Source of the DNA: Olegusella massiliensis
GTDB lineage: Bacteria > Actinomycetota > Coriobacteriia > Coriobacteriales > Atopobiaceae
Assembly (NCBI RefSeq): GCF_900078545.1
Contig: NZ_FLLS01000002.1
Location: forward strand, 186,001 to 250,000
Length of the DNA stretch: 64,000 nt
Reading direction: 5' to 3'
The first letter of the stretch is position 1, and each line of letters opens with the position of its first letter. The position numbers and the translations under genes are program-made. Shown in pieces: positions 1 to 64,000 of the stretch. The notes beneath the pieces are model-generated. The model had not been told where the DNA came from and searched no databases. It was given only the letters and a program-made list of their open reading frames with translations.

Positions 1-545
1 TCCTCGGGCACTGCCTGCAGACCAGCAATATAAATAATCATCATATAGCCAACCTGCTGCCAGCACATCAAGATGATAAGGCCCCAAAAACCGTAGGAAG
101 TATTAAGCAAGATTGACGTGTTATAGGCGCGCAATATGCCATCAAAAATCATCGACCAGATATAACCCAAAACAATGCCACCAATGAGGTTGGGCATGAA
201 GAAGACCGTACGAAAAAGATTGGATCCCTTGATGTTTTGGGTAAGCACGTAGGCAACGGTAAAGGCCAGCACATTGATGAGCACAAGACTTACTACTGCA
301 GTAAGAGCTGTGTACCAGAACGAGTGCTGGAAACTTTCATCAGCTAAAGCCGTTGCAAAGTTTGAAAACCCAACAAACTGAGCGTTGGAGACAAGCCTAA
401 AGCTACACAGCGACAAATACATGCCTTGGATAAAGGGCCAAATGAAGCCGATGCAAAATGCAGCAAACACTGGCAGAATAAAAAGCCATGCCCAATGGCG
501 CGTAGACCGGCGGATTGAATTTCCCGTCTTGAGCTTAGCAGCCAT
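1..545 (-). CDS. Sugar ABC transporter permease, MalF/UgpA type (3' end cut by window edge)
   Basis: This is an inner-membrane permease subunit of a carbohydrate ABC importer. Only the first 181 residues are in the window. They show a short basic cytoplasmic N-terminus, a first membrane helix at about residues 18-38 (WLFILPVFAAF) and further hydrophobic helices near 80-102, 115-135 and 153-178. This is the usual start of MalF/UgpA-type permeases. The ATG at 545 is chosen because AAAGGAGAG lies a few bases upstream. It follows the solute-binding protein gene on the same strand by about 125 bases, in the usual order regulator, binding protein, permease. The partner permease would lie left of the window. 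The substrate cannot be told from sequence. Confidence 0.88.
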   Translation of the reverse strand, partial: MAAKLKTGNSIRRSTRHWAWLFILPVFAAFCIGFIWPFIQGMYLSLCSFRLVSNAQFVGFSNFATALADESFQHSFWYTALTAVVSLVLINVLAFTVAYVLTQNIKGSNLFRTVFFMPNLIGGIVLGYIWSMIFDGILRAYNTSILLNTSYGFWGLIILMCWQQVGYMMIIYIAGLQAVPE

Positions 546-669
546 TCTCTCTCCTTTCTGCTTCTCAAAATGAATTCAATGCATAAGGGCATTTGGATAA
601 AAAGCCAAGACGGGGCAATTTCATCCCGCCCTGGCTCCAAACTAAATCGCTAGTACGAACTGCTCAAGC

Positions 670-1998
670 TTAGGCATTTGCCTTTGCGTACTGGGTTGCC
701 CAACCATCGACAAATGCAGTTTTAACTGCCTCCCAGTTTGCATCGGTCTGATCAGCGCAGTAAGCATTCATAGCCGAGACAAGAGCTTTACGATAATCAT
801 CAACGTTGGGCTGATAGTTGGTAGCCCAGTCCATGATATAGTTGCCCTTCTCGGTGTAAGCAGCAGCATCGCTGAGATAGGCGTTGGTGGACTTCGCAGC
901 GTTTTGGAACGGCATAATACCGAGCTGCTCGACGAGCTGAGCAGAAGCGTCTGCATCGCTCACCAACCAGACCATGAAGTCCTGGGTTGCCTTCTGCTGC
1001 TCTTCAGAAGAGTTAGCGTTGATGGCCCAGCAGTTCTCGGTACCGCAGTTGAGGCCAGCCTTCTCCTCGCCTTCGACACCACAATAATACGGAATCATCG
1101 TGGTGTTCTTCTGTGCCTCTGCATAGGTGGCATACTGCCAGCTGCCCTGAATATCGAAGGCTGCCTTGCCATCGATAAACTCCTGGCCATTGGAATAAGA
1201 AGTATCGGTAGAGAGGGTCTTGGGATCAACGGTGCAGTTATTAATGCACAGATCAAAGAGCATCTTGTAGTTAGGCAAGAACTCACCTGTGATGGTCTTG
1301 GGGCACTCCTCCCACTTCTTGCCAGCCTTCTTCTCCTCATAGAAGTACTCGAGGTTTGCCATGTGGCCCGTAAAGCGCCAAGAACTGTCATCGGTCATAT
1401 CACATGCAGTGAAGGCGTCAAATCCAAGCTCATCCTTGCGAGCATGAATGTCTTCGACAACCTTCTTGAGACCATCAAAGTTGGTGATATCATCCATGCT
1501 GTGGCCGGCCTTCTCAACAAGGTCCTTGTTGACGATGATGCCGTAGCACTCATAGCAGTAACCCTGGGAGACCATCTTGCCCGTCTCATCAAAGAGGTCG
1601 TAGGTATCGTCAATCTCTTCCTTCTGGATTGCGGTGCCCTTGAGGTCAACTGCATATTCACCCCAGGACTTGACGCCTGCGGCGTTACCAATAACAAAGA
1701 GCGTGGGGGCCTTGTCAGCCTTGTCCATGTCAGCGGTAAGGGACTGCTCATAGATACCCGCTGCTGCAGTCTTAACCTTGACAGAGACGCCCTTCTCATC
1801 GCTGTACTTCTTTGCGAGCTTCTGGAGAAGCTCATCAATCTCGGGCTTGAAGTTGAGCCAATAAACGGTAGCGCCACCCTCGTCTGCGGAGGAACCAGCA
1901 CCACCCTTGCCACTCTTGCCACCGCAAGCAGCGAGAGTTGTTGCTGCAACAAGACCTGCGGTACCCAAGAAGGCCTTACGTGTCATTTTCTTGCTCAT
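670..1998 (-). CDS. Extracellular sugar-binding lipoprotein of an ABC transporter
   Basis: The 442-residue protein is the ligand-capturing component of a carbohydrate ABC importer (family 1 extracellular solute-binding protein). The N-terminus has Lys/Arg residues including a Tat-like R-K-x-F-L, then a hydrophobic stretch and the lipobox LAAC at about residues 22-25. It should therefore be lipidated on that Cys and anchored outside the membrane. A Gly/Ser-rich linker follows before the mature domain. An AAAGGA Shine-Dalgarno supports the ATG at 1998. It lies between the LacI regulator and the permease and is probably co-regulated with both. Family assignment is firm; the sugar is unknown. Confidence 0.9.
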   Translation of the reverse strand: MSKKMTRKAFLGTAGLVAATTLAACGGKSGKGGAGSSADEGGATVYWLNFKPEIDELLQKLAKKYSDEKGVSVKVKTAAAGIYEQSLTADMDKADKAPTLFVIGNAAGVKSWGEYAVDLKGTAIQKEEIDDTYDLFDETGKMVSQGYCYECYGIIVNKDLVEKAGHSMDDITNFDGLKKVVEDIHARKDELGFDAFTACDMTDDSSWRFTGHMANLEYFYEEKKAGKKWEECPKTITGEFLPNYKMLFDLCINNCTVDPKTLSTDTSYSNGQEFIDGKAAFDIQGSWQYATYAEAQKNTTMIPYYCGVEGEEKAGLNCGTENCWAINANSSEEQQKATQDFMVWLVSDADASAQLVEQLGIMPFQNAAKSTNAYLSDAAAYTEKGNYIMDWATNYQPNVDDYRKALVSAMNAYCADQTDANWEAVKTAFVDGWATQYAKANA

Positions 1999-2084
1999 AG
2001 CAAATCCTTTCCCTCTGTTTATACTTCCCGCATCTTATGATGCGTTCGTGCCCTACATAACAAGCCGTACCTACTTTGCTGCAT

Positions 2085-3104
2085 CTACGAAGCGACTGGA
2101 GCGATAGTGCCTCCCTTCCGCAGATATGTCTCCACGCGGATGTGCCGCGTAAAATCCTCCTTATTGAGCATCGAAAGCAGCGTGTCAACCGCAAGCTCTC
2201 CCAGCTCTATCTGGGGTTGCACTAAGGTGGTTAAGGTGGGAATTGCAAAGTACGACAGCTCAATTCCGTCAATGGCAATGAGCGAAAACTCCTGGGGAAC
2301 TATCACGCCTTCATCATGAAGACCCTTAAGCGCAGCAATTCCCAGCGAATCGGATACCGCAAAAAGAGCGGTTACTTCGGGGTGATTTTGAATGAGTGTG
2401 CGAATTCCTGAATAGGCTGCTTCAAGAGAAAAATCTAGGGCATGAACAACAAGATTTTCATCGACCGTCAATCCTGCTTCGCGAAGAGCACAACAATATC
2501 CGTGATAGCGAAGCTCGGAGATAGAGTGATCATCTGTAGCCGAAAGAAGTACTGCTATATGCTTGTGACCCAGTTCAATAAGTTTTTTTGTTGCCTGAAA
2601 AGCAGTTGCCTCGTCATCAATAGCAACCGAGGAATAGCAACGTTCATCAAGGCTGCCAAATTGATTGGCATGAGTACAACAAATAACCGGAACACCAATA
2701 GAGGCAATATCCTCTGGATTATAGTCAAAACGACCGCCAAGCAAGATAACACCGCGTAGACGCTTTGACTGAGCAAGTGCCGCCGCAGCAGCAACTTCAT
2801 CGGAATCAAACTCAAGTTGATCGATCACCATGGTGTATCCAGCGTGATCGATACGCTGTCCAATGGCTCGCACGATGGGGGTATAAAAGGTGTTTTCTGC
2901 ACCACGAATTACTACGCCAAGATGCTTTGCTTGGGTTTGTACAAGGTCGCGAGCACTGATATTGGGTACGTAGCGAAGCTCGCGCACAGCAGCCATAACC
3001 TTGGCCCGAGTTTCTGCGCTCACATCGGGATGAGCATTGATTGTGCGAGAGACTGTACTCACTGCAACGCCGCTTAATGCTGCAACGTCTTTGATGGTGG
3101 CCAA
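2085..3104 (-). CDS. LacI family transcriptional regulator
   Basis: This is a LacI/GalR repressor with an N-terminal helix-turn-helix (ATIKDVAALSG, then VSTVSRTIN), a hinge and a periplasmic-binding-protein-like effector domain. I place the start at a TTG at 3104. It gives 339 residues, begins with the canonical ATIKDVA sequence and has a strong AGGGGGGAG site just upstream. The longer reading frame starts inside the operator DNA, and its extra 25 residues do not look like the family. Two half-palindromic GGAAACG elements upstream suggest autoregulation. It probably represses the adjacent sugar ABC transporter operon. Confidence 0.9.
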   Translation of the reverse strand: MATIKDVAALSGVAVSTVSRTINAHPDVSAETRAKVMAAVRELRYVPNISARDLVQTQAKHLGVVIRGAENTFYTPIVRAIGQRIDHAGYTMVIDQLEFDSDEVAAAAALAQSKRLRGVILLGGRFDYNPEDIASIGVPVICCTHANQFGSLDERCYSSVAIDDEATAFQATKKLIELGHKHIAVLLSATDDHSISELRYHGYCCALREAGLTVDENLVVHALDFSLEAAYSGIRTLIQNHPEVTALFAVSDSLGIAALKGLHDEGVIVPQEFSLIAIDGIELSYFAIPTLTTLVQPQIELGELAVDTLLSMLNKEDFTRHIRVETYLRKGGTIAPVAS

Positions 3105-3150
3105 GGTCTCCCCCCTTCGACTCATCTGTGCAAGACTTGTTTTTCTTGCT

Positions 3151-3179
3151 ATTGGAAACGTTACTGGAAACGTTTCCAA
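3151..3179. promoter_or_regulatory. Tandem LacI-type operators
   Basis: There is a perfect 14-bp palindrome TGGAAACGTTTCCA at 3165-3178, and a second copy of its left half (TTGGAAACGTTA) at 3152-3163. Palindromes with a central CG are typical of LacI/GalR operators. They lie about 50-75 bases upstream of the chosen start of the LacI gene, where an autoregulatory operator would be expected. Confidence 0.75.
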
Positions 3180-3204
3180 CTGCCTTTATTCTATTATCAG
3201 CTAT

Positions 3205-3228
3205 AAAAAAGGGGCACAGGAGTGCCCC
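3205..3228 (-). terminator. Rho-independent terminator after copA
   Basis: The stem GGGGCAC/GTGCCCC (3211-3217 with 3222-3228) has a 4-base loop and is followed on the minus strand by a run of six T. It lies about 40 bases beyond the copA stop. Confidence 0.85.
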
Positions 3229-3269
3229 GGATTCTAGGTAAGCGGTCAGTTTTGGTCGGCAAGCGTCAC

Positions 3270-3479
3270 TTACACAATACGTGCTTTATATCCTGCTTCT
3301 TCAACTGCCTTGATAAGTGTGCTATCACGAACAAGCAAACCTGCGTCAAGATCAGCTGTACCCTCCTCCAAATTGACAGTGACATTCTTGACACCCTTAA
3401 CACCCTCAAGCGCTTGCGTGACATGAGCTGCGCAATGTTGGCACATCATGCCTTCAACCTTGAGCTGCTTGTGAGACAT
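3270..3479 (-). other. Possible internal start producing a separate CopZ-like chaperone
   Basis: Within copA an in-frame ATG at 3479 begins a 69-residue segment starting MSHKQLKVEGMMC, which is the size and layout of a stand-alone CopZ copper chaperone. GAGG lies about five bases before it. The segment could therefore be translated on its own as well as being the tail of CopA. This is inferred from sequence alone. Confidence 0.4.
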
Positions 3480-5834
3480 TTCTTCCTCGCCTTCTGTCAA
3501 TGCAGACTGACTCTCTTGCATAACGCTGATATTTTGACTGCTACATTTGAGCTTCTTTGGCTTCCATAAACGCAAAAGCAAGGCGTTGCTTACCACAAAA
3601 AAGCTCGAGGCTCCCATAGCTGCAGCGCCAATCATCGGATTTATTTGGATACCCCACGGTACAAGCACGCCCGCCGCAATGGGAATGCAAAGTGCATTGT
3701 AAAAGAGCGCCCAAAAGAGACCTGACTTGATTTTTTTGAGCGTTGCCTGCGACAAGTCGATAGAGCTTGCTACATCGTTGGGATCGGAGTGCATCAATAC
3801 AATGTCTGCTGATTCAATGGCAACATCGGTACCTGCACCAATAGCAATACCAATATCGGCGCGAGCCAGTGCGGGTGCATCGTTAATACCATCACCTACC
3901 ATAGCAACCGTACTGCCCGTCTTTTGCAGGTCGCGAATTTTTTGCTCTTTTTCCTGCGGGAGTACACCTGCAATAACCTCATCAACACTCACTGCTTGAG
4001 CTACTGCTGTTGCAGTGGTCAACTGGTCGCCAGTAAGCAATAAGGTTTTGATACCCATGCGACGCAGGCGACATATCGCCTCAGCACTACTCACTTTGAT
4101 GGGATCTGCAACGGCAAGCATGCCAACAGCTCGCCCACCTTCCGCAAAAAAGATTGGAGTTTTAGCCTGGGTTGCAACAGTCTCAGCCGCAGCGAGCAGA
4201 GCTCCCAGCTCGACACCTTTTGCCTCCATCAGACGGCGATTCCCCGCAAAAACCTGCTGACCTTCCAAAATCCCTGTCAGCCCACCACCATCAATTTGCT
4301 GAAAGTTTTGCACAGCAATAGCATGTCCGCCTTGAGCCTTATAGGCTTCTGCCCAACTCATGATAGCGCGCGCCAAAACATGTTCGCTTTTTTGTTCAAG
4401 CGCATAAGCAAGTCTTGCAAGCTTATCTTCACTCATGTCCTTTGCCACTACAACATCGGTGACCTTAGGTGCTCCCTCCGTGATAGTACCTGTCTTGTCC
4501 ATCACGACCGTATCAACCTTGCACGCACCCTCAAGAGCCTCAGCACTCTTGATAAGGATGCCATATGCTGCTCCCCTACCAGTACCCACCATAACGGCGG
4601 TGGGAGTAGCAAGACCTAAAGCACAGGGACAAGAAATCACCAGTACCGATACCGCATGCATAAGCGCTACTGAAAGTCCTCCGCCCAAAAGCAACCAAAC
4701 TATCAACACTATCAATGCAATACCAATAACTACCGGTACAAATACACCAGCGATCTTGTCTGCCACACGCTCGATAGGAGCTTTGGAACTGGTAGCTTCG
4801 TCAACCAAACGGATAATGGCAGAAAGTGTCGTATCATCTCCAACTGCTTGAGCCTCAATTGTCATCCATCCCGAGGTGCTCGTTGTGGCAGCGCTCACCT
4901 TTGAGCCTATCGTTTTTTCTGCAGGAAGAGGCTCACCTGTGATTGCAGATTCATCTACCAATGCAGAGCCTTCAACTACCACACCGTCTACGGGCAAAGA
5001 CTCACCAGCGCGCACGATAACGTGCTCACCTAGGCGTACTTCCTCGGCAGGAATCTGTTGCTCTTCTCCGTCACGCATAACATTTGCCGTTTTAGGGGCC
5101 AGATTCATAAGCGAAGCAATCGCATCAGTAGTGTGGCCTTTTGCCCGAGCTTCAAAGTACTTACCCAAGGTAATCAAAGTCAAAATCATACCTGCAGAGT
5201 CAAAGTACAAATCATGCGAAGCTGCCATCGCCTGTGTAAAATCGCTACCACCAAGCGCCCAAGCCATACGCAGAGTCGCTGCAAGTGCATACATTACTGA
5301 TGCGGTAGAGCCAATAGCAATCAAACTATCCATATTGGGCGATAGCTGCCCTAAGCTGCGAAAACCAAGCACAAAGTAATGACGATTAACCAAAAGGATG
5401 GGTACCAACAAAAGCAGCTCAACAAGCGCCCGTACCATCATTCCTTCTTGGCCCATAAAAAACAGCAATTGAGGCCATCCAAACATGGGTCCCATTGCAA
5501 TATAAAAAAGCGGCAATTCAAAGATTGTAGAGATGATGAACTGGCGAAGCTTTTCTTCTTGAGTCTTGCGCGCAATCTCTCCAGGCACAGAAACAGCAAC
5601 GTCCTTTTTACTTATATCTGAGTGCTGTCTACGCAGAGCGCCATAACCTGCTTTTTCTACGCTTGCCACGACCGCCTGGACTGTTGCAGACAAGCCATCA
5701 TAATCTAGGGTCATTGAGTTTTTAAGTAGGTTAACATCCGCAGCGCTCACGCCTGGCACCGCAGCTGCGGCTTTGCTCACACGAGCAGCACAAGCAGCAC
5801 AAGTCATGCCAGTAATATCAAGAGTTTCTTTCAT
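3270..5834 (-). CDS. copA: Copper-exporting P1B-type ATPase with HMA domains at both ends
   Basis: This 854-residue protein exports Cu(I) from the cytoplasm using ATP. The N-terminal heavy-metal domain carries GMTCAAC. Membrane helices follow, with CPCALGLATP in the transport helix, then the phosphorylation motif DKTGT and the hinge GDGINDAPAL. Unusually, after the last helices and a short linker, residues about 786-854 form a second complete heavy-metal domain (GMMCQHC) that resembles a free CopZ chaperone. The ATG at 5834 is preferred because GGGGAAAA precedes it and the protein then starts just before the first HMA domain. csoR lies directly upstream, so copper-responsive derepression is expected. 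The family call is certain. The role of the C-terminal domain is inferred. Confidence 0.95.
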   Translation of the reverse strand: MKETLDITGMTCAACAARVSKAAAAVPGVSAADVNLLKNSMTLDYDGLSATVQAVVASVEKAGYGALRRQHSDISKKDVAVSVPGEIARKTQEEKLRQFIISTIFELPLFYIAMGPMFGWPQLLFFMGQEGMMVRALVELLLLVPILLVNRHYFVLGFRSLGQLSPNMDSLIAIGSTASVMYALAATLRMAWALGGSDFTQAMAASHDLYFDSAGMILTLITLGKYFEARAKGHTTDAIASLMNLAPKTANVMRDGEEQQIPAEEVRLGEHVIVRAGESLPVDGVVVEGSALVDESAITGEPLPAEKTIGSKVSAATTSTSGWMTIEAQAVGDDTTLSAIIRLVDEATSSKAPIERVADKIAGVFVPVVIGIALIVLIVWLLLGGGLSVALMHAVSVLVISCPCALGLATPTAVMVGTGRGAAYGILIKSAEALEGACKVDTVVMDKTGTITEGAPKVTDVVVAKDMSEDKLARLAYALEQKSEHVLARAIMSWAEAYKAQGGHAIAVQNFQQIDGGGLTGILEGQQVFAGNRRLMEAKGVELGALLAAAETVATQAKTPIFFAEGGRAVGMLAVADPIKVSSAEAICRLRRMGIKTLLLTGDQLTTATAVAQAVSVDEVIAGVLPQEKEQKIRDLQKTGSTVAMVGDGINDAPALARADIGIAIGAGTDVAIESADIVLMHSDPNDVASSIDLSQATLKKIKSGLFWALFYNALCIPIAAGVLVPWGIQINPMIGAAAMGASSFFVVSNALLLRLWKPKKLKCSSQNISVMQESQSALTEGEEEMSHKQLKVEGMMCQHCAAHVTQALEGVKGVKNVTVNLEEGTADLDAGLLVRDSTLIKAVEEAGYKARIV

Positions 5835-5885
5835 ATTTTTCCCCAAACCCAGCCTCACATCCTTAAGCTGGAGTAGCAACAGTTT

Positions 5886-6182
5886 TTACGCGCCAAATTT
5901 CTTAAGTAGGGCCATAAGCTCATCAAGCACTTCGGTATTACCCCCTTGGATCTGCTCAACTACACAGGTTTCTAAATGCTCCTTGAGCACCATGCGGCTC
6001 ACTGCTTTAACTGCGCTTTCCACAGCAGCAAGCTGCGTGAGCACGTCGCCACAATAGCGATTTTCATCAATCATGGCTTTTACACCATTAAGCTGACCAA
6101 TCGCACGATTGATGCGACGAGTAACATCTCCTCTTAGTTCATCCGAGCGAGGTGTCTGCTTACATGCGCACTGCTTCGCCAT
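5886..6182 (-). CDS. csoR: CsoR family copper-sensing repressor
   Basis: This 98-residue all-alpha metal-sensing repressor releases DNA when it binds Cu(I). It has the CsoR ligand set: Cys in RYCGD, then His and Cys in KEHLETC, plus the basic helix RRINRAIGQLNGV used for DNA contact. The N-terminus has two further Cys (QCACK), whose role is unclear. GAGGAGAGA precedes the ATG. A textbook operator lies about 40 bases upstream and copA follows about 50 bases downstream, so csoR-copA is one autoregulated copper operon. Confidence 0.95.
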   Translation of the reverse strand: MAKQCACKQTPRSDELRGDVTRRINRAIGQLNGVKAMIDENRYCGDVLTQLAAVESAVKAVSRMVLKEHLETCVVEQIQGGNTEVLDELMALLKKFGA

Positions 6183-6219
6183 GCGAATCTCTCCTCTTCC
6201 CTGCTGTAGTTGAAGGTAT

Positions 6220-6238
6220 TATACCCCTAGGGGGTATA
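6220..6238. promoter_or_regulatory. CsoR operator
   Basis: The perfect inverted repeat TATACCCC-TAG-GGGGTATA matches the known GC-tract-flanked operator type of CsoR repressors. It sits just upstream of csoR in the promoter region. Confidence 0.88.
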
Positions 6239-6280
6239 TCTCAATCAGAAAGCTGTTTATAGGAGGAAAAAAGCGAGTCT

Positions 6281-7654
6281 CTACTCATTAAGTTGGCGGA
6301 ATTTCTCCTGCATGGTGGGATTGCCCCAAGTAAGCTTGCGAATAGTAAGACCCTGCGCTTTGTCATTAGCAATTCGTAGTTGGTTTTCGGAAGATAAGAG
6401 GTTTTCCTTAACCTTTTGCAGATGTGAGATTGTCTTGTCAATCTCCTCGATGGCCACATCAAAACGCTTTGACGCAGCGGCAAAATTTTTGGAAAAACCA
6501 TCTTGGAAGTTCTGCATCTTTTCTTCGAACTGTGTCACATCGATATTTTGTTGACGAATCTCAGCTAATTCACGGCGAACATCAGCTGCCGATAAAGCAG
6601 CATTACGCAAAAAAGAAATTAACGGAATAAAGAACTGTGGACGGATGACATACATCTTGGGATAGCGATAGGACACATCCACGATACCTTGATTGTAAAG
6701 TTCACTTTCAGGCTCAAGCAGACTGACAAGCACAGCATACTCACAGCCCTTACGACGCCGATCAGCATCTAGTTTGGCAAAAAAATGCTCATTCGTCTTT
6801 TGGTTGCGCGCATCCGAGCTAGCAGATTCATTTTTCATCTCAAACATGATAGAGAGCAGTTCAACCCCATCGTCAGCCTCTTCACGAAAGATGAAATCCC
6901 CCTTCGTACCCTCGGAAGCATCGTTATCTTTCTCAAAATATGCCTGAGGAAATGCGGCCATACGAATCTTGTTGAATTCGTTTTGGCAATGCTGCTCTAA
7001 AGACTCTCCTACCAACTTGACCGAAAGTTTAGATTTCATATCTTTAAGCTGCGAAATCTCTTCTTCGCGAAGTTTGATGAGAGCATCACGGCCGGCAAGC
7101 TGCTCAGACATCTGCATCTGCAAGGTATTAACGCTACGTTCTGCTTCGCTTTTTGCGAGCGCGAGTTGCGAAGTCAGCTCATCTCGCTCTTTTTGCGCTT
7201 GAGCATACAACTTGGCAAGTGCGAGTTCGTTTTGTGCCTGAAGCGTATCTTTTTGGGAAGCAAGCTGAGCTGTCAGTTGAGCGATATGCGTATCACGCTC
7301 GGCTAGCTGAGTTTGTACCTGCTGGATAGTTTGAGTTTCAGCAAGACGAACTGCTTGATCACGGGTATCCTGAGCAGCCTTAATTTGAGCTTTAAGTTCT
7401 GCTAGCTGGGCATCACGCTGAGCAATCTCATGAGCAGCAATTTGCTTGTCTTTGGCTGCATCAGTCAAGAGCTGATCGCGAAGTTTTGCTAGCTCAAGCT
7501 GCTGAGACTTTTGACTATCGGAGCGCAGCAAATTCTCGCGTGCCTCAAGCTCACGTTTGAATTCCTTGTCTCGCACCTGCGCAACAATTTGAGCGTAACC
7601 ACTTTCATCAACGGTAAAGTGCGTGCCGCAGTTGGGACAAACGATATCGCTCAT
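6281..7654 (-). CDS. DUF2130 domain protein with long coiled coil
   Basis: This is a 457-residue protein of the DUF2130 family, function unknown. The N-terminus holds a CPNCG motif, probably half of a zinc knuckle. Residues about 30-210 form a long coiled coil rich in Ala, Gln, Glu and Leu. The conserved DUF2130 core follows (about 210-370), including KGDFIFREE and [17 protein letters not shown], which recall nuclease-like folds. A second coiled segment ends the protein. AAGGAAAG precedes the ATG. It appears monocistronic, between the csoR operator and the htrA terminator. A nuclease-related role is only a guess from the fold-like motifs. Confidence 0.82.
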
Positions 7655-7711
7655 GAGCTTTCCTTCCGCTAGCTTTGCTTGACACTTATCTTCTCACAAG
7701 CACCGGACAGC

Positions 7712-7740
7712 AAAAAGGCTGCCAACAACTGACAGCCTTT
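7712..7740 (-). terminator. Terminator downstream of htrA
   Basis: The stem AAAGGCTG/CAGCCTTT (7714-7721 with 7733-7740) is followed on the minus strand by TTTTTG. It lies about 30 bases past the htrA stop. Confidence 0.85.
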
Positions 7741-7772
7741 GTGTACTTCTTTCACAAACAAAATAAATAGTT

Positions 7773-9125
7773 CTACTCGCCAAAGCCTTCAAAAGGATTG
7801 TAATCTTGAGAATTTTGGTTGTCCTGAGGGTTGTTTCTCATGAGCTGTTGTTGGGTCTGTAGCTCCTCATCATTGCCCAGCGTTACCGTAAAGCTCTCTT
7901 CTTTGCCATCACGATTGACGGTGACCTTGACTTTATCGCCCTCAGCATGACTACGAATGCTCAAAATCACCCCATCAGCAGAACTAATCTTGTCATCATC
8001 AATTGCAGTAATGATGTCGCCTTTCTTGATGCCGGCCTCTGCAGCAGGACCATCCTTGTCAACCTGTGCTACATACGCACCCTTATCGACAGCAAGACCA
8101 CTGGAATTTTGAGAGTTAACTGTCAGCATCGACACGCCAATATAAGCATGGGTGACCTTTTCGCCAGCAATAATCTTCTTGGCAATATTTACGGCGTAAT
8201 TTCCTGGAATAGAAAAACCAATACCCGAGAAGTCACCACTTGAGGACTCTACCAGTGTATTGATACCTACAAGCTCACCCTTATCATTAACCAAGGCACC
8301 GCCGGAATTTCCTTGATTGATGGCAGCGTCAATCTGAATAAGGTTGGCGTAAACCGTAGTGCCCGAAGAAGAGGGCAACAGGGTCGAGCGGTATAAAGCC
8401 GAGACAATGCCTGTCGAAACAGACTGATTGAGACCAAAGGGACTGCCAATAGCCATAACCCAGTCCCCAACAACCAGCTTGTCGGAGTCGGCAATATCAA
8501 TAGGAGTTACGCGAGCACCCTTAAGATCAACTTTGATAACAGCAATGTCAGAGGAGCTATCTGAGCCTACAACCTTAGCATTGTAAGTTTTGCCTTCAAT
8601 ATCGACCGTAATAGACTGGGCATTTTCGACTACATGATAGTTAGTGACAATATTGCCTTTTTTATCCAAGATAACGCCAGAACCCAGAGCTCCCCCGCGT
8701 GGAGTCTTAACACCAATGGACACAACAGAAGGCAAACACTTGGTAGCTACTGCCCTCGCAATCGAAGCATTTTCACCACTGGCGTTGATTGTTATCTTGT
8801 TACTTGAGCCTGGAGTTGGGGTGACAACTTTTGATCCAAGAGTCCCCGTACCAAGAAGTATCGCCACCAGTGCACCAGCGCCTACCGCACCACCAAGTAC
8901 ACCCTGCAAAAAATGCTTGGCTCCACTGCGCTTTTTCTTATGGGCATTGTGCTCCGAGGACGCGGTTATAGGCTGATCACCCACAAGACCATTTGCTGCG
9001 CCACCATAGTTTTGTGTGGGACATGGTTGTGGTGCCGTGGCCTGCGTTGCAGAGTTCACATGCGCAGAATGCTCAGAGGTAGAACTCTGCTTATCAAAGA
9101 TGGGCTGATCATCAAATTCACTCAT
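7773..9125 (-). CDS. htrA: HtrA/DegP-type membrane-anchored serine protease with PDZ domain
   Basis: This 450-residue protease handles misfolded exported proteins. A hydrophilic cytoplasmic N-terminus of about 65 residues precedes one membrane helix (GGAVGAGALVAILLG). The trypsin-like domain follows, with the catalytic His in NYHVVE, Asp in SSSDIAVIK and Ser in NQGNSGGAL. A C-terminal PDZ domain (about 335-425) contains GIKKGDIITAIDD. The tail is Gln/Asn-rich. AAAGGAG precedes the ATG. It is transcribed alone; the regulator upstream on the same strand ends in its own terminator. Envelope-stress function is established for the family. Confidence 0.95.
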   Translation of the reverse strand: MSEFDDQPIFDKQSSTSEHSAHVNSATQATAPQPCPTQNYGGAANGLVGDQPITASSEHNAHKKKRSGAKHFLQGVLGGAVGAGALVAILLGTGTLGSKVVTPTPGSSNKITINASGENASIARAVATKCLPSVVSIGVKTPRGGALGSGVILDKKGNIVTNYHVVENAQSITVDIEGKTYNAKVVGSDSSSDIAVIKVDLKGARVTPIDIADSDKLVVGDWVMAIGSPFGLNQSVSTGIVSALYRSTLLPSSSGTTVYANLIQIDAAINQGNSGGALVNDKGELVGINTLVESSSGDFSGIGFSIPGNYAVNIAKKIIAGEKVTHAYIGVSMLTVNSQNSSGLAVDKGAYVAQVDKDGPAAEAGIKKGDIITAIDDDKISSADGVILSIRSHAEGDKVKVTVNRDGKEESFTVTLGNDEELQTQQQLMRNNPQDNQNSQDYNPFEGFGE

Positions 9126-9312
9126 CGTTGCTCCTTTGCTTTGACACTACTTGTATGCCAAGCCTCAAATACAAGAAAAATTTACCCTTAATGAAAACTC
9201 TCATACCCAATAAGTACTAAGCCTACATTGTACAAAACAGTGCGATACGATAATTCTCAAGATAAATACTGCTGCTTTATCAAATACCTGTCTCACCGTT
9301 CTTTTTTCAAGA

Positions 9313-9346
9313 ACAAAATTGTAGCTAGGTACAAACCTAGCTACAA
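9313..9346 (-). terminator. Terminator after the OmpR-type regulator
   Basis: A perfect 11-bp stem (TTGTAGCTAGG with CCTAGCTACAA, loop TACAAA) is followed by TTTTG on the minus strand. It separates the regulator at 9377 from htrA. The rest of 9126-9376 is the AT-rich upstream region of htrA. Confidence 0.8.
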
Positions 9347-9376
9347 AGACTTTAAATATAAATTTTGATCCACAAC

Positions 9377-10051
9377 TTAAATCTTGAAGAGATAGCCAAC
9401 GCCACGTACGGTCACAATATGAGCCGCAATCTGAGGACCTACCTTGGAGCGAACGCGCCGGATATGAACATCAACCGTACGAGTACCGCCACAATACTCA
9501 AAGCCCCACACGCGATGAAGCAGAGCTTCGCGCGAATAAGCGCGTGACGGATGCGTAGCCAAGAAGGACAGCAGCGAGTACTCCATCAGTGTTAAGTCAA
9601 CGCTCTTCTCATTGATATAGACCTGATAGGTGGCCAGATTAATCGTCATATTGTCAACAGTAATGATGTCATCCGGAGCATTTTCCTCGCCAGGCCATAG
9701 CAGTAGAGAACAACGCACCTCAAACTCAGCATCACTGGCAGTAGAGCAGATAAAATCATTGTGACCCTGAACAGGCAAATGGAATTTGCTGAGCTTATGC
9801 TCATCCATAATAAAGAGACGAGGGATGAGCCCGTTGTCGGCCACGTAGCTATCAACGCTGGTAAGCGTTTCATTTTCCATATCTTCAGGATCAACAATTA
9901 CTAAAGAAAACTCATGCCCCGAAGAAATTGCCTGCGAAAACGTAGCAGGCGTGGCTAGTGCAACCGAAACGTCGAGCTTATGCGTAAGCTCGCTCATTCT
10001 TGCATGGTAGCGATCAGATTTCGCAATGAGCAAGATATTCTTATGATGCAT
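9377..10051 (-). CDS. Orphan winged-helix response regulator, GlnR-like
   Basis: This 224-residue OmpR-type regulator has a receiver-like domain (about 1-115) and a clear winged-helix DNA-binding domain (about 125-224, with SREALLHRVWG and DVHIRRVRSKVG). The receiver is degenerate. Asp54 (VIVDPED) is kept, but the acidic pair at the start of the fold is replaced by Ala-Lys, and the conserved Thr/Ser and Lys positions are not recognisable. No histidine kinase gene is near. The next gene upstream on the same strand is glnA. Actinobacterial GlnR, the nitrogen regulator, is also an orphan OmpR-like protein with an atypical receiver, so a nitrogen-control role is likely but inferred from context. 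Confidence 0.8.
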   Translation of the reverse strand: MHHKNILLIAKSDRYHARMSELTHKLDVSVALATPATFSQAISSGHEFSLVIVDPEDMENETLTSVDSYVADNGLIPRLFIMDEHKLSKFHLPVQGHNDFICSTASDAEFEVRCSLLLWPGEENAPDDIITVDNMTINLATYQVYINEKSVDLTLMEYSLLSFLATHPSRAYSREALLHRVWGFEYCGGTRTVDVHIRRVRSKVGPQIAAHIVTVRGVGYLFKI

Positions 10052-10080
10052 GTGCTTGCTCCCCGTACTCTTTTGCTAAG

Positions 10081-10099
10081 GCAGGGCCAAAGGCCCTGC
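10081..10099. other. GC-rich hairpin in the 5' region of the regulator gene
   Basis: A perfect stem GCAGGGCC/GGCCCTGC with loop AAA lies about 30 bases before the start codon of the GlnR-like gene. There is no T-run next to it on the minus strand, so it is not a standard terminator. It may be a leader hairpin. Confidence 0.5.
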
Positions 10100-10144
10100 A
10101 CATTTCAAAAAGAATAGCATATTGATATAAGATTGGACACGAAC

Positions 10145-10186
10145 ACAAAAACTCACATCGAGTCTCTAGCTGTTGTCAGAGACTCG
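10145..10186 (-). terminator. Probable terminator after glnA
   Basis: The stem CGAGTCTCT/AGAGACTCG (10159-10167 with 10178-10186) lies about 40 bases past the glnA stop. On the minus strand a TTTTT run begins about seven bases after the stem, farther than ideal. Some read-through into the regulator gene is possible. Confidence 0.6.
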
Positions 10187-10227
10187 TTTCTTGCAAACAT
10201 ATCTTAACTAGCTGGAGCCTTAAGGAT

Positions 10228-11595
10228 TTAAATACCTGCGTAATACCTATCACGCTCCCAGTCAGTAACGGCACTACAGTATTCATCCCACTCCTTATGC
10301 TTGGCTTCAAGCATATAAGAAACAATGTGGTCGCCCAGTACTTCTCGCATGAGCTCACTCTTTTCAAAGACATCTAGAGCCTCGCCTAAAGTGCGCGGCA
10401 ATGAGGCCACACCCAGACGTGCAAGCTCAGCAGGGCCCTTAGCCAAAGTCTCAGCATTGACTTCACTGGGGAGTACCAGCCCCTCTTCAATACCGCGCAT
10501 GCCCGCAGCAAGAGTAGCTGCAATAGCAAGGTAAGGATTGGCAGAAGGATCGGGGCTACGTAGCTCACAGCGAGCAGACTGGTGTTTACCTGGTTTGTGT
10601 AGAGGAACGCGCACCAGAGCGTTGCGATTTTTGAATCCCCAGGTAGCATAGGCAGGTGCATCCCCGGAAGGTACCAAACGCTTATATGAATTAATAGTTG
10701 GATTGCAAATTAAGGTGTATTCGGGTGCATATTTAAGAAGACCTGCCATGTACTGGCAACCCAGCTCCGAGAAGTGTGCATGCGGCGCATCAGAGTCACC
10801 ATCGCGCGGACCCCAAAAAACATTATTACCCTCGAGATCAAAGAGTGAGTGATACAAAAACATTCCAGAGCCCGGGTACTCACTCATCGGCCTGGGCATA
10901 AAGGACGCCAGTACCCCGTTTTCTTGAGCCATCGAACGAATGACATAACGTGCCGTAATGATGTTATCGGCAGCAGTAAGAGCCTCGGTAAAGCGTAGTT
11001 CAACAGCATTTTGCGAGGGCGCACTGGAGTGAAAATTGTACTCTACAGGTACTGACATGCGCTCAAGCATCATGGTAGTATCGCGACGCAAATCAGAACT
11101 TGAATCAAAAGAAGTCAAATCAAAGTAACCGGCGTAGTCCAAAGGACGCGCTTGATTAGGACGAGCAGAACCATCTGAAGCAAAGTAAAAATACTCAATG
11201 CGAGGACCAATGTTGGCTACATAGCCTTTTTCATCAAGATTTTCGAAAAGTGTTTTGAGGCAAGTACGGGGATCGCCCTCAAAAGGCTCGCGACGAGGCG
11301 TGGCGATGTCACAAATGATACGCGCTGAGGGACCTTCGGAGGAATTGCCTGGCAAAATCTGAAAAGTCGAGGCATCAGGGAAAGCTAGCATGTCAGATTC
11401 TTCAAGCGGTACAAAGCCATCAACGGAGGAACCATCAAAGCCAATGCCCTCTTCAAAGGCTTCTTCCAAATCTTCAGCTGAAATAGCAAAAGATTTTAAT
11501 GTGCCGAGCATATCGGTAAACCACAGTCGAATAAAGCGAATATTGCGCTTTTCTACTGTACGCAGAACGAAATCGATGTTTCTGTCATCGCTCAT
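10228..11595 (-). CDS. glnA: Glutamine synthetase, type I
   Basis: This 455-residue cytoplasmic enzyme joins ammonia to glutamate using ATP. It has the GSI signature GFDGSSVDGF near the N-terminus, NYNFHSSAPSQNAVELRF-like substrate residues in the middle, and the ATP-binding FMPRPMSEYPGSGMF segment. The region where beta-type enzymes carry the adenylylated Tyr lacks that motif, and the length fits the alpha type, so feedback or transcriptional control is likelier than adenylylation. TGAGGGAGG precedes the ATG. The downstream GlnR-like gene makes nitrogen regulation plausible. Confidence 0.95.
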   Translation of the reverse strand: MSDDRNIDFVLRTVEKRNIRFIRLWFTDMLGTLKSFAISAEDLEEAFEEGIGFDGSSVDGFVPLEESDMLAFPDASTFQILPGNSSEGPSARIICDIATPRREPFEGDPRTCLKTLFENLDEKGYVANIGPRIEYFYFASDGSARPNQARPLDYAGYFDLTSFDSSSDLRRDTTMMLERMSVPVEYNFHSSAPSQNAVELRFTEALTAADNIITARYVIRSMAQENGVLASFMPRPMSEYPGSGMFLYHSLFDLEGNNVFWGPRDGDSDAPHAHFSELGCQYMAGLLKYAPEYTLICNPTINSYKRLVPSGDAPAYATWGFKNRNALVRVPLHKPGKHQSARCELRSPDPSANPYLAIAATLAAGMRGIEEGLVLPSEVNAETLAKGPAELARLGVASLPRTLGEALDVFEKSELMREVLGDHIVSYMLEAKHKEWDEYCSAVTDWERDRYYAGI

Positions 11596-11756
11596 TCAAT
11601 GCCTCCCTCAGACATATCATGCCAGACCAACTCTCTACAGCTCTTGCACAGGACAGCCCCCGCAAAACTGCGCATACCTATAGTCGAACATGGAAGTATT
11701 CCATACATAAATTTCGTCTCTGTTACCTGTTTTGACTAAACTCTGCAGAAGGTAGG

Positions 11757-11963
11757 CTAACGACCTTGTATGTCCTTTTTAAGAGCAGAATTTGCGCGCT
11801 GGAGCATATCGGCTGCAGCAGAACAGTGACCTGAACCCGCAGCTCGTGCCTTGCAGGTACCAGAGCTGCCGCAACTCGCACACTCTCCTCCGCCTTTTCT
11901 AAAAGAACGAAACACCAAAAAGACACCCAGACCGATGAATGCTAGGACGATTAAATCAACCAT
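11757..11963 (-). CDS. Small Cys-rich membrane peptide, FeoB-associated type
   Basis: This 68-residue peptide has one N-terminal membrane helix (LIVLAFIGLGVFLVF), a basic turn (RSFRKGG), and a Cys-rich patch CASCGSSGTCKARAAGSGHC. It matches the FeoB-associated Cys-rich membrane protein family (about 50-70 residues), which usually accompanies ferrous iron transport genes. No feoA or feoB is visible nearby, so here it is an orphan. GAGGGGGT precedes the ATG. It diverges from gpmA across about 170 bases. Confidence 0.72.
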   Translation of the reverse strand: MVDLIVLAFIGLGVFLVFRSFRKGGGECASCGSSGTCKARAAGSGHCSAAADMLQRANSALKKDIQGR

Positions 11964-12133
11964 GGTACCCCCTCATCTTTGTTAGACAAGTATAACTATA
12001 CTCAATAAACTCTGCCTTACGGTAGTAATACGTTGATTGCTACGTGAGGAACACACGGGCCTTACTCTCACTTACAATAAGAACTAACAGGTCGCGGATT
12101 ACCGCGTAGGGACAAGACGGGAAAGAGGAACAG

Positions 12134-12898
12134 ATGGCAGATAACCAAAACATGCAACTTGTCATTATTCGTCACGGCGAAAGCGAGTGGAACAAGCTCA
12201 ACCTCTTTACTGGTTGGACAGATGTAGATCTTACCGATACAGGGCGCGAGGAGGCTGCTGCAGGTGGCCGTGCGCTCAAGGAGGAAGGTTTTGACTTTGA
12301 TCTCTGCTATACCTCCCTACTCAAGCGTGCTATCCATACCCTCAACCACGTTCTTGATGAGATAGATCGCAATTGGCTACCTGTATATAAGACATGGCGT
12401 CTTAATGAGCGCCACTATGGCGCACTTCAGGGCCTAAACAAGGCCGATGCTGCTGCAGAGCACGGCGATGATCAGGTCAAAATTTGGCGTCGCTCCTTTG
12501 ATGTACGTCCACCTGCGCTAGAGCCTGGCGATAAGCGCGATCCTCACGTCCAAGATCAGTTCCGCGATGTACCTCAGGAGGAGTTGCCTTACACCGAGTG
12601 CCTCAAGGACACCATCGCTCGTGCATGGCCGTACTTTGAGTCCGAGATTAAACCTCAGATGTTGGCTGGCAAGCGCGTGCTCATCGTTGCTCATGGCAAC
12701 AGCCTACGTGCTCTTGTGATGCAATTTGAGCACCTTACTCCTGAGCAGATTCTTGAGGTCAACATCCCTACTGGTGTTCCTTGTGCGTACACCTTTGACA
12801 AGGACTGGAACGTTATCGACAAGCGTTACATCGGCGATCCTGCCACCATTGAGGCAAAGATTAACGCTGTCGCCAACCAAGGCAAGGCAAAAAAGTAG
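12134..12898 (+). CDS. gpmA: 2,3-bisphosphoglycerate-dependent phosphoglycerate mutase
   Basis: This 254-residue glycolytic enzyme interconverts 3- and 2-phosphoglycerate. The phosphohistidine motif RHGESEWN is at about residues 13-20, followed by LFTGWTDVDLT and LNERHYGALQGLNK, and the second catalytic His is in VAHGNSLRAL. Length is normal. AAAGAGGAACAG precedes the ATG. It is a single-gene unit ending in its own terminator. Confidence 0.97.
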   Translation: MADNQNMQLVIIRHGESEWNKLNLFTGWTDVDLTDTGREEAAAGGRALKEEGFDFDLCYTSLLKRAIHTLNHVLDEIDRNWLPVYKTWRLNERHYGALQGLNKADAAAEHGDDQVKIWRRSFDVRPPALEPGDKRDPHVQDQFRDVPQEELPYTECLKDTIARAWPYFESEIKPQMLAGKRVLIVAHGNSLRALVMQFEHLTPEQILEVNIPTGVPCAYTFDKDWNVIDKRYIGDPATIEAKINAVANQGKAKK

Positions 12899-12939
12899 TT
12901 TTGCTTAATATGACAGCTATGCTGTTAGTCTAAACCAGA

Positions 12940-12972
12940 GTCGCTTGCGGTTTAACTGCGCAGGCGGCTTTT
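12940..12972 (+). terminator. Terminator after gpmA
   Basis: A ten-pair stem with two G-U pairs (GTCGCTTGCG at 12940-12949, CGCAGGCGGC at 12959-12968) has a 9-base loop and is followed by TTTTCTTG on the plus strand. Confidence 0.75.
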
Positions 12973-12990
12973 CTTGTTCTCATATTTCGA

Positions 12991-13623
12991 CTATGAACGC
13001 AGCTTATCAAATAAACTTGCATAACCACTGTGATAAAAGTAGACAAGTTCTTGTATATATGTAGCAGCGATTCCTTCATCTGGTTCATTATAAAAAATTT
13101 CAAAGACACAGGAAAAATAAGAGCGCGCGAGGGCATGCGCCAGTATGCCCGAGATGGGAGACATGCTCTCATTGCTTCGAGCATTACAGATTTCAATATA
13201 TTCAGCCGTACTTTTTACCTCAATCTCCACAAAGCGATCAACGTAGTTTTCCCACGGTGTGCCACCTGCTTTTTCTAACACAAGCAAAAAAGAATCGCGA
13301 TTGGCATAAAGTGCTTCAGTTATACGCTTACTCACCGCAAGCGTGTAGTCAAGCATGGCTTCCATGCCTTGCTTATCGGGACTTAAGGCATAGAAGTCCT
13401 CTTGGGCTTTTTCAAAAAGGGCAAGAAGGCCCGCAGCGGCGGGCTCAACAAGCGCATCAAAAAGCGCTTGTTTTGAAGTGAAATAACCATAGATAGCACC
13501 CGTGGTCATATGTGTTTGTTGCGCTATCGTACGCAGAGATGCCTTCTCAAAACCGTGCTTCCAAAACTCATTACGAGCCGCAGCAAGAATTTTTTCTCGT
13601 GAAGAACTCTGTACTGCTGTCAT
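12991..13623 (-). CDS. TetR family regulator of the adjacent ABC exporter
   Basis: This 210-residue TetR repressor has an N-terminal HTH (SREKILAAARNEFWKHGF, then TTGAIYGYFTSKQALF) and a helical ligand domain that I cannot match to a ligand. The ATG at 13623 is chosen because GAGAGGGA lies eight bases upstream and the upstream extension is not family-like. It is the last gene of a three-gene operon with two ABC exporter subunits (62-base gap). It probably represses that operon through inverted repeats before the first gene. Confidence 0.88.
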   Translation of the reverse strand: MTAVQSSSREKILAAARNEFWKHGFEKASLRTIAQQTHMTTGAIYGYFTSKQALFDALVEPAAAGLLALFEKAQEDFYALSPDKQGMEAMLDYTLAVSKRITEALYANRDSFLLVLEKAGGTPWENYVDRFVEIEVKSTAEYIEICNARSNESMSPISGILAHALARSYFSCVFEIFYNEPDEGIAATYIQELVYFYHSGYASLFDKLRS

Positions 13624-13685
13624 ACCAATGTCCCTCTCGCCCGCCTGCCTTGCAGTGTCATTATAGGCAAGCGGGCATACAGGCT

Positions 13686-15425
13686 TTATAGAGAAGCTAT
13701 CTTCCAACCAGCTGCTTGCTTACGCATATTTACAAATGTGGCATAAAGACCATCTTGCTGCATAAGCATATCGTGTGTACCACGCTGGACAATACGTCCT
13801 TTGTCACACACGAGTATCTGATCGGCATTGCGTACCGTTTTGAGGCGATGCGCAATCAAGATAACCGTCTTACAAGAGATAAGCTCAGCAATTGCATGCT
13901 GCAACTCCAACTCATTTTCTGGATCAACATTTGCCGTTGCTTCATCAAGCACCACAATTGGTGCATCTTTTAAAATCGCTCGTGCAATTGACAATCTCTG
14001 GCGTTCTCCCCCCGAAAGCACTGAGCCATTTTCACCGAGACGTGTCTCATAACCATCAGGCAAAGCAGTAATAAAGTCATGACAACACGCTCTTTGTGCT
14101 GCTTGTACTACCTGATCATGAGTAGCATTGGGGGAACCGAACTTAATATTATTTTCAATCGTATCGTCAAAGAGAAATACGCCTTGGAACACGGTAGAGA
14201 AATTTGAAAGTAACGCATCAACTTTATAGTCGCGCACATCGTAGCTACCTAGACTGATACTGCCCTCATTTACATCCCAAAAGCGTTCAATTAAACGTGC
14301 CAAGGTAGTTTTGCCCGAACCAGAAGGACCAACGATTGCACAGGATGTACCTGATGGAATGCTAAAACTAACATCTTCTAGAATCCGTTCTTTTCCATAA
14401 CCAAAACAGACATGACTCAGCGTAATATCGAGATTATCTGGTACTTCTTTTCCAAGCCCTTCACTCATTTCTTCCGTAGCGAGCAGCGAGTCAACACGTT
14501 GCATTGCAACTTCTATATGGCGCAAAATAGTAGAAAAAGCTCCTGACATTTCAAGACGGCTAAATACCATAAATGAAGCAACTATCATCGTAAGACTAAT
14601 ACCTGCATCCATTGAACCCGTTAGATAGAGCCAGCATGAAAGAAGACACAGAGCAACGCTTGTAGCTTTTGAGACTACGGCCTGCATAAGGGCAAAGCGC
14701 ATGGCAGCAAATTCAAAGCTAATATTTTCTTTTTCACAGGCAACAATGGCACAAGTCAATTTATTCTGTGCACTATCAAGAAGGGAGAAAGCGCGTACAA
14801 CTGAAATACCACGGACATACTCAAGTACAGCTTCTACGATGGACTGCTGAGCGGCAGTTCGCCTGTCAGATGCCACGCGGACAAACCGCTGTAGAAGCTC
14901 CATACTACCCGCAAACAAGGCAGTAGTGGTAAGGGTCAAAAGACCCAATCTCCAATCGAGCACAAACATCATGACGCAAATCATCAGTGAAAAAGCTAGA
15001 CCACCAAGGACTGCCTGGTAAACCAAACCGCCAAGATTTTGCATGTCATCAAGGGTATTTGTCATAATGCTTGTAACTTCTCCTAAGCTTTTTTCATTGA
15101 AGTAACCCATCGGCAGATGACGCAATTTATCGCCTATATCCATACGTTTTTTTCCCGCGTTACCATAATTAGCCCAGCAAAAATTCATGCTGGCAAGATG
15201 CGTCGTAACAAAGGATCCAATAATATTCACGAGCATTACGACAAGAGAAATGAGAGCCGTTGCTGCTGATACTTCATTACGAACAAGACTAGAGAGTACA
15301 ACCCAAAGTGCCGTAATTTGTAGGGACTCAAAAAGCGCATGTAGAAGAGTAAAGACGAGGCCGCGCTTTAATTTGAGTTGGTAGGCATTGCCAAATATAA
15401 AATACTTTCTTAAAACAGAAAACAT
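13686..15425 (-). CDS. ABC exporter half-transporter (permease-ATPase), second subunit
   Basis: This 579-residue half-transporter has six membrane helices in the first about 310 residues and a C-terminal ATPase with Walker A GPSGSGKTTLARL, signature LSGGERQRLSIARA and Walker B IVVLDEATA. The ATG at 15425 has an excellent AAAGGAGGG site. The gene begins about 15 bases after the stop of its partner, so the two form a heterodimer. Family members export drugs, lipids or peptides, or take part in siderophore or heme handling (YbtPQ/IrtAB type). The substrate cannot be decided here. Confidence 0.9.
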   Translation of the reverse strand: MFSVLRKYFIFGNAYQLKLKRGLVFTLLHALFESLQITALWVVLSSLVRNEVSAATALISLVVMLVNIIGSFVTTHLASMNFCWANYGNAGKKRMDIGDKLRHLPMGYFNEKSLGEVTSIMTNTLDDMQNLGGLVYQAVLGGLAFSLMICVMMFVLDWRLGLLTLTTTALFAGSMELLQRFVRVASDRRTAAQQSIVEAVLEYVRGISVVRAFSLLDSAQNKLTCAIVACEKENISFEFAAMRFALMQAVVSKATSVALCLLSCWLYLTGSMDAGISLTMIVASFMVFSRLEMSGAFSTILRHIEVAMQRVDSLLATEEMSEGLGKEVPDNLDITLSHVCFGYGKERILEDVSFSIPSGTSCAIVGPSGSGKTTLARLIERFWDVNEGSISLGSYDVRDYKVDALLSNFSTVFQGVFLFDDTIENNIKFGSPNATHDQVVQAAQRACCHDFITALPDGYETRLGENGSVLSGGERQRLSIARAILKDAPIVVLDEATANVDPENELELQHAIAELISCKTVILIAHRLKTVRNADQILVCDKGRIVQRGTHDMLMQQDGLYATFVNMRKQAAGWKIASL

Positions 15426-15439
15426 AGTTTTGCCCTCCT

Positions 15440-17194
15440 TTAGGCCTCGTCGCGTGCGCCGATGTGCGCTGTATACATATCTGCATAAAGCGGGCAATTT
15501 TCCATAAGCTCACGATGCGTGCCCTGGGCTTCAACGCAGCCCTTTGACATCACCACAATCAAATCAGCATCACGGATTGTAGAAAGTCGATGTGCAATTA
15601 CAATCAGCGTTTTGCCAGTTACCAATTTGCCAACTGCTGACTCAACTTCAACCTCGCTTTCGGGGTCGGAATAGGCGGTAGCTTCGTCAAGCAGCACGAT
15701 GGGTGCGTCTTTCAGCATGGCGCGTGCAATGGTAATGCGCTGACGTTCGCCACCTGAAAGATGGCCGCCCGCACTACCCACGACTGTCTGATAGCCTTGC
15801 GGCAATGCAGCAATAAAATCATGACAACCCGAAGCTTTTGCACAAGCTATTACCTCTGCATCACTTGCTTGTGGCCTACCCATACGAATATTGTTCATGA
15901 TGCTTTCATTAAACAAATAACTATTTTGGTCGACATAGGCAATTTGCTGTGTCAGTTGCTCTGCAGTCATCTCTTGCAGCGCATGTCCACCAATGCATAC
16001 CTTGCCACTATGAGCATCCCAAAAACCTGCAATAAGCCGAGCAAGGGTCGACTTTCCCGAACCAGAAGGACCAACCAAAGCGGTCATCTGTCCTGCTTTT
16101 ATTTCCAAATTTACGCCATGAATAACCTCTTGGTCACTATAAGAAAAGTGCACATCTGAAAGGCTGATGTCATAATTTTCAAGCACGATCGGCTTTGTGG
16201 CACGACGCTGATTGGGCAAGTCAAGCACCTTGGCAATCTCATCTACCGTCGTGCCAATCTGCGCCAAAGAATCTGCAAAAGTCGCCGCTGCATAAAGTGG
16301 TGGAAAGATACCCACTGAAAGAACAGCACACATGACAAAGGTAGCTGGGTCAAGCGTTTTCTGCGCAACAAATAGGCAACCTAAAGGCAATACGGTAACA
16401 AGCGTTGCGGGCGCGAGTGAATATGCACCGTTCGCCCATACTTGGCAATGTGCCATCCAATCAATATAGGCATGTGCCGATGCGTGAACGGCACGGGAGA
16501 ATTTCTCATATGAGCTGGCAGATTGCCCAAACGCCTTGATAACCTCAATACCAGCGACATACTCAACCGAGGCATCATTCATGGCTTTACCCGTTGTTAC
16601 GGTATTGCCGTACCATAGTGCATAATCACGGGTCATTCCCACCATGCAGAGCATCCCCAAAAGAAATGGGATAAGTGCTGCTAACGCTAACCTCCAGTCA
16701 AGGGTAATTAGATATATCAAAACGAGCGCGGGAATCAACAAATTTGATGTTAGTTCAGGGACCGCATGAGCGAGCATAGTCTCAATACTATCGACTTTCT
16801 CAACCATCAATGATTTAAGTGTTCCTGAAGGAATATCAAGAACGTAACCCATGGGAACATGAACAAGTTTTTTGGCTAAAAGCTGGCGTATATTCGAAAT
16901 AGTAGCAAACGTAGCCATATGTGAAATCGCCGTTGAGGCAAAGTGGAACACCAGATAAGCAAGGTAGCCTATCGCTGCAACTACTCCCCAATACAAAAAG
17001 AAGCCCCAATTTCGTTGTCCTGTGAGGATTCCTGCGATCATATGTCCGGCAGCAAAATAGGCAGCCATACTTCCTGCAACACCAATAATCGCAAGAATAA
17101 CGCTGAGTGCATAGCTTCCCTTTTTTTCAGACCATCCCAAAAGTCTCATGAGAGGTGATGATTTTTGGGATGACTTTGACGATGAAGGTTCCAT
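15440..17194 (-). CDS. ABC exporter half-transporter (permease-ATPase), first subunit
   Basis: This 584-residue protein has a membrane domain and a complete ATPase (Walker A GPSGSGKSTLARL, signature LSGGERQRITIARA, Walker B IVLLDEAT). The first about 20 residues are Ser/Lys-rich and cytoplasmic. Both partners have intact catalytic motifs, so both ATP sites should work. It is the first gene of the operon ABC-ABC-tetR. Inverted repeats at 17210-17244 cover the promoter region. Confidence 0.9.
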   Translation of the reverse strand: MEPSSSKSSQKSSPLMRLLGWSEKKGSYALSVILAIIGVAGSMAAYFAAGHMIAGILTGQRNWGFFLYWGVVAAIGYLAYLVFHFASTAISHMATFATISNIRQLLAKKLVHVPMGYVLDIPSGTLKSLMVEKVDSIETMLAHAVPELTSNLLIPALVLIYLITLDWRLALAALIPFLLGMLCMVGMTRDYALWYGNTVTTGKAMNDASVEYVAGIEVIKAFGQSASSYEKFSRAVHASAHAYIDWMAHCQVWANGAYSLAPATLVTVLPLGCLFVAQKTLDPATFVMCAVLSVGIFPPLYAAATFADSLAQIGTTVDEIAKVLDLPNQRRATKPIVLENYDISLSDVHFSYSDQEVIHGVNLEIKAGQMTALVGPSGSGKSTLARLIAGFWDAHSGKVCIGGHALQEMTAEQLTQQIAYVDQNSYLFNESIMNNIRMGRPQASDAEVIACAKASGCHDFIAALPQGYQTVVGSAGGHLSGGERQRITIARAMLKDAPIVLLDEATAYSDPESEVEVESAVGKLVTGKTLIVIAHRLSTIRDADLIVVMSKGCVEAQGTHRELMENCPLYADMYTAHIGARDEA

Positions 17195-17209
17195 CTCTTT
17201 CCTTCCTAT

Positions 17210-17244
17210 TAGTTATCCTTAGCTAACTATATAACAGTGTTATA
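17210..17244. promoter_or_regulatory. Inverted repeats upstream of the ABC exporter operon, likely TetR operator
   Basis: TATAACA-G-TGTTATA (17230-17244) is a perfect palindrome around one base. Next to it TAGTTA (17210-17215) pairs with TAACTA (17224-17229). They lie 15-50 bases before the first ABC gene. The position and symmetry fit a TetR-type operator; the pairing with this TetR is inferred. Confidence 0.6.
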
Positions 17245-17290
17245 ACAGTTTTTATGACAGATTCCCACCCAAAAGAAAAAACTTTTAATT

Positions 17291-17318
17291 AAAAAAGGTG
17301 CCAAGTATTATTGGCACC
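17291..17318 (-). terminator. Strong terminator after map
   Basis: A perfect 8-bp stem GGTGCCAA/TTGGCACC with loop GTATTA is followed by TTTTTT on the minus strand. Five T also follow on the plus strand, so it may act both ways. It lies about 45 bases past the map stop and insulates the ABC operon. Confidence 0.88.
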
Positions 17319-17362
17319 CATTTTTGAATATATTGAGCAAGCAACAAAGCTATAAAGCAAGG

Positions 17363-18247
17363 CTACCAAGACAAAAGCTCATATCCATCTTCGGTAACAA
17401 CCAACTGGACTTCCCGCTGAGCAGAATCACTACCGTCCTTGGTACGGACTACCCAACCGTCACTTTGATCAATCCAGATGTCGTGAGCGCCTGCATTAAC
17501 CATAGGCTCAATGGTAAAACACATACCAGGAACAAGCACATAATCGGTACCTGGCTCACCTACAAAGCTCACAAAAGGATCTTCGTGGAACTCTTTTCCA
17601 ATGCCGTGCCCACCATACTCGCGAACCACCGAATATCCTGCTTCTTCAACGCAGCATTGAACAGCATAAGAAACATCACCGAGATGACCCCAAGGCTTAA
17701 CTGCCTCAAGTCCCGCCTTAACCGACTCGAGCGTAACCTCTACCAAACGGCGACGCTCATCGGAAACCTCACCAATACAAAACATTCGACTCGAGTCCGA
17801 GAAATAACCATTCAAGATAGTCGAACAGTCAACGTTAACAATATCGCCTTCCTGCAGCACTACCTTAGGAGAAGGAATCCCGTGGCAGACAACATCGTTA
17901 ATTGAGGTACAAACACTTTTTGGATAGCCCTCGTAGTTAAGGTCAGCAGGGACGCCGCCATGTGCGGTGGTATATTCATAAATCCACGTATCAATCTCCT
18001 CGGTGGTAACTCCTGGAGCAATGCGCTTCCCCACCATATCTAGCACGCCACGATTAATTACAGCAGATTTACGAATGCCCTCAATATCAGCCTCGGACTT
18101 CATGAGACTGCGAGGGAGCAGCTCTTCACCTGCAAGCGCGAGTTTTTCCATACGCTCATCTTTGCGCATATGGCATTTCTTGTACTTCTTGCCCGAACCA
18201 CACCAACATTCGTCGTTGCGACCTGGTACGTATTCATTGTCATACAT
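17363..18247 (-). CDS. map: Methionine aminopeptidase, type I, with N-terminal SEC-C zinc motif
   Basis: This 294-residue enzyme removes the initiator methionine from new proteins. Residues about 5-30 form a SEC-C zinc motif (GRNDECWCGSGKKYKKC, then H), which in related proteins contacts the ribosome. The catalytic pita-bread domain follows with HGIP, the metal ligands in NVDCS, FSDSSRM and GHGIGKEFHEDP, and FTIEPM. GAAAGGAAG precedes the ATG. It diverges from the sdpR/sdpI pair. Confidence 0.95.
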   Translation of the reverse strand: MYDNEYVPGRNDECWCGSGKKYKKCHMRKDERMEKLALAGEELLPRSLMKSEADIEGIRKSAVINRGVLDMVGKRIAPGVTTEEIDTWIYEYTTAHGGVPADLNYEGYPKSVCTSINDVVCHGIPSPKVVLQEGDIVNVDCSTILNGYFSDSSRMFCIGEVSDERRRLVEVTLESVKAGLEAVKPWGHLGDVSYAVQCCVEEAGYSVVREYGGHGIGKEFHEDPFVSFVGEPGTDYVLVPGMCFTIEPMVNAGAHDIWIDQSDGWVVRTKDGSDSAQREVQLVVTEDGYELLSW

Positions 18248-18336
18248 GGCTTACTTCCTTTCATCGCGTTTCATTATAGGTTTCAACCAACAAAAATCAG
18301 TCTTGACGCAAGAAGAGCACTGTCATACCATCTCAT

Positions 18337-18362
18337 ACTAATTTGATATTCATCGAATTAGT
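18337..18362. promoter_or_regulatory. Operator-like inverted repeat before the ArsR-type gene
   Basis: ACTAATT (18337-18343) pairs exactly with AATTAGT (18356-18362), and three of the next four inner positions also pair. It lies 12 bases before the start codon, where an autorepressor would act. Confidence 0.6.
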
Positions 18363-18373
18363 GAGGAAAGGAC

Positions 18374-18643
18374 ATGGCTGGAGAAGCATTCACTGCACTA
18401 TCTGATGTAACACGCAGACGAATTTTGGAACTCTTACAAGACCAAGAACTCACGGCAGGTGAAATTGCCGAGCATTTTGACCTGAGCAAAGCCACCCTCA
18501 GCCATCATCTTGCCATTCTCAAAAATGCAGGGCTTGTAAGTTCTGAAAAAGAAGGACTCTACGTACGCTATCGACTCAATACTACCGTTGTTCAAGGACT
18601 CATGGCGTGGCTGTTTGAACTCACGTCACACGAAGGGGCGTAA
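18374..18643 (+). CDS. ArsR/SdpR family autorepressor
   Basis: This 89-residue winged-helix repressor (ALSDVTRRRILELLQD, then LSKATLSHHLAILKNAGLV) lacks the metal-binding Cys motif of ArsR sensors. It fits the SdpR group, which is encoded with an SdpI membrane protein. The stop lies five bases before the sdpI start, so the two are co-translated. An inverted repeat before the gene suggests autoregulation. Confidence 0.88.
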   Translation: MAGEAFTALSDVTRRRILELLQDQELTAGEIAEHFDLSKATLSHHLAILKNAGLVSSEKEGLYVRYRLNTTVVQGLMAWLFELTSHEGA

Positions 18644-18647
18644 GACC

Positions 18648-19316
18648 ATGAAAACTAAAGAAAAGAAGTTTTGGCTGACAATAGCTCTACTTTGCCTCAT
18701 TAATTTTGCAGCTCATCTCTATTTTTATCCGAAGCTCCCTCAGACTATTCCTACGCATTGGGGTGTAAGTGGACAGATAGATGCTTATGGTCCTCGTTGG
18801 ACAACACTGGTTTTTTCGGGCTTGCCTCTGGGTATGTTGGTGACTTTTTACTTTATCCCCAAGATTGATCCAAAAGGTGAGGCGTATAAAAAAATCCAAG
18901 GACTTTGGCATAACTTTATCATTGCTACGAGCTGTTTTTTCATTATCCTTTCTTGGATTACAGAGGCTACTGTGTTTGGTTGGATTCCCCAAAGCAGCAA
19001 GGTAATCCCTCTGCTTATACTTTGCACAGTAGGAGTGGGCCTCATCGCTCTCGGAAATTATCTTCCCCGCGTACGCCAGAATTACAGCTTTGGCATTAAA
19101 ACACCTTGGGCACTGGCAGATGAACATTGTTGGCAAAGGACACATCGCATGGGTGGTATTACGTCCATATTTATGGGAGTAGGACTCATCATCTGCGGTC
19201 TTGCCAGCGATATTTTGCAAGCACTCGCAACGCCCATTCTTACCGTAATTTTGTTGGGCGGAGTTGTATGGATGTATCTCTACTCATATCTAGTTTATGC
19301 AGGTAAAATGCGCTAG
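18648..19316 (+). CDS. SdpI family membrane protein
   Basis: This 222-residue membrane protein has a DUF1648-like first part (LPQTIPTHWGVSGQIDAYGPRW, residues about 30-52) and an SdpI-like second part with NYLPRVRQNYSFGIKTPWAL and about six membrane helices in all. In Bacillus subtilis SdpI gives immunity to the SDP toxin and senses it to relieve SdpR. No toxin gene is next to this pair, so a general signalling or immunity role is possible. The ATG at 18648 has GAAGGGG upstream. Confidence 0.85.
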   Translation: MKTKEKKFWLTIALLCLINFAAHLYFYPKLPQTIPTHWGVSGQIDAYGPRWTTLVFSGLPLGMLVTFYFIPKIDPKGEAYKKIQGLWHNFIIATSCFFIILSWITEATVFGWIPQSSKVIPLLILCTVGVGLIALGNYLPRVRQNYSFGIKTPWALADEHCWQRTHRMGGITSIFMGVGLIICGLASDILQALATPILTVILLGGVVWMYLYSYLVYAGKMR

Positions 19317-19352
19317 GCAATCAGACGCACTGCCAAGCTGGACAAGACACGT

Positions 19353-20105
19353 CTATTGCTCTTTAACCTTACCTAGAAGCAGGCGTTTTGTCATAACCGA
19401 GTTTGCTTCAAGCTCCTCTGCATCGTCAAGCGGCTCGAGCGTTGCATCACCGTAGCGGCGCCCGAGCGCACTCGAGATAAGATAATCTGCTACCCCAGGA
19501 TTTTTTGGGAGCAGGGGGCCATGAATATAGGTACCTAGCACATTTTTGTAGAGACAGCCCTCAAAACCCGTCTTGCCATCATTGCCATGACCATATAAGA
19601 CCTTGCCCATAGGCTCAACATCAGCACCTAAATGCGTACGCCCACCATGGTTTTCGTATCCCACAATACGCTGCGGAGAGATGCGACTCTCCACTACAAT
19701 ATTGCCAATAAGGCGTGGCTCTGCTCTATCGGTGTACATGTCCACCAAAGCGAGACCGGGAAGCTCTTCATCCCCCATCAGATAGCTGGATCCGAGTAGC
19801 TGATAGCCACCACAAACTGCCGCAAGGACACCATTATCCTCGACAAAGGCGGATAGCTCTGTTTGAACCGAGAGCAGCTCCTTACAAACAATACTCTGCT
19901 CACGGTCGGATCCCCCGCCAATAAAAGCGATATCTATATTCGAAAAAGTCGGACGATCGCCCATATGACATTCAATGACCTCACAGGCAATCCCGCGCCA
20001 TTCCAAACGACGACGCAACACAAGAATATTGCCCGAATCACCATAAAGATTAAGCAGCTCAGGATAGAGATGCGCAATACGAAGTGTCCGAGAAGTACTA
20101 GACAT
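19353..20105 (-). CDS. gatD: Lipid II isoglutaminyl synthase, glutaminase subunit GatD
   Basis: This 250-residue glutamine amidotransferase (CobB/CobQ class) supplies ammonia from glutamine to MurT, which amidates D-glutamate in lipid II. The nucleophile is Cys98 in AAVCGGYQLLG and the partner His195 is in TYIHGPLL. Its start overlaps the murT stop by eight bases, showing translational coupling of the two subunits. It is the last gene of the envelope operon. Confidence 0.94.
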   Translation of the reverse strand: MSSTSRTLRIAHLYPELLNLYGDSGNILVLRRRLEWRGIACEVIECHMGDRPTFSNIDIAFIGGGSDREQSIVCKELLSVQTELSAFVEDNGVLAAVCGGYQLLGSSYLMGDEELPGLALVDMYTDRAEPRLIGNIVVESRISPQRIVGYENHGGRTHLGADVEPMGKVLYGHGNDGKTGFEGCLYKNVLGTYIHGPLLPKNPGVADYLISSALGRRYGDATLEPLDDAEELEANSVMTKRLLLGKVKEQ

Positions 20106-21459
20106 GGCGCGCCCTCATCTCTTCAAGCTCAGCTTTGGCAGGCCAGAGCGCCGAGTAATTTGTGAGTACATAGAGTGTTTGTTTTGTATCAGAGGCGTCA
20201 AGCGAAGCGAGCGTGCTCTTTACACTTTCAGAAATTGATGAGGCGATTCCTGCATACTTCAGACGTACTTGCAAATCATTTGCGCGACTGCCACTGCAAT
20301 ATACCTGTATAGGATTCTCATCGTCAGAAAGACGCTCAAAATCAACATCCCAAATCCAGGAGATGTCCTTACCATCATTTACCTTGTCATTAATGGCAAT
20401 ATGAACATATTTGGGACGTTTGTCCGCCAACAAAAGAGAGATATTTTGGTTAAAACCCGTAGGATTTTTTGCAAGGTTGAGAACCACTTCGCGCCCATAA
20501 ACGTTGAAATGTTGCAAACGACCGTTGGCAGGCTTGAATGTATCTATAGTACGCTGAAAACTTGCGGCATCGACTGCAGCAAGATGCGCTGCAGCATAGG
20601 CAGCAAGCAGGTTATACACCATGTAAACGCCACCGAAATCAGCATGGAGCTGCAGGGGCCTTTCATTACTAAAGCCAGGTCCCGACACACTAAATGTGAT
20701 TCCTTCACGGCCTACTCTGACCTCGCGAGCCACAAAGTCGAGCTCAGGATGGGCAAAATCACAGCTGGGGCAACGAAACGCACCAAGTTGTGCATAGCTG
20801 CGATAGTCATAACTAAGCTCTGCTCCGCAACGCTGACAAAAACGCGCTTCGGGCACACGATCTGCTGCTTGATCTAAATCCTCACCAATACCAAAGCTCA
20901 ACACCTGCGTCCCTGCCTGAGCAGCACGATAAGCGACGCCTACCGAAAGCGGATCATCGCCACAACACACAAGACAAGTCTCAGGAGATGCTAGCAGGGC
21001 TGACACAATAACATCCTGTACGTGCTCAATTTCACCTGCCCGATCTAACTGATCTCGAAAGAGGTTGAGCAATACGAGATATTTGGGGCGCAGTTGGGGA
21101 AGGATATGAACTGTTGAGAGTTCGTCCGCCTCAATCACTGCCCAGTCTGCCGTTTTTCCAGGAAGCAGTGCCGCCGCAACACCAGGAGCCATATTTGCCC
21201 CCACGCGATTGCAGAGTACACGCTTACCGGTAGCCTCAATAGCAGATGCCACTATATTGCTTGTAGTGGTCTTACCATTTGTGCCGCAGATAACAATCGA
21301 ACCCTTTTGCAGTTTTCCTGCCAAAGCTGCAATCACCTGGGAATCTACACCCAGCGCAACTCTACCAGGTAGCTGGGATGCATTGCGGTGAAGCAAATCG
21401 CGCAAGCCCCAAGAAGTTAGTCTCCCTAAAGCGATCGCAACTGATGTGCGCAAACTCAC
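20098..21459 (-). CDS. murT: Lipid II isoglutaminyl synthase, Mur ligase subunit MurT
   Basis: This 453-residue Mur-ligase-like enzyme activates D-Glu of lipid II with ATP for amidation by GatD. The ATP loop is ICGTNGKTTTSN at about residues 57-68. A zinc ribbon insert CQRCG...CPSC at about 206-232 is typical of MurT, and the C-terminal DUF1727 domain is present. The start is a GTG at 21459, with GAGGAA overlapping the end of the Asp23 gene two bases upstream. Confidence 0.94.
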   Translation of the reverse strand: MSLRTSVAIALGRLTSWGLRDLLHRNASQLPGRVALGVDSQVIAALAGKLQKGSIVICGTNGKTTTSNIVASAIEATGKRVLCNRVGANMAPGVAAALLPGKTADWAVIEADELSTVHILPQLRPKYLVLLNLFRDQLDRAGEIEHVQDVIVSALLASPETCLVCCGDDPLSVGVAYRAAQAGTQVLSFGIGEDLDQAADRVPEARFCQRCGAELSYDYRSYAQLGAFRCPSCDFAHPELDFVAREVRVGREGITFSVSGPGFSNERPLQLHADFGGVYMVYNLLAAYAAAHLAAVDAASFQRTIDTFKPANGRLQHFNVYGREVVLNLAKNPTGFNQNISLLLADKRPKYVHIAINDKVNDGKDISWIWDVDFERLSDDENPIQVYCSGSRANDLQVRLKYAGIASSISESVKSTLASLDASDTKQTLYVLTNYSALWPAKAELEEMRARHV

Positions 21460-21461
21460 GC

Positions 21462-22058
21462 TTATTCCTCTGTTTCGGTGTCGGTAGTCTCGGCCTGTAC
21501 AGCCGCTTCTGCAGCAGCCGCGGCAGCGGCATCGGCGCGCTTGGAAGCCGCATACTCTTCCTGTGTCAAGACATCCTCAATACGCAGATTGACGCCAGCA
21601 ACTTCGAGTCCCGTCATACCCATGACCTGCTTGACCACCGTCTTTTTGACATCCTCAAAAACCTGGGGGGCATAGGCACCGTACTCAATCATAACCGATA
21701 TATTAACGCGTACAGCAGAATCGGGGGTAACCTCAACCGTCACGCCCTTACGAGGCGCATGAGCACCAAAGGTCTCCTGTACACGATCGAGCCAGCCACC
21801 CTTCATACCAATAACGCCTGGTACATCACGCATGGCAATGGCAACAATTTTTTCAATAACACCATTGGAGAATGTCAGGGAGTCCTCACTGTCGAGATCT
21901 TCTTCAGAATCAACAGCCACTCCCTCACCTCCATCCCAGACCGGCTCTATAGCAGTACTGCTCTCGCTTGCTTCGATAGAAGCAAGAGGAGCTGCAGGTG
22001 TATCTATACTTTCCTGAGAAACTGTTTGCTCAAGCTCCTGCTTTTTGTCTTCACTCAT
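21462..22058 (-). CDS. Asp23/Gls24 family envelope stress protein
   Basis: This 198-residue protein has an acidic N-terminal tail (about 1-65), the Asp23/Gls24 domain (about 66-170: FSNGVIEKIVAIAMRDVPGV, GVTVEV, VNISVMIEYG) and an Ala-rich C-terminus. In Firmicutes Asp23 binds the membrane through AmaP and responds to cell-wall stress. An AmaP-like gene lies two genes upstream, so the same complex is likely. AAAGGAC precedes the ATG. Confidence 0.9.
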   Translation of the reverse strand: MSEDKKQELEQTVSQESIDTPAAPLASIEASESSTAIEPVWDGGEGVAVDSEEDLDSEDSLTFSNGVIEKIVAIAMRDVPGVIGMKGGWLDRVQETFGAHAPRKGVTVEVTPDSAVRVNISVMIEYGAYAPQVFEDVKKTVVKQVMGMTGLEVAGVNLRIEDVLTQEEYAASKRADAAAAAAAEAAVQAETTDTETEE

Positions 22059-22099
22059 GAAAGTGTCCTTTCTAGCTGCACGAAGGCTAGTTCATAATC

Positions 22100-22474
22100 T
22101 TAGTTGCGAGGCTCAAAAAACGAGCGAATGGCACGAATAATACGGGGATCACCGTCAACTAACTGCCCCACTGCAACACCAACAATGCAGAAAAAAGCAA
22201 TTTCTAATGTGGTCCAAAGGCCAACAATCAAAAAGAGAATTGCTAATGCAAGGCCTATGACACCACCGTAAACAGCATTCTCGTGACCGGGAAAGCTCCG
22301 ACGAATCCACTCGATAACAGCCTGATGAGGAAGCTTGCCCGTCTCAGCACTTTGCTGAGATACCTTCTCACTAGGCATCAATTGTGGAGAGCTAGTTTTA
22401 ACTGTGTGGGTCTGTTCTTCTTTGCTGGCAGCCATCTGCTGTTCAATGTTCATCTTAGGTTTCTTTTCTTGCAT
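22100..22474 (-). CDS. DUF2273 small membrane protein
   Basis: This 124-residue protein has a charged Gln/Lys-rich N-terminus and two close membrane helices at about 70-110 (GGVIGLALAILFLIVGLWTT, then FFCIVGVAVGQLVDG). This is the DUF2273 pattern common in asp23 operons. The start codon overlaps the stop of the upstream AmaP-like gene (TAATG), and GGGAGGAC precedes it. It probably helps anchor Asp23; no enzymatic motif is seen. Confidence 0.85.
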   Translation of the reverse strand: MQEKKPKMNIEQQMAASKEEQTHTVKTSSPQLMPSEKVSQQSAETGKLPHQAVIEWIRRSFPGHENAVYGGVIGLALAILFLIVGLWTTLEIAFFCIVGVAVGQLVDGDPRIIRAIRSFFEPRN

Positions 22475-23247
22475 TATGAGTCCTCCCTATCAGTTGTAGG
22501 GACTTCTTCAGTTATATCCATGTCAACAGAAAGATTATCATCGTCAGTAATCTCAGGCTCAAGCTGAGGTGGGCGCAAGGTCGTCGCGTGTCCCATGGGT
22601 ACACGAATATCTTCAGCAAAAGGCGTTTCGGAGGTGGTTGACTGAGATTCAGGCTCTGTCGACACAGGATGTGCCTTTGGCATCGTGTTGGCATAGCTAG
22701 CTTCAAGGCTATCAAAATTGACAGGTTCGTCATGAGTAATGGGGTCAACAAACTCAATCGTGACGCTATCAACCGTATCGCCACATATCTCGGAAAGACC
22801 TACCATCAAGCGGTCATGAAGCTCTGCTCCGACCTCTGCAACATTAACCGTGTTGTTGGGCTGAATGCGACAAAAGACACGCACATGGCCGCGTTTCTTT
22901 GCTTTGACATTTACGCTCCGTGCCGTCAAGGTGCCGTCGCGCTCTATGGTATGCACTGCCTGAGCACGAATAGCATCACGTGTGACGTGCACCTCATCAC
23001 CATCAACAACAGACACAATAACTGAATGCGGGTTACGCGGGGTAAACAGAGCACCTAACAGACATACCAACAGACCGAGACCGGTAATGCAGGCAAGCAC
23101 AAGAGCGACTGTACCACCAATAGGATGGGCAAGCACAGTCGCAATGCCATGCTGATAGATGCCATACCAAGGCAGCACTAATATTGCGAGGCAGGCCATT
23201 CCAGCTAGTCCAAAGACAAACATGCACAAGCGCTTAAAACCGCTCAT
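22474..23247 (-). CDS. AmaP-like alkaline shock membrane anchor protein
   Basis: This 257-residue protein has two N-terminal membrane helices (MFVFGLAGMACLAILVLPW and a second at about 48-72), then a soluble domain (about 80-175) like Asp23 anchor proteins (VNVKAKKRGHVRVFCRI, VNVAEVGAELHDRLMVGLSEI) and an acidic tail. The ATG at 23247 is preferred to longer starts because GAGGGGGT lies about five bases upstream. It is coupled to the DUF2273 gene. Confidence 0.8.
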   Translation of the reverse strand: MSGFKRLCMFVFGLAGMACLAILVLPWYGIYQHGIATVLAHPIGGTVALVLACITGLGLLVCLLGALFTPRNPHSVIVSVVDGDEVHVTRDAIRAQAVHTIERDGTLTARSVNVKAKKRGHVRVFCRIQPNNTVNVAEVGAELHDRLMVGLSEICGDTVDSVTIEFVDPITHDEPVNFDSLEASYANTMPKAHPVSTEPESQSTTSETPFAEDIRVPMGHATTLRPPQLEPEITDDDNLSVDMDITEEVPTTDREDS

Positions 23248-23340
23248 GCCCCACCCCCTCATACTCTGCAGCACACAGGCCGCGATTAATCTACTCTTAT
23301 GAAGGATAACGCAAGCGCCGGACACATGCTTTGCTTGCTT

Positions 23341-24642
23341 TTATTCCATACCAGTCTTTACATTCTCATCCTCAGGATTGCCACCTGCATTGATGACCTC
23401 CATCAGACGCGAAGTTGCCGCTTCATCATTAATGACATAAGACACACCATCAATATAATCAGTCGTAGACGGTAGTGCCGCATGATAAATAGTTGGTGAT
23501 CCACCCAACATGCGTAGCATAATCGGCATCATGTTATAACAACGCATCGAGCTATCCATCATGTCAGCCATTGAATTGGCAACACCTAACATCTCCCAAG
23601 GCGGCAGCGTGCGAGCCTTACTCATGATGGCCTGCAGTACCAGCATCTGATCTGCTTGGCGTTGAAAATCACCTAAAGCAAAGCCATGACGAACACGTGA
23701 GAAAAGCAGTGCAGTCTTGCCATCCATCTGATGGGTTCCTGCGGGCAGAACGAGCCCCGTGTACTCAGGGTCATTGACATCTACGGGCACGTTAACCGTA
23801 ATGCCACCTATTGCATCTACGAGCGAAGATAATCCATCAAAGTGAATAACGGCAACCTTTGAAATGGGCACATTCACGAGCTTACTCACTGCGGAAGCCA
23901 TGCCGCCAGCACCGCCAAAAGCATACGCTGCGTTGATTTTTTGAATACCGTGACCAGGTATTTCTATCTTGGTATCGCGAGGAATGGACAACATCGTAAT
24001 CTTGTTGGCTACTACGTCAATTCGAGCCAAAATAATGGAATCAGCACGCGACACGGTATCGTTCTCTCGTGCATCAGAGCCCAGCAAAAGCGCATAGTAG
24101 GGCTGCAGAGGAATATGCATCTGGGTAGCTTCCGCTACGCCTTTTGCCTCGGGATCTTTAAAGGCAATTTTATTGTCGATAGGCAAAAACACCAGTGCAT
24201 ACACTGCAGCAAATACCGCAATCAGGACAATTAAAAACTTTAGGAATCCATGACGTTTGTGTTCACAATGTGGAAAATGGATCTGGTGTCCTGGTTGTCT
24301 ATCGTAGACACTCTCATCATAATATTCCTGTGCAGGTCTACGAGACCTGTGTATGGGTGTAGCAGACCAACTATCAGTATTGCCGTAGCCTTCATTTCTA
24401 TAGCGACGGTCAAAATCGGCACGATTTGCCTCAAGACTACTCAGGCTTGCCGGGTGCTGTGATAATTGAAGATTTGCATTTGCACGACGAGTCTGCGGCG
24501 CCGGATTGACAGGCGGCAAATCGGCCGCGCCCCTCGAAAAGGCTGACCCGCTCTGAAAATGCCCCTTTTTGTGATTATGCGAAGCGACCTCGAAGCCATC
24601 TGCCTCGAGGTCGTCACCATAATTGCGATATTGCCTACTCAA
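23341..24642 (-). CDS. LytR-CpsA-Psr (LCP) family protein
   Basis: LCP enzymes attach teichoic-acid-like or capsular polymers to peptidoglycan at the outer face of the membrane. This one (about 433 residues) has a long basic, disordered cytoplasmic tail of about 130 residues, one membrane helix (FLKFLIVLIAVFAAVYALVF) and the LCP domain. That domain has LLGSDARENDTVSRADSIILARID, SIPRDT, and the Arg-rich LLFSRVRHGFALGDFQRQADQM segment. I prefer a TTG start at 24642, five bases after GAGG; a GTG at 24648 is the alternative. It heads the operon with AmaP, Asp23, MurT and GatD. Confidence 0.88.
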   Translation of the reverse strand: MSRQYRNYGDDLEADGFEVASHNHKKGHFQSGSAFSRGAADLPPVNPAPQTRRANANLQLSQHPASLSSLEANRADFDRRYRNEGYGNTDSWSATPIHRSRRPAQEYYDESVYDRQPGHQIHFPHCEHKRHGFLKFLIVLIAVFAAVYALVFLPIDNKIAFKDPEAKGVAEATQMHIPLQPYYALLLGSDARENDTVSRADSIILARIDVVANKITMLSIPRDTKIEIPGHGIQKINAAYAFGGAGGMASAVSKLVNVPISKVAVIHFDGLSSLVDAIGGITVNVPVDVNDPEYTGLVLPAGTHQMDGKTALLFSRVRHGFALGDFQRQADQMLVLQAIMSKARTLPPWEMLGVANSMADMMDSSMRCYNMMPIMLRMLGGSPTIYHAALPSTTDYIDGVSYVINDEAATSRLMEVINAGGNPEDENVKTGME

Positions 24643-24712
24643 GCGCACCTCGCAATACTCGTCTTGGCCAAAGTTGCTTTACCTAACTATACGCAAAGCA
24701 CCTAGGTCGAGG

Positions 24713-25513
24713 CTACTCGTCAGCTGCGAGGGCCTCCTCAATCTCATCAGTACGGTTCATGGTGTCATAAACGTTTTGAACGTCCTCAAGCTCCTCAAGG
24801 CGATCAACGAGACGTTGAACCTTTTTGGCATCAGCAACAGAGACCTCGGTGGGAGTCGTCGCAATCATCGTGAGCTCGGAACCCTTAACCTCAATACCCT
24901 GTGCTTCGAGGCCCTTTTGGACATCCTGCATATTGTCATAGGCGGTATAAACAATCCACTGATCGCCGGCGTCCTCATAATCGTCGCCCTCAGCTTCGGC
25001 AACTGCCATCATGAACTCATCTTCATCGACAGCATTGTCGCGGTCGGCAACCTTCTTATCATCGCTCTTGATGATTTTATCAACAGCAATAGAGCCTTTA
25101 CGCTCAAACTGGAAAGCAACAGAGCCCGAAGTACCAAGATTGCCACCAGCATGAGAAAACGCGGAGCGCACGTCCGCAGCGGTGCGGTTTTTATTGTCGG
25201 TTAGGCAGTCAACATAGACAGCGACACCCGCAGGGCCATAGCCCTCATAGCTAATCTCTTCGTAAACAGCGGCATCGGCACCAGCACCAAAGGCCTTGTC
25301 AATAGCAGCCTTAATCTTTGCATTAGGCATGGAAACCATGCGAGCACGAGCAACAGCAGCAGCAAGCGTTGCGTTGTTGTCCGGGTTGGGGTCGCCTCCA
25401 GACTTGGCGGCAACCGTGATGTTGCGCGAGAGCTTGGAGAAGAGCGAGGAACGCTTTGCGTCAATCGCAGCCTTCTTGTGCTTGGTGGTAGCCCACTTAG
25501 AGTGTCCGGACAT
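24713..25513 (-). CDS. yebC: YebC/PmpR family protein
   Basis: This 266-residue protein starts MSGHSKWATTKHKK and has GGDPNPDNN and NAKIKAAIDKAFG, all diagnostic of the YebC/TACO1 family. Members have been described as DNA-binding regulators and as translation factors that help ribosomes through proline-rich stretches. The ATG at 25513 has AAGGAG upstream and gives the usual family start. Confidence 0.95.
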   Translation of the reverse strand: MSGHSKWATTKHKKAAIDAKRSSLFSKLSRNITVAAKSGGDPNPDNNATLAAAVARARMVSMPNAKIKAAIDKAFGAGADAAVYEEISYEGYGPAGVAVYVDCLTDNKNRTAADVRSAFSHAGGNLGTSGSVAFQFERKGSIAVDKIIKSDDKKVADRDNAVDEDEFMMAVAEAEGDDYEDAGDQWIVYTAYDNMQDVQKGLEAQGIEVKGSELTMIATTPTEVSVADAKKVQRLVDRLEELEDVQNVYDTMNRTDEIEEALAADE

Positions 25514-25738
25514 GCAGGTCTCCTTCTTGCATCGTGGTAGAAACAGTAGAATTTTAGCCGTTTGTCTTGTCAAGGGAAAGTAGAAAGCTTATCCCCTACT
25601 CAAAACCCACGCAGTCATGGTAATTGATGCTGCCAATTTTTACCGTCTACCTAAGCTCGTTCACTTGAGAGTCTACATGCGTTAAAGTCACAAGTGAAGC
25701 GTTTGTATTGTTGTATTCCTCATCTAAAGGAGACGCTC

Positions 25739-26194
25739 ATGCTTTATATAGGTAACTTCAACTACAGTGATGAAAACGATGTCTCTGACAACTATGTCTT
25801 GATGCCTGCTGTAGTAGAAGCCTCAGATGCAGAAGAAGCGCTCGATCGTTTTGAAAAGATGTTTGAACGTTTAAACGCCAAATCCGACCTACTTGATGGC
25901 GCGCATTCCATTTATCTAGACTCATTAGTTGAGCTCGACCGTGCACCTGAATCTGCCGTTCTCATCCAATGGGAAAAGATTGTTCCTGCAGATGAGGGAC
26001 TCTGCTCTATTACCGCTGCTCTACCCGAACTCGAAGAAGGAGAAGTGGCCTCTGCCTATGGTTGGAATGACGATGATGAAGGGCTTGAGCATACCCATAT
26101 CCATAGCGACAGCGAAGATGCGGTAGATACTGAACTTGATAACTTTGACGATGATGAGGATGGCTTTGAGGAAGAGCCCTTCATGAGGCTATAA
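25739..26194 (+). CDS. Conserved-looking acidic protein of unknown function
   Basis: I do not recognise this 151-residue protein. It starts MLYIGNFNYSDENDVSDNY, has a predicted helix EALDRFEKMFERL and a middle section DSLVELDRAPESAVLIQWEKI. It ends with about 50 residues very rich in Asp and Glu, with a HTHIHSDSED patch. CTAAAGGAGA before the ATG shows it is a real gene. There is no signal peptide or membrane helix. It stands alone on the plus strand and ends in a terminator-like hairpin. The His and acidic cluster could bind metal ions, but that is speculation. Confidence 0.75.
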   Translation: MLYIGNFNYSDENDVSDNYVLMPAVVEASDAEEALDRFEKMFERLNAKSDLLDGAHSIYLDSLVELDRAPESAVLIQWEKIVPADEGLCSITAALPELEEGEVASAYGWNDDDEGLEHTHIHSDSEDAVDTELDNFDDDEDGFEEEPFMRL

Positions 26195-26230
26195 GCTCTG
26201 CTTTATGGTGCGCGAGGATAAATACTCTGC

Positions 26231-26270
26231 GTGATAACACATCCCCACCCGTGATAACACATCCCCACCG
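26231..26270. repeat. 20-bp perfect-length tandem duplication
   Basis: GTGATAACACATCCCCACCC is followed at once by the same 20 bases with the final C changed to G. Both copies match the left arm of the hairpin at 26256-26310, so the terminator arm itself has been duplicated. Confidence 0.9.
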
Positions 26271-26311
26271 TCTATGCTCATTATGCTCAGACAGTGGGGA
26301 TTTGTGTTTTC
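26254..26311 (+). terminator. Probable terminator after the acidic-protein gene
   Basis: ACACATCCCCACCGTCT pairs with AGACAGTGGGGATTTGTGT, with one mismatch and a small bulge, and is followed by TTTTCTTG on the plus strand. The left arm is one unit of a 20-bp duplication. Confidence 0.6.
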
Positions 26312-26335
26312 TTGGATATGCATTTTCTTTTATGT

Positions 26336-26428
26336 ACAAATGGTTCGAATTTCGACCGCTGCGCCCACAGATGGTCCATTTTTCGAGCCCTAAACCCACA
26401 GATGGTTCGAGCTTCGAAGTCAACGATC
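26336..26428. repeat. Three tandem 31-bp imperfect repeats
   Basis: Units at 26336-26366, 26367-26397 and 26398-26428 share ACA(G/A)ATGGT at the start and TTCGA at positions 16-20. The rest is divergent. No open frame across them looks protein-like. Confidence 0.75.
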
Positions 26429-26491
26429 ACAAAACACCAGGTCATTTTTTTCGAAAAGTCGAAGGATGAACCATCTATGGAAATGGACATG

Positions 26492-26598
26492 CTATACAAG
26501 GCTGTCCTCTGCGCAAGACAGCACTACACAAGGATGCGCTGCATAAGAACACACTGCATATGGCTGTCCTGCACAAGGACAGCCTGCACAAGCAGGAA
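26492..26598. repeat. Degenerate 15-bp tandem repeat array, about seven units
   Basis: Six units run without gaps at 26509, 26524, 26539, 26554, 26569 and 26584. A seventh lies at 26492, two bases out of step. The consensus is close to CTGCACAAGGACAGC. Part forms a perfect hairpin (26562-26570 with 26576-26584). It abuts the lgt stop at 26603. With the two repeats before it, this explains most of the 408-base gap 26195-26602, which otherwise holds no gene. Confidence 0.8.
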
Positions 26599-26602
26599 CA
26601 CT

Positions 26603-27430
26603 TTATGTATCGAGGTAAATCCGTTGCGGGGCGTTGATGTGGGCAGCAATGACGAAAATCGCTATGCCAGCAACAATTAATGGTAAAGACAGAATTTGGC
26701 CCATTGTCAAAAAATTGCCAAAAAGATAACCCAGCTGAGCATCTGGTACACGCACAAACTCAATCAACGCACGAAATACCCCATAGAGCAGCAAAAATAC
26801 ACCCAAAAAAGTCCCCTGTGGAAGAGTAGGCTTACGTCGCGACAGCACAAAAAGTACCAAGAAAAGCACAGCGCCCTCAAGCAGAGCTTCATAGAGCTGC
26901 GAGGGATGGCGATAGACCATCCCACCACCTGCATCAGAAAACATAACTCCCCAAGGCAAATCAGTCGGCTTGCCCCAAAGCTCACCATTAATAAAGTTGG
27001 CACAACGCCCAAAGAAAAGCCCAATCGGTGCTGCGCTTACTCCTAAGTCACAAAGGGTTGCCAGCGACAAATGCAGTCTGCGTGCCACAATACCGCCCCC
27101 AACAACTGCCCCTATAAGGCCGCCGTGAAAGCTCATACCTCCCTGGTTGAATGCCAGAATCTCAAGCGGATGTTCTAGATAGTAGCCAGCTCCGTAAAAG
27201 AGCACATAAGCAAGACGCGCTCCGATAATGACACCAAAAGCAAGACCTATCATGACTGATATCAAATCATCGAGCGTTAAATCCAGCCCCCATCGCTTTT
27301 GTGTCTTCCAAATCCAAGCAGCGCCTAAAACAAAACCAGCAAGATATGCCAAACCATACCAGCGCACCACCACTGGCCCCAATGCAAAAGCTATGGGATT
27401 AAGTTGATGATACAGCTCGTTAAGCCACAT
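26603..27430 (-). CDS. lgt: Prolipoprotein diacylglyceryl transferase
   Basis: This 275-residue membrane enzyme transfers diacylglycerol from phosphatidylglycerol to the lipobox Cys of prolipoproteins. It has about seven hydrophobic helices, the conserved GGMSFHGGLIGA segment and the signature GRCANFINGELWGKPTDLPWG. It matures lipoproteins such as the sugar-binding protein at 670-1998. The nifU-like gene lies 12 bases upstream on the same strand. Confidence 0.95.
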   Translation of the reverse strand: MWLNELYHQLNPIAFALGPVVVRWYGLAYLAGFVLGAAWIWKTQKRWGLDLTLDDLISVMIGLAFGVIIGARLAYVLFYGAGYYLEHPLEILAFNQGGMSFHGGLIGAVVGGGIVARRLHLSLATLCDLGVSAAPIGLFFGRCANFINGELWGKPTDLPWGVMFSDAGGGMVYRHPSQLYEALLEGAVLFLVLFVLSRRKPTLPQGTFLGVFLLLYGVFRALIEFVRVPDAQLGYLFGNFLTMGQILSLPLIVAGIAIFVIAAHINAPQRIYLDT

Positions 27431-27442
27431 ACCTGCACTACC

Positions 27443-27682
27443 TTAGAACGGCATCGCAGGTTGAACTTTGGTTACACCTGGCACATGCTCCATCAAAATG
27501 CGCTCGATACCCTCACTCATGTCATACGAAGACAGAGGACAGCCAGCGCAAGCACCCTGCATTTCAAGCGTTACCACACCATCATCGCTGCAATCTACAA
27601 GCGCAACATCGCCACCGTCAGCCTGTAGGCTCTGGCGAATAATATCAAGTGTCCTTTCAAGAAGCTCCCTATTTACTGCCAC
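27443..27682 (-). CDS. NifU C-terminal domain protein (Fe-S cluster carrier)
   Basis: This 79-residue protein is the NifU/Nfu domain alone, with the CAGCPLS motif that binds an Fe-S cluster for delivery to target enzymes. The GTG at 27682 is preferred. The sequence AAAGGAGGGG lies inside the longer reading frame and gives proper spacing to this GTG, and the protein then starts AVNRELLERTL. It lies upstream of lgt in a likely two-gene unit. Confidence 0.88.
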   Translation of the reverse strand: MAVNRELLERTLDIIRQSLQADGGDVALVDCSDDGVVTLEMQGACAGCPLSSYDMSEGIERILMEHVPGVTKVQPAMPF

Positions 27683-27878
27683 CTCTACCCCCTCCTTTGC
27701 GAGCACATTGACATACGCTCACTTAAATCCCTATTTGTCAGCTAGACATTAGGCTATATTACCCGATACAACTTTGTGCATGCACTGGTATCTTTCTTTA
27801 CACGAATGCCAAATCTGCTCCAACCAAGACGTCATAGCTACCAGAGATACTCACAAAAACGAAAAGTCCACCTGGCGT

Positions 27879-30377
27879 CTAATCAATCGGACTAAATAGA
27901 TGCCCTGTATCACTTCCCGCAAGGCGCGAAGCAGGACGCTTACCCGTCTGCGCTGCCAAAAGTGTCGCTTGGATACGCCTGAGTTCGCTGCCCACTTCCT
28001 GCTCACCTAACAAAGTGCAATCGACCATCAAACGTCTTACTCCAGCGGAAAGCAGCTCCCCTATCTCTGGTGTCAAATCCAAAGGACGAGCAGCATATAG
28101 TCTTGAGCGCCCCTGCAAATCTGTACGTACGGGCAGCAAAGAGCCATCAAGACTACGCAAAGACAGACGTTGTTTGCGTAGTTCACAGCGCGCACAATCC
28201 TCTATACAGTGCCCTGCCGCCTGCAAAATGCAATGCTCGCTCGTCATTGCACGGATACGACCCGATACGGTCACACCCACAGGAGTCTTTGCTTGGGAAG
28301 CAATCTGACGTATCTCCTCAAGCGAAAGCTCCGATGACAGCCAAAAACCCTGCGCACCCTGGGCTTCAAGCCAAGAGAGACAGCTTGCATTGTGTACAGG
28401 AATACATGCCCTAATCTCAGGCTGCGCACCTCTATCAACAGCTGCTGCCAGCTCGGATACATTGCCTACTGCCAGTTCGCCACCTGGCACAATATAACTA
28501 TCAATACGCCTATGATCTGCTTGACGGCAAACCTCATCAAGCCAAGGAATCACCTTGTCAGGCCAATTTGAAAGCGTTGAATCGGTCAATTGATCATCAC
28601 GCACATACACGCGATGAGCACCAGCGGCCAATGCTATGCGAGCTGCCTCAGGCGTTACCACCAACGCACAGATTTCTGCAGTCTTCGCTGGTTTCATATC
28701 AGCACGTAACGCAGCTTTTTCACGAGGACCACGCAGCCCTACACCCACATTTTCGGAGCGTGCCTCATAGTCTGAAAGCAATTCTTTTTCAAGCAATCTA
28801 CAAGCTCTTGATCTCAGCTTATGCAGGGAAGAAAAACCTAGACCCACTCCCTGATCAAGCTCAACATCTATGGCTCGCGCTTCAAACGCAGAGTTACCCA
28901 ATCTACCCGCATGCTCCGCCAAATCCTCAGCAGTCACGGCTTTGGTACGGGCTGCCTCAACCAAATCGCCTTCTGCACACACGGAAGCAGAACCATCCAC
29001 GCAGCTCATTTCAACAGTAAGTGGCATACCCCTGTGCGCTTTGACCCGCATTGTTACCGCACGTTTGGGAGCAGCGCTGGGTCGTGCCGCCAAAGCCGAA
29101 GCATCCAGTGCTGCTTGCGAACGAATAACGCGCACCACACTCCCCTCAGGCAGCGTGCGTACCGTGCGGCATGTGAGAATCTCTCCCGGTCGTACATCTT
29201 TTGATGCCAAGGTAGTCAAGAACTGCGAGGGATCTTCAAGCGGTCTCAACTCAAGCAAATCACCTTTGCCCACTGGTACATCAACGCGCAGCGTGACTTC
29301 AGCCTCGTGATGCATGCGCGTACGCTCGCGACCACCTGCAGAACCGCCCTGAACCCGCCTAAAACTCCCAAGATCGCGACTCGCAAGTACCTCCCCTGCC
29401 AGCTCACCACGGTTATTTGAGCGGTCATAGCTCATCATCTCATCGCCAGAATGACCTCTAAGATATGCATCGGTAAAGTCACGATTGAAGGAACGTAAGA
29501 GCAAGTCACGACGACGATTGATATCGTCCTGACGAGGCGTGCGTCCTGCAGCAATATCATCTAACGCCCCGCGATAAGCAGAGACTACTGACCACACATA
29601 ATCAGCGGCCTTCATGCGCCCTTCTACCTTAAGGGAAGCAAGCCCTGCTTGTGAAAGCGCAGCTAAATCACTTATGGTGCAGTAATCTTTAGGACAAAGC
29701 GGTCGCGTGCGTCCATCTACTGCTATCACACGACCCTTACTATCCACCAGATCATAAAGCAGACGGCAAGGCTGCGCGCAAAGGCCACGGTTTGCCGAAC
29801 GGTTGCCTACCGACGAACTCAGCTTGCAAATGCCTGAATAGCAAAAGCAGAGCGCACCATGTCCAAAGTTTTCAAGTTCCACACCCTCTTGTGCAATGCG
29901 TGAAATCTCGGCCAAGGACAACTCGCGTGACAGTGTCACCCGCTCTACCCCAAGCACATCTCGCACCCATGCCACAGCACGCTCGTCATGCAGATTTGCT
30001 TGAGTAGATACATGAATTTCGATGTCAGGACGACGGCGACGCAGTTCCGACATGAGGCCCCAGTCTTGCACGATGATTGCATCTGCACCAAGTACCCACG
30101 CATGAGCAGCCCAGCGTACCGCCCGCTCCAGCTCGTTTTCCTTAATAACGACATTTTGTGTTACGTAGACCCGTGCACCCGCAATATGAGCAACGCGACA
30201 GGCTTCACGAAACTCCTCATCAGAGAAGTTATGTGCACCTCGACGCGCATTAAAATCGCTCCCAAGACCACAGTAAATTGCATCGGCTCCAGCGGCTAGC
30301 GCCGCATAAAATGCCTCAGGGCCACCAGCGGGCGCCAGCAGCTCAGGTATCTGCAAAGCGCCAACTTGATTGGTCAT
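27879..30377 (-). CDS. U32 family peptidase-like protein, RlhA-type
   Basis: This 832-residue protein has an N-terminal U32 domain (PELLAPAGGPEAFYAALAAGADAIYCG) with the U32 signature ENFGHGALCFCYSGICKLSS and further Cys, and a C-terminal DUF3656-like domain. In E. coli the related RlhA is needed for hydroxylation of a 23S rRNA cytidine, while other U32 members were described as collagenases. The rRNA role is the better guess for this long form. GCAGGAGTG precedes the ATG. It lies 15 bases after the tyrS stop on the same strand, probably one operon. Confidence 0.88.
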   Translation of the reverse strand: MTNQVGALQIPELLAPAGGPEAFYAALAAGADAIYCGLGSDFNARRGAHNFSDEEFREACRVAHIAGARVYVTQNVVIKENELERAVRWAAHAWVLGADAIIVQDWGLMSELRRRRPDIEIHVSTQANLHDERAVAWVRDVLGVERVTLSRELSLAEISRIAQEGVELENFGHGALCFCYSGICKLSSSVGNRSANRGLCAQPCRLLYDLVDSKGRVIAVDGRTRPLCPKDYCTISDLAALSQAGLASLKVEGRMKAADYVWSVVSAYRGALDDIAAGRTPRQDDINRRRDLLLRSFNRDFTDAYLRGHSGDEMMSYDRSNNRGELAGEVLASRDLGSFRRVQGGSAGGRERTRMHHEAEVTLRVDVPVGKGDLLELRPLEDPSQFLTTLASKDVRPGEILTCRTVRTLPEGSVVRVIRSQAALDASALAARPSAAPKRAVTMRVKAHRGMPLTVEMSCVDGSASVCAEGDLVEAARTKAVTAEDLAEHAGRLGNSAFEARAIDVELDQGVGLGFSSLHKLRSRACRLLEKELLSDYEARSENVGVGLRGPREKAALRADMKPAKTAEICALVVTPEAARIALAAGAHRVYVRDDQLTDSTLSNWPDKVIPWLDEVCRQADHRRIDSYIVPGGELAVGNVSELAAAVDRGAQPEIRACIPVHNASCLSWLEAQGAQGFWLSSELSLEEIRQIASQAKTPVGVTVSGRIRAMTSEHCILQAAGHCIEDCARCELRKQRLSLRSLDGSLLPVRTDLQGRSRLYAARPLDLTPEIGELLSAGVRRLMVDCTLLGEQEVGSELRRIQATLLAAQTGKRPASRLAGSDTGHLFSPID

Positions 30378-30392
30378 CTTTCACTCCTGCAT

Positions 30393-31607
30393 TTAGGCAA
30401 GACGAGCAAACTTGCGCTTGCCAACTTGTACAACACAGCCGCTATGCAGCCGCTCGGGATCAATGTTGTAATTTTTTGCAGCAACAGCAATCTGATCAAT
30501 TTTGACTCCGCCACCGTCAATCTGACGACGTGCATCGCCTGCCGAAGCGCAAAGTCCTGCTTCGGCAAGGACTCGGGCAAGATAAATCTTGCCTTGGTCG
30601 TTGGGAGTCAAATCCACACTAACTTCAGCAATATTTTCAGGCAGCTCGCCCTTCTTGAACTGAGCATCAAAAGCAGCTTGTGCAGCTTTGCCCGCACCTT
30701 CACCGTGGTAGAGATCGCAAATATTGCGAGCAAGTGCGCGCTTAAGCTGATAAGGGTCAGCTGTGCCATCTGCATAAGCAGCATCAATTGCATCGACCTC
30801 ATCGACAGGAAGTGTTGAGCAAAGACGGTAATACATAGGCACAACGGTGTCGTTAATGCTCATGAGTTTGCCAAACATTTCATCAGCAGGGTCCGTCAAG
30901 CCAACATAGTTCTTATAGCTTTTGGACATCTTCTTAACACCGTCAAGGCCCACAAGCAGCGGCATCGTAAGAGCTACCTGTGGTTCCATATCAGATTTTT
31001 CCATCAAATCGCGACCAGCAAGAAGATTAAAAATCTGGTCGTTACCGCCCATCTCAAGGTCAGCCTTGATAACCACCGAGTCATAGGCTTGCAGCACAGG
31101 ATAGATAAACTCATGCAGCGCAATTGGCATACCATTTGTGTAGCGGTTGTGAAAGTCTTCACGCTCAAGGATGCGAGCAACATTGAATTTGCTCATCAGA
31201 CCGAGCATTGAGCCCAAATCCAAAGGTTTTAGCCATTCGCCATTGTGAACAATTTGCGTACGCTCGGGATCCAAAATCTTGAGAGCTTGTTCAACATAGG
31301 TAGCAGCATTGGCTTCGACCTGCTCCTCCGTTAAAGGAGGACGAGTAGAATCACGACCCGAAGGATCACCGATGAGCGCTGTACCATTACCAATAATGAG
31401 CGTTACCTTGTGACCAAGATCTTGAAACTGACGCATCTTGCGCAGAGGCACTGCATGGCCTAAGTGCAGGTCAGGCGAGGTAGGGTCGACACCTAGCTTT
31501 ATATTCAAAGGAACTCCACGTTCGAGTTTCTTTTTGAGCTCATCTAAAGGAACAATCTGCATAGTTCCCGAAGTAATTACCTTGAGCTGCTCTTCTACCG
31601 ATAACAC
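30393..31607 (-). CDS. tyrS: Tyrosyl-tRNA synthetase
   Basis: This 404-residue class I synthetase charges tRNA-Tyr. It has the HIGH-type motif HLGH at about residues 48-51 and KMSKS in the middle, with a C-terminal S4 RNA-binding domain (GDARRQIDGGGVKID). The start is GTG at 31607 with CGGGAGG six bases upstream. No T-box leader is evident in the 140 bases before it. Confidence 0.96.
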   Translation of the reverse strand: MLSVEEQLKVITSGTMQIVPLDELKKKLERGVPLNIKLGVDPTSPDLHLGHAVPLRKMRQFQDLGHKVTLIIGNGTALIGDPSGRDSTRPPLTEEQVEANAATYVEQALKILDPERTQIVHNGEWLKPLDLGSMLGLMSKFNVARILEREDFHNRYTNGMPIALHEFIYPVLQAYDSVVIKADLEMGGNDQIFNLLAGRDLMEKSDMEPQVALTMPLLVGLDGVKKMSKSYKNYVGLTDPADEMFGKLMSINDTVVPMYYRLCSTLPVDEVDAIDAAYADGTADPYQLKRALARNICDLYHGEGAGKAAQAAFDAQFKKGELPENIAEVSVDLTPNDQGKIYLARVLAEAGLCASAGDARRQIDGGGVKIDQIAVAAKNYNIDPERLHSGCVVQVGKRKFARLA

Positions 31608-31747
31608 AACAAACCTCCCGAGATGTTATTAACTACCATCGCACCACAATAAATTAGTTGAAGGATGGACTCTCCTACTCTAGCAGGACAGGCGCGATCG
31701 AACCTTTATAATGTTGAAGCAAATGTCGCTTCCCCAAGGAGGACTGC

Positions 31748-33856
31748 ATGGGCATTCGTACGCGCAGGGCCCGTCTGCATTCGCGCACACATATCGTCGG
31801 CTTTGGAATTGTTGGCGTTTTTGGCTTTTTAGCCTTATTCGCCGCTGCCGTGGGTATTTCTCTTGGAGCACTTGTTTCAAGCTGGCTCCAGGATCTACCT
31901 GACTATCAGTCGGCCGATGCCTATCTCGTGGCAGAACCTACACAGGTACTCGCCTCTGATGGCACGGTCATGGCTGAGTACTATCTGCAAAACCGTCACT
32001 CTGTAAAGCAGGCTGACGTAGCAGATGCCGTATTCAAGGCCACCGTTGACGTTGAAGACGAGCGCTTCTACAAGCACAATGGTGTTGACCCACAGGGTAT
32101 TGCTCGAGCTGTTGTCTCGCAGCTTGCTGGCCGCTCTGAGGGCGCGTCTACCATCACTCAGCAGCTCGTCCGCAATACTGTCTTATCTGATGAGCAATTT
32201 GAGCAGAGTCTCAAACGCAAGGTCCGCGAGGCGTATATTGCCATTCAAATGGAAAAGACCTACACCAAAGACCAGATTCTGATGATGTATCTCAACACCA
32301 TCTACTATGGTCATGGTGCTTACGGCATCGAAGCGGCAAGCAAAACTTACTTTAATAAGAGCGCCAAAGACCTTGATCTCAATGAAGCCACAACTTTAGC
32401 TGGCATCCCCAACTCTCCTGCCTATTTTGATCCCACGGTCAACATGGAAGCCTGCAAGAAACGCCGCAACCACGTACTTGACCGTATGTTGGCAATTGGC
32501 GACATCAGCAAGGAAGATCATGACAAGGTTAAGGGTGAAGATATCAAACTCAACCTAGGCAGCTTCAAAGAATCTGACAGCTCTAGCCCCTACTTCACCG
32601 ACTATGTCCGCGAACTACTACTTAAGGACTTTGACCAGGATCTTATCCTTAAAGGCGGTCTGAAGGTCTACACCACACTTGATCTTAATTGGCAAAAAGC
32701 TGCCGAGGAAGCCGTAGCCGACCAGCTCAAGACCATTGATGATGACCAACTACAAGCGGCGCTGTGCGCTATTGACCCTGGTACAGGTTATGTCAAAGCT
32801 ATGGTCGGCGGCAGAAGCTACAAGAAGAGCCAGTACAACATGGCTACCCAAGCAAGACGTCAGCCTGGTTCGAGTTTTAAAGCATTTACGCTGGTAGCAG
32901 CGCTTGAAGCAGGTGTTAACCCCAATGTTTACTTGGATTGTAGCTCTCCGCAGCAGATTACAAGCACTTGGAAGGTACAAAACTACGGCAACGAAAATCT
33001 TGGTATTTTGACTCTGCAACAGGCGCTTGCGGTGTCTTCTAATACCGGCTTTGCACAGGTTGCTATGGGTATTGGTGCCGACAAGATTGTAACTGCTGCC
33101 CATGATATGGGCATTGATGTTGACCTGCCTGCTTATCCTGCCATTACTTTGGGTACCGCGGGCGTGCCTCCTATTCAAATGGCAGAAGGCTATGCCACCC
33201 TTGCCACGGGCGGTATCCACCATGATGCCGTGGCTATTACACGTATCGAAGACCGTAACGGCAATATCGTCTACGAGCATAAAGATGACGCTAAGCGCAC
33301 GGTGCCTGCAGAGATTGCTCAGGCTGCAACTGAGGCGCTGCAAACTGTTGTCACGAGTGGCAGTGGTACGGCAAATGTTGTTTCCTACACTACCAACTAC
33401 AACCAGCCCATCGCTGGTAAAACCGGCACAACCGAGGACTTCCGTGACCTATGGTTTTGCGGATACACACCTCAGGTTTCAGTTGCTGTATGGGTGGGCA
33501 ACGAGGATGATACCCCTATCTTGGTGCATGGCAGCTACCTGCATCCTTATAACACCGCTTGCCCCATCTTTGTAGGCTTCACAAATGCCATTCTCAAAGG
33601 CGTGGCACGTGAAGAGTTCCCCACCACAGATAAAAAGCCTACATACAAGGACAATAGCGCTTGGGACTTTGCTCGTACCTATACCGTGGAATACGAAGTC
33701 GAAGAAGAGACCGAAGAGTCCACGGATGAGCAGGACACTGAAAATCCCGAGAACAACGGTCAGACTGATTCTAATAATGGAGGCGGCGCCACGACTCCTG
33801 AAAACACCGACAATAATGGTGGTGGACAGCAACAAGAGGTGCCTGCGGGTAACTAG
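31748..33856 (+). CDS. Bifunctional class A penicillin-binding protein
   Basis: This 702-residue enzyme polymerises and crosslinks peptidoglycan. A short basic N-terminus leads into one membrane helix, then the glycosyltransferase 51 domain (EDERFYKHNGVD at about 103, EGASTITQQLVRN). The transpeptidase has SSFK with Ser375/Lys378, SSNTG and KTGT from Lys558. The C-terminal about 60 residues are acidic, then Asn/Gly/Thr-rich and disordered. AAGGAGGACTGC precedes the ATG. It ends in a strong palindromic terminator. Confidence 0.96.
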   Translation: MGIRTRRARLHSRTHIVGFGIVGVFGFLALFAAAVGISLGALVSSWLQDLPDYQSADAYLVAEPTQVLASDGTVMAEYYLQNRHSVKQADVADAVFKATVDVEDERFYKHNGVDPQGIARAVVSQLAGRSEGASTITQQLVRNTVLSDEQFEQSLKRKVREAYIAIQMEKTYTKDQILMMYLNTIYYGHGAYGIEAASKTYFNKSAKDLDLNEATTLAGIPNSPAYFDPTVNMEACKKRRNHVLDRMLAIGDISKEDHDKVKGEDIKLNLGSFKESDSSSPYFTDYVRELLLKDFDQDLILKGGLKVYTTLDLNWQKAAEEAVADQLKTIDDDQLQAALCAIDPGTGYVKAMVGGRSYKKSQYNMATQARRQPGSSFKAFTLVAALEAGVNPNVYLDCSSPQQITSTWKVQNYGNENLGILTLQQALAVSSNTGFAQVAMGIGADKIVTAAHDMGIDVDLPAYPAITLGTAGVPPIQMAEGYATLATGGIHHDAVAITRIEDRNGNIVYEHKDDAKRTVPAEIAQAATEALQTVVTSGSGTANVVSYTTNYNQPIAGKTGTTEDFRDLWFCGYTPQVSVAVWVGNEDDTPILVHGSYLHPYNTACPIFVGFTNAILKGVAREEFPTTDKKPTYKDNSAWDFARTYTVEYEVEEETEESTDEQDTENPENNGQTDSNNGGGATTPENTDNNGGGQQQEVPAGN

Positions 33857-33884
33857 CAGTTACCTATGATCCCTATACTGATTA

Positions 33885-33918
33885 AAAAAAGCACGCTCGA
33901 TATCGAGCGTGCTTTTTT
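33885..33918. terminator. Bidirectional terminator between the PBP gene and argR
   Basis: A perfect 22-base palindrome at 33891-33912 (arms GCACGCTCGAT/ATCGAGCGTGC) is flanked by seven A on the left and six T on the right. It can stop transcription from both converging genes. Confidence 0.93.
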
Positions 33919-33986
33919 GTTTCCATGCCTACATCCACTGAAAAGCTCTTGCTTTCATCTGTCCCTTTGTATTGTATCCTTGAACG

Positions 33987-34424
33987 CTATCTGTGCGTAC
34001 TACGCAGTTTGTCTATGAGATGGAGCAGTTCGATTGCTGCCTCATCATCGGTTGAAACTACAAGCACTGTATCGTTACCAGCAACGGATCCGCAGACATT
34101 GTGCAAAGCTGCCGCATCAACAGCAGCAGCGACACCCGGAGCAGTACCCGGCTGGCTTTTAATAATCAAAAGATTCTGAGCACGATTAACACTGAGCACA
34201 AATCCAGAAACCATACGCTGGAGATGCAGGTCTTCTGCAAGCACATAAATACCTTCGGAGAGCTTACGCAATCCCATATCGGTAATATCGCGCGAAACGG
34301 TAGCCTGGGTGCATTTGTATCCGATATCTTGCAATTCATCAACTAACTCACGCTGTGTACGGATGGACTTGCCACGGACAATATCACGAATAGCATCTTG
34401 CCTACTGTTGCGTCTTTTCACCAT
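33987..34424 (-). CDS. argR: Arginine repressor ArgR
   Basis: This 145-residue regulator has an N-terminal winged helix (RQDAIRDIVRGKSIRTQRELVDEL, then QATVSRDITDMGL) and the C-terminal oligomerisation and arginine-binding domain (GTAPGVAAAVDAA, VCGSVAGNDTVLV). The ATG at 34424 starts the usual MVKRRNSRQ sequence; a GTG 12 bases earlier is possible. No arginine biosynthesis genes are near, so its targets lie elsewhere. Confidence 0.93.
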   Translation of the reverse strand: MVKRRNSRQDAIRDIVRGKSIRTQRELVDELQDIGYKCTQATVSRDITDMGLRKLSEGIYVLAEDLHLQRMVSGFVLSVNRAQNLLIIKSQPGTAPGVAAAVDAAALHNVCGSVAGNDTVLVVSTDDEAAIELLHLIDKLRSTHR

Positions 34425-34436
34425 AATCAACCCCAC

Positions 34437-34839
34437 AAATCCAATATGTATGCATAAATCTCAAAACCAAAGTCTGCAATACCTTCTCATTTGAGCTGGA
34501 TGAGACAAAGCCACTATGCATCATACCTACTTAATAATCGAATAATTAAACTTTACGTTTGAACGAGCGGCAAGCGGTAAGAACCAAGGGGACAAACGGA
34601 GTTTTACACGTCTTTTGCACATAACTTAGCTATACATAAAGCTCTTATAAATCCGCGAAAGAATTCTCAAAAAATATTCTTAGTGGCTAAATATGTTAGT
34701 TTTCATAAAAAACATGCATTACCATTCACTTATTTTTTCTTAGCTAGATCTGCAAGCTTGTCCTACTATAGATAGGGAATACAAGGCACTAAGCTGCTAA
34801 GCCTCATAGAGCAGCAAAGTTATAGCTGAGAGGATTTCC
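34437..34839. other. AT-rich non-coding region between argR and the C39-like gene
   Basis: These 403 bases hold the divergent upstream regions of argR and the gene at 34840. No open frame looks real. An imperfect AT-rich palindrome TTAATAATCGAATAATTAA at 34531-34549 resembles the general form of ARG boxes but is not a clear match. I see no riboswitch or tRNA. Confidence 0.5.
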
Positions 34840-36096
34840 ATGTCCAATTATGCAGATTCAAACCGTGGCGGTTCGCGTCCGCGTTCTAACGGCTATTCCA
34901 ATCGTCCTGCTCGCCTACGTTCTTCTTCTGGCAATAGTGGAGTAGGACAAGGTGCTCGTCGTGGATACCGTTCTGGACAGAGTGCTTCTCCTGACAGGCG
35001 TGGCGGTCAACGCCCCTACCGCTCCAACCGCAATTATCGCACCATCAACGGACATGACACGGGATACTCATTGCGCCAGCGCGGCATCAACTTTAGTGGC
35101 CGCAAAGGCGGTCTGCTTTCTAATCTAGATCAGCGTAGCCTCCTCATCCTTGCTGGCGGCATTATTGCTCTGCTTATTTTGATATTTGCTATCTCAAGCT
35201 GTGTCCGCGGATGTACTTCTGGAGCAGGCAAAAAAGACAATTCAACTAGTTCGGTCAACTCTCAGGACGCGAGGGTCTCAGCAAGTGCGTCTCCTGACAT
35301 CACCAGTAAGCTCACTCCTGCTTTGGATAACGCTGACAGCTTGTACAAGATTGCTAAAAATGCTGATAAATATAAAGATAGCCGCATGGTTGATCTGGCT
35401 GTTAACGAGCCTAATGCTATTAAGTTTGTTCTCACCTACCCCGATGCCGACCACACCAGTGGTGCCTATGAAGACACTGTTGAAAAAGGCAGCTATCCTT
35501 TGCTTTTTAATTGGGATTCTCGTTGGGGTAATGTTGATTTTGGTGACGGTGCTCTTGGTGTCACGGGGTCTGGTCCCACTTCACTTGCCATGGCTTATAT
35601 GGGGCTCACTGGTAAAACCAACCAGACTCCCGCCACGATTGCCAAAGCAATTGCTGACGCAGGTGCAGATTCTGGTGACACGGGCATGGCAACGTCCTTC
35701 TTTGACAAGGGCATCTCAACGGTGGGTCTCAGCATTACTTCAATGGAAGTGAGCAAGGATAATCTACACTCGATTTTGGGCAATGGAAGTCCTGCTTTGG
35801 TACAAGTAAAAGACGATAGCCTTACAGCATCGGCACATTGGATACTGGTAATTGGCTACGGCAATGATGGCTCGCTTGTCGTGTATGATCCCACTTCATC
35901 GGCGGTATCTTCCCACAGCTGGGATGCAGGTACCATCAGCTCAAGTGCAAGCGCACTGTACTCGGTAGCTGCTGCTTCTCAAGGCGACACAGGAGATGGC
36001 AGCTCGGACAACAACGATAACAACTCTGACACAAGCAATACCGATGAAAATACCTCATCGCAAACAGACACGGGCAATGAGACCTCAAATCAATAA
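34840..36096 (+). CDS. Membrane-anchored C39-like domain protein with catalytic Cys replaced by Ser
   Basis: This 418-residue protein has an Arg/Ser/Gly-rich cytoplasmic tail of about 105 residues, one membrane helix (LLILAGGIIALLILIFAI), and an extracellular linker. A C39_2-like papain-fold domain follows at about 215-375 (PLLFNWDSRWGN, TGSGPTSLAMAYMG, HWILVIGYG, YDP). In active relatives the motif is GCGPTS. Here the Cys codon position is TCT, Ser, while the His and Asp positions are kept. The C-terminus is a low-complexity Asp/Asn/Ser/Thr tail. GAGAGGA precedes the ATG. It may be a non-catalytic binding domain or a serine variant. Confidence 0.82.
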   Translation: MSNYADSNRGGSRPRSNGYSNRPARLRSSSGNSGVGQGARRGYRSGQSASPDRRGGQRPYRSNRNYRTINGHDTGYSLRQRGINFSGRKGGLLSNLDQRSLLILAGGIIALLILIFAISSCVRGCTSGAGKKDNSTSSVNSQDARVSASASPDITSKLTPALDNADSLYKIAKNADKYKDSRMVDLAVNEPNAIKFVLTYPDADHTSGAYEDTVEKGSYPLLFNWDSRWGNVDFGDGALGVTGSGPTSLAMAYMGLTGKTNQTPATIAKAIADAGADSGDTGMATSFFDKGISTVGLSITSMEVSKDNLHSILGNGSPALVQVKDDSLTASAHWILVIGYGNDGSLVVYDPTSSAVSSHSWDAGTISSSASALYSVAAASQGDTGDGSSDNNDNNSDTSNTDENTSSQTDTGNETSNQ

Positions 36097-36109
36097 GTAA
36101 ACCCCTTGT

Positions 36110-36138
36110 GCATAACGAGGTGATTTGCCTCGTTATGC
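36110..36138 (+). terminator. Hairpin after the C39-like gene
   Basis: A perfect 11-bp stem GCATAACGAGG/CCTCGTTATGC has a 7-base loop and lies 13 bases past the stop. No T-run follows, so it may stabilise the 3' end rather than terminate by itself. Confidence 0.5.
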
Positions 36139-36195
36139 TCCCTCACACTTACGTCATTGCGGTGATTTCAGCAGAACAAACTTGCAAGAGAATTC

Positions 36196-36232
36196 CCCAA
36201 AAAAGAGGTGCTGACCTGCGTCAGCACCTCTT
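36196..36232 (-). terminator. Terminator at the end of the long catabolic operon
   Basis: A perfect 13-bp stem AAGAGGTGCTGAC/GTCAGCACCTCTT with loop CTGC is followed by TTTTTT on the minus strand. It lies about 100 bases after the BtpA gene stop. Confidence 0.9.
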
Positions 36233-36333
36233 AACTAAACTCACATTTGCCCTATAAGCAACTTTGTAACTCTCAGGTTTATAAATCTTGTTTTAATTAA
36301 AACCTAACTCGCTTGGTATGTACTATTACGAAA

Positions 36334-37161
36334 TTACACCTTCAGTCGAATCTCATGGACAACCTTCATGAGTTCCTTAACACGCTCAACGTCAACGCGG
36401 ACGTTTTCTAGCGACTCATCTTCAAGGCGACCACCATCTTTAAAATATGTCCCAACCACAGCTGCATCTGCTGAAGCAAGCTTCGCTTCAATTGTATCTG
36501 GACGGCAACCAGTATTCACAAGAACGGCCACGTCAGGATTCTTCTCTTTTACTGAAGCAATTAAGGCCTCGTCAACATCAGCACCTGCCGCGCTTGCCGA
36601 AACGCATAGCCCATCAGGATGAACCTTAAAAATAGTAGATGAAGCAATGTCTGCCAAAGACCTCGTATCAAGATTCCGGTCAGACTCAGGGTTGATAAAG
36701 TACAGCATGCGCAAATTATCTAGATGAAGTTCGGCTTTGCGGCGCATCAACATGGAGAAGTCATTGTTATAGAAGCCGCCATCGCCGACATAGACACCTG
36801 AGAATGTTCCACGTACAAAATCTGCCTCTACTGCAGCTGCAAGCTCGATGCATGCCAGACCATCAGAAATAGCATCTACTCCCAAGGGACAAGACAGCTC
36901 GCTCCTCAGTTGACCGATAATGTAGGCCATTGTAGAAGGGGTGACAAAGCTCATCTTACGCTGATAAGGAAGGGAAAACTCATTAGAAACAATAATTCCG
37001 TCTACGCCGCCCTCTTGAAGAGCCTCGAGATCTCGCTTTGCATGTTCAACAACAGACGAAACGGTCCTATTCCCAAACCGTGGATCTCCAGGAAGTGCAT
37101 CAAGGTGAAGCATAGAAATGATTGGCTTTTTTGTACCAAATAGTTCATCAGTCCAAAGCAT
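36334..37161 (-). CDS. BtpA/SgcQ family protein
   Basis: This 275-residue TIM-barrel-like protein of the BtpA family shows the conserved start KPIISMLHLDALPGDPRF and DGIIVSNEFSLPY. The central GVDAISDGLACIELAAAVEADFVRGTFSGVYVGDGG is followed by VLVNTGCRPDTI and VVGTYFKDGG. BtpA is linked to photosystem I in cyanobacteria, but heterotrophs carry SgcQ versions in sugar operons with no proven reaction. AGGAGAG precedes the ATG. It is the last gene of the minus-strand operon, after the FGGY kinase, so a role on a phosphorylated sugar is plausible. Confidence 0.88.
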   Translation of the reverse strand: MLWTDELFGTKKPIISMLHLDALPGDPRFGNRTVSSVVEHAKRDLEALQEGGVDGIIVSNEFSLPYQRKMSFVTPSTMAYIIGQLRSELSCPLGVDAISDGLACIELAAAVEADFVRGTFSGVYVGDGGFYNNDFSMLMRRKAELHLDNLRMLYFINPESDRNLDTRSLADIASSTIFKVHPDGLCVSASAAGADVDEALIASVKEKNPDVAVLVNTGCRPDTIEAKLASADAAVVGTYFKDGGRLEDESLENVRVDVERVKELMKVVHEIRLKV

Positions 37162-37203
37162 ATTAACTACTCTCCTAACTACAATTACAAAAGTTCAAAT
37201 AAT

Positions 37204-38727
37204 TTACTTAATAAGCCTGTGTACCAGCTCTTTTGTCGCAGGATAAAGCTCATCAAATAGCTGCTGATACTTTTTATATGCTTCGTGGTTTTCCATGTTT
37301 GGCTCGTAAGTAACGCCGGGTTTCACTTTGCTAGCAAGCTCGTCAAAGCCATTCCAGATGCCTGTTCCTACTGCTGCCATCATTGCATCGCCGTAGCTTG
37401 CACCGATACCGATCGCTGGTACAGAAATTGACTTGCCAGTGACATCGGCAACAATCTGCATCCACAAAGCGCTCTTTGTTCCGCCGCCTGCAGCCATAAC
37501 GCGACGAACAGGAACTCCGTCTTCCTCAAAAATCTTGAAGTGCTGATTAATTGAGTAAGCAACACCCTCTAAGCATGCGCGATAGAGATGTGCGCGTGTA
37601 TGAGCAAGATTAAAGCCGGCGAATATACCACGAGCATCAGGGTCATTAATAGGAGTGCGCTCACCAGCGAAATAGGGTAGGCAGAGGAGCCCTTCACTTC
37701 CCAGAGGAATCTTCTCAGCATCGGCAGACATTGCCTGGTAGGCATTGATTCCGCCATTTTCTTCTGCTTCTTTATAGTCCCTATAGCACTCATCACGCAT
37801 CCAGCGCGTTAGAGTTCCTGCAGTATTGGTACCTGCGGAAACATCAAAGGTACCAGGAATAATAAAGCGCTCACGCCAGATTCGATCGTCATTTACAAGT
37901 CGGTCTGCGACGAGGAACATGTAAATTGAGGAGCCAAACTGAAGCATCAGATCGCCAAGTCGGCCAATACCACAAGAAATTCCTTCTGCCCCAGAGTCGT
38001 CGGTACCCACTGTTACTGGGGTGCCAGCTGCAAGGCCAGTTTCACGAGCAGCCTGCTCTGTGATGGTACCCGCGATAGCGGTCGTATCAGCAACGTTAGC
38101 CAGCTGATCGGGGCGGCAAATCGGCTCGCAAAGCTTTGGATTAGGCGTTCCATCTGCATCATACAGAGGATTGAAGCTTGCTAATCCCAAAAACTTATCT
38201 ACATAATACTCACCAGTAAGCTTTGCTGTGATGTAGCTAGAGCCTGTCAGAAACTTGTGAGTGCGAGCATAAACTTCAGGCTCATTTTCTTTAATCCAAA
38301 GAATCTTTGGCATAACGTCAGATGAGCCAAGAGGACGACCAAACCACTCACGTATCTGATCTTCGCCGTAAAGTTCAGTCAGCTCTTTGCATTGATCAAG
38401 TGCACGGGCATCAATACCGTAAAGAATTGCTTTGCGAAGTGGTTTACAATTTTCATCGACTGGTAGGCAGTCCGCACCAAGTGCACTTGCAGCAACACCC
38501 TTAATATCGCTTGGATTGATCCCACTCTTTTTAATCAAATCATTGCTGATTGTGCAGAAATCATGCCACCAGACGGCCTCGGCATCATGCTCATAAAAAT
38601 TAGGCTGGGGGTTTTCCATCCCATGCTCAGTTGCACTTTCGGCAATAACAGTGCCTTCGGCGTCGATAATAACGCCTTTACTTGCAAAAGTTCCAGTATC
38701 GATGCCCATGAAATAAATTTCAGACAT
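37204..38727 (-). CDS. FGGY-family carbohydrate kinase, xylulokinase-like
   Basis: This 507-residue two-domain kinase phosphorylates a sugar or polyol with ATP. It has the N-terminal phosphate loop MGIDTGTFASKGV, the catalytic Asp in TVGTDDSGAEG, FAGERTPINDPDARG and the FGGY signature region near AAGGGTKSALWMQIVADVTG. The layout resembles xylulokinases, but the substrate cannot be read from sequence. The ATG at 38727 has GGAGG six bases upstream. It lies after two GntR genes. Confidence 0.9.
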   Translation of the reverse strand: MSEIYFMGIDTGTFASKGVIIDAEGTVIAESATEHGMENPQPNFYEHDAEAVWWHDFCTISNDLIKKSGINPSDIKGVAASALGADCLPVDENCKPLRKAILYGIDARALDQCKELTELYGEDQIREWFGRPLGSSDVMPKILWIKENEPEVYARTHKFLTGSSYITAKLTGEYYVDKFLGLASFNPLYDADGTPNPKLCEPICRPDQLANVADTTAIAGTITEQAARETGLAAGTPVTVGTDDSGAEGISCGIGRLGDLMLQFGSSIYMFLVADRLVNDDRIWRERFIIPGTFDVSAGTNTAGTLTRWMRDECYRDYKEAEENGGINAYQAMSADAEKIPLGSEGLLCLPYFAGERTPINDPDARGIFAGFNLAHTRAHLYRACLEGVAYSINQHFKIFEEDGVPVRRVMAAGGGTKSALWMQIVADVTGKSISVPAIGIGASYGDAMMAAVGTGIWNGFDELASKVKPGVTYEPNMENHEAYKKYQQLFDELYPATKELVHRLIK

Positions 38728-38795
38728 ATTATCCTCCAAAAGTTTACTGTCTCTTTTAAAAAGAATTCAGTTTTGGGACCTAGAATTGATGACAA

Positions 38796-39527
38796 CTAGA
38801 CCAAGTGTTCTCCATTTTTTACGGTAAAGTGACACATATCGCTACGGTTGAAAGAGCGCATATATTCGATTACACGGCCACTTCTGTCATAACTTATGCA
38901 GGTCAACAGTAGTACGTCTTTATTTGCTTCAACACCTAAAGAACGAGCAGCACGAGGTTCAATTGGGACAATATCGAGAGTCTCCCAAGCCCGAACGGGC
39001 TCTTCTCCGTTAAACCCATAAACGTCATAGAGAGAGAAAACCTCAAGATCTATTTCCATAAGATTGGGCACGAGCTTACAAGGGATATAGGTATATTCCA
39101 AAGAAACGGGCTTGCCGTTTGCAAGATTCAGGCGTTTGATAGCATAAATGTCATCGTCAGGGTCTATTCCTAGTCTGTCTGCATAGAGCGCCTTAGCCTT
39201 ACGAACCTCTTTGCCCAAAATCTTTATACCTGCCTGTGCTTTGCTGTCAGTGATCGACTGACGGAAACCTGTCAGGTTGTCGAGATCACGTACCAAACGC
39301 CTTCCGACAACAAAAGCACCTTTTCCCTGAACACGCTTGAGAATACCCTCCTCAACAAGCGCATCGAGAGCGCTTCTGGCTGTTAGACGATTTACTCCAT
39401 ACGTCTTTGCAAGAGCATTTTCAGAGGGAATAAGACATCCTGGTGGATATTCTCCTGAATCCACTCGATCACGAACAACTTCGCGAAGTTGCAAATAAAT
39501 AGGTGAGTTTTCGTCTACAGCACTCAT
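38796..39527 (-). CDS. GntR/HutC family regulator, second of a tandem pair
   Basis: This 243-residue regulator has an N-terminal winged helix (PIYLQLREVVRDRVDSGEYPPG, then NRLTARSALDALVEEGIL) and a C-terminal UTRA sensor domain. HutC members bind sugar phosphates or similar small effectors and leave operators of the NagR/DasR or FrlR type. Its ATG follows the stop of the upstream GntR gene directly (TAAATG). It is a good candidate for control of this catabolic locus. Confidence 0.92.
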   Translation of the reverse strand: MSAVDENSPIYLQLREVVRDRVDSGEYPPGCLIPSENALAKTYGVNRLTARSALDALVEEGILKRVQGKGAFVVGRRLVRDLDNLTGFRQSITDSKAQAGIKILGKEVRKAKALYADRLGIDPDDDIYAIKRLNLANGKPVSLEYTYIPCKLVPNLMEIDLEVFSLYDVYGFNGEEPVRAWETLDIVPIEPRAARSLGVEANKDVLLLTCISYDRSGRVIEYMRSFNRSDMCHFTVKNGEHLV

Positions 39528-40256
39528 TTACCCTTCGCTCCCGTACGTGTCGGTACGTCTAAGCTCCGTACCGAAGATAATATGTTGAGGTAATACTATA
39601 TTTTTAAAAAATTCTACAGGATTATTTTTTTCATCTTGAATAAGTCCTGTTTGGAAAAAGGCAGATGTGCCAAGAGGAACATTCAAAATTTCTGACTCTT
39701 CTTCATCCACCTTGGTGATACTAATTTTCTCAGAACCTGTTTTCGGAACGATACCATAGACTTCTTTTAGAACGCGATATAAAGAATCCTTTGCAAAGTC
39801 ATATTTCTCGATACCTTGGCAATCCCTAGCATTGACCCAAGTAGTCTCAATTGAAACTGGACATTCGTCAATTAAATTAACTCTTCTCAACACCAAAACA
39901 GGGGAAGCAAGCATGACATGGAGGTGTCTCACTGCATACTTATTTGCTTCAATAATTTGAGAGCCAATTACCAAATGCGATGGCGTATATCCAGATTCTG
40001 AAACTGCCTGGCTGAACCCTATCGTATCCTGAAGATTTCGAACCATCCTAGGCTGCGCTACAAAAGTTCCAAGTCCAACCTTACTTACCACTACACCAAA
40101 ATGCGCAAGACGCGAAAGCGCATTGCGAAGCGTCATTCGATTTAAATCCCAAAGCTCACACATATCGCGCTCAGAAGGAAGCTTATCGCCTGGCGTGAGA
40201 CCATTCTCTATGATATATGATTCAATTAGTTCTGAGATTTCATCTCTTGAACGCAT
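39528..40256 (-). CDS. GntR/HutC family regulator, first of a tandem pair
   Basis: This 242-residue regulator has a winged helix (DEISELIESYIIENGLTPGDKLPSERDMCELW, then NRMTLRNALSRL) and a UTRA effector domain. It differs clearly from its neighbour, so the pair is not a recent duplication and may sense two effectors. AAGGTGAT precedes the ATG. E. coli uses one such protein, FrlR, for fructoselysine genes. Confidence 0.92.
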   Translation of the reverse strand: MRSRDEISELIESYIIENGLTPGDKLPSERDMCELWDLNRMTLRNALSRLAHFGVVVSKVGLGTFVAQPRMVRNLQDTIGFSQAVSESGYTPSHLVIGSQIIEANKYAVRHLHVMLASPVLVLRRVNLIDECPVSIETTWVNARDCQGIEKYDFAKDSLYRVLKEVYGIVPKTGSEKISITKVDEEESEILNVPLGTSAFFQTGLIQDEKNNPVEFFKNIVLPQHIIFGTELRRTDTYGSEG

Positions 40257-40349
40257 TTAGTATCACCTTCAAAAAATTACCAAATAACGCAGGTAGCCCC
40301 CTTAGTTTACCGCAGTATTACTCAACTTTCCGAATATCTTCACACACGT

Positions 40350-40787
40350 TTAATCACCTATCACTTGAATGAGATAGGTGCGCTCAGATGGCCCATCGAA
40401 CTCACAAAAATAAACTTCCTGTGCTCCTCCTTTATCCAGTTCACCTCCCTTCACAAAGAAATGAGTATGATTTCCCACCAGTAATGCTTTGAGGTGACCT
40501 GTTGGATTTCCAGCAGTTGATCCGTAATCTTTCAAAATGCGAGCATGAGCGTAGGGATGATCCTCCGGGACCAATCTCCCCAAGAACTCATCGATATCGG
40601 CTTCAAGACACTCCAGTGCCTCATTCGTTGTTATCCCTGCAGTCGTATGCCTAGAAATAACCGTTACCATACCCTCTTTAATTCCACTCTCTTTGACGGC
40701 TTGCTCGATTTCTTCCGTAATCAATGAGTACTGGTTGTACTCCGTCGTTAGGAAAGTTTTTGATATTGTGTAGATCATCTTGCTCAC
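40350..40787 (-). CDS. YjbQ/UPF0047 family protein
   Basis: This 145-residue protein has the YjbQ signature (VISRHTTAGITTNE, DHPYAHARILKDYGSTAGNPTGHLKALLVG, HFFVKGGELDKGGAQEVYFCEFDGP). The family is a conserved small barrel with weak thiamine-phosphate synthase activity in vitro; its main role is unsettled. The GTG start overlaps the TAG of the amidohydrolase gene by one base. Its place inside a sugar operon is unusual and may point to a metabolite-related function. Confidence 0.9.
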   Translation of the reverse strand: MSKMIYTISKTFLTTEYNQYSLITEEIEQAVKESGIKEGMVTVISRHTTAGITTNEALECLEADIDEFLGRLVPEDHPYAHARILKDYGSTAGNPTGHLKALLVGNHTHFFVKGGELDKGGAQEVYFCEFDGPSERTYLIQVIGD

Positions 40788-41638
40788 TACTCCAACCCAT
40801 TGAGGAACTGGAGGGCATTTTGTCCTTTGATTAACTGAACCGTACTTTCACGTAATCCAAGATTGTCGAGTGCTTTTGCCATACGAATTTGTTCAAAACG
40901 AGGGTTATCGCTTCCGAACATCACCTGATGGCGCAAACTCCGGTCAATCCATGTCGCTGGCAAGTCTTTAGTAAAAAGCTGAGAATAAAATTCCTGCGCA
41001 CAATCGAAATAAAGTGCTCCAGTATCTGCGTAAACATTCGAATGCTTCACCATAATCATTGCAGCTTCTTGCAACCATGGCCAAGCAAAATGCCCAAGAC
41101 AGAAACGTAAATTAGGACGTGTCTCTGCTAATTCTTCAAACTCAACAGGTCTTCCAAACTTTGAGAGCGTATGTGGCTCCCATGACATTCCTGCATGAAA
41201 CATAACTGGTCGATTGAAGTGCTCGCAAATGTCATACAGCTTTTGCGCCTCATCATCCATAGGATAAAAATGCTGACGACCAGGATGCAGGTTAAGTCCT
41301 TTTAAATCCAAATCAGCAAATGCGTGCTCCAGCTTTTCGGGTGCCTGCGGGTCTTTTGGATCCACGCTTGCAAAGCCAATAAACTTATTAGGAGCGAGGT
41401 CCACCAACTGGCGGACCTCCTCATTTGTGACTGGGACAACACCTTCGCAGGCAGAATAATCTTGAGGTAGCAAGCACATCTTATCGAGCCCAGCAAGTCT
41501 CATCTGATTGGAGATATGTTCGAGCTTTGCCGTCCCGTTCTTATGAATATCTAGGATTTCGTGACGCATGTCTTCTCTACTAGAATCCATATTGATTGGC
41601 TCATAAAAAGCCGGATGTACATGCACATCAATAAACAT
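40787..41638 (-). CDS. Amidohydrolase 2 family metal-dependent hydrolase
   Basis: This 283-residue TIM-barrel hydrolase has the metal site DVHVHPAF at the start, then LHPGRQHFYP, MFHAGMSW, LGHFAWPW and GSDNPR, the usual ligand order of the family. Reactions include decarboxylation and hydrolysis of lactones or amides. The ATG at 41638 with GGGGAGT is chosen because it places the DVHVH motif at the N-terminus. It lies two bases after the epimerase stop. Confidence 0.88.
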   Translation of the reverse strand: MFIDVHVHPAFYEPINMDSSREDMRHEILDIHKNGTAKLEHISNQMRLAGLDKMCLLPQDYSACEGVVPVTNEEVRQLVDLAPNKFIGFASVDPKDPQAPEKLEHAFADLDLKGLNLHPGRQHFYPMDDEAQKLYDICEHFNRPVMFHAGMSWEPHTLSKFGRPVEFEELAETRPNLRFCLGHFAWPWLQEAAMIMVKHSNVYADTGALYFDCAQEFYSQLFTKDLPATWIDRSLRHQVMFGSDNPRFEQIRMAKALDNLGLRESTVQLIKGQNALQFLNGLE

Positions 41639-41639
41639 T

Positions 41640-42464
41640 TTACTCCCCGAGCATTGCCTTAACATTATTAATTGCGCGCTTTGCATAGAGACGCGGCTCA
41701 TTGATATAGCCAGTCACTAGCTCAATCGTTGCGGTGCGCTCATAAGGAAGATCGCGGATTTCCTCGAGCAGCTCTTTCATGGGCAAAACACCCTCGCCGG
41801 GCATTACATGAGCATCAGAAGTGCCATCAGAATCGATGATGTGGAGGTGATACATCTTCTCGCCGAGCTTAGAGAAGTAGCTCATCATCTGCTCCTGCTG
41901 CTGGAATGGTGGGACGATGTCCATCATGCCCATGAGGTAATCAGAATCAACATGCTCAAATAGGTCGATGAGGTCATTAGCATTCTTGAATACGTTTGAC
42001 TCCATTGTTGTCAGTGGCTCAACAACAATACGAACGCCAACCTTTTCAGCATGACGAGCAAGCTCTTCGCAGCTGCGATATAGGCGATCATGCATCTCTT
42101 TGTACGTTGCTTCATATCCTGCATGAGCCGGAGAAATGAGCATGTAGTCTGAACCAAGTGCGCGAGCCTGATCAAGACAAATCTTGAGGTAGCGGATTGC
42201 ATCCTCGCGCTGGCGCTCAGAGCCAATCATAAAGTTGTAAGGATAAGCATTGTGCTCGGGGCAATAACCGGTAATGGGCACACCATACTTATCGCGAAGC
42301 CTTAGGATTTCTTCTATATCGCCATCTGCAAGATCTGGAGCATATGCATGTGGACGGGCACCCCAAAGCTCGATATAGTCATAGCCAAAACGCTTCGCAT
42401 CTTCGAAAATGTTCTCAAGGGGATTACGCTGATAACCTGAAGTAAACATGCCAATTTTGAACAT
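41640..42464 (-). CDS. frlC: FrlC-like sugar epimerase (fructoselysine 3-epimerase family)
   Basis: This 274-residue AP-endonuclease-2-like TIM barrel aligns along its length, from memory, with E. coli FrlC. Shared segments include the start KIGMFTSGYQRNPLE, IELWGARPHAYAPDL, PYNFMIG, LISPAHAGYEA, EPLTTMESNVF, LHIIDSDGTSDAH and ELVTGYINEPRLYA. FrlC interconverts fructoselysine and psicoselysine. The ATG at 42464 has AAAGGAAAG upstream. It lies just downstream of an FrlD-like kinase. Two weaker paralogues sit elsewhere in the locus. Confidence 0.88.
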   Translation of the reverse strand: MFKIGMFTSGYQRNPLENIFEDAKRFGYDYIELWGARPHAYAPDLADGDIEEILRLRDKYGVPITGYCPEHNAYPYNFMIGSERQREDAIRYLKICLDQARALGSDYMLISPAHAGYEATYKEMHDRLYRSCEELARHAEKVGVRIVVEPLTTMESNVFKNANDLIDLFEHVDSDYLMGMMDIVPPFQQQEQMMSYFSKLGEKMYHLHIIDSDGTSDAHVMPGEGVLPMKELLEEIRDLPYERTATIELVTGYINEPRLYAKRAINNVKAMLGE

Positions 42465-42529
42465 AGACTTTCCTTTCTCATGCAACCGTTACCCTACTGA
42501 ACTACTTCTATCTCACGTATTCCAAAACC

Positions 42530-43330
42530 TTAGGCAGACATGCCTACCCAAGGTTCAAAAACACCGACGACCTGAGCTGCTACTTCAGCTCCCTTCTCTA
42601 GACATTTAATGGGTTCTTCACCCATTAGATAGGCATATAAGAAGCCAGAAATAAATGAGTCTCCTGCACCAATTGTGTTTACAACTGTTGCTTTTTTAAT
42701 CCCGTAATCGTAAAGCTTGTCATCTATGGCAACGATACTGCCTTCTTCGCCAAAGGTTGCAACTGCGACTTTCATGCCGTGTGCAAGGCGCTCGCGAAGA
42801 TAACTCGAATCAAAGTTCTTTTTTCCTTCGTGGAAAGAGAAGAAGCCAATGTCAACACAAGAGGCAGTCTGTTCGACAAGGGGGTCATTTAGGCGGTCTG
42901 CATAGTCAAAGCTCACCAGGGTCCCTGTATCGTGAATTGCAGGCAAGACAGACTCAGCGTGTCCCCAAAAAGCTGAGTGAACAAGATCATGCTCAGCAGC
43001 GAAACGGACGTCTTCATCGTCGAAGACAATATCTTTAAGCACGCCTTCTTGATACTCTCCGTGGACACGCTCTTTTCCAATAAGCTCCATGTAAGTAATG
43101 GCTGTAGCTCCACTGCCCTTTTTTAGATGAGATATATCGAGACCCTCTTTTGCTAAGGTCTCAATCATCCATTGACCGTTGGCATCAGAGCCGGTCGTAG
43201 AGATTATTGACGTAGGCATACCAAGTTTTTGAAGGTTTACTGCCGTGTCAACCGCGTTTCCAGTTGGATATTTCCGCCCAAGTGCTGGATAGTCATCAAT
43301 ACAATTGTCACCAATGCACGCGGTTCGCAT
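42530..43330 (-). CDS. PfkB-family kinase, FrlD-like
   Basis: This 266-residue kinase has the FrlD-type N-terminus (ACIGDNCIDDYP, GNAVDTAVNLQKLG), HGEYQEGVL, the conserved SAFWGHAE and the PfkB catalytic motif NTIGAGDSFISGFL. It diverges from E. coli FrlD more than the kinase at 43614, and its C-terminus lacks the IQYxGAW end, so it may act on a different conjugate. ATG 43330 is used (GTG 43333 possible), with TTGGAG upstream. It heads the eight-gene minus-strand operon. Confidence 0.85.
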   Translation of the reverse strand: MRTACIGDNCIDDYPALGRKYPTGNAVDTAVNLQKLGMPTSIISTTGSDANGQWMIETLAKEGLDISHLKKGSGATAITYMELIGKERVHGEYQEGVLKDIVFDDEDVRFAAEHDLVHSAFWGHAESVLPAIHDTGTLVSFDYADRLNDPLVEQTASCVDIGFFSFHEGKKNFDSSYLRERLAHGMKVAVATFGEEGSIVAIDDKLYDYGIKKATVVNTIGAGDSFISGFLYAYLMGEEPIKCLEKGAEVAAQVVGVFEPWVGMSA

Positions 43331-43350
43331 CACTTACTCCAATCTCCATC

Positions 43351-43359
43351 TGGTATAAG
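43351..43359. promoter_or_regulatory. TGGTATAAG element upstream of the frlD-like/frlC operon
   Basis: TGGTATA lies 20 bases before the 43330 start. It is a weaker copy of the TTATTGGTATA motif found before other units of the locus; only the right part matches. Confidence 0.4.
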
Positions 43360-43552
43360 TTTCATCTCTCCTCATATATTATTCTCTGATAATAAAAAAT
43401 GAAGCCATTTATGGGTATTTCCCCTTCACCGAGGTTTTGCCTACGTTCACCTTGTAATTAGTCGCTTTTTTGTGGTTTTCAGATAGTTCATAATTTCTTC
43501 AATATGCCGTTTACGGAGAATTGTCTGCCTTATTTAGAGGCAATATTTACCT

Positions 43553-43563
43553 TTATTGGTATA
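43553..43563 (+). promoter_or_regulatory. TTATTGGTATA motif upstream of frlD
   Basis: This exact 11-mer lies 50 bases before the frlD start and is followed by TATATAT. The motif recurs before other units of the locus. It resembles half of a NagR/DasR-type site (TGGT-N-TA) and also an extended -10 box (TGnTATA), so operator and promoter readings both remain open. Confidence 0.6.
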
Positions 43564-43613
43564 TATATATTATTAAGTTATGTGCTTAAACTTCTTCATC
43601 GAAAGGAACAGAT

Positions 43614-44399
43614 ATGAAGGTTGCAGCAGTAGGAGATAACTGCGTCGATGTCTACGAAAACGAGGGAAAGCAGTATCCAGGAGGCAACCCTGTCAATGTC
43701 TCTGTTTACCTCAAAAGAATGGGTATTGATGCTTCCTATACCGGTGTCGTGGGTAATGATGCATACGGTAAGGGTCTTGTTGACGCACTAAGCTCAAAAG
43801 GCGTTGATGTAAGTCACGTTCATGTTGAGCCTGGTTCAACCGCAATTACAAAGGTCGAAATCGTAAACGGTAATCGCGTATTTGGCGATTATATCGAAGG
43901 TGTAATGGAAGACTTTAAAGTCTCTGAGGATGACTTAAAGTTCCTGTGCTCCCATGATTTGGTTGTTAGCGGTATTTGGGGACACACTACTGACGCACTC
44001 GCTGCAATTAAAGAAAGCGGAACAACTGTTGTCTTCGATTACTCCGATCAACCTCACGACCCTATCGTAGACAGCTCTATTGCTAATGTTGATTATGCCT
44101 TCTTTGGTCTTGAAGCTCGCGACACTGAGGAAGTCCGCAACTTTATGCGCGAGAAACAGGCGATGGGTCCAAAGGTTGTCATCGTTACTTTGGGTGAATA
44201 TGGAAGCCTCGCCTTTGACGGGGAGAATTTCTATTCTCATGGCATTATTCCTGTCAAAATTGCCGACACCATGGGTGCAGGGGACTCTTTCATTGCAGGC
44301 TACATTAAAGGCATTCTTGAGGGTAAAGATGTCAGCGCATGCATGGAAGAAGGTGCGCAAAGTTCTGCTGTTACGATCCAATACAATGGGGCTTGGTAA
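43614..44399 (+). CDS. frlD: Fructoselysine-type PfkB kinase, FrlD-like
   Basis: This 261-residue kinase is the closest FrlD match in the window, compared from memory with E. coli FrlD. Shared features are the start VGDNCVDVY, GGNPVNVSVYLKRMGI, VDVSHVHVEPGSTA, VFGDYIEGVM, IWGHTTDAL, VTLGEYGS, DTMGAGDSFIAGY and the terminal TIQYNGAW. FrlD phosphorylates fructoselysine at C6 before deglycation. GAAAGGAAC precedes the ATG. It is a single-gene plus-strand unit divergent from the other kinase operon and ends in a perfect terminator. Confidence 0.9.
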   Translation: MKVAAVGDNCVDVYENEGKQYPGGNPVNVSVYLKRMGIDASYTGVVGNDAYGKGLVDALSSKGVDVSHVHVEPGSTAITKVEIVNGNRVFGDYIEGVMEDFKVSEDDLKFLCSHDLVVSGIWGHTTDALAAIKESGTTVVFDYSDQPHDPIVDSSIANVDYAFFGLEARDTEEVRNFMREKQAMGPKVVIVTLGEYGSLAFDGENFYSHGIIPVKIADTMGAGDSFIAGYIKGILEGKDVSACMEEGAQSSAVTIQYNGAW

Positions 44400-44423
44400 G
44401 ATTTTTAGACAATCACAAGTTGA

Positions 44424-44460
44424 AAAAACTGTCTGGCAAATTTGCCAGACAGTTTTTATA
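44424..44460 (+). terminator. Terminator after frlD
   Basis: A perfect long palindrome (44424-44440 with 44441-44457) with core ACTGTCTGGCAAA is followed by further T and A. It lies 25 bases after the frlD stop. Confidence 0.92.
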
Positions 44461-44473
44461 TTAACGCGATATC

Positions 44474-44647
44474 TTAATAGAAAAAGCTTACGAAAGTCTG
44501 CAGCAATAGCTGCAACAGGTTGGTGAGCCAATAACCCTCATCTGCCCCATAGGGACTTCCACCCAGCAGATAGAAGAGTCTATCCATATAGTAAATGGGG
44601 ATACCAAATATAAATCCGTCTGGTTCCTTCGCTATCTCAATAAACTC
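44474..44647 (-). pseudogene. Decayed flavodoxin-like/NADPH-dependent reductase fragment
   Basis: On the minus strand this stretch reads 57 codons without interruption and ends in TAA. The residues include DGFIFGIPIYY and, only about ten residues on, GGSPYGADEGYWLTNLLQ. These are recognisable pieces of WrbA or FMN-reductase-type flavodoxin folds that normally lie some 80-100 residues apart. There is no start codon or Shine-Dalgarno in place, and stop codons lie just upstream. I read it as the remnant of a gene with an internal deletion. The identification rests on these two motifs only. Confidence 0.4.
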
Positions 44648-44669
44648 ATCAACTCAATCATCATATTGC

Positions 44670-45629
44670 TTATGAAAGCTTAGCTATCCAAGCCTCCACC
44701 TCTGCAAGCTTTGGATAACCCTCCCCTTCACGAGTTGTCATCGTACCTGGACGAGTAACTTTGTAGGCTGCATATTTGCTTGCCCACTCGCTTGCCTCTT
44801 TGAGACTCTTGCCATTTGCTAATCCGGCAGCTGTTGCGGCTAAATAGCCATCGCCTGCACCAATGGTGTAGACCGCTTCTACCTTTGTTCCCTTAACGAA
44901 GAAATACTCATCGCCATCAAGAATTGCCGAGCCTTCTGGCCCGCAAGTCATAATTACTCCCTGGCAACCCTGAGTCTCTGCAATCTTACGAAGCAACTCT
45001 TCATGAGCAATCTCTGCATCCTCTGAAAGGTTGCAGAGCACCTTTGCTTCGATATCGTTCACAACTAGGTAGTCGATATAAGATAGGTCACCCATTGACT
45101 CAGAAGGGAGTGGCGAGGCATTGCAGAAAGTCGTCATGCCAAACTCTTCTTTAGCAATACGAGCTCCAAGCAAAGACTTTTTAAAGGGCATGCCGAAGCC
45201 AGTGATAAAAATTTTTGCAGACTTCATCGCACAAATCGCGTCGCGAATCTCATCCTCGGTTAAAGCTTTGCAAGCAGAGTCACCATCGACAATGGTATTG
45301 AGGTTGTCATCGTCAACCATTATCAAGCCGGTACCCGTCGATACGCTATGGTCACGATACATGAAGGTAGTATCAACTCCTGCAGCGCTCATCCATGCAT
45401 CGCCCATGTCACCCCAGGGATCATAGCCAACTTTACCGATATATCCAGTTGGCACTCCTAGGCGTCCCAATGCAACCGAAACAGTAGCACCCTTACCGCC
45501 GTCTTCCTCAACGTGCCAATCCCATGCTTCCATAGTCTCTCCCCTACGGGGCAAGCGATGAATTCTGCACACCTGTCCTACTCCGTGAGAATTCATTACA
45601 ATAACTTTTACGCTGTGCTCTTTAGACAT
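44670..45629 (-). CDS. PfkB/ribokinase-type sugar kinase
   Basis: This 319-residue kinase has the ribokinase pattern EDGGKGATVSVALGRLGVPT near the N-terminus and the catalytic TIGAGDGYLAATAAG near the C-terminus. It is a clear paralogue of the kinase at 56235 (shared NSHGVGQ, GKVGxDPWGD, AGxDTTxxY, TGTGLIxV). Both are distinct from the FrlD-like pair. GGAGGAAAT precedes the ATG. It is the last gene of the operon 48662->44670. Confidence 0.9.
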   Translation of the reverse strand: MSKEHSVKVIVMNSHGVGQVCRIHRLPRRGETMEAWDWHVEEDGGKGATVSVALGRLGVPTGYIGKVGYDPWGDMGDAWMSAAGVDTTFMYRDHSVSTGTGLIMVDDDNLNTIVDGDSACKALTEDEIRDAICAMKSAKIFITGFGMPFKKSLLGARIAKEEFGMTTFCNASPLPSESMGDLSYIDYLVVNDIEAKVLCNLSEDAEIAHEELLRKIAETQGCQGVIMTCGPEGSAILDGDEYFFVKGTKVEAVYTIGAGDGYLAATAAGLANGKSLKEASEWASKYAAYKVTRPGTMTTREGEGYPKLAEVEAWIAKLS

Positions 45630-45666
45630 ACCATTTCCTCCAAAGTAGAAATCGAATTACCCTAAA

Positions 45667-46506
45667 CTATTCAGCTTCCAACAGTCCTCTAATAACCTCA
45701 ATTCCTCGTTCAGCAGAGAAATCGGGCTCGTTCCCATACCTACTGAAGAGTTCGAGTGCAAGATATCCGTCATAGTTAACCTGTTTTAGATAAGAGACAA
45801 TGCGAGGCCAATCCATAGCTCCATCGCCAGGGATAAGGTGATCTTCGCAGTCCGGCTCAGCATCGATGAAATGCATTTCTTTTACAGCTCCGGGCATTTT
45901 CTCCCAGTACTCACTCATCGGCTCACCACAGGTAAGTGGACAGGCAAGGTCCAAAACTACCTTGAGAGCCTCATTGTCCACCTGGTCTAAATAGTACTTA
46001 ACGTCGTCAGACGTGCAGCAAAGACGACCTTCAAAAGGAGTCACTGGCTCAAGAATAACAGTCTCCTCAAGGCTAGCCGCATGGTCCGCCAAGACCTTTA
46101 GATCCTCAACTACCTGGCTCTTCAAAGCTTCACGGTCCATTCCGAACCCAGGCATATTAATTGCAAACATAACCATCGGAGCTTCTATAGCTTTTGCCGC
46201 ATCAATCGTTGACAGGAAGTACTTCATCGAAATCTCGTTGAGCTCTTTTTCCCTATATACGAAGCTATGAGGTGATCCGGTATTTTCCGGAACATAGCTC
46301 ACGATGGGCATCTGATACTTCTGAACCATATCAAGAATGGCTTTTGAGCCTCCGTTTACTCCACCGAGGATATCTGGCGCATAAGCATGCGGCCTAAATC
46401 CACCAATGTCTATCCCGTCATAGCCACAACGTGCTGCTGCTGCAAAGCAACGCTCCAGCGGCCAACTTGAAAAACCTGTTGAAAAAAGTGACACTTTCAT
46501 GCTCAT
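45667..46506 (-). CDS. Sugar phosphate isomerase/epimerase, FrlC-like paralogue
   Basis: This 279-residue TIM barrel of the AP-endonuclease-2 family retains FrlC-type segments (SLFSTGFSSWPLERCF, GIDIGGFRPHAYAPDI, VSYVPENTGSPHSF, EPVTPFEGRL, HFIDAEPD). The metal ligands (Glu in LEPVTP, Asp in VLDLACP, His in MHFID, Glu in ALELFSR) appear intact. It probably epimerises a sugar or sugar-amine different from that of the 41640 enzyme. GGGAGATT precedes the ATG. Confidence 0.86.
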   Translation of the reverse strand: MSMKVSLFSTGFSSWPLERCFAAAARCGYDGIDIGGFRPHAYAPDILGGVNGGSKAILDMVQKYQMPIVSYVPENTGSPHSFVYREKELNEISMKYFLSTIDAAKAIEAPMVMFAINMPGFGMDREALKSQVVEDLKVLADHAASLEETVILEPVTPFEGRLCCTSDDVKYYLDQVDNEALKVVLDLACPLTCGEPMSEYWEKMPGAVKEMHFIDAEPDCEDHLIPGDGAMDWPRIVSYLKQVNYDGYLALELFSRYGNEPDFSAERGIEVIRGLLEAE

Positions 46507-46537
46507 ATAGCATCAATCTCCCTGACAAGTTCAAGAA

Positions 46538-47635
46538 TTAGTTGTTGAGAATCTTCGCTATCTTTTCCTCTACCTTTTGAAGCTCTGTTCCTTCAACTTT
46601 CCCGAAGCGCCAGCAAATCAAATCGCTCTCGCCACTTTCTAGCGTGTTGAAGTGACCATGAGACCTCTGGTATGCAGAACTTCTATTTGTTCCAGTAGAA
46701 GGTAGAGCGATACCTACACCGTCTTCGTCACCAGTTCTGCAGAACCAACGCAGGGCATAGGGAGCATAGGTCATATCCCAGCTCACATAGAAGCCATCGC
46801 CATCAGGCCTTTCCATAAGTGCGTGAGCCCAACCGTCAGAGTCGGCTTCGTATTTATAGTTGATGCACATCTCAGGGTCGAAAACCTGATTTTCAGAATC
46901 AAGTACGTCCGCGATCGTTGGGTCAGCAACCAGCTTTTTCCCGTATTCAAAAATCTTCTGGGCACGAGGAGATCCGTCTCCTTCGTCTGGCGCAGAGACC
47001 TGTATGTGCTCGCTATCAGTAGGACATGAATAGACAAAGCGGGAACCATCGCACCCAAGCCAATTCATATGGCAAAGCCATAGATATTCAAGAGGGCTAT
47101 GACGGCGATTCTCGATGCGAGCTGACATTTCTACCATCGTAGATGATTCATACAGCTTAAGCTCGGGGTTATAAGCCCAGTGTAATTCCTGACTATTGCG
47201 GAACACATAGCTGCCGCCTACAGACAAATATTTGCCAGCTTCATCAGTTCCAATGCCAATATATACATCATCAAATACCGCAAACGGCAAGACATCATGC
47301 ATGGGATAATCTGCTTCGCCGGCTTCTGGACCATTGATATTATTTAGGCCGCAGTGGTAAAGGAAGCCTCCGTAGTTATCCCCAAACTTTGTAGTAGCGA
47401 GCGGCTCTTCAAACATGGACTTTTGTGAGACGTCTTTGCCATCAAAGCAAAGTTGCCAAATCTGCATTCCCATATAGGGCAATACAACCATGCTTGAACG
47501 TGAATTCGAAATCTTCAGTCCATCAACTCCTGATTTGAAGCGAATTGCGGAGACAGAAAGTTCTCCATCTCGAAGCACTTCAAAGGGAAGATCGCCAAAC
47601 ATTTTTGGATTTATATTGACTTTCGTAAAAGACAT
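46538..47635 (-). CDS. DUF4432/aldose-epimerase-like protein
   Basis: This 365-residue protein has the galactose-mutarotase-like beta-sandwich pattern: SSMVVLPYMGMQIWQL early, HDVLPFAVFDDVYIGI, and HMNWLGCDGSRFVYSC in the middle. These fit the DUF4432 family found in sugar catabolic operons. A mutarotase or isomerase role is likely but unproved. The ATG at 47635 is chosen because GGGAGGG precedes it and the 50 residues upstream are not family-like. It follows the lyase gene across a hairpin. Confidence 0.8.
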   Translation of the reverse strand: MSFTKVNINPKMFGDLPFEVLRDGELSVSAIRFKSGVDGLKISNSRSSMVVLPYMGMQIWQLCFDGKDVSQKSMFEEPLATTKFGDNYGGFLYHCGLNNINGPEAGEADYPMHDVLPFAVFDDVYIGIGTDEAGKYLSVGGSYVFRNSQELHWAYNPELKLYESSTMVEMSARIENRRHSPLEYLWLCHMNWLGCDGSRFVYSCPTDSEHIQVSAPDEGDGSPRAQKIFEYGKKLVADPTIADVLDSENQVFDPEMCINYKYEADSDGWAHALMERPDGDGFYVSWDMTYAPYALRWFCRTGDEDGVGIALPSTGTNRSSAYQRSHGHFNTLESGESDLICWRFGKVEGTELQKVEEKIAKILNN

Positions 47636-47658
47636 TATCCCTCCCAGATAATCTATAC

Positions 47659-47693
47659 AAAGCAGCCGTCCCAAGAGTTGAGACGGCTGCTTT
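47659..47693. other. Intercistronic hairpin between the lyase-like and DUF4432 genes
   Basis: A perfect stem of about 12 bp (AAAGCAGCCGTC/GACGGCTGCTTT) lies in the 64-base gap between two genes of one operon. On the minus strand it lacks a T-run, so it may be a processing or stability element rather than a terminator. Confidence 0.65.
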
Positions 47694-47699
47694 AGTTTT

Positions 47700-48662
47700 C
47701 TATCGGAAGTCAGCTTTTCCTGCCATTTGGGCATCAATCTCAGTTGGTTGAATCGCATCGCCAAGGCTCTTGTAGCCAAATTCAACCATCAGCTCATCCA
47801 TCTCTTGCTTCACTTCAAATGGGACCCAATCTTGCTTGGCGCCCATACGGGAAACGGTAGGTTTCCCAAAGCCATACTGCATAGCCCAATTCCAACCTGC
47901 ATTAAATGGCGTCTTTTTAACGACGTTGCGAATCCGGAGCACCTTTTGCTGTGCCTCAATGCAGCCCTTCCAATCACCTGCGCGACCCTTCTCAACAATT
48001 TCAATCATTTCACGTGGGAAAGGTACTGCCATAAAGGAAACGCAGCCAACAGCACCCAGCAAAACCATGATACCGTCGAACCCGTCGCAGCCACCTAGGA
48101 AGTCAAAGCTTTCCGGGTCAATGCGCAAAACACACTGCTGGAAATTCACAACATTGGTTGAAGCATCTTTGAATCCGCGCAGATTCTTATGCTCATTAGC
48201 CAATTTTGCAAGTGTGTCAGGGGCAAACAAAACAGCTTGCTCAACACAGTTATAGATGTAAACGGGACGCTTTGCATAGTCAATCAGCTCTGCAGACCAA
48301 TCATAAAGAGCCTCTTGAGAGAATTTAAAGAAAGGAGGAGCGGTAATGCAATAGCAGTCAGCCAGGCCTGTCTCTTCATATGCATCAATGAGGCGCTTGT
48401 TGGCACGTACGTCGTTCTCAAAGGAGCAGGCCATAATTTTTGCTTTGCCCTGTGCAGCCTCATGGACGGCTTTTAGGACCTCAATTTTTTCGTCAAAGCT
48501 CAGTTCGTGAGACTCGCCCGCATAGCCATTAACAAAGAAGGCCTTGATTCCGCATTCAACCTGCCATGCAATCATATCGTGCAAATAAGGAAAATCTATT
48601 TCTCCCTCAGTTGTGAATGGTGTACAAATTTCCGTTAATACACCCTCTATAAAATGACCCAT
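47700..48662 (-). CDS. DapA/NanA-family class I aldolase-lyase
   Basis: This 320-residue TIM barrel has the family's Schiff-base Lys in LRGFKDAS and a Tyr in VYIYNC. The YNxP motif of DapA and NanA is altered (YNCVEQ), so it is neither a standard dihydropicolinate synthase nor a sialate lyase. Related enzymes cleave 2-keto-3-deoxy sugar acids. The ATG at 48662 has GGGAGGTAG upstream. It is the first gene of a four-gene operon with DUF4432, epimerase and kinase. Confidence 0.86.
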   Translation of the reverse strand: MGHFIEGVLTEICTPFTTEGEIDFPYLHDMIAWQVECGIKAFFVNGYAGESHELSFDEKIEVLKAVHEAAQGKAKIMACSFENDVRANKRLIDAYEETGLADCYCITAPPFFKFSQEALYDWSAELIDYAKRPVYIYNCVEQAVLFAPDTLAKLANEHKNLRGFKDASTNVVNFQQCVLRIDPESFDFLGGCDGFDGIMVLLGAVGCVSFMAVPFPREMIEIVEKGRAGDWKGCIEAQQKVLRIRNVVKKTPFNAGWNWAMQYGFGKPTVSRMGAKQDWVPFEVKQEMDELMVEFGYKSLGDAIQPTEIDAQMAGKADFR

Positions 48663-48727
48663 TACTACCTCCCTGTTGCCCGTTAACTCACTTGGTAAGA
48701 GTTTTACATACAACTTATTCCTTACTC

Positions 48728-48738
48728 TATACCAATAA
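48728..48738 (-). promoter_or_regulatory. TTATTGGTATA motif upstream of the lyase operon
   Basis: Read on the minus strand this is identical to the 11-mer before frlD at 43553. It lies about 66 bases before the 48662 start. Confidence 0.6.
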
Positions 48739-48752
48739 GCACTACGATAACA

Positions 48753-48762
48753 TTGCATGCAA
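48753..48762. promoter_or_regulatory. Palindrome TTGCATGCAA
   Basis: This perfect 10-bp palindrome is nearer the minus-strand operon. It differs from TTGTATACAA at 48836 only at the central symmetric positions. Confidence 0.45.
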
Positions 48763-48823
48763 CCCTAAATTTATTTTTCACGGCGGAAGGTAGTTAGTAC
48801 AAGGTAGATGGTAATGAACAGGA

Positions 48824-48861
48824 ATTCTCTAAGTTTTGTATACAATTCCTTTCAAGAGAAT
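48824..48861. promoter_or_regulatory. Nested palindromes around TTGTATACAA
   Basis: TTGTATACAA (48836-48845) is a perfect palindrome of the type bound by GntR/HutC proteins. It sits inside a wider inverted repeat ATTCTCT/AGAGAAT. Confidence 0.5.
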
Positions 48862-49034
48862 CATGAACTGTATTTAGAGTCTCCTCCATAATTGAGCAGC
48901 CTTTGAGGAAGCAAAATATAGTCATTCCTATAAAAAATTGATAACTTAATCGAATAATCAAACAGATATGTTGCTATAAATATTAGACTTCTAAGTATTA
49001 CTTAAAGCTGTTTGGCCTATTTTGGGGGATATAT

Positions 49035-50093
49035 ATGGAGGACATGAATCCAATTCTTCGCAATATCTACGAGCAACCCGATGAGCTCACAAAGGTTCTA
49101 GATAATGTGAGTGGTCCACAACTAGATACGGCTCTTAAGATTTCAAAGCTTATTCAAGTTTCGCATGAAGTCATACTTACTTCCATGGGAAGCGCCTTAT
49201 ATTCCCTCATGCCAATGTACGAAGCTCTAATCGCAAAGGGCATACGTAATGTTCGTCTCGTAGAAACTGCAGAACTGCTTCATCACCCAGAGCGAGCACC
49301 AAAAGATGCATTCTACTTACTCATGAGCAGGTCTGGAGAAAGTCGCGAGGTTGCAGACTTTTCGGTTTGGCTCCATGACAATGGATATCTTTCAGCGTGT
49401 ATAACAATGACTCCCGATTCGACCATGGCAAAGAACTGCGCCATTTCCCTACGGGATATAGCCAGCTACGACCAAATCGTCTGCATAAAGGCTTATAGCT
49501 CTATGGCCCTATGCGGTCTTGTACTTGTTGAGCTGCTTGAAAATGCTAGCTTTGATAAAAAGAAGGCAGAGACCCTCCATGCCGCCTTTGCCTGGATGCA
49601 AGCTCATAAAGAGGAAATTCTCAGCCAATTCGAATCCATTGATTTCTTGGCACGCGCAGATAGTTTTTACCTCATCTCTCGCGATGAGGGTATTAACATG
49701 ATGAGGAGTGCGTCGCTTTGGATTGAAGAAACTGCAAAGATACCTGCAAATGTTATGTCGATAGACAACCTTTACCATGGACCCATGGAGCTCATCAGAG
49801 CACAAAAAATAACAAAATCAAAAACTGTACCCATACTTCTAGATATATTTCCTGATAGTCGCTCCGAGATGATTTGGAATTATATTCAGGAGGCAACCTC
49901 AGATTCGATATATGTTGGAACAAATTCAAATGCTAAATCTGGCTTCTCTTTCATTTTGCCTGATCTTAAGCTCGATGGACCATGGATGATGCTCGTTGAG
50001 GCAATGTATTTCCAGATTCTTAGTTACCAATTAGCGCTAGTTAATGGCATCGAACCCGGCATGTTCTTTGAAGATGGGTGGATTGTACTGTGA
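49035..50093 (+). CDS. SIS-domain sugar isomerase/deglycase-like protein
   Basis: This 352-residue double-SIS protein is of the GlmS-isomerase/AgaS/FrlB group. The first SIS motif is LTSMGSALYS, then LLMSRSGESREVAD, and the second domain has DNLYHGPMELI, the usual position of catalytic Glu/His residues. It could be an aldose-ketose isomerase, a deaminase or a deglycase. GGGGGAT precedes the ATG. It heads the plus-strand operon SIS-ROK-SIS. Confidence 0.86.
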   Translation: MEDMNPILRNIYEQPDELTKVLDNVSGPQLDTALKISKLIQVSHEVILTSMGSALYSLMPMYEALIAKGIRNVRLVETAELLHHPERAPKDAFYLLMSRSGESREVADFSVWLHDNGYLSACITMTPDSTMAKNCAISLRDIASYDQIVCIKAYSSMALCGLVLVELLENASFDKKKAETLHAAFAWMQAHKEEILSQFESIDFLARADSFYLISRDEGINMMRSASLWIEETAKIPANVMSIDNLYHGPMELIRAQKITKSKTVPILLDIFPDSRSEMIWNYIQEATSDSIYVGTNSNAKSGFSFILPDLKLDGPWMMLVEAMYFQILSYQLALVNGIEPGMFFEDGWIVL

Positions 50094-51025
50094 GCACGCT
50101 ACAAAAACATACACAAAAATTAGTAGCAGGCATTGATATCGGTGGGACGAGAACTAAATGCGGATTGATTAATTCTTCTGATGGCTCTCTTCTCGATATG
50201 AAGGTTTTTCCTACTGAGCATGTTTCTGAACAGCGCTTTTTTGACGATATCGCCACTGTACTCTCCTCATTCAATAGAAGTACGAGAGACGTCCGGGCAG
50301 CGGGCGTTTCAATCGGATCGTACGTCTTTTCAGATGGAAGCATCGATGGACTTTCCTCAATGGTTCCATTCCTGACTCATGGCTATCCTCTAAAAACTAA
50401 ATTTGAGGAAGCTCTTGGTATGCCAGTTCAAATAGATAACGATGCGAGACTCATTGGACTAGCTGAAGCTCTCTATGGGGAGGGCAAGGGCTTTTCACGC
50501 GTGCTCACAATTACTATCGGAACTGGAATCGGCATTGGTCTTTGTGAAGACGGAAAGCCCTATGGAAAAGAGTCTCACATCCATCTAGCTGGTCATATTC
50601 GCGTTAGAGAAGGTGGGGAGTATCCCTGGCTAGACAGTACTCCATGTTATTGCAATATGACTGGCTGCCTGGAGTCTACTTGCTCTGGAACTGCTCTACT
50701 TGCTCACATACATCATGAGATTAGTGAGGAACTCACAGTAGAGGATATGTTCACTCTCGCGAGGCAAGGAAATAATCGGGCTCTCTCGCTTGTTAATTGG
50801 TATCTTAAGCTTCTAGCAAGAGCGCTGAATCAATATGTTTATCTCTATTGTCCTGATGTAATCGTACTCGGAGGTGGAGTTGCTCAAGGTTTAAGGCCTT
50901 ATCTTGACTCGCTTCGCTCACAACTCGTTGCTTCCGTTTACGAGGGCCAAAAAACAGAACTGCGTATAACAAAATTAAAGGAAAGTTCCGGGGTTATTGG
51001 CGCCGCTTCCCTTGTAAAAATTTAA
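50090..51025 (+). CDS. ROK family sugar kinase
   Basis: This 311-residue kinase has the phosphate loop AGIDIGGTRTKCG, the catalytic Asp in IDNDARL, TITIGTGIGIG and the zinc motif CYCNMTGCLES. ROK kinases with these motifs act on glucose, N-acetylhexosamines or similar sugars. The GTG at 50090 overlaps the upstream TGA (GTGA) and is preferred to a GTG 12 bases earlier. It is translationally coupled to the SIS gene before it and lies 11 bases before the next SIS gene. Confidence 0.9.
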   Translation: MSTLQKHTQKLVAGIDIGGTRTKCGLINSSDGSLLDMKVFPTEHVSEQRFFDDIATVLSSFNRSTRDVRAAGVSIGSYVFSDGSIDGLSSMVPFLTHGYPLKTKFEEALGMPVQIDNDARLIGLAEALYGEGKGFSRVLTITIGTGIGIGLCEDGKPYGKESHIHLAGHIRVREGGEYPWLDSTPCYCNMTGCLESTCSGTALLAHIHHEISEELTVEDMFTLARQGNNRALSLVNWYLKLLARALNQYVYLYCPDVIVLGGGVAQGLRPYLDSLRSQLVASVYEGQKTELRITKLKESSGVIGAASLVKI

Positions 51026-51036
51026 GGAGAGAGACT

Positions 51037-52128
51037 ATGGCAAAACCAACAATGTTCGATTACGTAAAGGAAACTCCCGAAATTCTACGTTCGCTCATCA
51101 ATGGAAAACCTGACATGCCTCTCGCTCAACAGTTTGCGGAGAAAAAATATTCTCACATTCGAATTGTTGCCTGTGGATCGTCCCGAAACGCAGCTGAGAT
51201 AGCTCGTCCTTTCCTTCGCCATGTCCTCAGAGTTGAAGTAAGCGTAACTGAGCCATACAGTTTTTGCGCCTATGAGCACGAACTTCCTGAGAATGAATTT
51301 TGCTTCGTAGTCTCGCAAAGCGGATATTCAACCAATGCGCTTGCAGCTCTTGATCTCATTCGCTCTTCGAATAAAAAAGCCATTGGTGTAACCGGCGATA
51401 TTCATTCTGATTTTTCAGCTGCTTCCGACGTCCTCATTGACTATGGAGTTGGAGAAGAACAGGTTGGTTATGTAACAAAAGGCGTCACATCCTTGGCAGT
51501 CTTCCTTATGTTATTCGCGCTTGACGCAGCTGTTTTAAAGAATGGAATTTCTCAAAAAGAAGTCTCGGAATACGAACAGCTTATTGAGCAAACCATCCAT
51601 AGTTTTGAACAGGTTATCGATAGCACTGCTAATGTAATTTCTAAACGTTATAAAGAGCTCTCGAGCATGGACCGTGTTTTTCTTATCGGAGCTGGGGCAA
51701 ATTACGGCATAGCGCGCGAGGGAGCTTTGAAGTTTGGCGAATGTCTTCAATTCCCTGCTATAGCCTATGAACTCGATGAGTATTTACATGGTCCAAATCT
51801 GCAACTTGATCCAAACTACACGATTTTTGTCAATGTAGTTGGAGAAATCGATCACAAGCGTGCAGAGCAAATCATTCAGGCAACTCGTCTTGTCACCGAT
51901 AAAGTTTTTGTACTTTCCGATAAAGATCTTGACGGTATGACCGACATTCTGATTGATAGCAAGCTGGACTCACTCTGCGGACCAGTTGCACTCTTGCCGT
52001 TTTACCAAATCAGCGCTTGGAAACTAACTGAAGATAAACATCTCTGGCACAAGCATCCGCTGGTTGCACAGTTTGATCATGCATTAAGCGGCAAGAGTGA
52101 GAACTACGTCGATAAAGAGGTCCTATAG
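51037..52128 (+). CDS. SIS-domain deglycase/isomerase-like protein
   Basis: This 363-residue double-SIS protein is close in form to GlmS isomerase and to fructosamine-phosphate deglycases (FrlB/GfrF/FraB). It has ACGSSRNAAEIARPF, VSQSGYSTNAL, and YELDEYLHGPNLQ in the second half, where these enzymes keep catalytic Glu and His. No glutaminase domain is present. AAGGAGAGA precedes the ATG. It ends only 13 bases from the convergent ROK gene, with no terminator between them. Confidence 0.87.
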   Translation: MAKPTMFDYVKETPEILRSLINGKPDMPLAQQFAEKKYSHIRIVACGSSRNAAEIARPFLRHVLRVEVSVTEPYSFCAYEHELPENEFCFVVSQSGYSTNALAALDLIRSSNKKAIGVTGDIHSDFSAASDVLIDYGVGEEQVGYVTKGVTSLAVFLMLFALDAAVLKNGISQKEVSEYEQLIEQTIHSFEQVIDSTANVISKRYKELSSMDRVFLIGAGANYGIAREGALKFGECLQFPAIAYELDEYLHGPNLQLDPNYTIFVNVVGEIDHKRAEQIIQATRLVTDKVFVLSDKDLDGMTDILIDSKLDSLCGPVALLPFYQISAWKLTEDKHLWHKHPLVAQFDHALSGKSENYVDKEVL

Positions 52129-52141
52129 GACTCGCGACCTT

Positions 52142-53479
52142 TTAGTGTTGCTCATCCCACAAAATAAAATTGTTTCGCTGAGCTCGTGAGATAAAAAAGT
52201 TGTCCCAAAAGCAATCAGCCATCAGGCCTTTTGCTAATGGGTCAGCTTGAGTAAGCTCATCATGCAAAACGATACAGGCAGGGTCAAGCAAGGTGCTTGC
52301 AGTAGCAAGCAGTTTTCCAAGATTGGCGTAGTAATTCTTAGGCGAGCTCTTAGCAAGGCTATCAAGACAATCGCCTTGCGGGTCTAAACCTGAGTCTATG
52401 GAAATCTGCCCAATATATCCCGCACCCGTAGGAAGCAATTGCTCACTGCTGGCACTACGCAGGGATATTTGCGTTTTCCCTTTTAAGCGAGAAACATGGA
52501 GCTTAATTTTTTCTTGAGTATTTATGCATTTCTCAGCTTCGTGTAGTTGAATCCCTCGACGCGCGCATGCTGCAGCGCCTAAAAATGCGCTTTCATATCC
52601 CAAAGGAGTTGAAACAACATCTGGATGCGCCAAATAGACAGGTATCTTTTGCATCTCGGATTCAAGAGGAGCTCTATAGTAGTCGTAAAGCAGAGCAACG
52701 CCACCGCCGAGCACAATACGCTGAGGGCCGAGAATAATAGCAGCTTGCGCCAATGCCTTTCCAAGGTATATTCCCTCGCGGCGAAATGTCTCATGAGCAG
52801 CACAGTCTCCTGCGTCAGCCCTTTGAGAAATTTCTAGCGCTCCAAAGTCTCCAGAAGGAACTATTCCCCCGAGCTCCTCATAAGTCCTAACCATTCCTTT
52901 TGTTGAGCAATACGCCTCTAGGCGCCCGTATGCATTACCTGAGATATCTGGTCTCGCTACTGAGCTTATAGCGGAAAGACCAATTTCCCCGGAAAGTAGG
53001 TGGGAGCCATAGTACAAATTATTTTTTATAAATGTGCCGCCCCCTATGCCAGAACTGATTGTGACGTAGAAGAAATCTTTCAAATTTTTTCCTGCACCAA
53101 ACATTGACTCAGCAAGTGCACAGGCATTGCAGTCATTATCACCAAAAAAAGGAATATTTAGCGCTTGGGACAGCTCCGCACAAACATCTAAATTCCTTAC
53201 GACAGGATTATCAGAATCAATCCAAAGACCCGAGGTAGGATTAGTAAAACCCGGGATTGTAATTCCGCCTGCAATGATGTCGTGAACAATTTCTGGATGC
53301 CTCTGTAGGTCATCTCTAACTGATAACACAAGCTGGGGAACTATATCTTGTTGCTTAGTACTTTTCCATTCATGCCTAGTAGAAAAGAGTTTCGCTCCAT
53401 CTTGAGTGCAGACACCCGTAATATATTTTGAACCGCCAACATCAATTGCAACAATAAGAGATGATGCATCAGTATGCAT
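52142..53479 (-). CDS. ROK-family protein with an extra C-terminal domain
   Basis: This 445-residue protein is about 130 residues longer than usual ROK kinases. The ROK part (about 1-312) has VAIDVGGSKYITG, the catalytic FGDNDCNACAL and ISSGIGGGT. The zinc site is missing: GEIGH reads GEIGL and the CxCGxxGC cluster is replaced by NAYGRLEAYCSTKG. The extension (about 315-445) has no motif I recognise. There is no HTH, so it is not a NagC-type regulator. AGGGGAG precedes the ATG. It follows a SIS gene, mirroring the ROK-SIS pair on the other strand. Confidence 0.86.
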   Translation of the reverse strand: MHTDASSLIVAIDVGGSKYITGVCTQDGAKLFSTRHEWKSTKQQDIVPQLVLSVRDDLQRHPEIVHDIIAGGITIPGFTNPTSGLWIDSDNPVVRNLDVCAELSQALNIPFFGDNDCNACALAESMFGAGKNLKDFFYVTISSGIGGGTFIKNNLYYGSHLLSGEIGLSAISSVARPDISGNAYGRLEAYCSTKGMVRTYEELGGIVPSGDFGALEISQRADAGDCAAHETFRREGIYLGKALAQAAIILGPQRIVLGGGVALLYDYYRAPLESEMQKIPVYLAHPDVVSTPLGYESAFLGAAACARRGIQLHEAEKCINTQEKIKLHVSRLKGKTQISLRSASSEQLLPTGAGYIGQISIDSGLDPQGDCLDSLAKSSPKNYYANLGKLLATASTLLDPACIVLHDELTQADPLAKGLMADCFWDNFFISRAQRNNFILWDEQH

Positions 53480-53487
53480 AGACTCCC

Positions 53488-54597
53488 CTAGTCCTCATAT
53501 GCAGGATTCAATAAATCATCGAGTTCTGAAACCTTCGGTATTGTCACATCTATTCCGACTTGTTGAGCTATAAGCGCTGATAACACCTGAAGTGGAATCA
53601 GATATTCAAGCGCGCAAATATCTTCGATATCACAAGAAGCTATCGGCAAGGACAGCAAATCCGTTTGCTGCTGGACAGAATGTATAACCACGATATGATC
53701 GCAATATTTTTGAATTCCTCGAGCGAGAATATCCATCCTATCTCGCTCTTCTCCAGGCTCTGCAGAAAGCAAGAAGACTACGTCATTTTTATGCACAGCC
53801 CTGAGCGGACCATGAAGGGTTTCTTCTAACTCAATTGCACAGGTTGGGCGCTCATGAGTTTCAATAAATTTAAGAGTTCCTTCCAGGCAGGTACCTAAAT
53901 TCGCCCCATACCCCACAAGATAATATGCAGGAGCACTCATAACAATTTCCTGATTCTGTGCGAACCAAGCAATAGTATTATCAATCGATTTTTGGATAGA
54001 ATCGGGCATATTGCAAAGAGCGTTTATTGATAGCTCATAATCGTTTTCTTTTAAATTCCCGAGGGCATATCCAGCCTCAACAAGACAGGTCATTACCAAA
54101 AATAAAGCCATGGTTTGGTGCTTTGTTGCGGCGACCGAGCGCTCGCCTAATCCCAGCTTGCTGAGAACAACATCACATTCGCGAGCCAAGACTCCTTTTG
54201 GATTTAGTGTCGTGCAAACAACAGGAATATGCTCACTTCGAGCACGACGCGCTGCATCAACTTGACCTTTTGAGTGACCCGTTTCTGCAGGGCAAATGAG
54301 CAGTATCTGCGAAGAATTTAAATCTCCCGTCGGATCAAAATTTTCGTGGTGGGCAAATACTGCCGCGGGAACAACGTCAACTGCCGCACGTAAGCATCGT
54401 TCGGTAAGAAACCTTAGAGTTTCCCCTGCGTAATATGGTGATCCATTCCCCACAAAGAGAACTCGCTTGAATTTGTGCTGCATACATAATTCTACAAATG
54501 GGGCTGTCCAATCTTTATGCGAACTCCAAAGCTCACGCAGAAGGAAAGGTTGTTCCTCTATCTCTTCAAGCATCGCGCTTTGTTTTTCAGCACTCAT
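53488..54597 (-). CDS. SIS-domain deglycase/isomerase-like protein
   Basis: This 369-residue double-SIS protein has VGNGSPYYAGETLRFL, CPAETGHSKGQ and the second-domain ELEETLHGPLRA segment with the conserved Glu and His. Together with the ROK gene eight bases downstream it forms a kinase-SIS pair. The Shine-Dalgarno AAAGGAA lies next to the T-run of the terminator at 54615-54640, so expression may depend on read-through. Confidence 0.86.
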   Translation of the reverse strand: MSAEKQSAMLEEIEEQPFLLRELWSSHKDWTAPFVELCMQHKFKRVLFVGNGSPYYAGETLRFLTERCLRAAVDVVPAAVFAHHENFDPTGDLNSSQILLICPAETGHSKGQVDAARRARSEHIPVVCTTLNPKGVLARECDVVLSKLGLGERSVAATKHQTMALFLVMTCLVEAGYALGNLKENDYELSINALCNMPDSIQKSIDNTIAWFAQNQEIVMSAPAYYLVGYGANLGTCLEGTLKFIETHERPTCAIELEETLHGPLRAVHKNDVVFLLSAEPGEERDRMDILARGIQKYCDHIVVIHSVQQQTDLLSLPIASCDIEDICALEYLIPLQVLSALIAQQVGIDVTIPKVSELDDLLNPAYED

Positions 54598-54609
54598 AGG
54601 GTTCCTTTC

Positions 54610-54640
54610 AAAAACCCCGCCTGTAAAACTCCAGACGGGG
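54610..54640 (-). terminator. Terminator or attenuator between the amidohydrolase and SIS genes
   Basis: The stem CCCCGCCTG/CAGACGGGG (54615-54623 with 54632-54640), with one mismatch, is followed by TTTTTG on the minus strand. The next start codon is only about 15 bases further, so there is no room for a separate promoter between them. Confidence 0.8.
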
Positions 54641-54670
54641 CATCTCTACACAATAAAGGCGAGCTTGTGC

Positions 54671-56203
54671 CTATAACGTTGAGTAAACTATGCGACCGTC
54701 AACCATAGTCAGACAGCACGAACAACTCCGAGCATCTTCTGGCTTAAGATCCAAAATATTCTTATCAAAGACCGCTATATCTGCTAGCTTTCCTTCTTCA
54801 AGCGTACCCGTAGAATCTTCTTGCTCCAGGTCATATGAGCTCCCCGCAGTCCATGCGTGCAACAACTCTGCAGAACTAATCATATTGTTTGGATTGAAGG
54901 GCTCTCCACCCTCTGGGAAGAAGCCTCCACACGCACTGTAGACTCCAACTCCTAGATCATCTTTAGTCATAGGAAGGTCAGTTCCACAGGAAACCGTTAT
55001 GCCAGCGTCTAGCATGGCTCGACGATTCCAATAATGAGTGCCTCTTTCAGCCCCTATCTTTGTTGATATCATCTCAAGCTTGCTTTTTCTATCTGCAATA
55101 GACTGAATAAGCGGATACACCTCTGCCACAATTCCAAGCTTTGCCATGCGCTCATAATCTTTTGGATCTGCGCACTCGAGGTCGGTCATAGCTTGGCGGA
55201 GAACAAGGTGGCCATTCTCATCACGAGAGCATTTTTCAAAGATATCTATTGCATGAGAAACTGCACCATCTCCCTGGGTATGTAGGGAGAAACGAAGACC
55301 AGCCGCATCGGCTTTCAGTACCTCGTCTTCATGATGCTTCCAATCAATATCAAGAGCGCAGCAAGTATCACTATCGAGATAAGGTTCTTTCATTTCTCCT
55401 TCGGTCTGACTAATTGAGCCATCCGTCATTTGGTTGAACCCAGAAAAAGAAATAAAGGGATCCTTCTCAAACTTATTTTTTAGAGCTACTCCATAGGAGA
55501 TATTTGCATCTTCTCCTACTGGCTGGCTCATCAGATTGACCCGAAGACTGAGCTCACCTGCATCCTCAAGCTTCTTTACCTCATCGATAAACCAGTAGTC
55601 GTCATATCCCATTTCTTTTGTAGAGGTGACGCCATATGAGTTCATCATCTTCTGGTAATCCCGATAAAGCGGGAGTGAAAGCTCAGTGTCCTCAATAACA
55701 GCTTTGAGAAGTAGATAGGCTTTTTCAGACCAGCATGCTGCAGGCGTAAATCCGAAGATTTTTTCTGCAGCCGTATTCATTACCATGGCTTCTGCGCCTT
55801 CAGAAACGAGCACTGCTGGAACATCGCCAAAAGCGTCATCCATCTTTTTTTCTTGAGAGACAGCAAGCGACATAGGCAAATCATGGCCAATAAAAAGATT
55901 GGGGCGAGGCTGTGCTTTAACGAGTTCAATAGCCTCATCTAGGCTTGTAACCTGAGAAAGGTCTGCGCCAGCATGCTGTAAAAGCCACCCATTAAAAAAG
56001 CAATGTACGTCCACGAGACCTGGTGTTATCAGCTTATCGCCCAGCTCGAGAACCTTGGTGGATGGTCCACAATGCTGAGATCCATTCCCTTCTCCTACCG
56101 CAATAATTTGGTTTCCCTCAACTGCAACAAAACCAGCAAAACAAGCATTCGATACAGAATCAAAAATTGCGGAAGATTTTAAGATATATGAAGCATTTGA
56201 CAA
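54671..56203 (-). CDS. YtcJ-like amidohydrolase (Amidohydro_3 family) with altered metal motif
   Basis: This is a protein of about 510 residues of the YtcJ-like amidohydrolase group. Supporting parts are ITPGLVDVHCFF, SLHTQGDGAVSHAI, SCGTDLPMT and the C-terminal GTLEEGKLADIAVFDKN. The usual HxH metal motif reads His-Cys-Phe, so one ligand is missing, while later ligands look intact. I prefer a TTG start at 56203 because AAGGAG abuts the ATG at 56212 with no spacer. It follows the PfkB gene. Cleavage of an amide in the conjugate is possible but unproved. Confidence 0.82.
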   Translation of the reverse strand: MSNASYILKSSAIFDSVSNACFAGFVAVEGNQIIAVGEGNGSQHCGPSTKVLELGDKLITPGLVDVHCFFNGWLLQHAGADLSQVTSLDEAIELVKAQPRPNLFIGHDLPMSLAVSQEKKMDDAFGDVPAVLVSEGAEAMVMNTAAEKIFGFTPAACWSEKAYLLLKAVIEDTELSLPLYRDYQKMMNSYGVTSTKEMGYDDYWFIDEVKKLEDAGELSLRVNLMSQPVGEDANISYGVALKNKFEKDPFISFSGFNQMTDGSISQTEGEMKEPYLDSDTCCALDIDWKHHEDEVLKADAAGLRFSLHTQGDGAVSHAIDIFEKCSRDENGHLVLRQAMTDLECADPKDYERMAKLGIVAEVYPLIQSIADRKSKLEMISTKIGAERGTHYWNRRAMLDAGITVSCGTDLPMTKDDLGVGVYSACGGFFPEGGEPFNPNNMISSAELLHAWTAGSSYDLEQEDSTGTLEEGKLADIAVFDKNILDLKPEDARSCSCCLTMVDGRIVYSTL

Positions 56204-56234
56204 GGAAATCATCTCCTTAAATAACTGCTACGAA

Positions 56235-57164
56235 TTAGTGTTCTTCAATAAATTGTTCAACTTCTTCAAGGAATCGATAAGCAGGAATTGTTCCGTCAAT
56301 GGTGACGCAAAGAGCCGAATAATAGCTTGCCCACTTGAGCGATTCTTCAAGACTCTTTCCCCAGTGCAAGCATGCTACAGTCGCTGCCATGAAACCGTCA
56401 CCAGCGCCTGCTGTATTTACGACCTTATCAACATGAATAGCGGGCACTTCATAAAACGCGTTATCGCTATCAATCGCACAAGATCCCTTGTCGCCAAGGG
56501 TGAGCACGACATTTGCAGCACCCATCTTTTCCTTTATTTTCACTACCAAATCGTGAGGATTAGAGTCACGGGACAGTCCAGTAAGCTGTTCGCCCTCAAC
56601 TTCATTCACGAAAAGATAATCAACATAAGGCAATGCCTCAAGTGCTTCATCTGGTAAGGGAGATGGATTCAAAGCTGTAATCATGCCTTTGTCATGAGCA
56701 TAGCGCAAACCAGAAAGTGCAACCTTATAAGGAACCTCAAAACCAGCTATAAAAAACCGTGCCCCTTGAAGATTATCAATAGCGTCAGTAACTTCTTTAA
56801 CGGTAAGGTAAGCGCTCGAGCTATCACCATCAATGATTGAATTTCTGCCATCGGGGCTTACGAGTATTAGCCCCGTTCCGGTAGCAATATTGGGATCCTT
56901 ATAAAGGTAAGTCGTATCTGCCCCAGCTTCGTGCATCCACTTTTCGCCTAGATCACCCCAGGGGTCACAACCTACTTTTCCGATATAAGCAGTAGGTACA
57001 CCGAGACGTCCCAGTGCAACCGTTACATTCGACCCTTTCCCTCCGTCTTCGGCTACATGCCAGCCTTTTACAGAAAGAGTTTCTCCCCATTTTGGCATAC
57101 GATCACAGTATGCATATTGGCCAACGCCATGGCTATTCAGTACTATTACATCATTTTTTTGCAT
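56235..57164 (-). CDS. PfkB/ribokinase-type sugar kinase
   Basis: This 309-residue kinase is a paralogue of the one at 44670. It has EDGGKGSNVTVALGRLGVPT, GKVGCDPWGDLG and the catalytic NTAGAGDGFMAATVA. The ATG at 57164 is preferred over 57173 because AAAAGG abuts the earlier one. The chosen start lies two bases after the stop of the NagB-like gene, so the two are co-translated. Confidence 0.9.
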   Translation of the reverse strand: MQKNDVIVLNSHGVGQYAYCDRMPKWGETLSVKGWHVAEDGGKGSNVTVALGRLGVPTAYIGKVGCDPWGDLGEKWMHEAGADTTYLYKDPNIATGTGLILVSPDGRNSIIDGDSSSAYLTVKEVTDAIDNLQGARFFIAGFEVPYKVALSGLRYAHDKGMITALNPSPLPDEALEALPYVDYLFVNEVEGEQLTGLSRDSNPHDLVVKIKEKMGAANVVLTLGDKGSCAIDSDNAFYEVPAIHVDKVVNTAGAGDGFMAATVACLHWGKSLEESLKWASYYSALCVTIDGTIPAYRFLEEVEQFIEEH

Positions 57165-57166
57165 CT

Positions 57167-58063
57167 TTACCATCCTTTTTGCTCATGAGACATAGGGTGA
57201 TCAATGGTGTATTCATCAGTAAAGAGCGTGATGTCAGGCACATACTGAGGAAGTATTGTTACCGGATATTCTGTTGTTGGTTCACTAAAGAGAAGAATAC
57301 GGCAAGCGGTCTTCTTCCAGTCACCCGTGGCAACCATATAAATAGCGCGTTTTGCTGAGCAGATAACGTGGAACCCAATGGTAACGCCTTTGGGAGGAAC
57401 GCGATCCAGGCATGTTCCAAATGAACGCTCCGCCATAGCAACCATCGTGTCTGAATTGATGTCAACTATTCTGGTTTTAGAGTTTGCATATTCATCAACG
57501 CTGATGTGCTGCCAATAATTCCTTGGCTCCTCATCAAATGCCACCAAACCCGTAGCACCAATACCAGCCCAAACTGTGTCTATTCCCCCAAGCTTGTCGC
57601 ACATTTCATCGGGATAATCTAAATCATTGATACGCGGCCAAATCCTGTGATCCTCCGCAGGACGCAAGTCCTCGTCAATACGATTGTAAAAGCACGCAAG
57701 CATGGTCCCTTCTAGGCTCTCATAGGTATCAGCAACTGGATAGGGACGGCATTCCCAGTCAAGAAATTCATCCATATGGAAAACCCAGAGATTCTTACAA
57801 TCAATACGCTCTTCATTGACGCGGCTAACAAACGTGTCATATTCATCGCAAGGACCCGCTGGAAGCACCCATTTTGTTGGAAGACCCTGAGCATTATGCT
57901 CTTTAACCTCGTCAGCCATCAGGTTGCCGATTTCCTGCATCATCTCTTTGCGATTTTTGCGTATAGCTAGCTTTGTTTTTAGATCATCGCGTTTAAGAAG
58001 ATCTTGCCAGGGGATTTCACACCAAGAAAAAATTTCATCTTTCGTAAGCCTATTTGTAAGCAT
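57167..58063 (-). CDS. NagB-like sugar-phosphate deaminase/isomerase family protein
   Basis: This 298-residue protein of the NagB/6-phosphogluconolactonase fold has WVLPAGPCDEY, the conserved FHMDEFLDW, GIGATGLVAFDEE and IGFHVICSAKRAIYMVATGDWK. Compared with true NagB (about 260 residues) it carries an N-terminal extension of about 35 residues, and the catalytic-loop region is divergent. Aminosugar-phosphate deamination or isomerisation is the likely role. GGAGAG precedes the ATG at 58063. Confidence 0.85.
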   Translation of the reverse strand: MLTNRLTKDEIFSWCEIPWQDLLKRDDLKTKLAIRKNRKEMMQEIGNLMADEVKEHNAQGLPTKWVLPAGPCDEYDTFVSRVNEERIDCKNLWVFHMDEFLDWECRPYPVADTYESLEGTMLACFYNRIDEDLRPAEDHRIWPRINDLDYPDEMCDKLGGIDTVWAGIGATGLVAFDEEPRNYWQHISVDEYANSKTRIVDINSDTMVAMAERSFGTCLDRVPPKGVTIGFHVICSAKRAIYMVATGDWKKTACRILLFSEPTTEYPVTILPQYVPDITLFTDEYTIDHPMSHEQKGW

Positions 58064-58084
58064 AAATTATCACTCTCCGCATAA

Positions 58085-58129
58085 CAAAAGCCACCCGATT
58101 TTGCAAATTGAGCAGGTCAATCGGGTGGC
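58085..58129 (-). terminator. Terminator after the FrlA-like permease gene
   Basis: A perfect 11-bp stem GCCACCCGATT/AATCGGGTGGC (58090-58100 with 58119-58129) is followed by TTTTG on the minus strand. It lies between the permease and the NagB-like gene, so downstream genes need read-through or their own promoter. Confidence 0.8.
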
Positions 58130-58177
58130 CATAAATTAACGCCTTCTTGTTCGGTCTACTACAAAACCCAACTATTA

Positions 58178-59994
<1,817 letters not shown>

Positions 59995-60774
59995 ATGGGT
60001 TGTCTCAGTGGAAGCTTTTATTCTCATTCTCTTCTCATTACGACAGAGGTCAATGTCATCGTTCCCGACAAATCTGAGGACTTTTGGACAGAAATAGATG
60101 ATGAGGTCAGGGTCTTATATCTCTTGCATGGGCTGGGATCCAATGCCGATGAATGGATGCGATTCTCTCAGATAGAAGCTTTCAGTAAGATATACAACTT
60201 GGCAGTTATCATGCCTAACGGCAATAGAAGTTTTTATCACAATCTCACAACAGGACCTCGCTATTTTGACTGGATAACGCACGAGCTTCCTAGTCTTATT
60301 GAGCAATGGTTTAATTTTCCTCGTGATAGAGAGCACACGTTCATTGCTGGAGAAAGTATGGGGGGCTATGGAGCCTTACAAGCCGCTTTCGCTCGTCCAG
60401 ACTACTTCTTTGCCTGCGCTGCCCTATCACCTGTTACAAGCCCTTCAGAGCTCTGCAAGTCCCAGCCAAACTTATGGTGGGGCAAGGAGGAACAAACCAC
60501 CATCTTTGGTCAGGAAGGCGCATCTCAAAAAGATGATGTCCTATTTGCTGCTCAAAAGTCAGTCGCTGAACACGGCGCTAAGAAGATGCCAAAGATTCTT
60601 CAAATGGTTGGTTCAAATGACCCACTCATACCTCAAGCGGCCCAACTTGATACGAAATTAAAAGAAATGGGACTTGAAACAAGCTTTGATTCCTGGGAGG
60701 GTCGGCACGATTTTATTTTTTGGAATGTGGCAATTGAAAAAGCCATCCGCTCTTTTTGCGGTCTGGCTTCTTAA
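59995..60774 (+). CDS. Alpha/beta-hydrolase esterase, S-formylglutathione-hydrolase/feruloyl-esterase type
   Basis: This 259-residue esterase has the oxyanion region YLLHGLGSNADEW, the nucleophile Ser121 in GESMGGYGA, an Asp in GSNDPLIP and the His in GRHDFIFW. No signal peptide is present, so it is cytoplasmic. The ATG at 59995 has GAAAGG upstream. It stands alone in the locus and may remove acyl groups from imported conjugates; this is inference. Confidence 0.88.
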   Translation: MGCLSGSFYSHSLLITTEVNVIVPDKSEDFWTEIDDEVRVLYLLHGLGSNADEWMRFSQIEAFSKIYNLAVIMPNGNRSFYHNLTTGPRYFDWITHELPSLIEQWFNFPRDREHTFIAGESMGGYGALQAAFARPDYFFACAALSPVTSPSELCKSQPNLWWGKEEQTTIFGQEGASQKDDVLFAAQKSVAEHGAKKMPKILQMVGSNDPLIPQAAQLDTKLKEMGLETSFDSWEGRHDFIFWNVAIEKAIRSFCGLAS

Positions 60775-60791
60775 AACCTGCTTTATAAACA

Positions 60792-60829
60792 GAAAAAGGA
60801 GCCACCACTTTAAAAGCAGTGGCTCCTTT
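60792..60829. terminator. Convergent terminator after the esterase and epimerase genes
   Basis: An 11-bp stem AAAGGAGCCAC/GTGGCTCCTTT (60795-60805 with 60819-60829) has A-rich and T-rich flanks and can serve both strands. Confidence 0.85.
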
Positions 60830-60848
60830 CATCCAAGTTCGACGTCGC

Positions 60849-61715
60849 TTAATCCTTCAAGCCAAGCTCATTGCGCAAATACTCGCAGGTTTTAGCATGT
60901 GCTGTATGCGGATCTTCCCAGTAGATTGAGTCATTTACTTCAAGGTCAATACCGTTTTCAAAGTCATGCTCCTCAAGTGTGGTAATAAATCCGGCAAGTT
61001 TTTCTTTACCATATTCTCCGCTACCGACAATTTCATGATGGCTATCCGAATAATGAATCCATTCAATCTTATCGTTGAAGGTATCAAAATACTGCTCGAG
61101 TGTCTCGCTCTGTACCTCCATGGCAGTCAGGTCAACACAGACCCTTAAATTAGGTGAGCCGACCTCGTTGAGCATGCGTTCCACGTCAGCTATGGTCGTA
61201 ACAAGATTTGACTCATAGGGCTGCAGCTGCTCAAGTGGAACAATGATATCTTCCTTTTCTGCTATATCCATAACTGTGCGAAGCCGCTCAACACAACGTT
61301 TAAATGACTCCTCGCGGGGGATATTGCGCAAGCCACAGCCGCTATTTACAAAAACGCGGGGACAGTTAAGCACATGTGCATCTTCGAAAGCCCACTTAAA
61401 ATATTCGATAGTTCTTTGGGTGATTGACTCATAGGGATCTGAGAAATTATAGGGATACCCCAGTGTCTCTGGTGTATAGATAGTCACCTTTTGATCTCGA
61501 GCCTCAAGCTCTGCACAAATCTTCTTGAGATGCTTTTCTGCCTCGCTGCTTGTCTGATAATCAAGACGACAGTAGAGAGGCTCAGCACCCCACAGGTCAA
61601 TACCATGAATACCGAGTTCATACATTGAATCCAGGAAATACTCAAGCGTGTAATGGACGTATGAGGTGCCCATTACCGATACATCTTTCATGCCGATAGT
61701 AGACAAGCGAAACAC
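60849..61715 (-). CDS. Sugar phosphate isomerase/epimerase, FrlC-like paralogue
   Basis: This 288-residue AP-endonuclease-2-type TIM barrel has HGIDLWGAEPLYCRLDY, IYTPETLGYPYNFSDP, VPLEQLQPYESNLV, VCVDLTAME, WIHYSDSHHE and GIDLEVND, which follow FrlC in order. A GTG at 61715 with GAAGGGAA upstream is used; an ATG at 61691 is the alternative. It lies downstream of an FrlB-like gene in the three-gene operon SDR-FrlB-epimerase. Confidence 0.86.
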   Translation of the reverse strand: MFRLSTIGMKDVSVMGTSYVHYTLEYFLDSMYELGIHGIDLWGAEPLYCRLDYQTSSEAEKHLKKICAELEARDQKVTIYTPETLGYPYNFSDPYESITQRTIEYFKWAFEDAHVLNCPRVFVNSGCGLRNIPREESFKRCVERLRTVMDIAEKEDIIVPLEQLQPYESNLVTTIADVERMLNEVGSPNLRVCVDLTAMEVQSETLEQYFDTFNDKIEWIHYSDSHHEIVGSGEYGKEKLAGFITTLEEHDFENGIDLEVNDSIYWEDPHTAHAKTCEYLRNELGLKD

Positions 61716-61759
61716 TTCCCTTCTCCAAGTAAAAAGTGAGCCTTAACAAGCAAGCATTA

Positions 61760-62755
61760 TTAATATTGCAGCTGACGATAGTAACGACGGATCTCCATTG
61801 GGTGACAATTCAAGCGCTCAATATGAATATCAATTCGGTTGGTAACCTGATGAGTAACCAAATGGCTCAAATAACCACGATATTTCTCTGAGATTCCCTC
61901 GAGCTCATAGTCTTTTGAATCAACGAAGGTGTAACGAGAGCAAACCTTTGGAAGGAACTTTGCAACGCGCTCAGAAAGGGGGCGCTCCGCATCCTCGCCC
62001 AAAAATACCGTCACATTTGTGTCACGGTCAACTATCTCAAACATGCCATGGAAGAACTCAGCGGCATGAATGGACTTCGTGCGAATCCAGTGCTGCTCTT
62101 CCCAGTAGCACATTGCATATGAATACGTTGAACCATACTGCTCACCTGCACCAACAAAATAATGTAGCTTGTCATCGTGATGCTCTTCGGCAAAACGCTG
62201 TGCAAATTCATCAGATGCCTTTGCAACAGAAACAAGATCTTCGGCGAGATGTGCGTCAAGCTGAGAATAATACTCATTATACTGAGGGAACTGTCCAACA
62301 TTCTTCATGAGGCGATCGGCGACCATAAAGAACTTGAGCTGCTCATTCTCGGGGTAGGTAATACAATAGCTAACCTGCTTTGCCAATGTTGAATCAGCAA
62401 CATCAATAAAACCAATACTTGTTGCTCCAATTTTGTTGAGCTTATCCATAACGGTAACCATCTCAGCTGTGTTACCAGAAACGGAAGAAATAACAATCAG
62501 GCTCTTATCAGTGATGCGCTTGTTGCCCAGCGTGTTATAGCGTGCAGCATTCTCGACAAGGATTGGCAGATCACTTAGCTCTTTAATGTGAGATTCTGTT
62601 TGAAGTGCAGAAGCATAGGTTCCACCAATACCCATATAGCAGATAAGGTCATAGCCTTTTTCGCAGACCTCGTCTACAACTTTTTCGACTTCACCGCGGA
62701 TTGCAAGAGCTCCTTTAACACTTTCGAGCTCATGTTGTTCATCGTACTTAAGCAT
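61760..62755 (-). CDS. frlB: FrlB-like SIS-domain deglycase
   Basis: This 331-residue SIS protein resembles, from memory, E. coli FrlB, which splits fructoselysine 6-phosphate into glucose 6-phosphate and lysine. Supporting parts are the SIS motif MGIGGTYASALQ, SSVSGNTAEMV, IHAAEFFHGMFEIV with the conserved Glu and His, and the terminal MEIRRYYRQLQY, which resembles the RRYYGGLVEY end of FrlB. Length is typical. GGAGG precedes the ATG. Of the four SIS proteins in the locus this is the best FrlB candidate. Confidence 0.84.
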   Translation of the reverse strand: MLKYDEQHELESVKGALAIRGEVEKVVDEVCEKGYDLICYMGIGGTYASALQTESHIKELSDLPILVENAARYNTLGNKRITDKSLIVISSVSGNTAEMVTVMDKLNKIGATSIGFIDVADSTLAKQVSYCITYPENEQLKFFMVADRLMKNVGQFPQYNEYYSQLDAHLAEDLVSVAKASDEFAQRFAEEHHDDKLHYFVGAGEQYGSTYSYAMCYWEEQHWIRTKSIHAAEFFHGMFEIVDRDTNVTVFLGEDAERPLSERVAKFLPKVCSRYTFVDSKDYELEGISEKYRGYLSHLVTHQVTNRIDIHIERLNCHPMEIRRYYRQLQY

Positions 62756-62812
62756 TCAAACCTCCAAATTGGAACAATATTTATATCTACCTATATGGTC
62801 GATATTTACTGC

Positions 62813-63586
62813 TTACTGCTTTCCTAGATATTTTCCGCCGTCTGCGTGAATGTCAGCACCATTGATAATGAATGCATCGTCAGAGGCTAGGAAAGCGAAG
62901 ATGCCTGCAAGCTCAGAAGGCTCCTCAGCACGACCGAGAGGCCCATAGTCAACCAAGTCAGACTCATTCTTATAGTCCATGTTGCCGAAATCATCAGCAG
63001 TTGAATCCATCATTGGGGTCTTTACCCATCCAGGAGAGACGCAATTGACGCGAATCTTATTGCCATTCTCATTGGCGAGACATTGAGTCAAATGAATGAC
63101 TGCAGCCTTGCTCATTGCATAGGGTGCCTCATATGCAAAGCATGCTGTTCCATCAACGGATGCGGTGTTAAGAATAACACCCTCTCCCTGCTCTTTCATG
63201 ATAGGAAGAACGTGATGGATCATGGCATAAGTTCCGAGAAGATTTACTTCAATTACTTTGCGAGCTTCAGCAACAGATTGATTCTCAACTGCACCAATAG
63301 TTCCACCGATACCTGCAATATTGCACAGAACGTCGATTTTTCCGAACTTATTCTTAATATCTGCAATTGCTGCAGCAACTGCTTCATCATCGGTAACGTT
63401 GACAGTATGGATGTAGTAACTTCCCTCGGGAAGTTGCAAATCTGCTGCGGACTTTTTGATAGCCTCCTCATTGAGGTCAAGCATCGCCACAGTAGCACCC
63501 TCATCTACAAAACGCTTTGTCGTTGCTTTGCCGATTCCGCTCGCGGCACCCGTCACGATTACGAACTTGCCTTTGATTCCGTTCAT
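62813..63586 (-). CDS. Short-chain dehydrogenase/reductase
   Basis: This 257-residue SDR oxidoreductase has the NAD(P) site VTGAASGIGKAT, an Asp after the second strand (MLDLNEE) that favours NAD, NIAGIGG, the catalytic Ser in NTASVDG and YAMSK with the catalytic Tyr and Lys. It probably oxidises a sugar or polyol hydroxyl. TAGGAGGAG precedes the ATG. It heads the operon with FrlB-like and FrlC-like genes and has a TTAATGGTATA motif about 50 bases upstream. Confidence 0.92.
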   Translation of the reverse strand: MNGIKGKFVIVTGAASGIGKATTKRFVDEGATVAMLDLNEEAIKKSAADLQLPEGSYYIHTVNVTDDEAVAAAIADIKNKFGKIDVLCNIAGIGGTIGAVENQSVAEARKVIEVNLLGTYAMIHHVLPIMKEQGEGVILNTASVDGTACFAYEAPYAMSKAAVIHLTQCLANENGNKIRVNCVSPGWVKTPMMDSTADDFGNMDYKNESDLVDYGPLGRAEEPSELAGIFAFLASDDAFIINGADIHADGGKYLGKQ

Positions 63587-63632
63587 GCTCTCCTCCTAGA
63601 CTCTAGACTTAAGTACAACTCGTCTAAAAACT

Positions 63633-63643
63633 TTAATGGTATA
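63633..63643 (+). promoter_or_regulatory. TTAATGGTATA motif upstream of the SDR operon
   Basis: This is a 10 of 11 match to TTATTGGTATA with the same CT before it. It lies 47-57 bases upstream of the SDR start but is oriented away from it. That favours an operator over a -10 box at this position. Confidence 0.5.
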
Positions 63644-63753
63644 GTTTACATACTTACTTATTTATTATATATAAAGCTTTAAATACGGAAATACAACTAG
63701 TAAAAAGCCGTAAGTATCATTTTTTCAGGGTGACAGGTATTTTGACTTAATTC

Positions 63754-64000
63754 TTAGTGCGCAGCTGCCAGTGAAGCACGGTCAAGCCATTTTCCGCGCA
63801 GAAGACGGAATAAAAGAATTGCGCCTCGGATGTTAAGTTCTATGCACATAGCCGTCCACATACCTACAAGGCCCATAAGAGGCACCATTACGATAGCAAG
63901 AGTAATCCTTACGATCCACATCGACCCAAGGTTTACGAGACTTGGAGCCAAGGTATCACCTGCTCCTCGCAATGCTCCTGAGGCAACCATTGAAACGCCG
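63754..64000 (-). CDS. MATE family efflux transporter (C-terminal part, cut by window edge)
   Basis: The last 82 residues of a multidrug and toxin extrusion transporter are visible. ASGALRGAGDT is a conserved stretch near the end of MATE proteins, followed by two hydrophobic helices and a short basic tail. The rest lies right of the window. It is on the same strand as the SDR operon but separated by about 170 non-coding bases. No terminator is obvious after it. Confidence 0.82.
   Translation of the reverse strand, partial: GVSMVASGALRGAGDTLAPSLVNLGSMWIVRITLAIVMVPLMGLVGMWTAMCIELNIRGAILLFRLLRGKWLDRASLAAAH

Follow-up and report, generated by a model that had tools for sequence, protein, structure and literature searches.

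The species and enzymes that degrade glycated food compounds in the gut are known for only a few pathways. Earlier work has reportedly dealt with fructoselysine use by Collinsella intestinalis; our own literature search, mostly of openly available papers, found nothing relevant on ROK kinases or on Coriobacteriia in glycated-amine catabolism. The closest described systems are the E. coli frl operon (FrlABCDR), the Salmonella gfr operon (GfrABCDEF) and the Salmonella fra locus, which serves a single route and substrate, fructose-asparagine, with a kinase (FraD) and a SIS deglycase (FraB), the latter being catalytically inactive as the E214A variant (PMC12755824). In the gfr system GfrE acts on glucoselysine-6-P and GfrF on fructoselysine-6-P, as stated in the main text of PMC12675984; a figure legend of the same paper swaps the two roles relative to that text, and the role of GfrE on glucoselysine-6-P agrees with PMC12136445.

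Here, we explored a locus of Olegusella massiliensis with four SIS-domain genes, SIS1 to SIS4, in 14 kb of a 64,000-nucleotide window (the whole stretch of DNA that was analysed, to which all coordinates refer, with + or − for the strand). We favour, with a probability of roughly 0.6, a model where the locus is a multi-route island for glycated amines, with kinase and SIS deglycase routes operating in parallel. Like gfr, the island holds one GfrE-type (SIS2) and one GfrF-type (SIS4) predicted deglycase, both only ~30% identical to the Salmonella enzymes; in contrast to gfr, no mannose-family PTS (EIIA/B/C/D) occurs among its genes, a permease and separate kinases being found instead, a ROK kinase and SIS1 are coupled to SIS2, and two further SIS genes are present. 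With frl it shares an FrlA-like permease, FrlC, FrlD, GntR/FrlR-like regulators and a SIS enzyme of the FrlB superclade, yet it carries two FrlD and three FrlC-type genes along with many extra genes, and its deglycase is of the GfrF rather than the E. coli FrlB type. The logic of a kinase followed by a SIS deglycase is that of fra, although SIS4 is nearer to GfrF than to FraB. The SIS fold and the catalytic Glu/His are also those of the GlmS isomerase domain, AgaS and NagB-II; however, the island proteins sit on separate branches and below the corresponding equivalog cut-offs.

Gene Content and Conservation

The island spans ~27 kb (36334-63586) and 25 genes, and its conservation extends to several genera within the family. 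Its boundary genes encode a BtpA/SgcQ family protein (36334..37161, −) and an SDR dehydrogenase (62813..63586, −). Between them lie an FGGY-family kinase (37204..38739, −), an FrlR-like GntR/UTRA regulator (a; 38796..39527, −) and a further GntR regulator (b; 39528..40256, −), and an Amidohydrolase_2 protein (40787..41701, −). One FrlC and two FrlD proteins exceed their NCBIfam equivalog cut-offs: the fructoselysine 3-epimerase FrlC1 (41640..42485, −; 455 bits, cut-off 305) and the fructoselysine 6-kinases FrlD1 (42530..43333, −; 335 bits) and FrlD2 (43614..44399, +; 384 bits), for which the cut-off is 247. These are followed by a ribokinase-family kinase, PfkB_a (44670..45629, −), an FrlC-like epimerase, FrlC2 (45667..46506, −), a DUF4432 protein (46538..47785, −) and a DapA-family aldolase/lyase (47700..48758, −); since the last two open reading frames overlap, the true start of the DUF4432 gene probably lies within its frame. 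Beyond the first three SIS genes, we found an Amidohydrolase_3 family protein (54671..56212, −), a second ribokinase-family kinase, PfkB_b (56235..57173, −), paired and overlapping with a NagB-like enzyme of the glucosamine-6-P deaminase family (57167..58063, −), and the FrlA-like amino-acid permease (58178..59683, −), which is the conserved core transporter of the island and scores 337 bits, below the NCBIfam FrlA equivalog cut-off of 800. A putative esterase (59917..60774, +) is likewise a conserved member, and the FrlC-like TIM-barrel epimerase FrlC3 (60849..61715, −) adjoins SIS4 in every island. Overall, the island looks suited to the uptake and breakdown of sugar-amino-acid compounds such as those of heated food.

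Phylogeny of the SIS Proteins

The four SIS frames that a sequence-only reading had placed at 49035, 51037, 53488 and 61760 were recovered, with Pfam SIS scores of 19.6, 68.6, 53.5 and 47.0 bits, respectively, the first being below the cut-off of 25 bits. Six SIS proteins were detected in the genome, and the remaining two, GlmS and AgaS, are encoded elsewhere; thus, the clustering of four of the six in these 14 kb is not due to chance. All four display similarity to the GlmS profile; yet none has a glutaminase domain or reaches the GlmS equivalog cut-off, and none scores above 39 bits with the AgaS model TIGR02815 (cut-off 529). The NagB-II (70 bits, cut-off 430) and GlmD (39 bits, cut-off 580) cut-offs are also missed by far.

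The same reading had described these proteins as strongly different in their signature motifs, and in the maximum-likelihood tree they lie on separate and deep branches; the four group neither as recent duplicates, an origin that the tree rules out, nor collectively with the AgaS/GlmS isomerases. SIS4 (61760..62755, −; 331 aa) is sister to Salmonella GfrF (100/98), with which it shares 30% identity over 337 aa, inside a clade of FrlB, FraB and GfrF (100/99). It was also said to be the only one of the four with an FrlB-like end, and sequence comparison agrees: SIS4 combines the FraB-numbered Glu214/His230 with an RRY...Y C-terminus. With 53 bits against an NCBIfam FrlB equivalog cut-off of 430, it is not filed as FrlB sensu stricto; since Salmonella GfrF itself scores 98 bits, likewise below the cut-off, this model appears limited to E. 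coli-type FrlB. We propose SIS4 as a predicted fructoselysine-6-P deglycase. SIS2 (51037..52128, +; 363 aa), a predicted GfrE-type deglycase, is placed away from GlmS and AgaS, as the sister clade of GfrE plus Lmo0035 (100/89) and outside the GfrE clade proper; its identity to GfrE is 28% over 352 aa. Given that only about 30% is shared with the characterised enzymes, the substrates of SIS4 and SIS2 may differ from theirs, involving other amino acids or sugars.

SIS3 (53488..54597, −; 369 aa) forms a deep branch and is always paired with ROK2 (52142..53479, −), a ROK-family kinase with a ~135-aa C-terminal extension. In the tree including AgaS it groups with the GfrE side (86/83); without AgaS, a GfrE-side group excluding SIS1 is not recovered and not rejected (p-AU 0.44). 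The best structure match of SIS3 is Lmo0035 (2aml), a GfrE-clade protein in our tree, and SIS3 probably belongs to the GfrE side.

SIS1 (49035..50093, +; 352 aa) is an orphan two-domain SIS protein, predicted to be a sugar-phosphate-amine lyase or isomerase. Its profile search matches the GlmS isomerase domain, and its AlphaFold model (pTM 0.83) matches GlmS/GFAT isomerase domains (E ~1e-15, TM ~0.73); on profile and model together, the predicted SIS fold is secure despite the low Pfam score. In one tree SIS1 pairs with AgaS (89/73, flagged as long-branch); when AgaS is left out, SIS1 falls on a long branch among GfrE-side rows with no firm placement, and the AU test does not reject a position on the FrlB/GfrF side (p-AU 0.17). 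We did not retain a relationship to AgaS, the pairing being a probable case of long-branch attraction. Judged by sequence, two of the four proteins would thus match the two known deglycase types, with SIS3 as a deeper cousin and SIS1 as an orphan type.

Active-Site Residues

Each protein had been said to keep a second-domain HG segment with nearby acidic residues. Of the 35 SIS sequences examined from the islands, every one has the His-Gly pair and an invariant Glu 16 residues upstream; the nearby acidic residues are weaker in SIS1, with Asn rather than Glu at position −3. The equivalents of FraB Glu214/His230 (GlmS Glu488/His504) are kept in all four proteins. A second pair, Lys(−19)/Glu(−23), corresponding to GlmS Glu481/Lys485, separates the proteins: every sequence of the GfrE clade, of SIS2 and of SIS3 has it, as does GlmS, and it occurs as a pair in no GfrF/FrlB/FraB, SIS4 or SIS1 sequence. 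SIS3 therefore carries the equivalents of Glu481/Lys485/Glu488/His504, while SIS1 retains Glu488/His504 and the phosphate loop. Among the few characterised members, presence of Glu481/Lys485 matches 2-amino-aldose (Heyns) and absence 1-amino-ketose (Amadori) substrates, which would offer a simple candidate rule for whether a given SIS deglycase prefers Heyns or Amadori phosphates.

Proposed Routes and Alternatives

We infer every substrate, kinase-deglycase pairing and reaction order as follows. Unphosphorylated Amadori or Heyns compounds, for example fructoselysine and glucoselysine, would be taken up by the FrlA-like permease, converted by FrlC-type enzymes to the usable epimer and phosphorylated at C6 by dedicated cytosolic kinases; the SIS enzymes, as the C-N cleaving (or isomerising) steps, would then split the phosphates into hexose-6-phosphate and the free amino acid. 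One route would pair FrlD1/FrlD2 with SIS4 on fructoselysine-6-P. Another would pair SIS2, on glucoselysine-6-P-like Heyns compounds, with ROK1 (50078..51025, +), a ROK-family sugar kinase performing the phosphorylation done by the mannose-PTS in gfr operons. The nearest solved relatives of ROK1 include N-acetylglucosamine kinases, that is, kinases of 2-amino-aldoses, and we propose it as a candidate kinase for a glucoselysine-like 2-amino-aldose, and so a candidate non-PTS glucoselysine kinase. A third route on the GfrE side, ROK2 with SIS3 as another 2-amino-aldose-6-P cleaving enzyme, is plausible. SIS1, a divergent SIS enzyme with translational coupling to ROK1 and SIS2, would be expected from its active-site residues either to use a 1-amino-ketose-6-P as substrate or to isomerise an intermediate of the ROK1-SIS2 route. 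The sequence-only reading had gone further, suggesting parallel specificities for all four proteins: these are well supported for SIS4 and SIS2, on the GfrF and GfrE lineages, and likely for SIS3, but four specificities are not established. Several apparently parallel routes are bundled in one locus.

A reading in which SIS1 to SIS4 lack any deglycase role, being recent duplicates or isomerases of the AgaS/GlmS type, is very improbable: the GlmS profile similarity and the pairing of SIS1 with AgaS speak for it, yet that pairing is flagged as long-branch and SIS1 falls among GfrE-side rows once AgaS is left out, no glutaminase domain is present, the branches are separate and deep, and SIS4 is nested in a deglycase clade; for SIS4 and SIS2 it is already contradicted. 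It is less far-fetched, though still unlikely, that SIS2 and SIS3, with the NagB-like enzyme, are ordinary amino-sugar-6-phosphate deaminases or isomerases fed by ROK/PfkB kinases, glycation products being handled via SIS4 and the frl genes only. Their four active-site residues are indeed the GlmS/AgaS set, and the relatives of ROK1 and ROK2 are GlcNAc, ManNAc and glucose kinases; against this stand the position of SIS2 with GfrE, apart from GlmS and AgaS, the missed NagB-II and GlmD cut-offs, and the gfr-type PTS operons of other genomes of the family, where SIS2-like genes adjoin GfrF-like genes.

The strongest competitor to fully parallel routes, to which we give somewhat less than even odds, takes SIS1, ROK1 and SIS2 as one route, either as a hetero-oligomer or as an isomerase and then a lyase acting on the ROK1 product, leaving three SIS-dependent specificities instead of four. 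The three genes occur in an identical 10 of 121 genomes, contiguous and in fixed order, with the end of SIS1 overlapping ROK1 in every intact copy, and since SIS1 is always locked in this overlapping triplet it may share the route of SIS2 or be its partner. A family-wide search with SIS1 returned nine further carriers, a genome-collection scan gave no match, the SIS1 profile found no copy beyond the window's own genome among 396 genomes sampled across the phylum (few from this family), and four Firmicutes gfr genomes yielded only one partial SIS-domain match; within this phylum and these four genomes, SIS1 defines an orphan SIS family. Conversely, co-inheritance is no proof of a single reaction path, PTS-linked SIS2-like genes exist without a SIS1, and the characterised FraB and FrlB are homodimers (PMC9609667). 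Within the multi-route model we tentatively suggest, at a similar level of confidence, that the triplet is a new PTS-independent Heyns route, where the ROK kinase replaces the PTS and SIS1, as an undescribed SIS class, either uses an amino-ketose phosphate as substrate or serves SIS2 as an obligate partner. The nearest relatives of SIS2 in other genomes have a mannose-family PTS, whereas the island SIS2 adjoins ROK1 instead. Genome G024, whose island is the only fully examined one to lack the triplet, carries a SIS2-like gene in a PTS gfr operon.

Results and Discussion

The putative glycated-amine island (about 36.3 to 63.6 kb of the window) most likely supports multi-route import, phosphorylation and SIS cleavage of glycated amines, as a variant of the frl/gfr/fra kind of system; its most novel element is one orphan SIS family. 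The four SIS open reading frames lie exactly where the sequence-only reading placed them: SIS1 (49035-50093, forward strand), SIS2 (51037-52128, forward), SIS3 (53488-54597, reverse) and SIS4 (61760-62755, reverse). With GlmS and AgaS, they make up the six SIS proteins detected in the genome. SIS2, SIS3 and SIS4 pass the Pfam SIS cut-off; SIS1 falls below it (19.6 vs. 25 bits). Since a profile built from nine SIS1 orthologues matches the GlmS isomerase domain, and the SIS1 AlphaFold model (pTM 0.83) matches GlmS/GFAT isomerase domains (E about 1e-15), SIS1 can be counted as a true SIS protein with two domains. Scores above curated cut-offs identify two FrlD fructoselysine 6-kinases and an FrlC epimerase; the island further holds two additional FrlC-like enzymes, a permease resembling FrlA, further kinases (two ROK, two other PfkB, one FGGY), two GntR regulators, two amidohydrolases, proteins of the NagB-like, DapA-like and DUF4432 types, BtpA, an SDR and an esterase, with no mannose-PTS genes among them. 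GC content is slightly lower in the island (0.43-0.465 vs. 0.46-0.51), and ordinary genes follow directly past the window's right end. The kinase ROK2 (52142-53479) carries a C-terminal extension of about 135 residues past the ROK domain, without Pfam match and kept in orthologues. BtpA/SgcQ with the FGGY kinase (36334-38739) and the two amidohydrolases (40787-41701, 54671-56212) are conserved members with no obvious deglycase-pathway role.

Seven relatives had enough sequence for mapping the island (G020, G031, G048, G026, G053, G087 and G024), and three more were mapped in part. A core of the GntR pair, Amidohydrolase_2, FrlC1, FrlD1, FrlD2, permease, FrlC3 and SIS4 is shared by all seven, with gene order either kept or rearranged in blocks. 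SIS1, the kinase ROK1 and SIS2 are contiguous wherever present, SIS1 and ROK1 overlapping in every intact copy, and their orthologues occupy an identical set of 10 of 121 family genomes, spanning seven genera; those 10 and G024 carry SIS4 orthologues at 71% identity or more, and SIS3 and ROK2 are co-inherited in five genomes. Naive chance values for co-occurrence, about 1e-14, are too small given the relatedness of the genomes. SIS1 is absent from four sampled congeners of the window's genome, so the island is patchily distributed, and it was found in no other genome of 396 drawn across the phylum, few of them from the family. PfkB_a with DapA (44670-48758) and PfkB_b with the NagB-like gene (56235-58063) co-occur in the window, G020, G031, G053, G087 and G024 and are both absent from G048 and G026; this shared pattern suggests a single further pathway.

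Recent duplication, an alternative raised by the sequence-only reading, is contradicted by the phylogeny (IQ-TREE, LG+C20; 79 sequences), where the four fall on separate lineages, old and distinct. The tree combined SIS1-4 and orthologues with, among others, E. coli FrlB, AgaS and GlmS, B. subtilis FrlB (3eua), FraB (9otj), and GfrE and GfrF (glucoselysine-6-P and fructoselysine-6-P deglycases) from the Salmonella arizonae gfr operon (L139). SIS4 nests in an FrlB/FraB/GfrF superclade (support 100/99) as sister of the GfrF clade (100/98; 30% identity to GfrF), SIS2 and its relatives are sister to the GfrE clade (100/89; 28% to GfrE), and SIS3 branches deeply, probably on the GfrE side (86/83; 24% to GfrE). 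The stem leading to SIS1 measures 3.4 changes per site; the pairing of SIS1 with AgaS was flagged as long branches meeting, and with AgaS left out SIS1 falls among GfrE-side rows without firm position. In a reduced tree, a GfrE side with SIS3 and without SIS1 failed to appear as a clade but was not rejected (p-AU 0.44), nor was a position of SIS1 by FrlB/GfrF (p-AU 0.17).

Each of the 35 island SIS sequences (nine SIS1, ten SIS2, five SIS3, eleven SIS4) has a Glu 16 residues before the His-Gly, aligning with GlmS Glu488/His504. The FraB equivalents are Glu214/His230, counted in a 345-residue construct assumed 20 longer than the named 325-residue form; the E214A variant of FraB is catalytically inactive (PMC12755824). 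Lys(-19) and Glu(-23), equivalent to GlmS Lys485/Glu481, form a second pair. This pair occurs in every SIS2, SIS3, GfrE-clade, PTS-linked SIS2-like and GlmS sequence, in 3knz and 3g68 and, judged by alignment, in AgaS. It is missing from every SIS4, GfrF-clade, FraB, B. subtilis FrlB and E. coli FrlB sequence (the last keeps the -23 Glu, with Thr at position -19), and from all nine SIS1 sequences. Among the known-function enzymes compared, the pair is present if the substrate is a 2-amino-2-deoxy-aldose phosphate and absent if it is a 1-amino-1-deoxy-ketose phosphate. By this inferred rule, SIS2 and SIS3 would be Heyns-type, SIS4 and SIS1 Amadori-type. SIS1 is otherwise mixed in look: its phosphate loop (SRSGES) and Lys403 region resemble those of GlmS, but Trp replaces Lys485 and the C-terminal RRY motif is missing.

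From these features we infer substrates, kinase-SIS pairings and reaction order. Glycated amines would enter unphosphorylated, some then being epimerised; dedicated kinases would phosphorylate them, and SIS enzymes split sugar phosphate from amine. FrlD and SIS4 would form an Amadori route, ROK1 and SIS2 a Heyns route, and ROK2 and SIS3 a second Heyns-type or amino-sugar route; SIS1 may be one more enzyme of Amadori type, or may serve the ROK1-SIS2 route as a partner or isomerase. The parallel specificities proposed from sequence hold in outline for two of the four, are likely for a third and are possible for the fourth.

In other family members, SIS2 and GfrF relatives lie in gfr-type operons, alongside GntR regulators and homologues of GfrB, GfrC and GfrD. 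G024 has an island without SIS1-ROK1-SIS2, but a PTS operon of this kind with an SIS2-like gene (L150), and none of the 10 triplet carriers shows a second SIS2-like gene; this fits, without proving, that ROK1 replaced the PTS in phosphorylating the SIS2 substrate. GlcNAc kinases are among ROK1's nearest solved relatives. In five gfr-type PTS operons of relatives (L146, L147, L148, L149 and L155), kinases of about 500 residues with FrlD similarity sit between or beside GfrF-like and SIS2-like genes, an unusual arrangement, as substrate phosphorylation would be expected from the PTS itself. The adjacent, different GntR regulators at 38796-40256 have homologous pairs accompanying gfr-type genes in L150, L152, L154, L155, L157 and L158, a hint of shared two-regulator control. 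In G031 (L156), PTS genes are flanked by two FrlB/FraB-side SIS genes (2945-3970 and 6796-7809).
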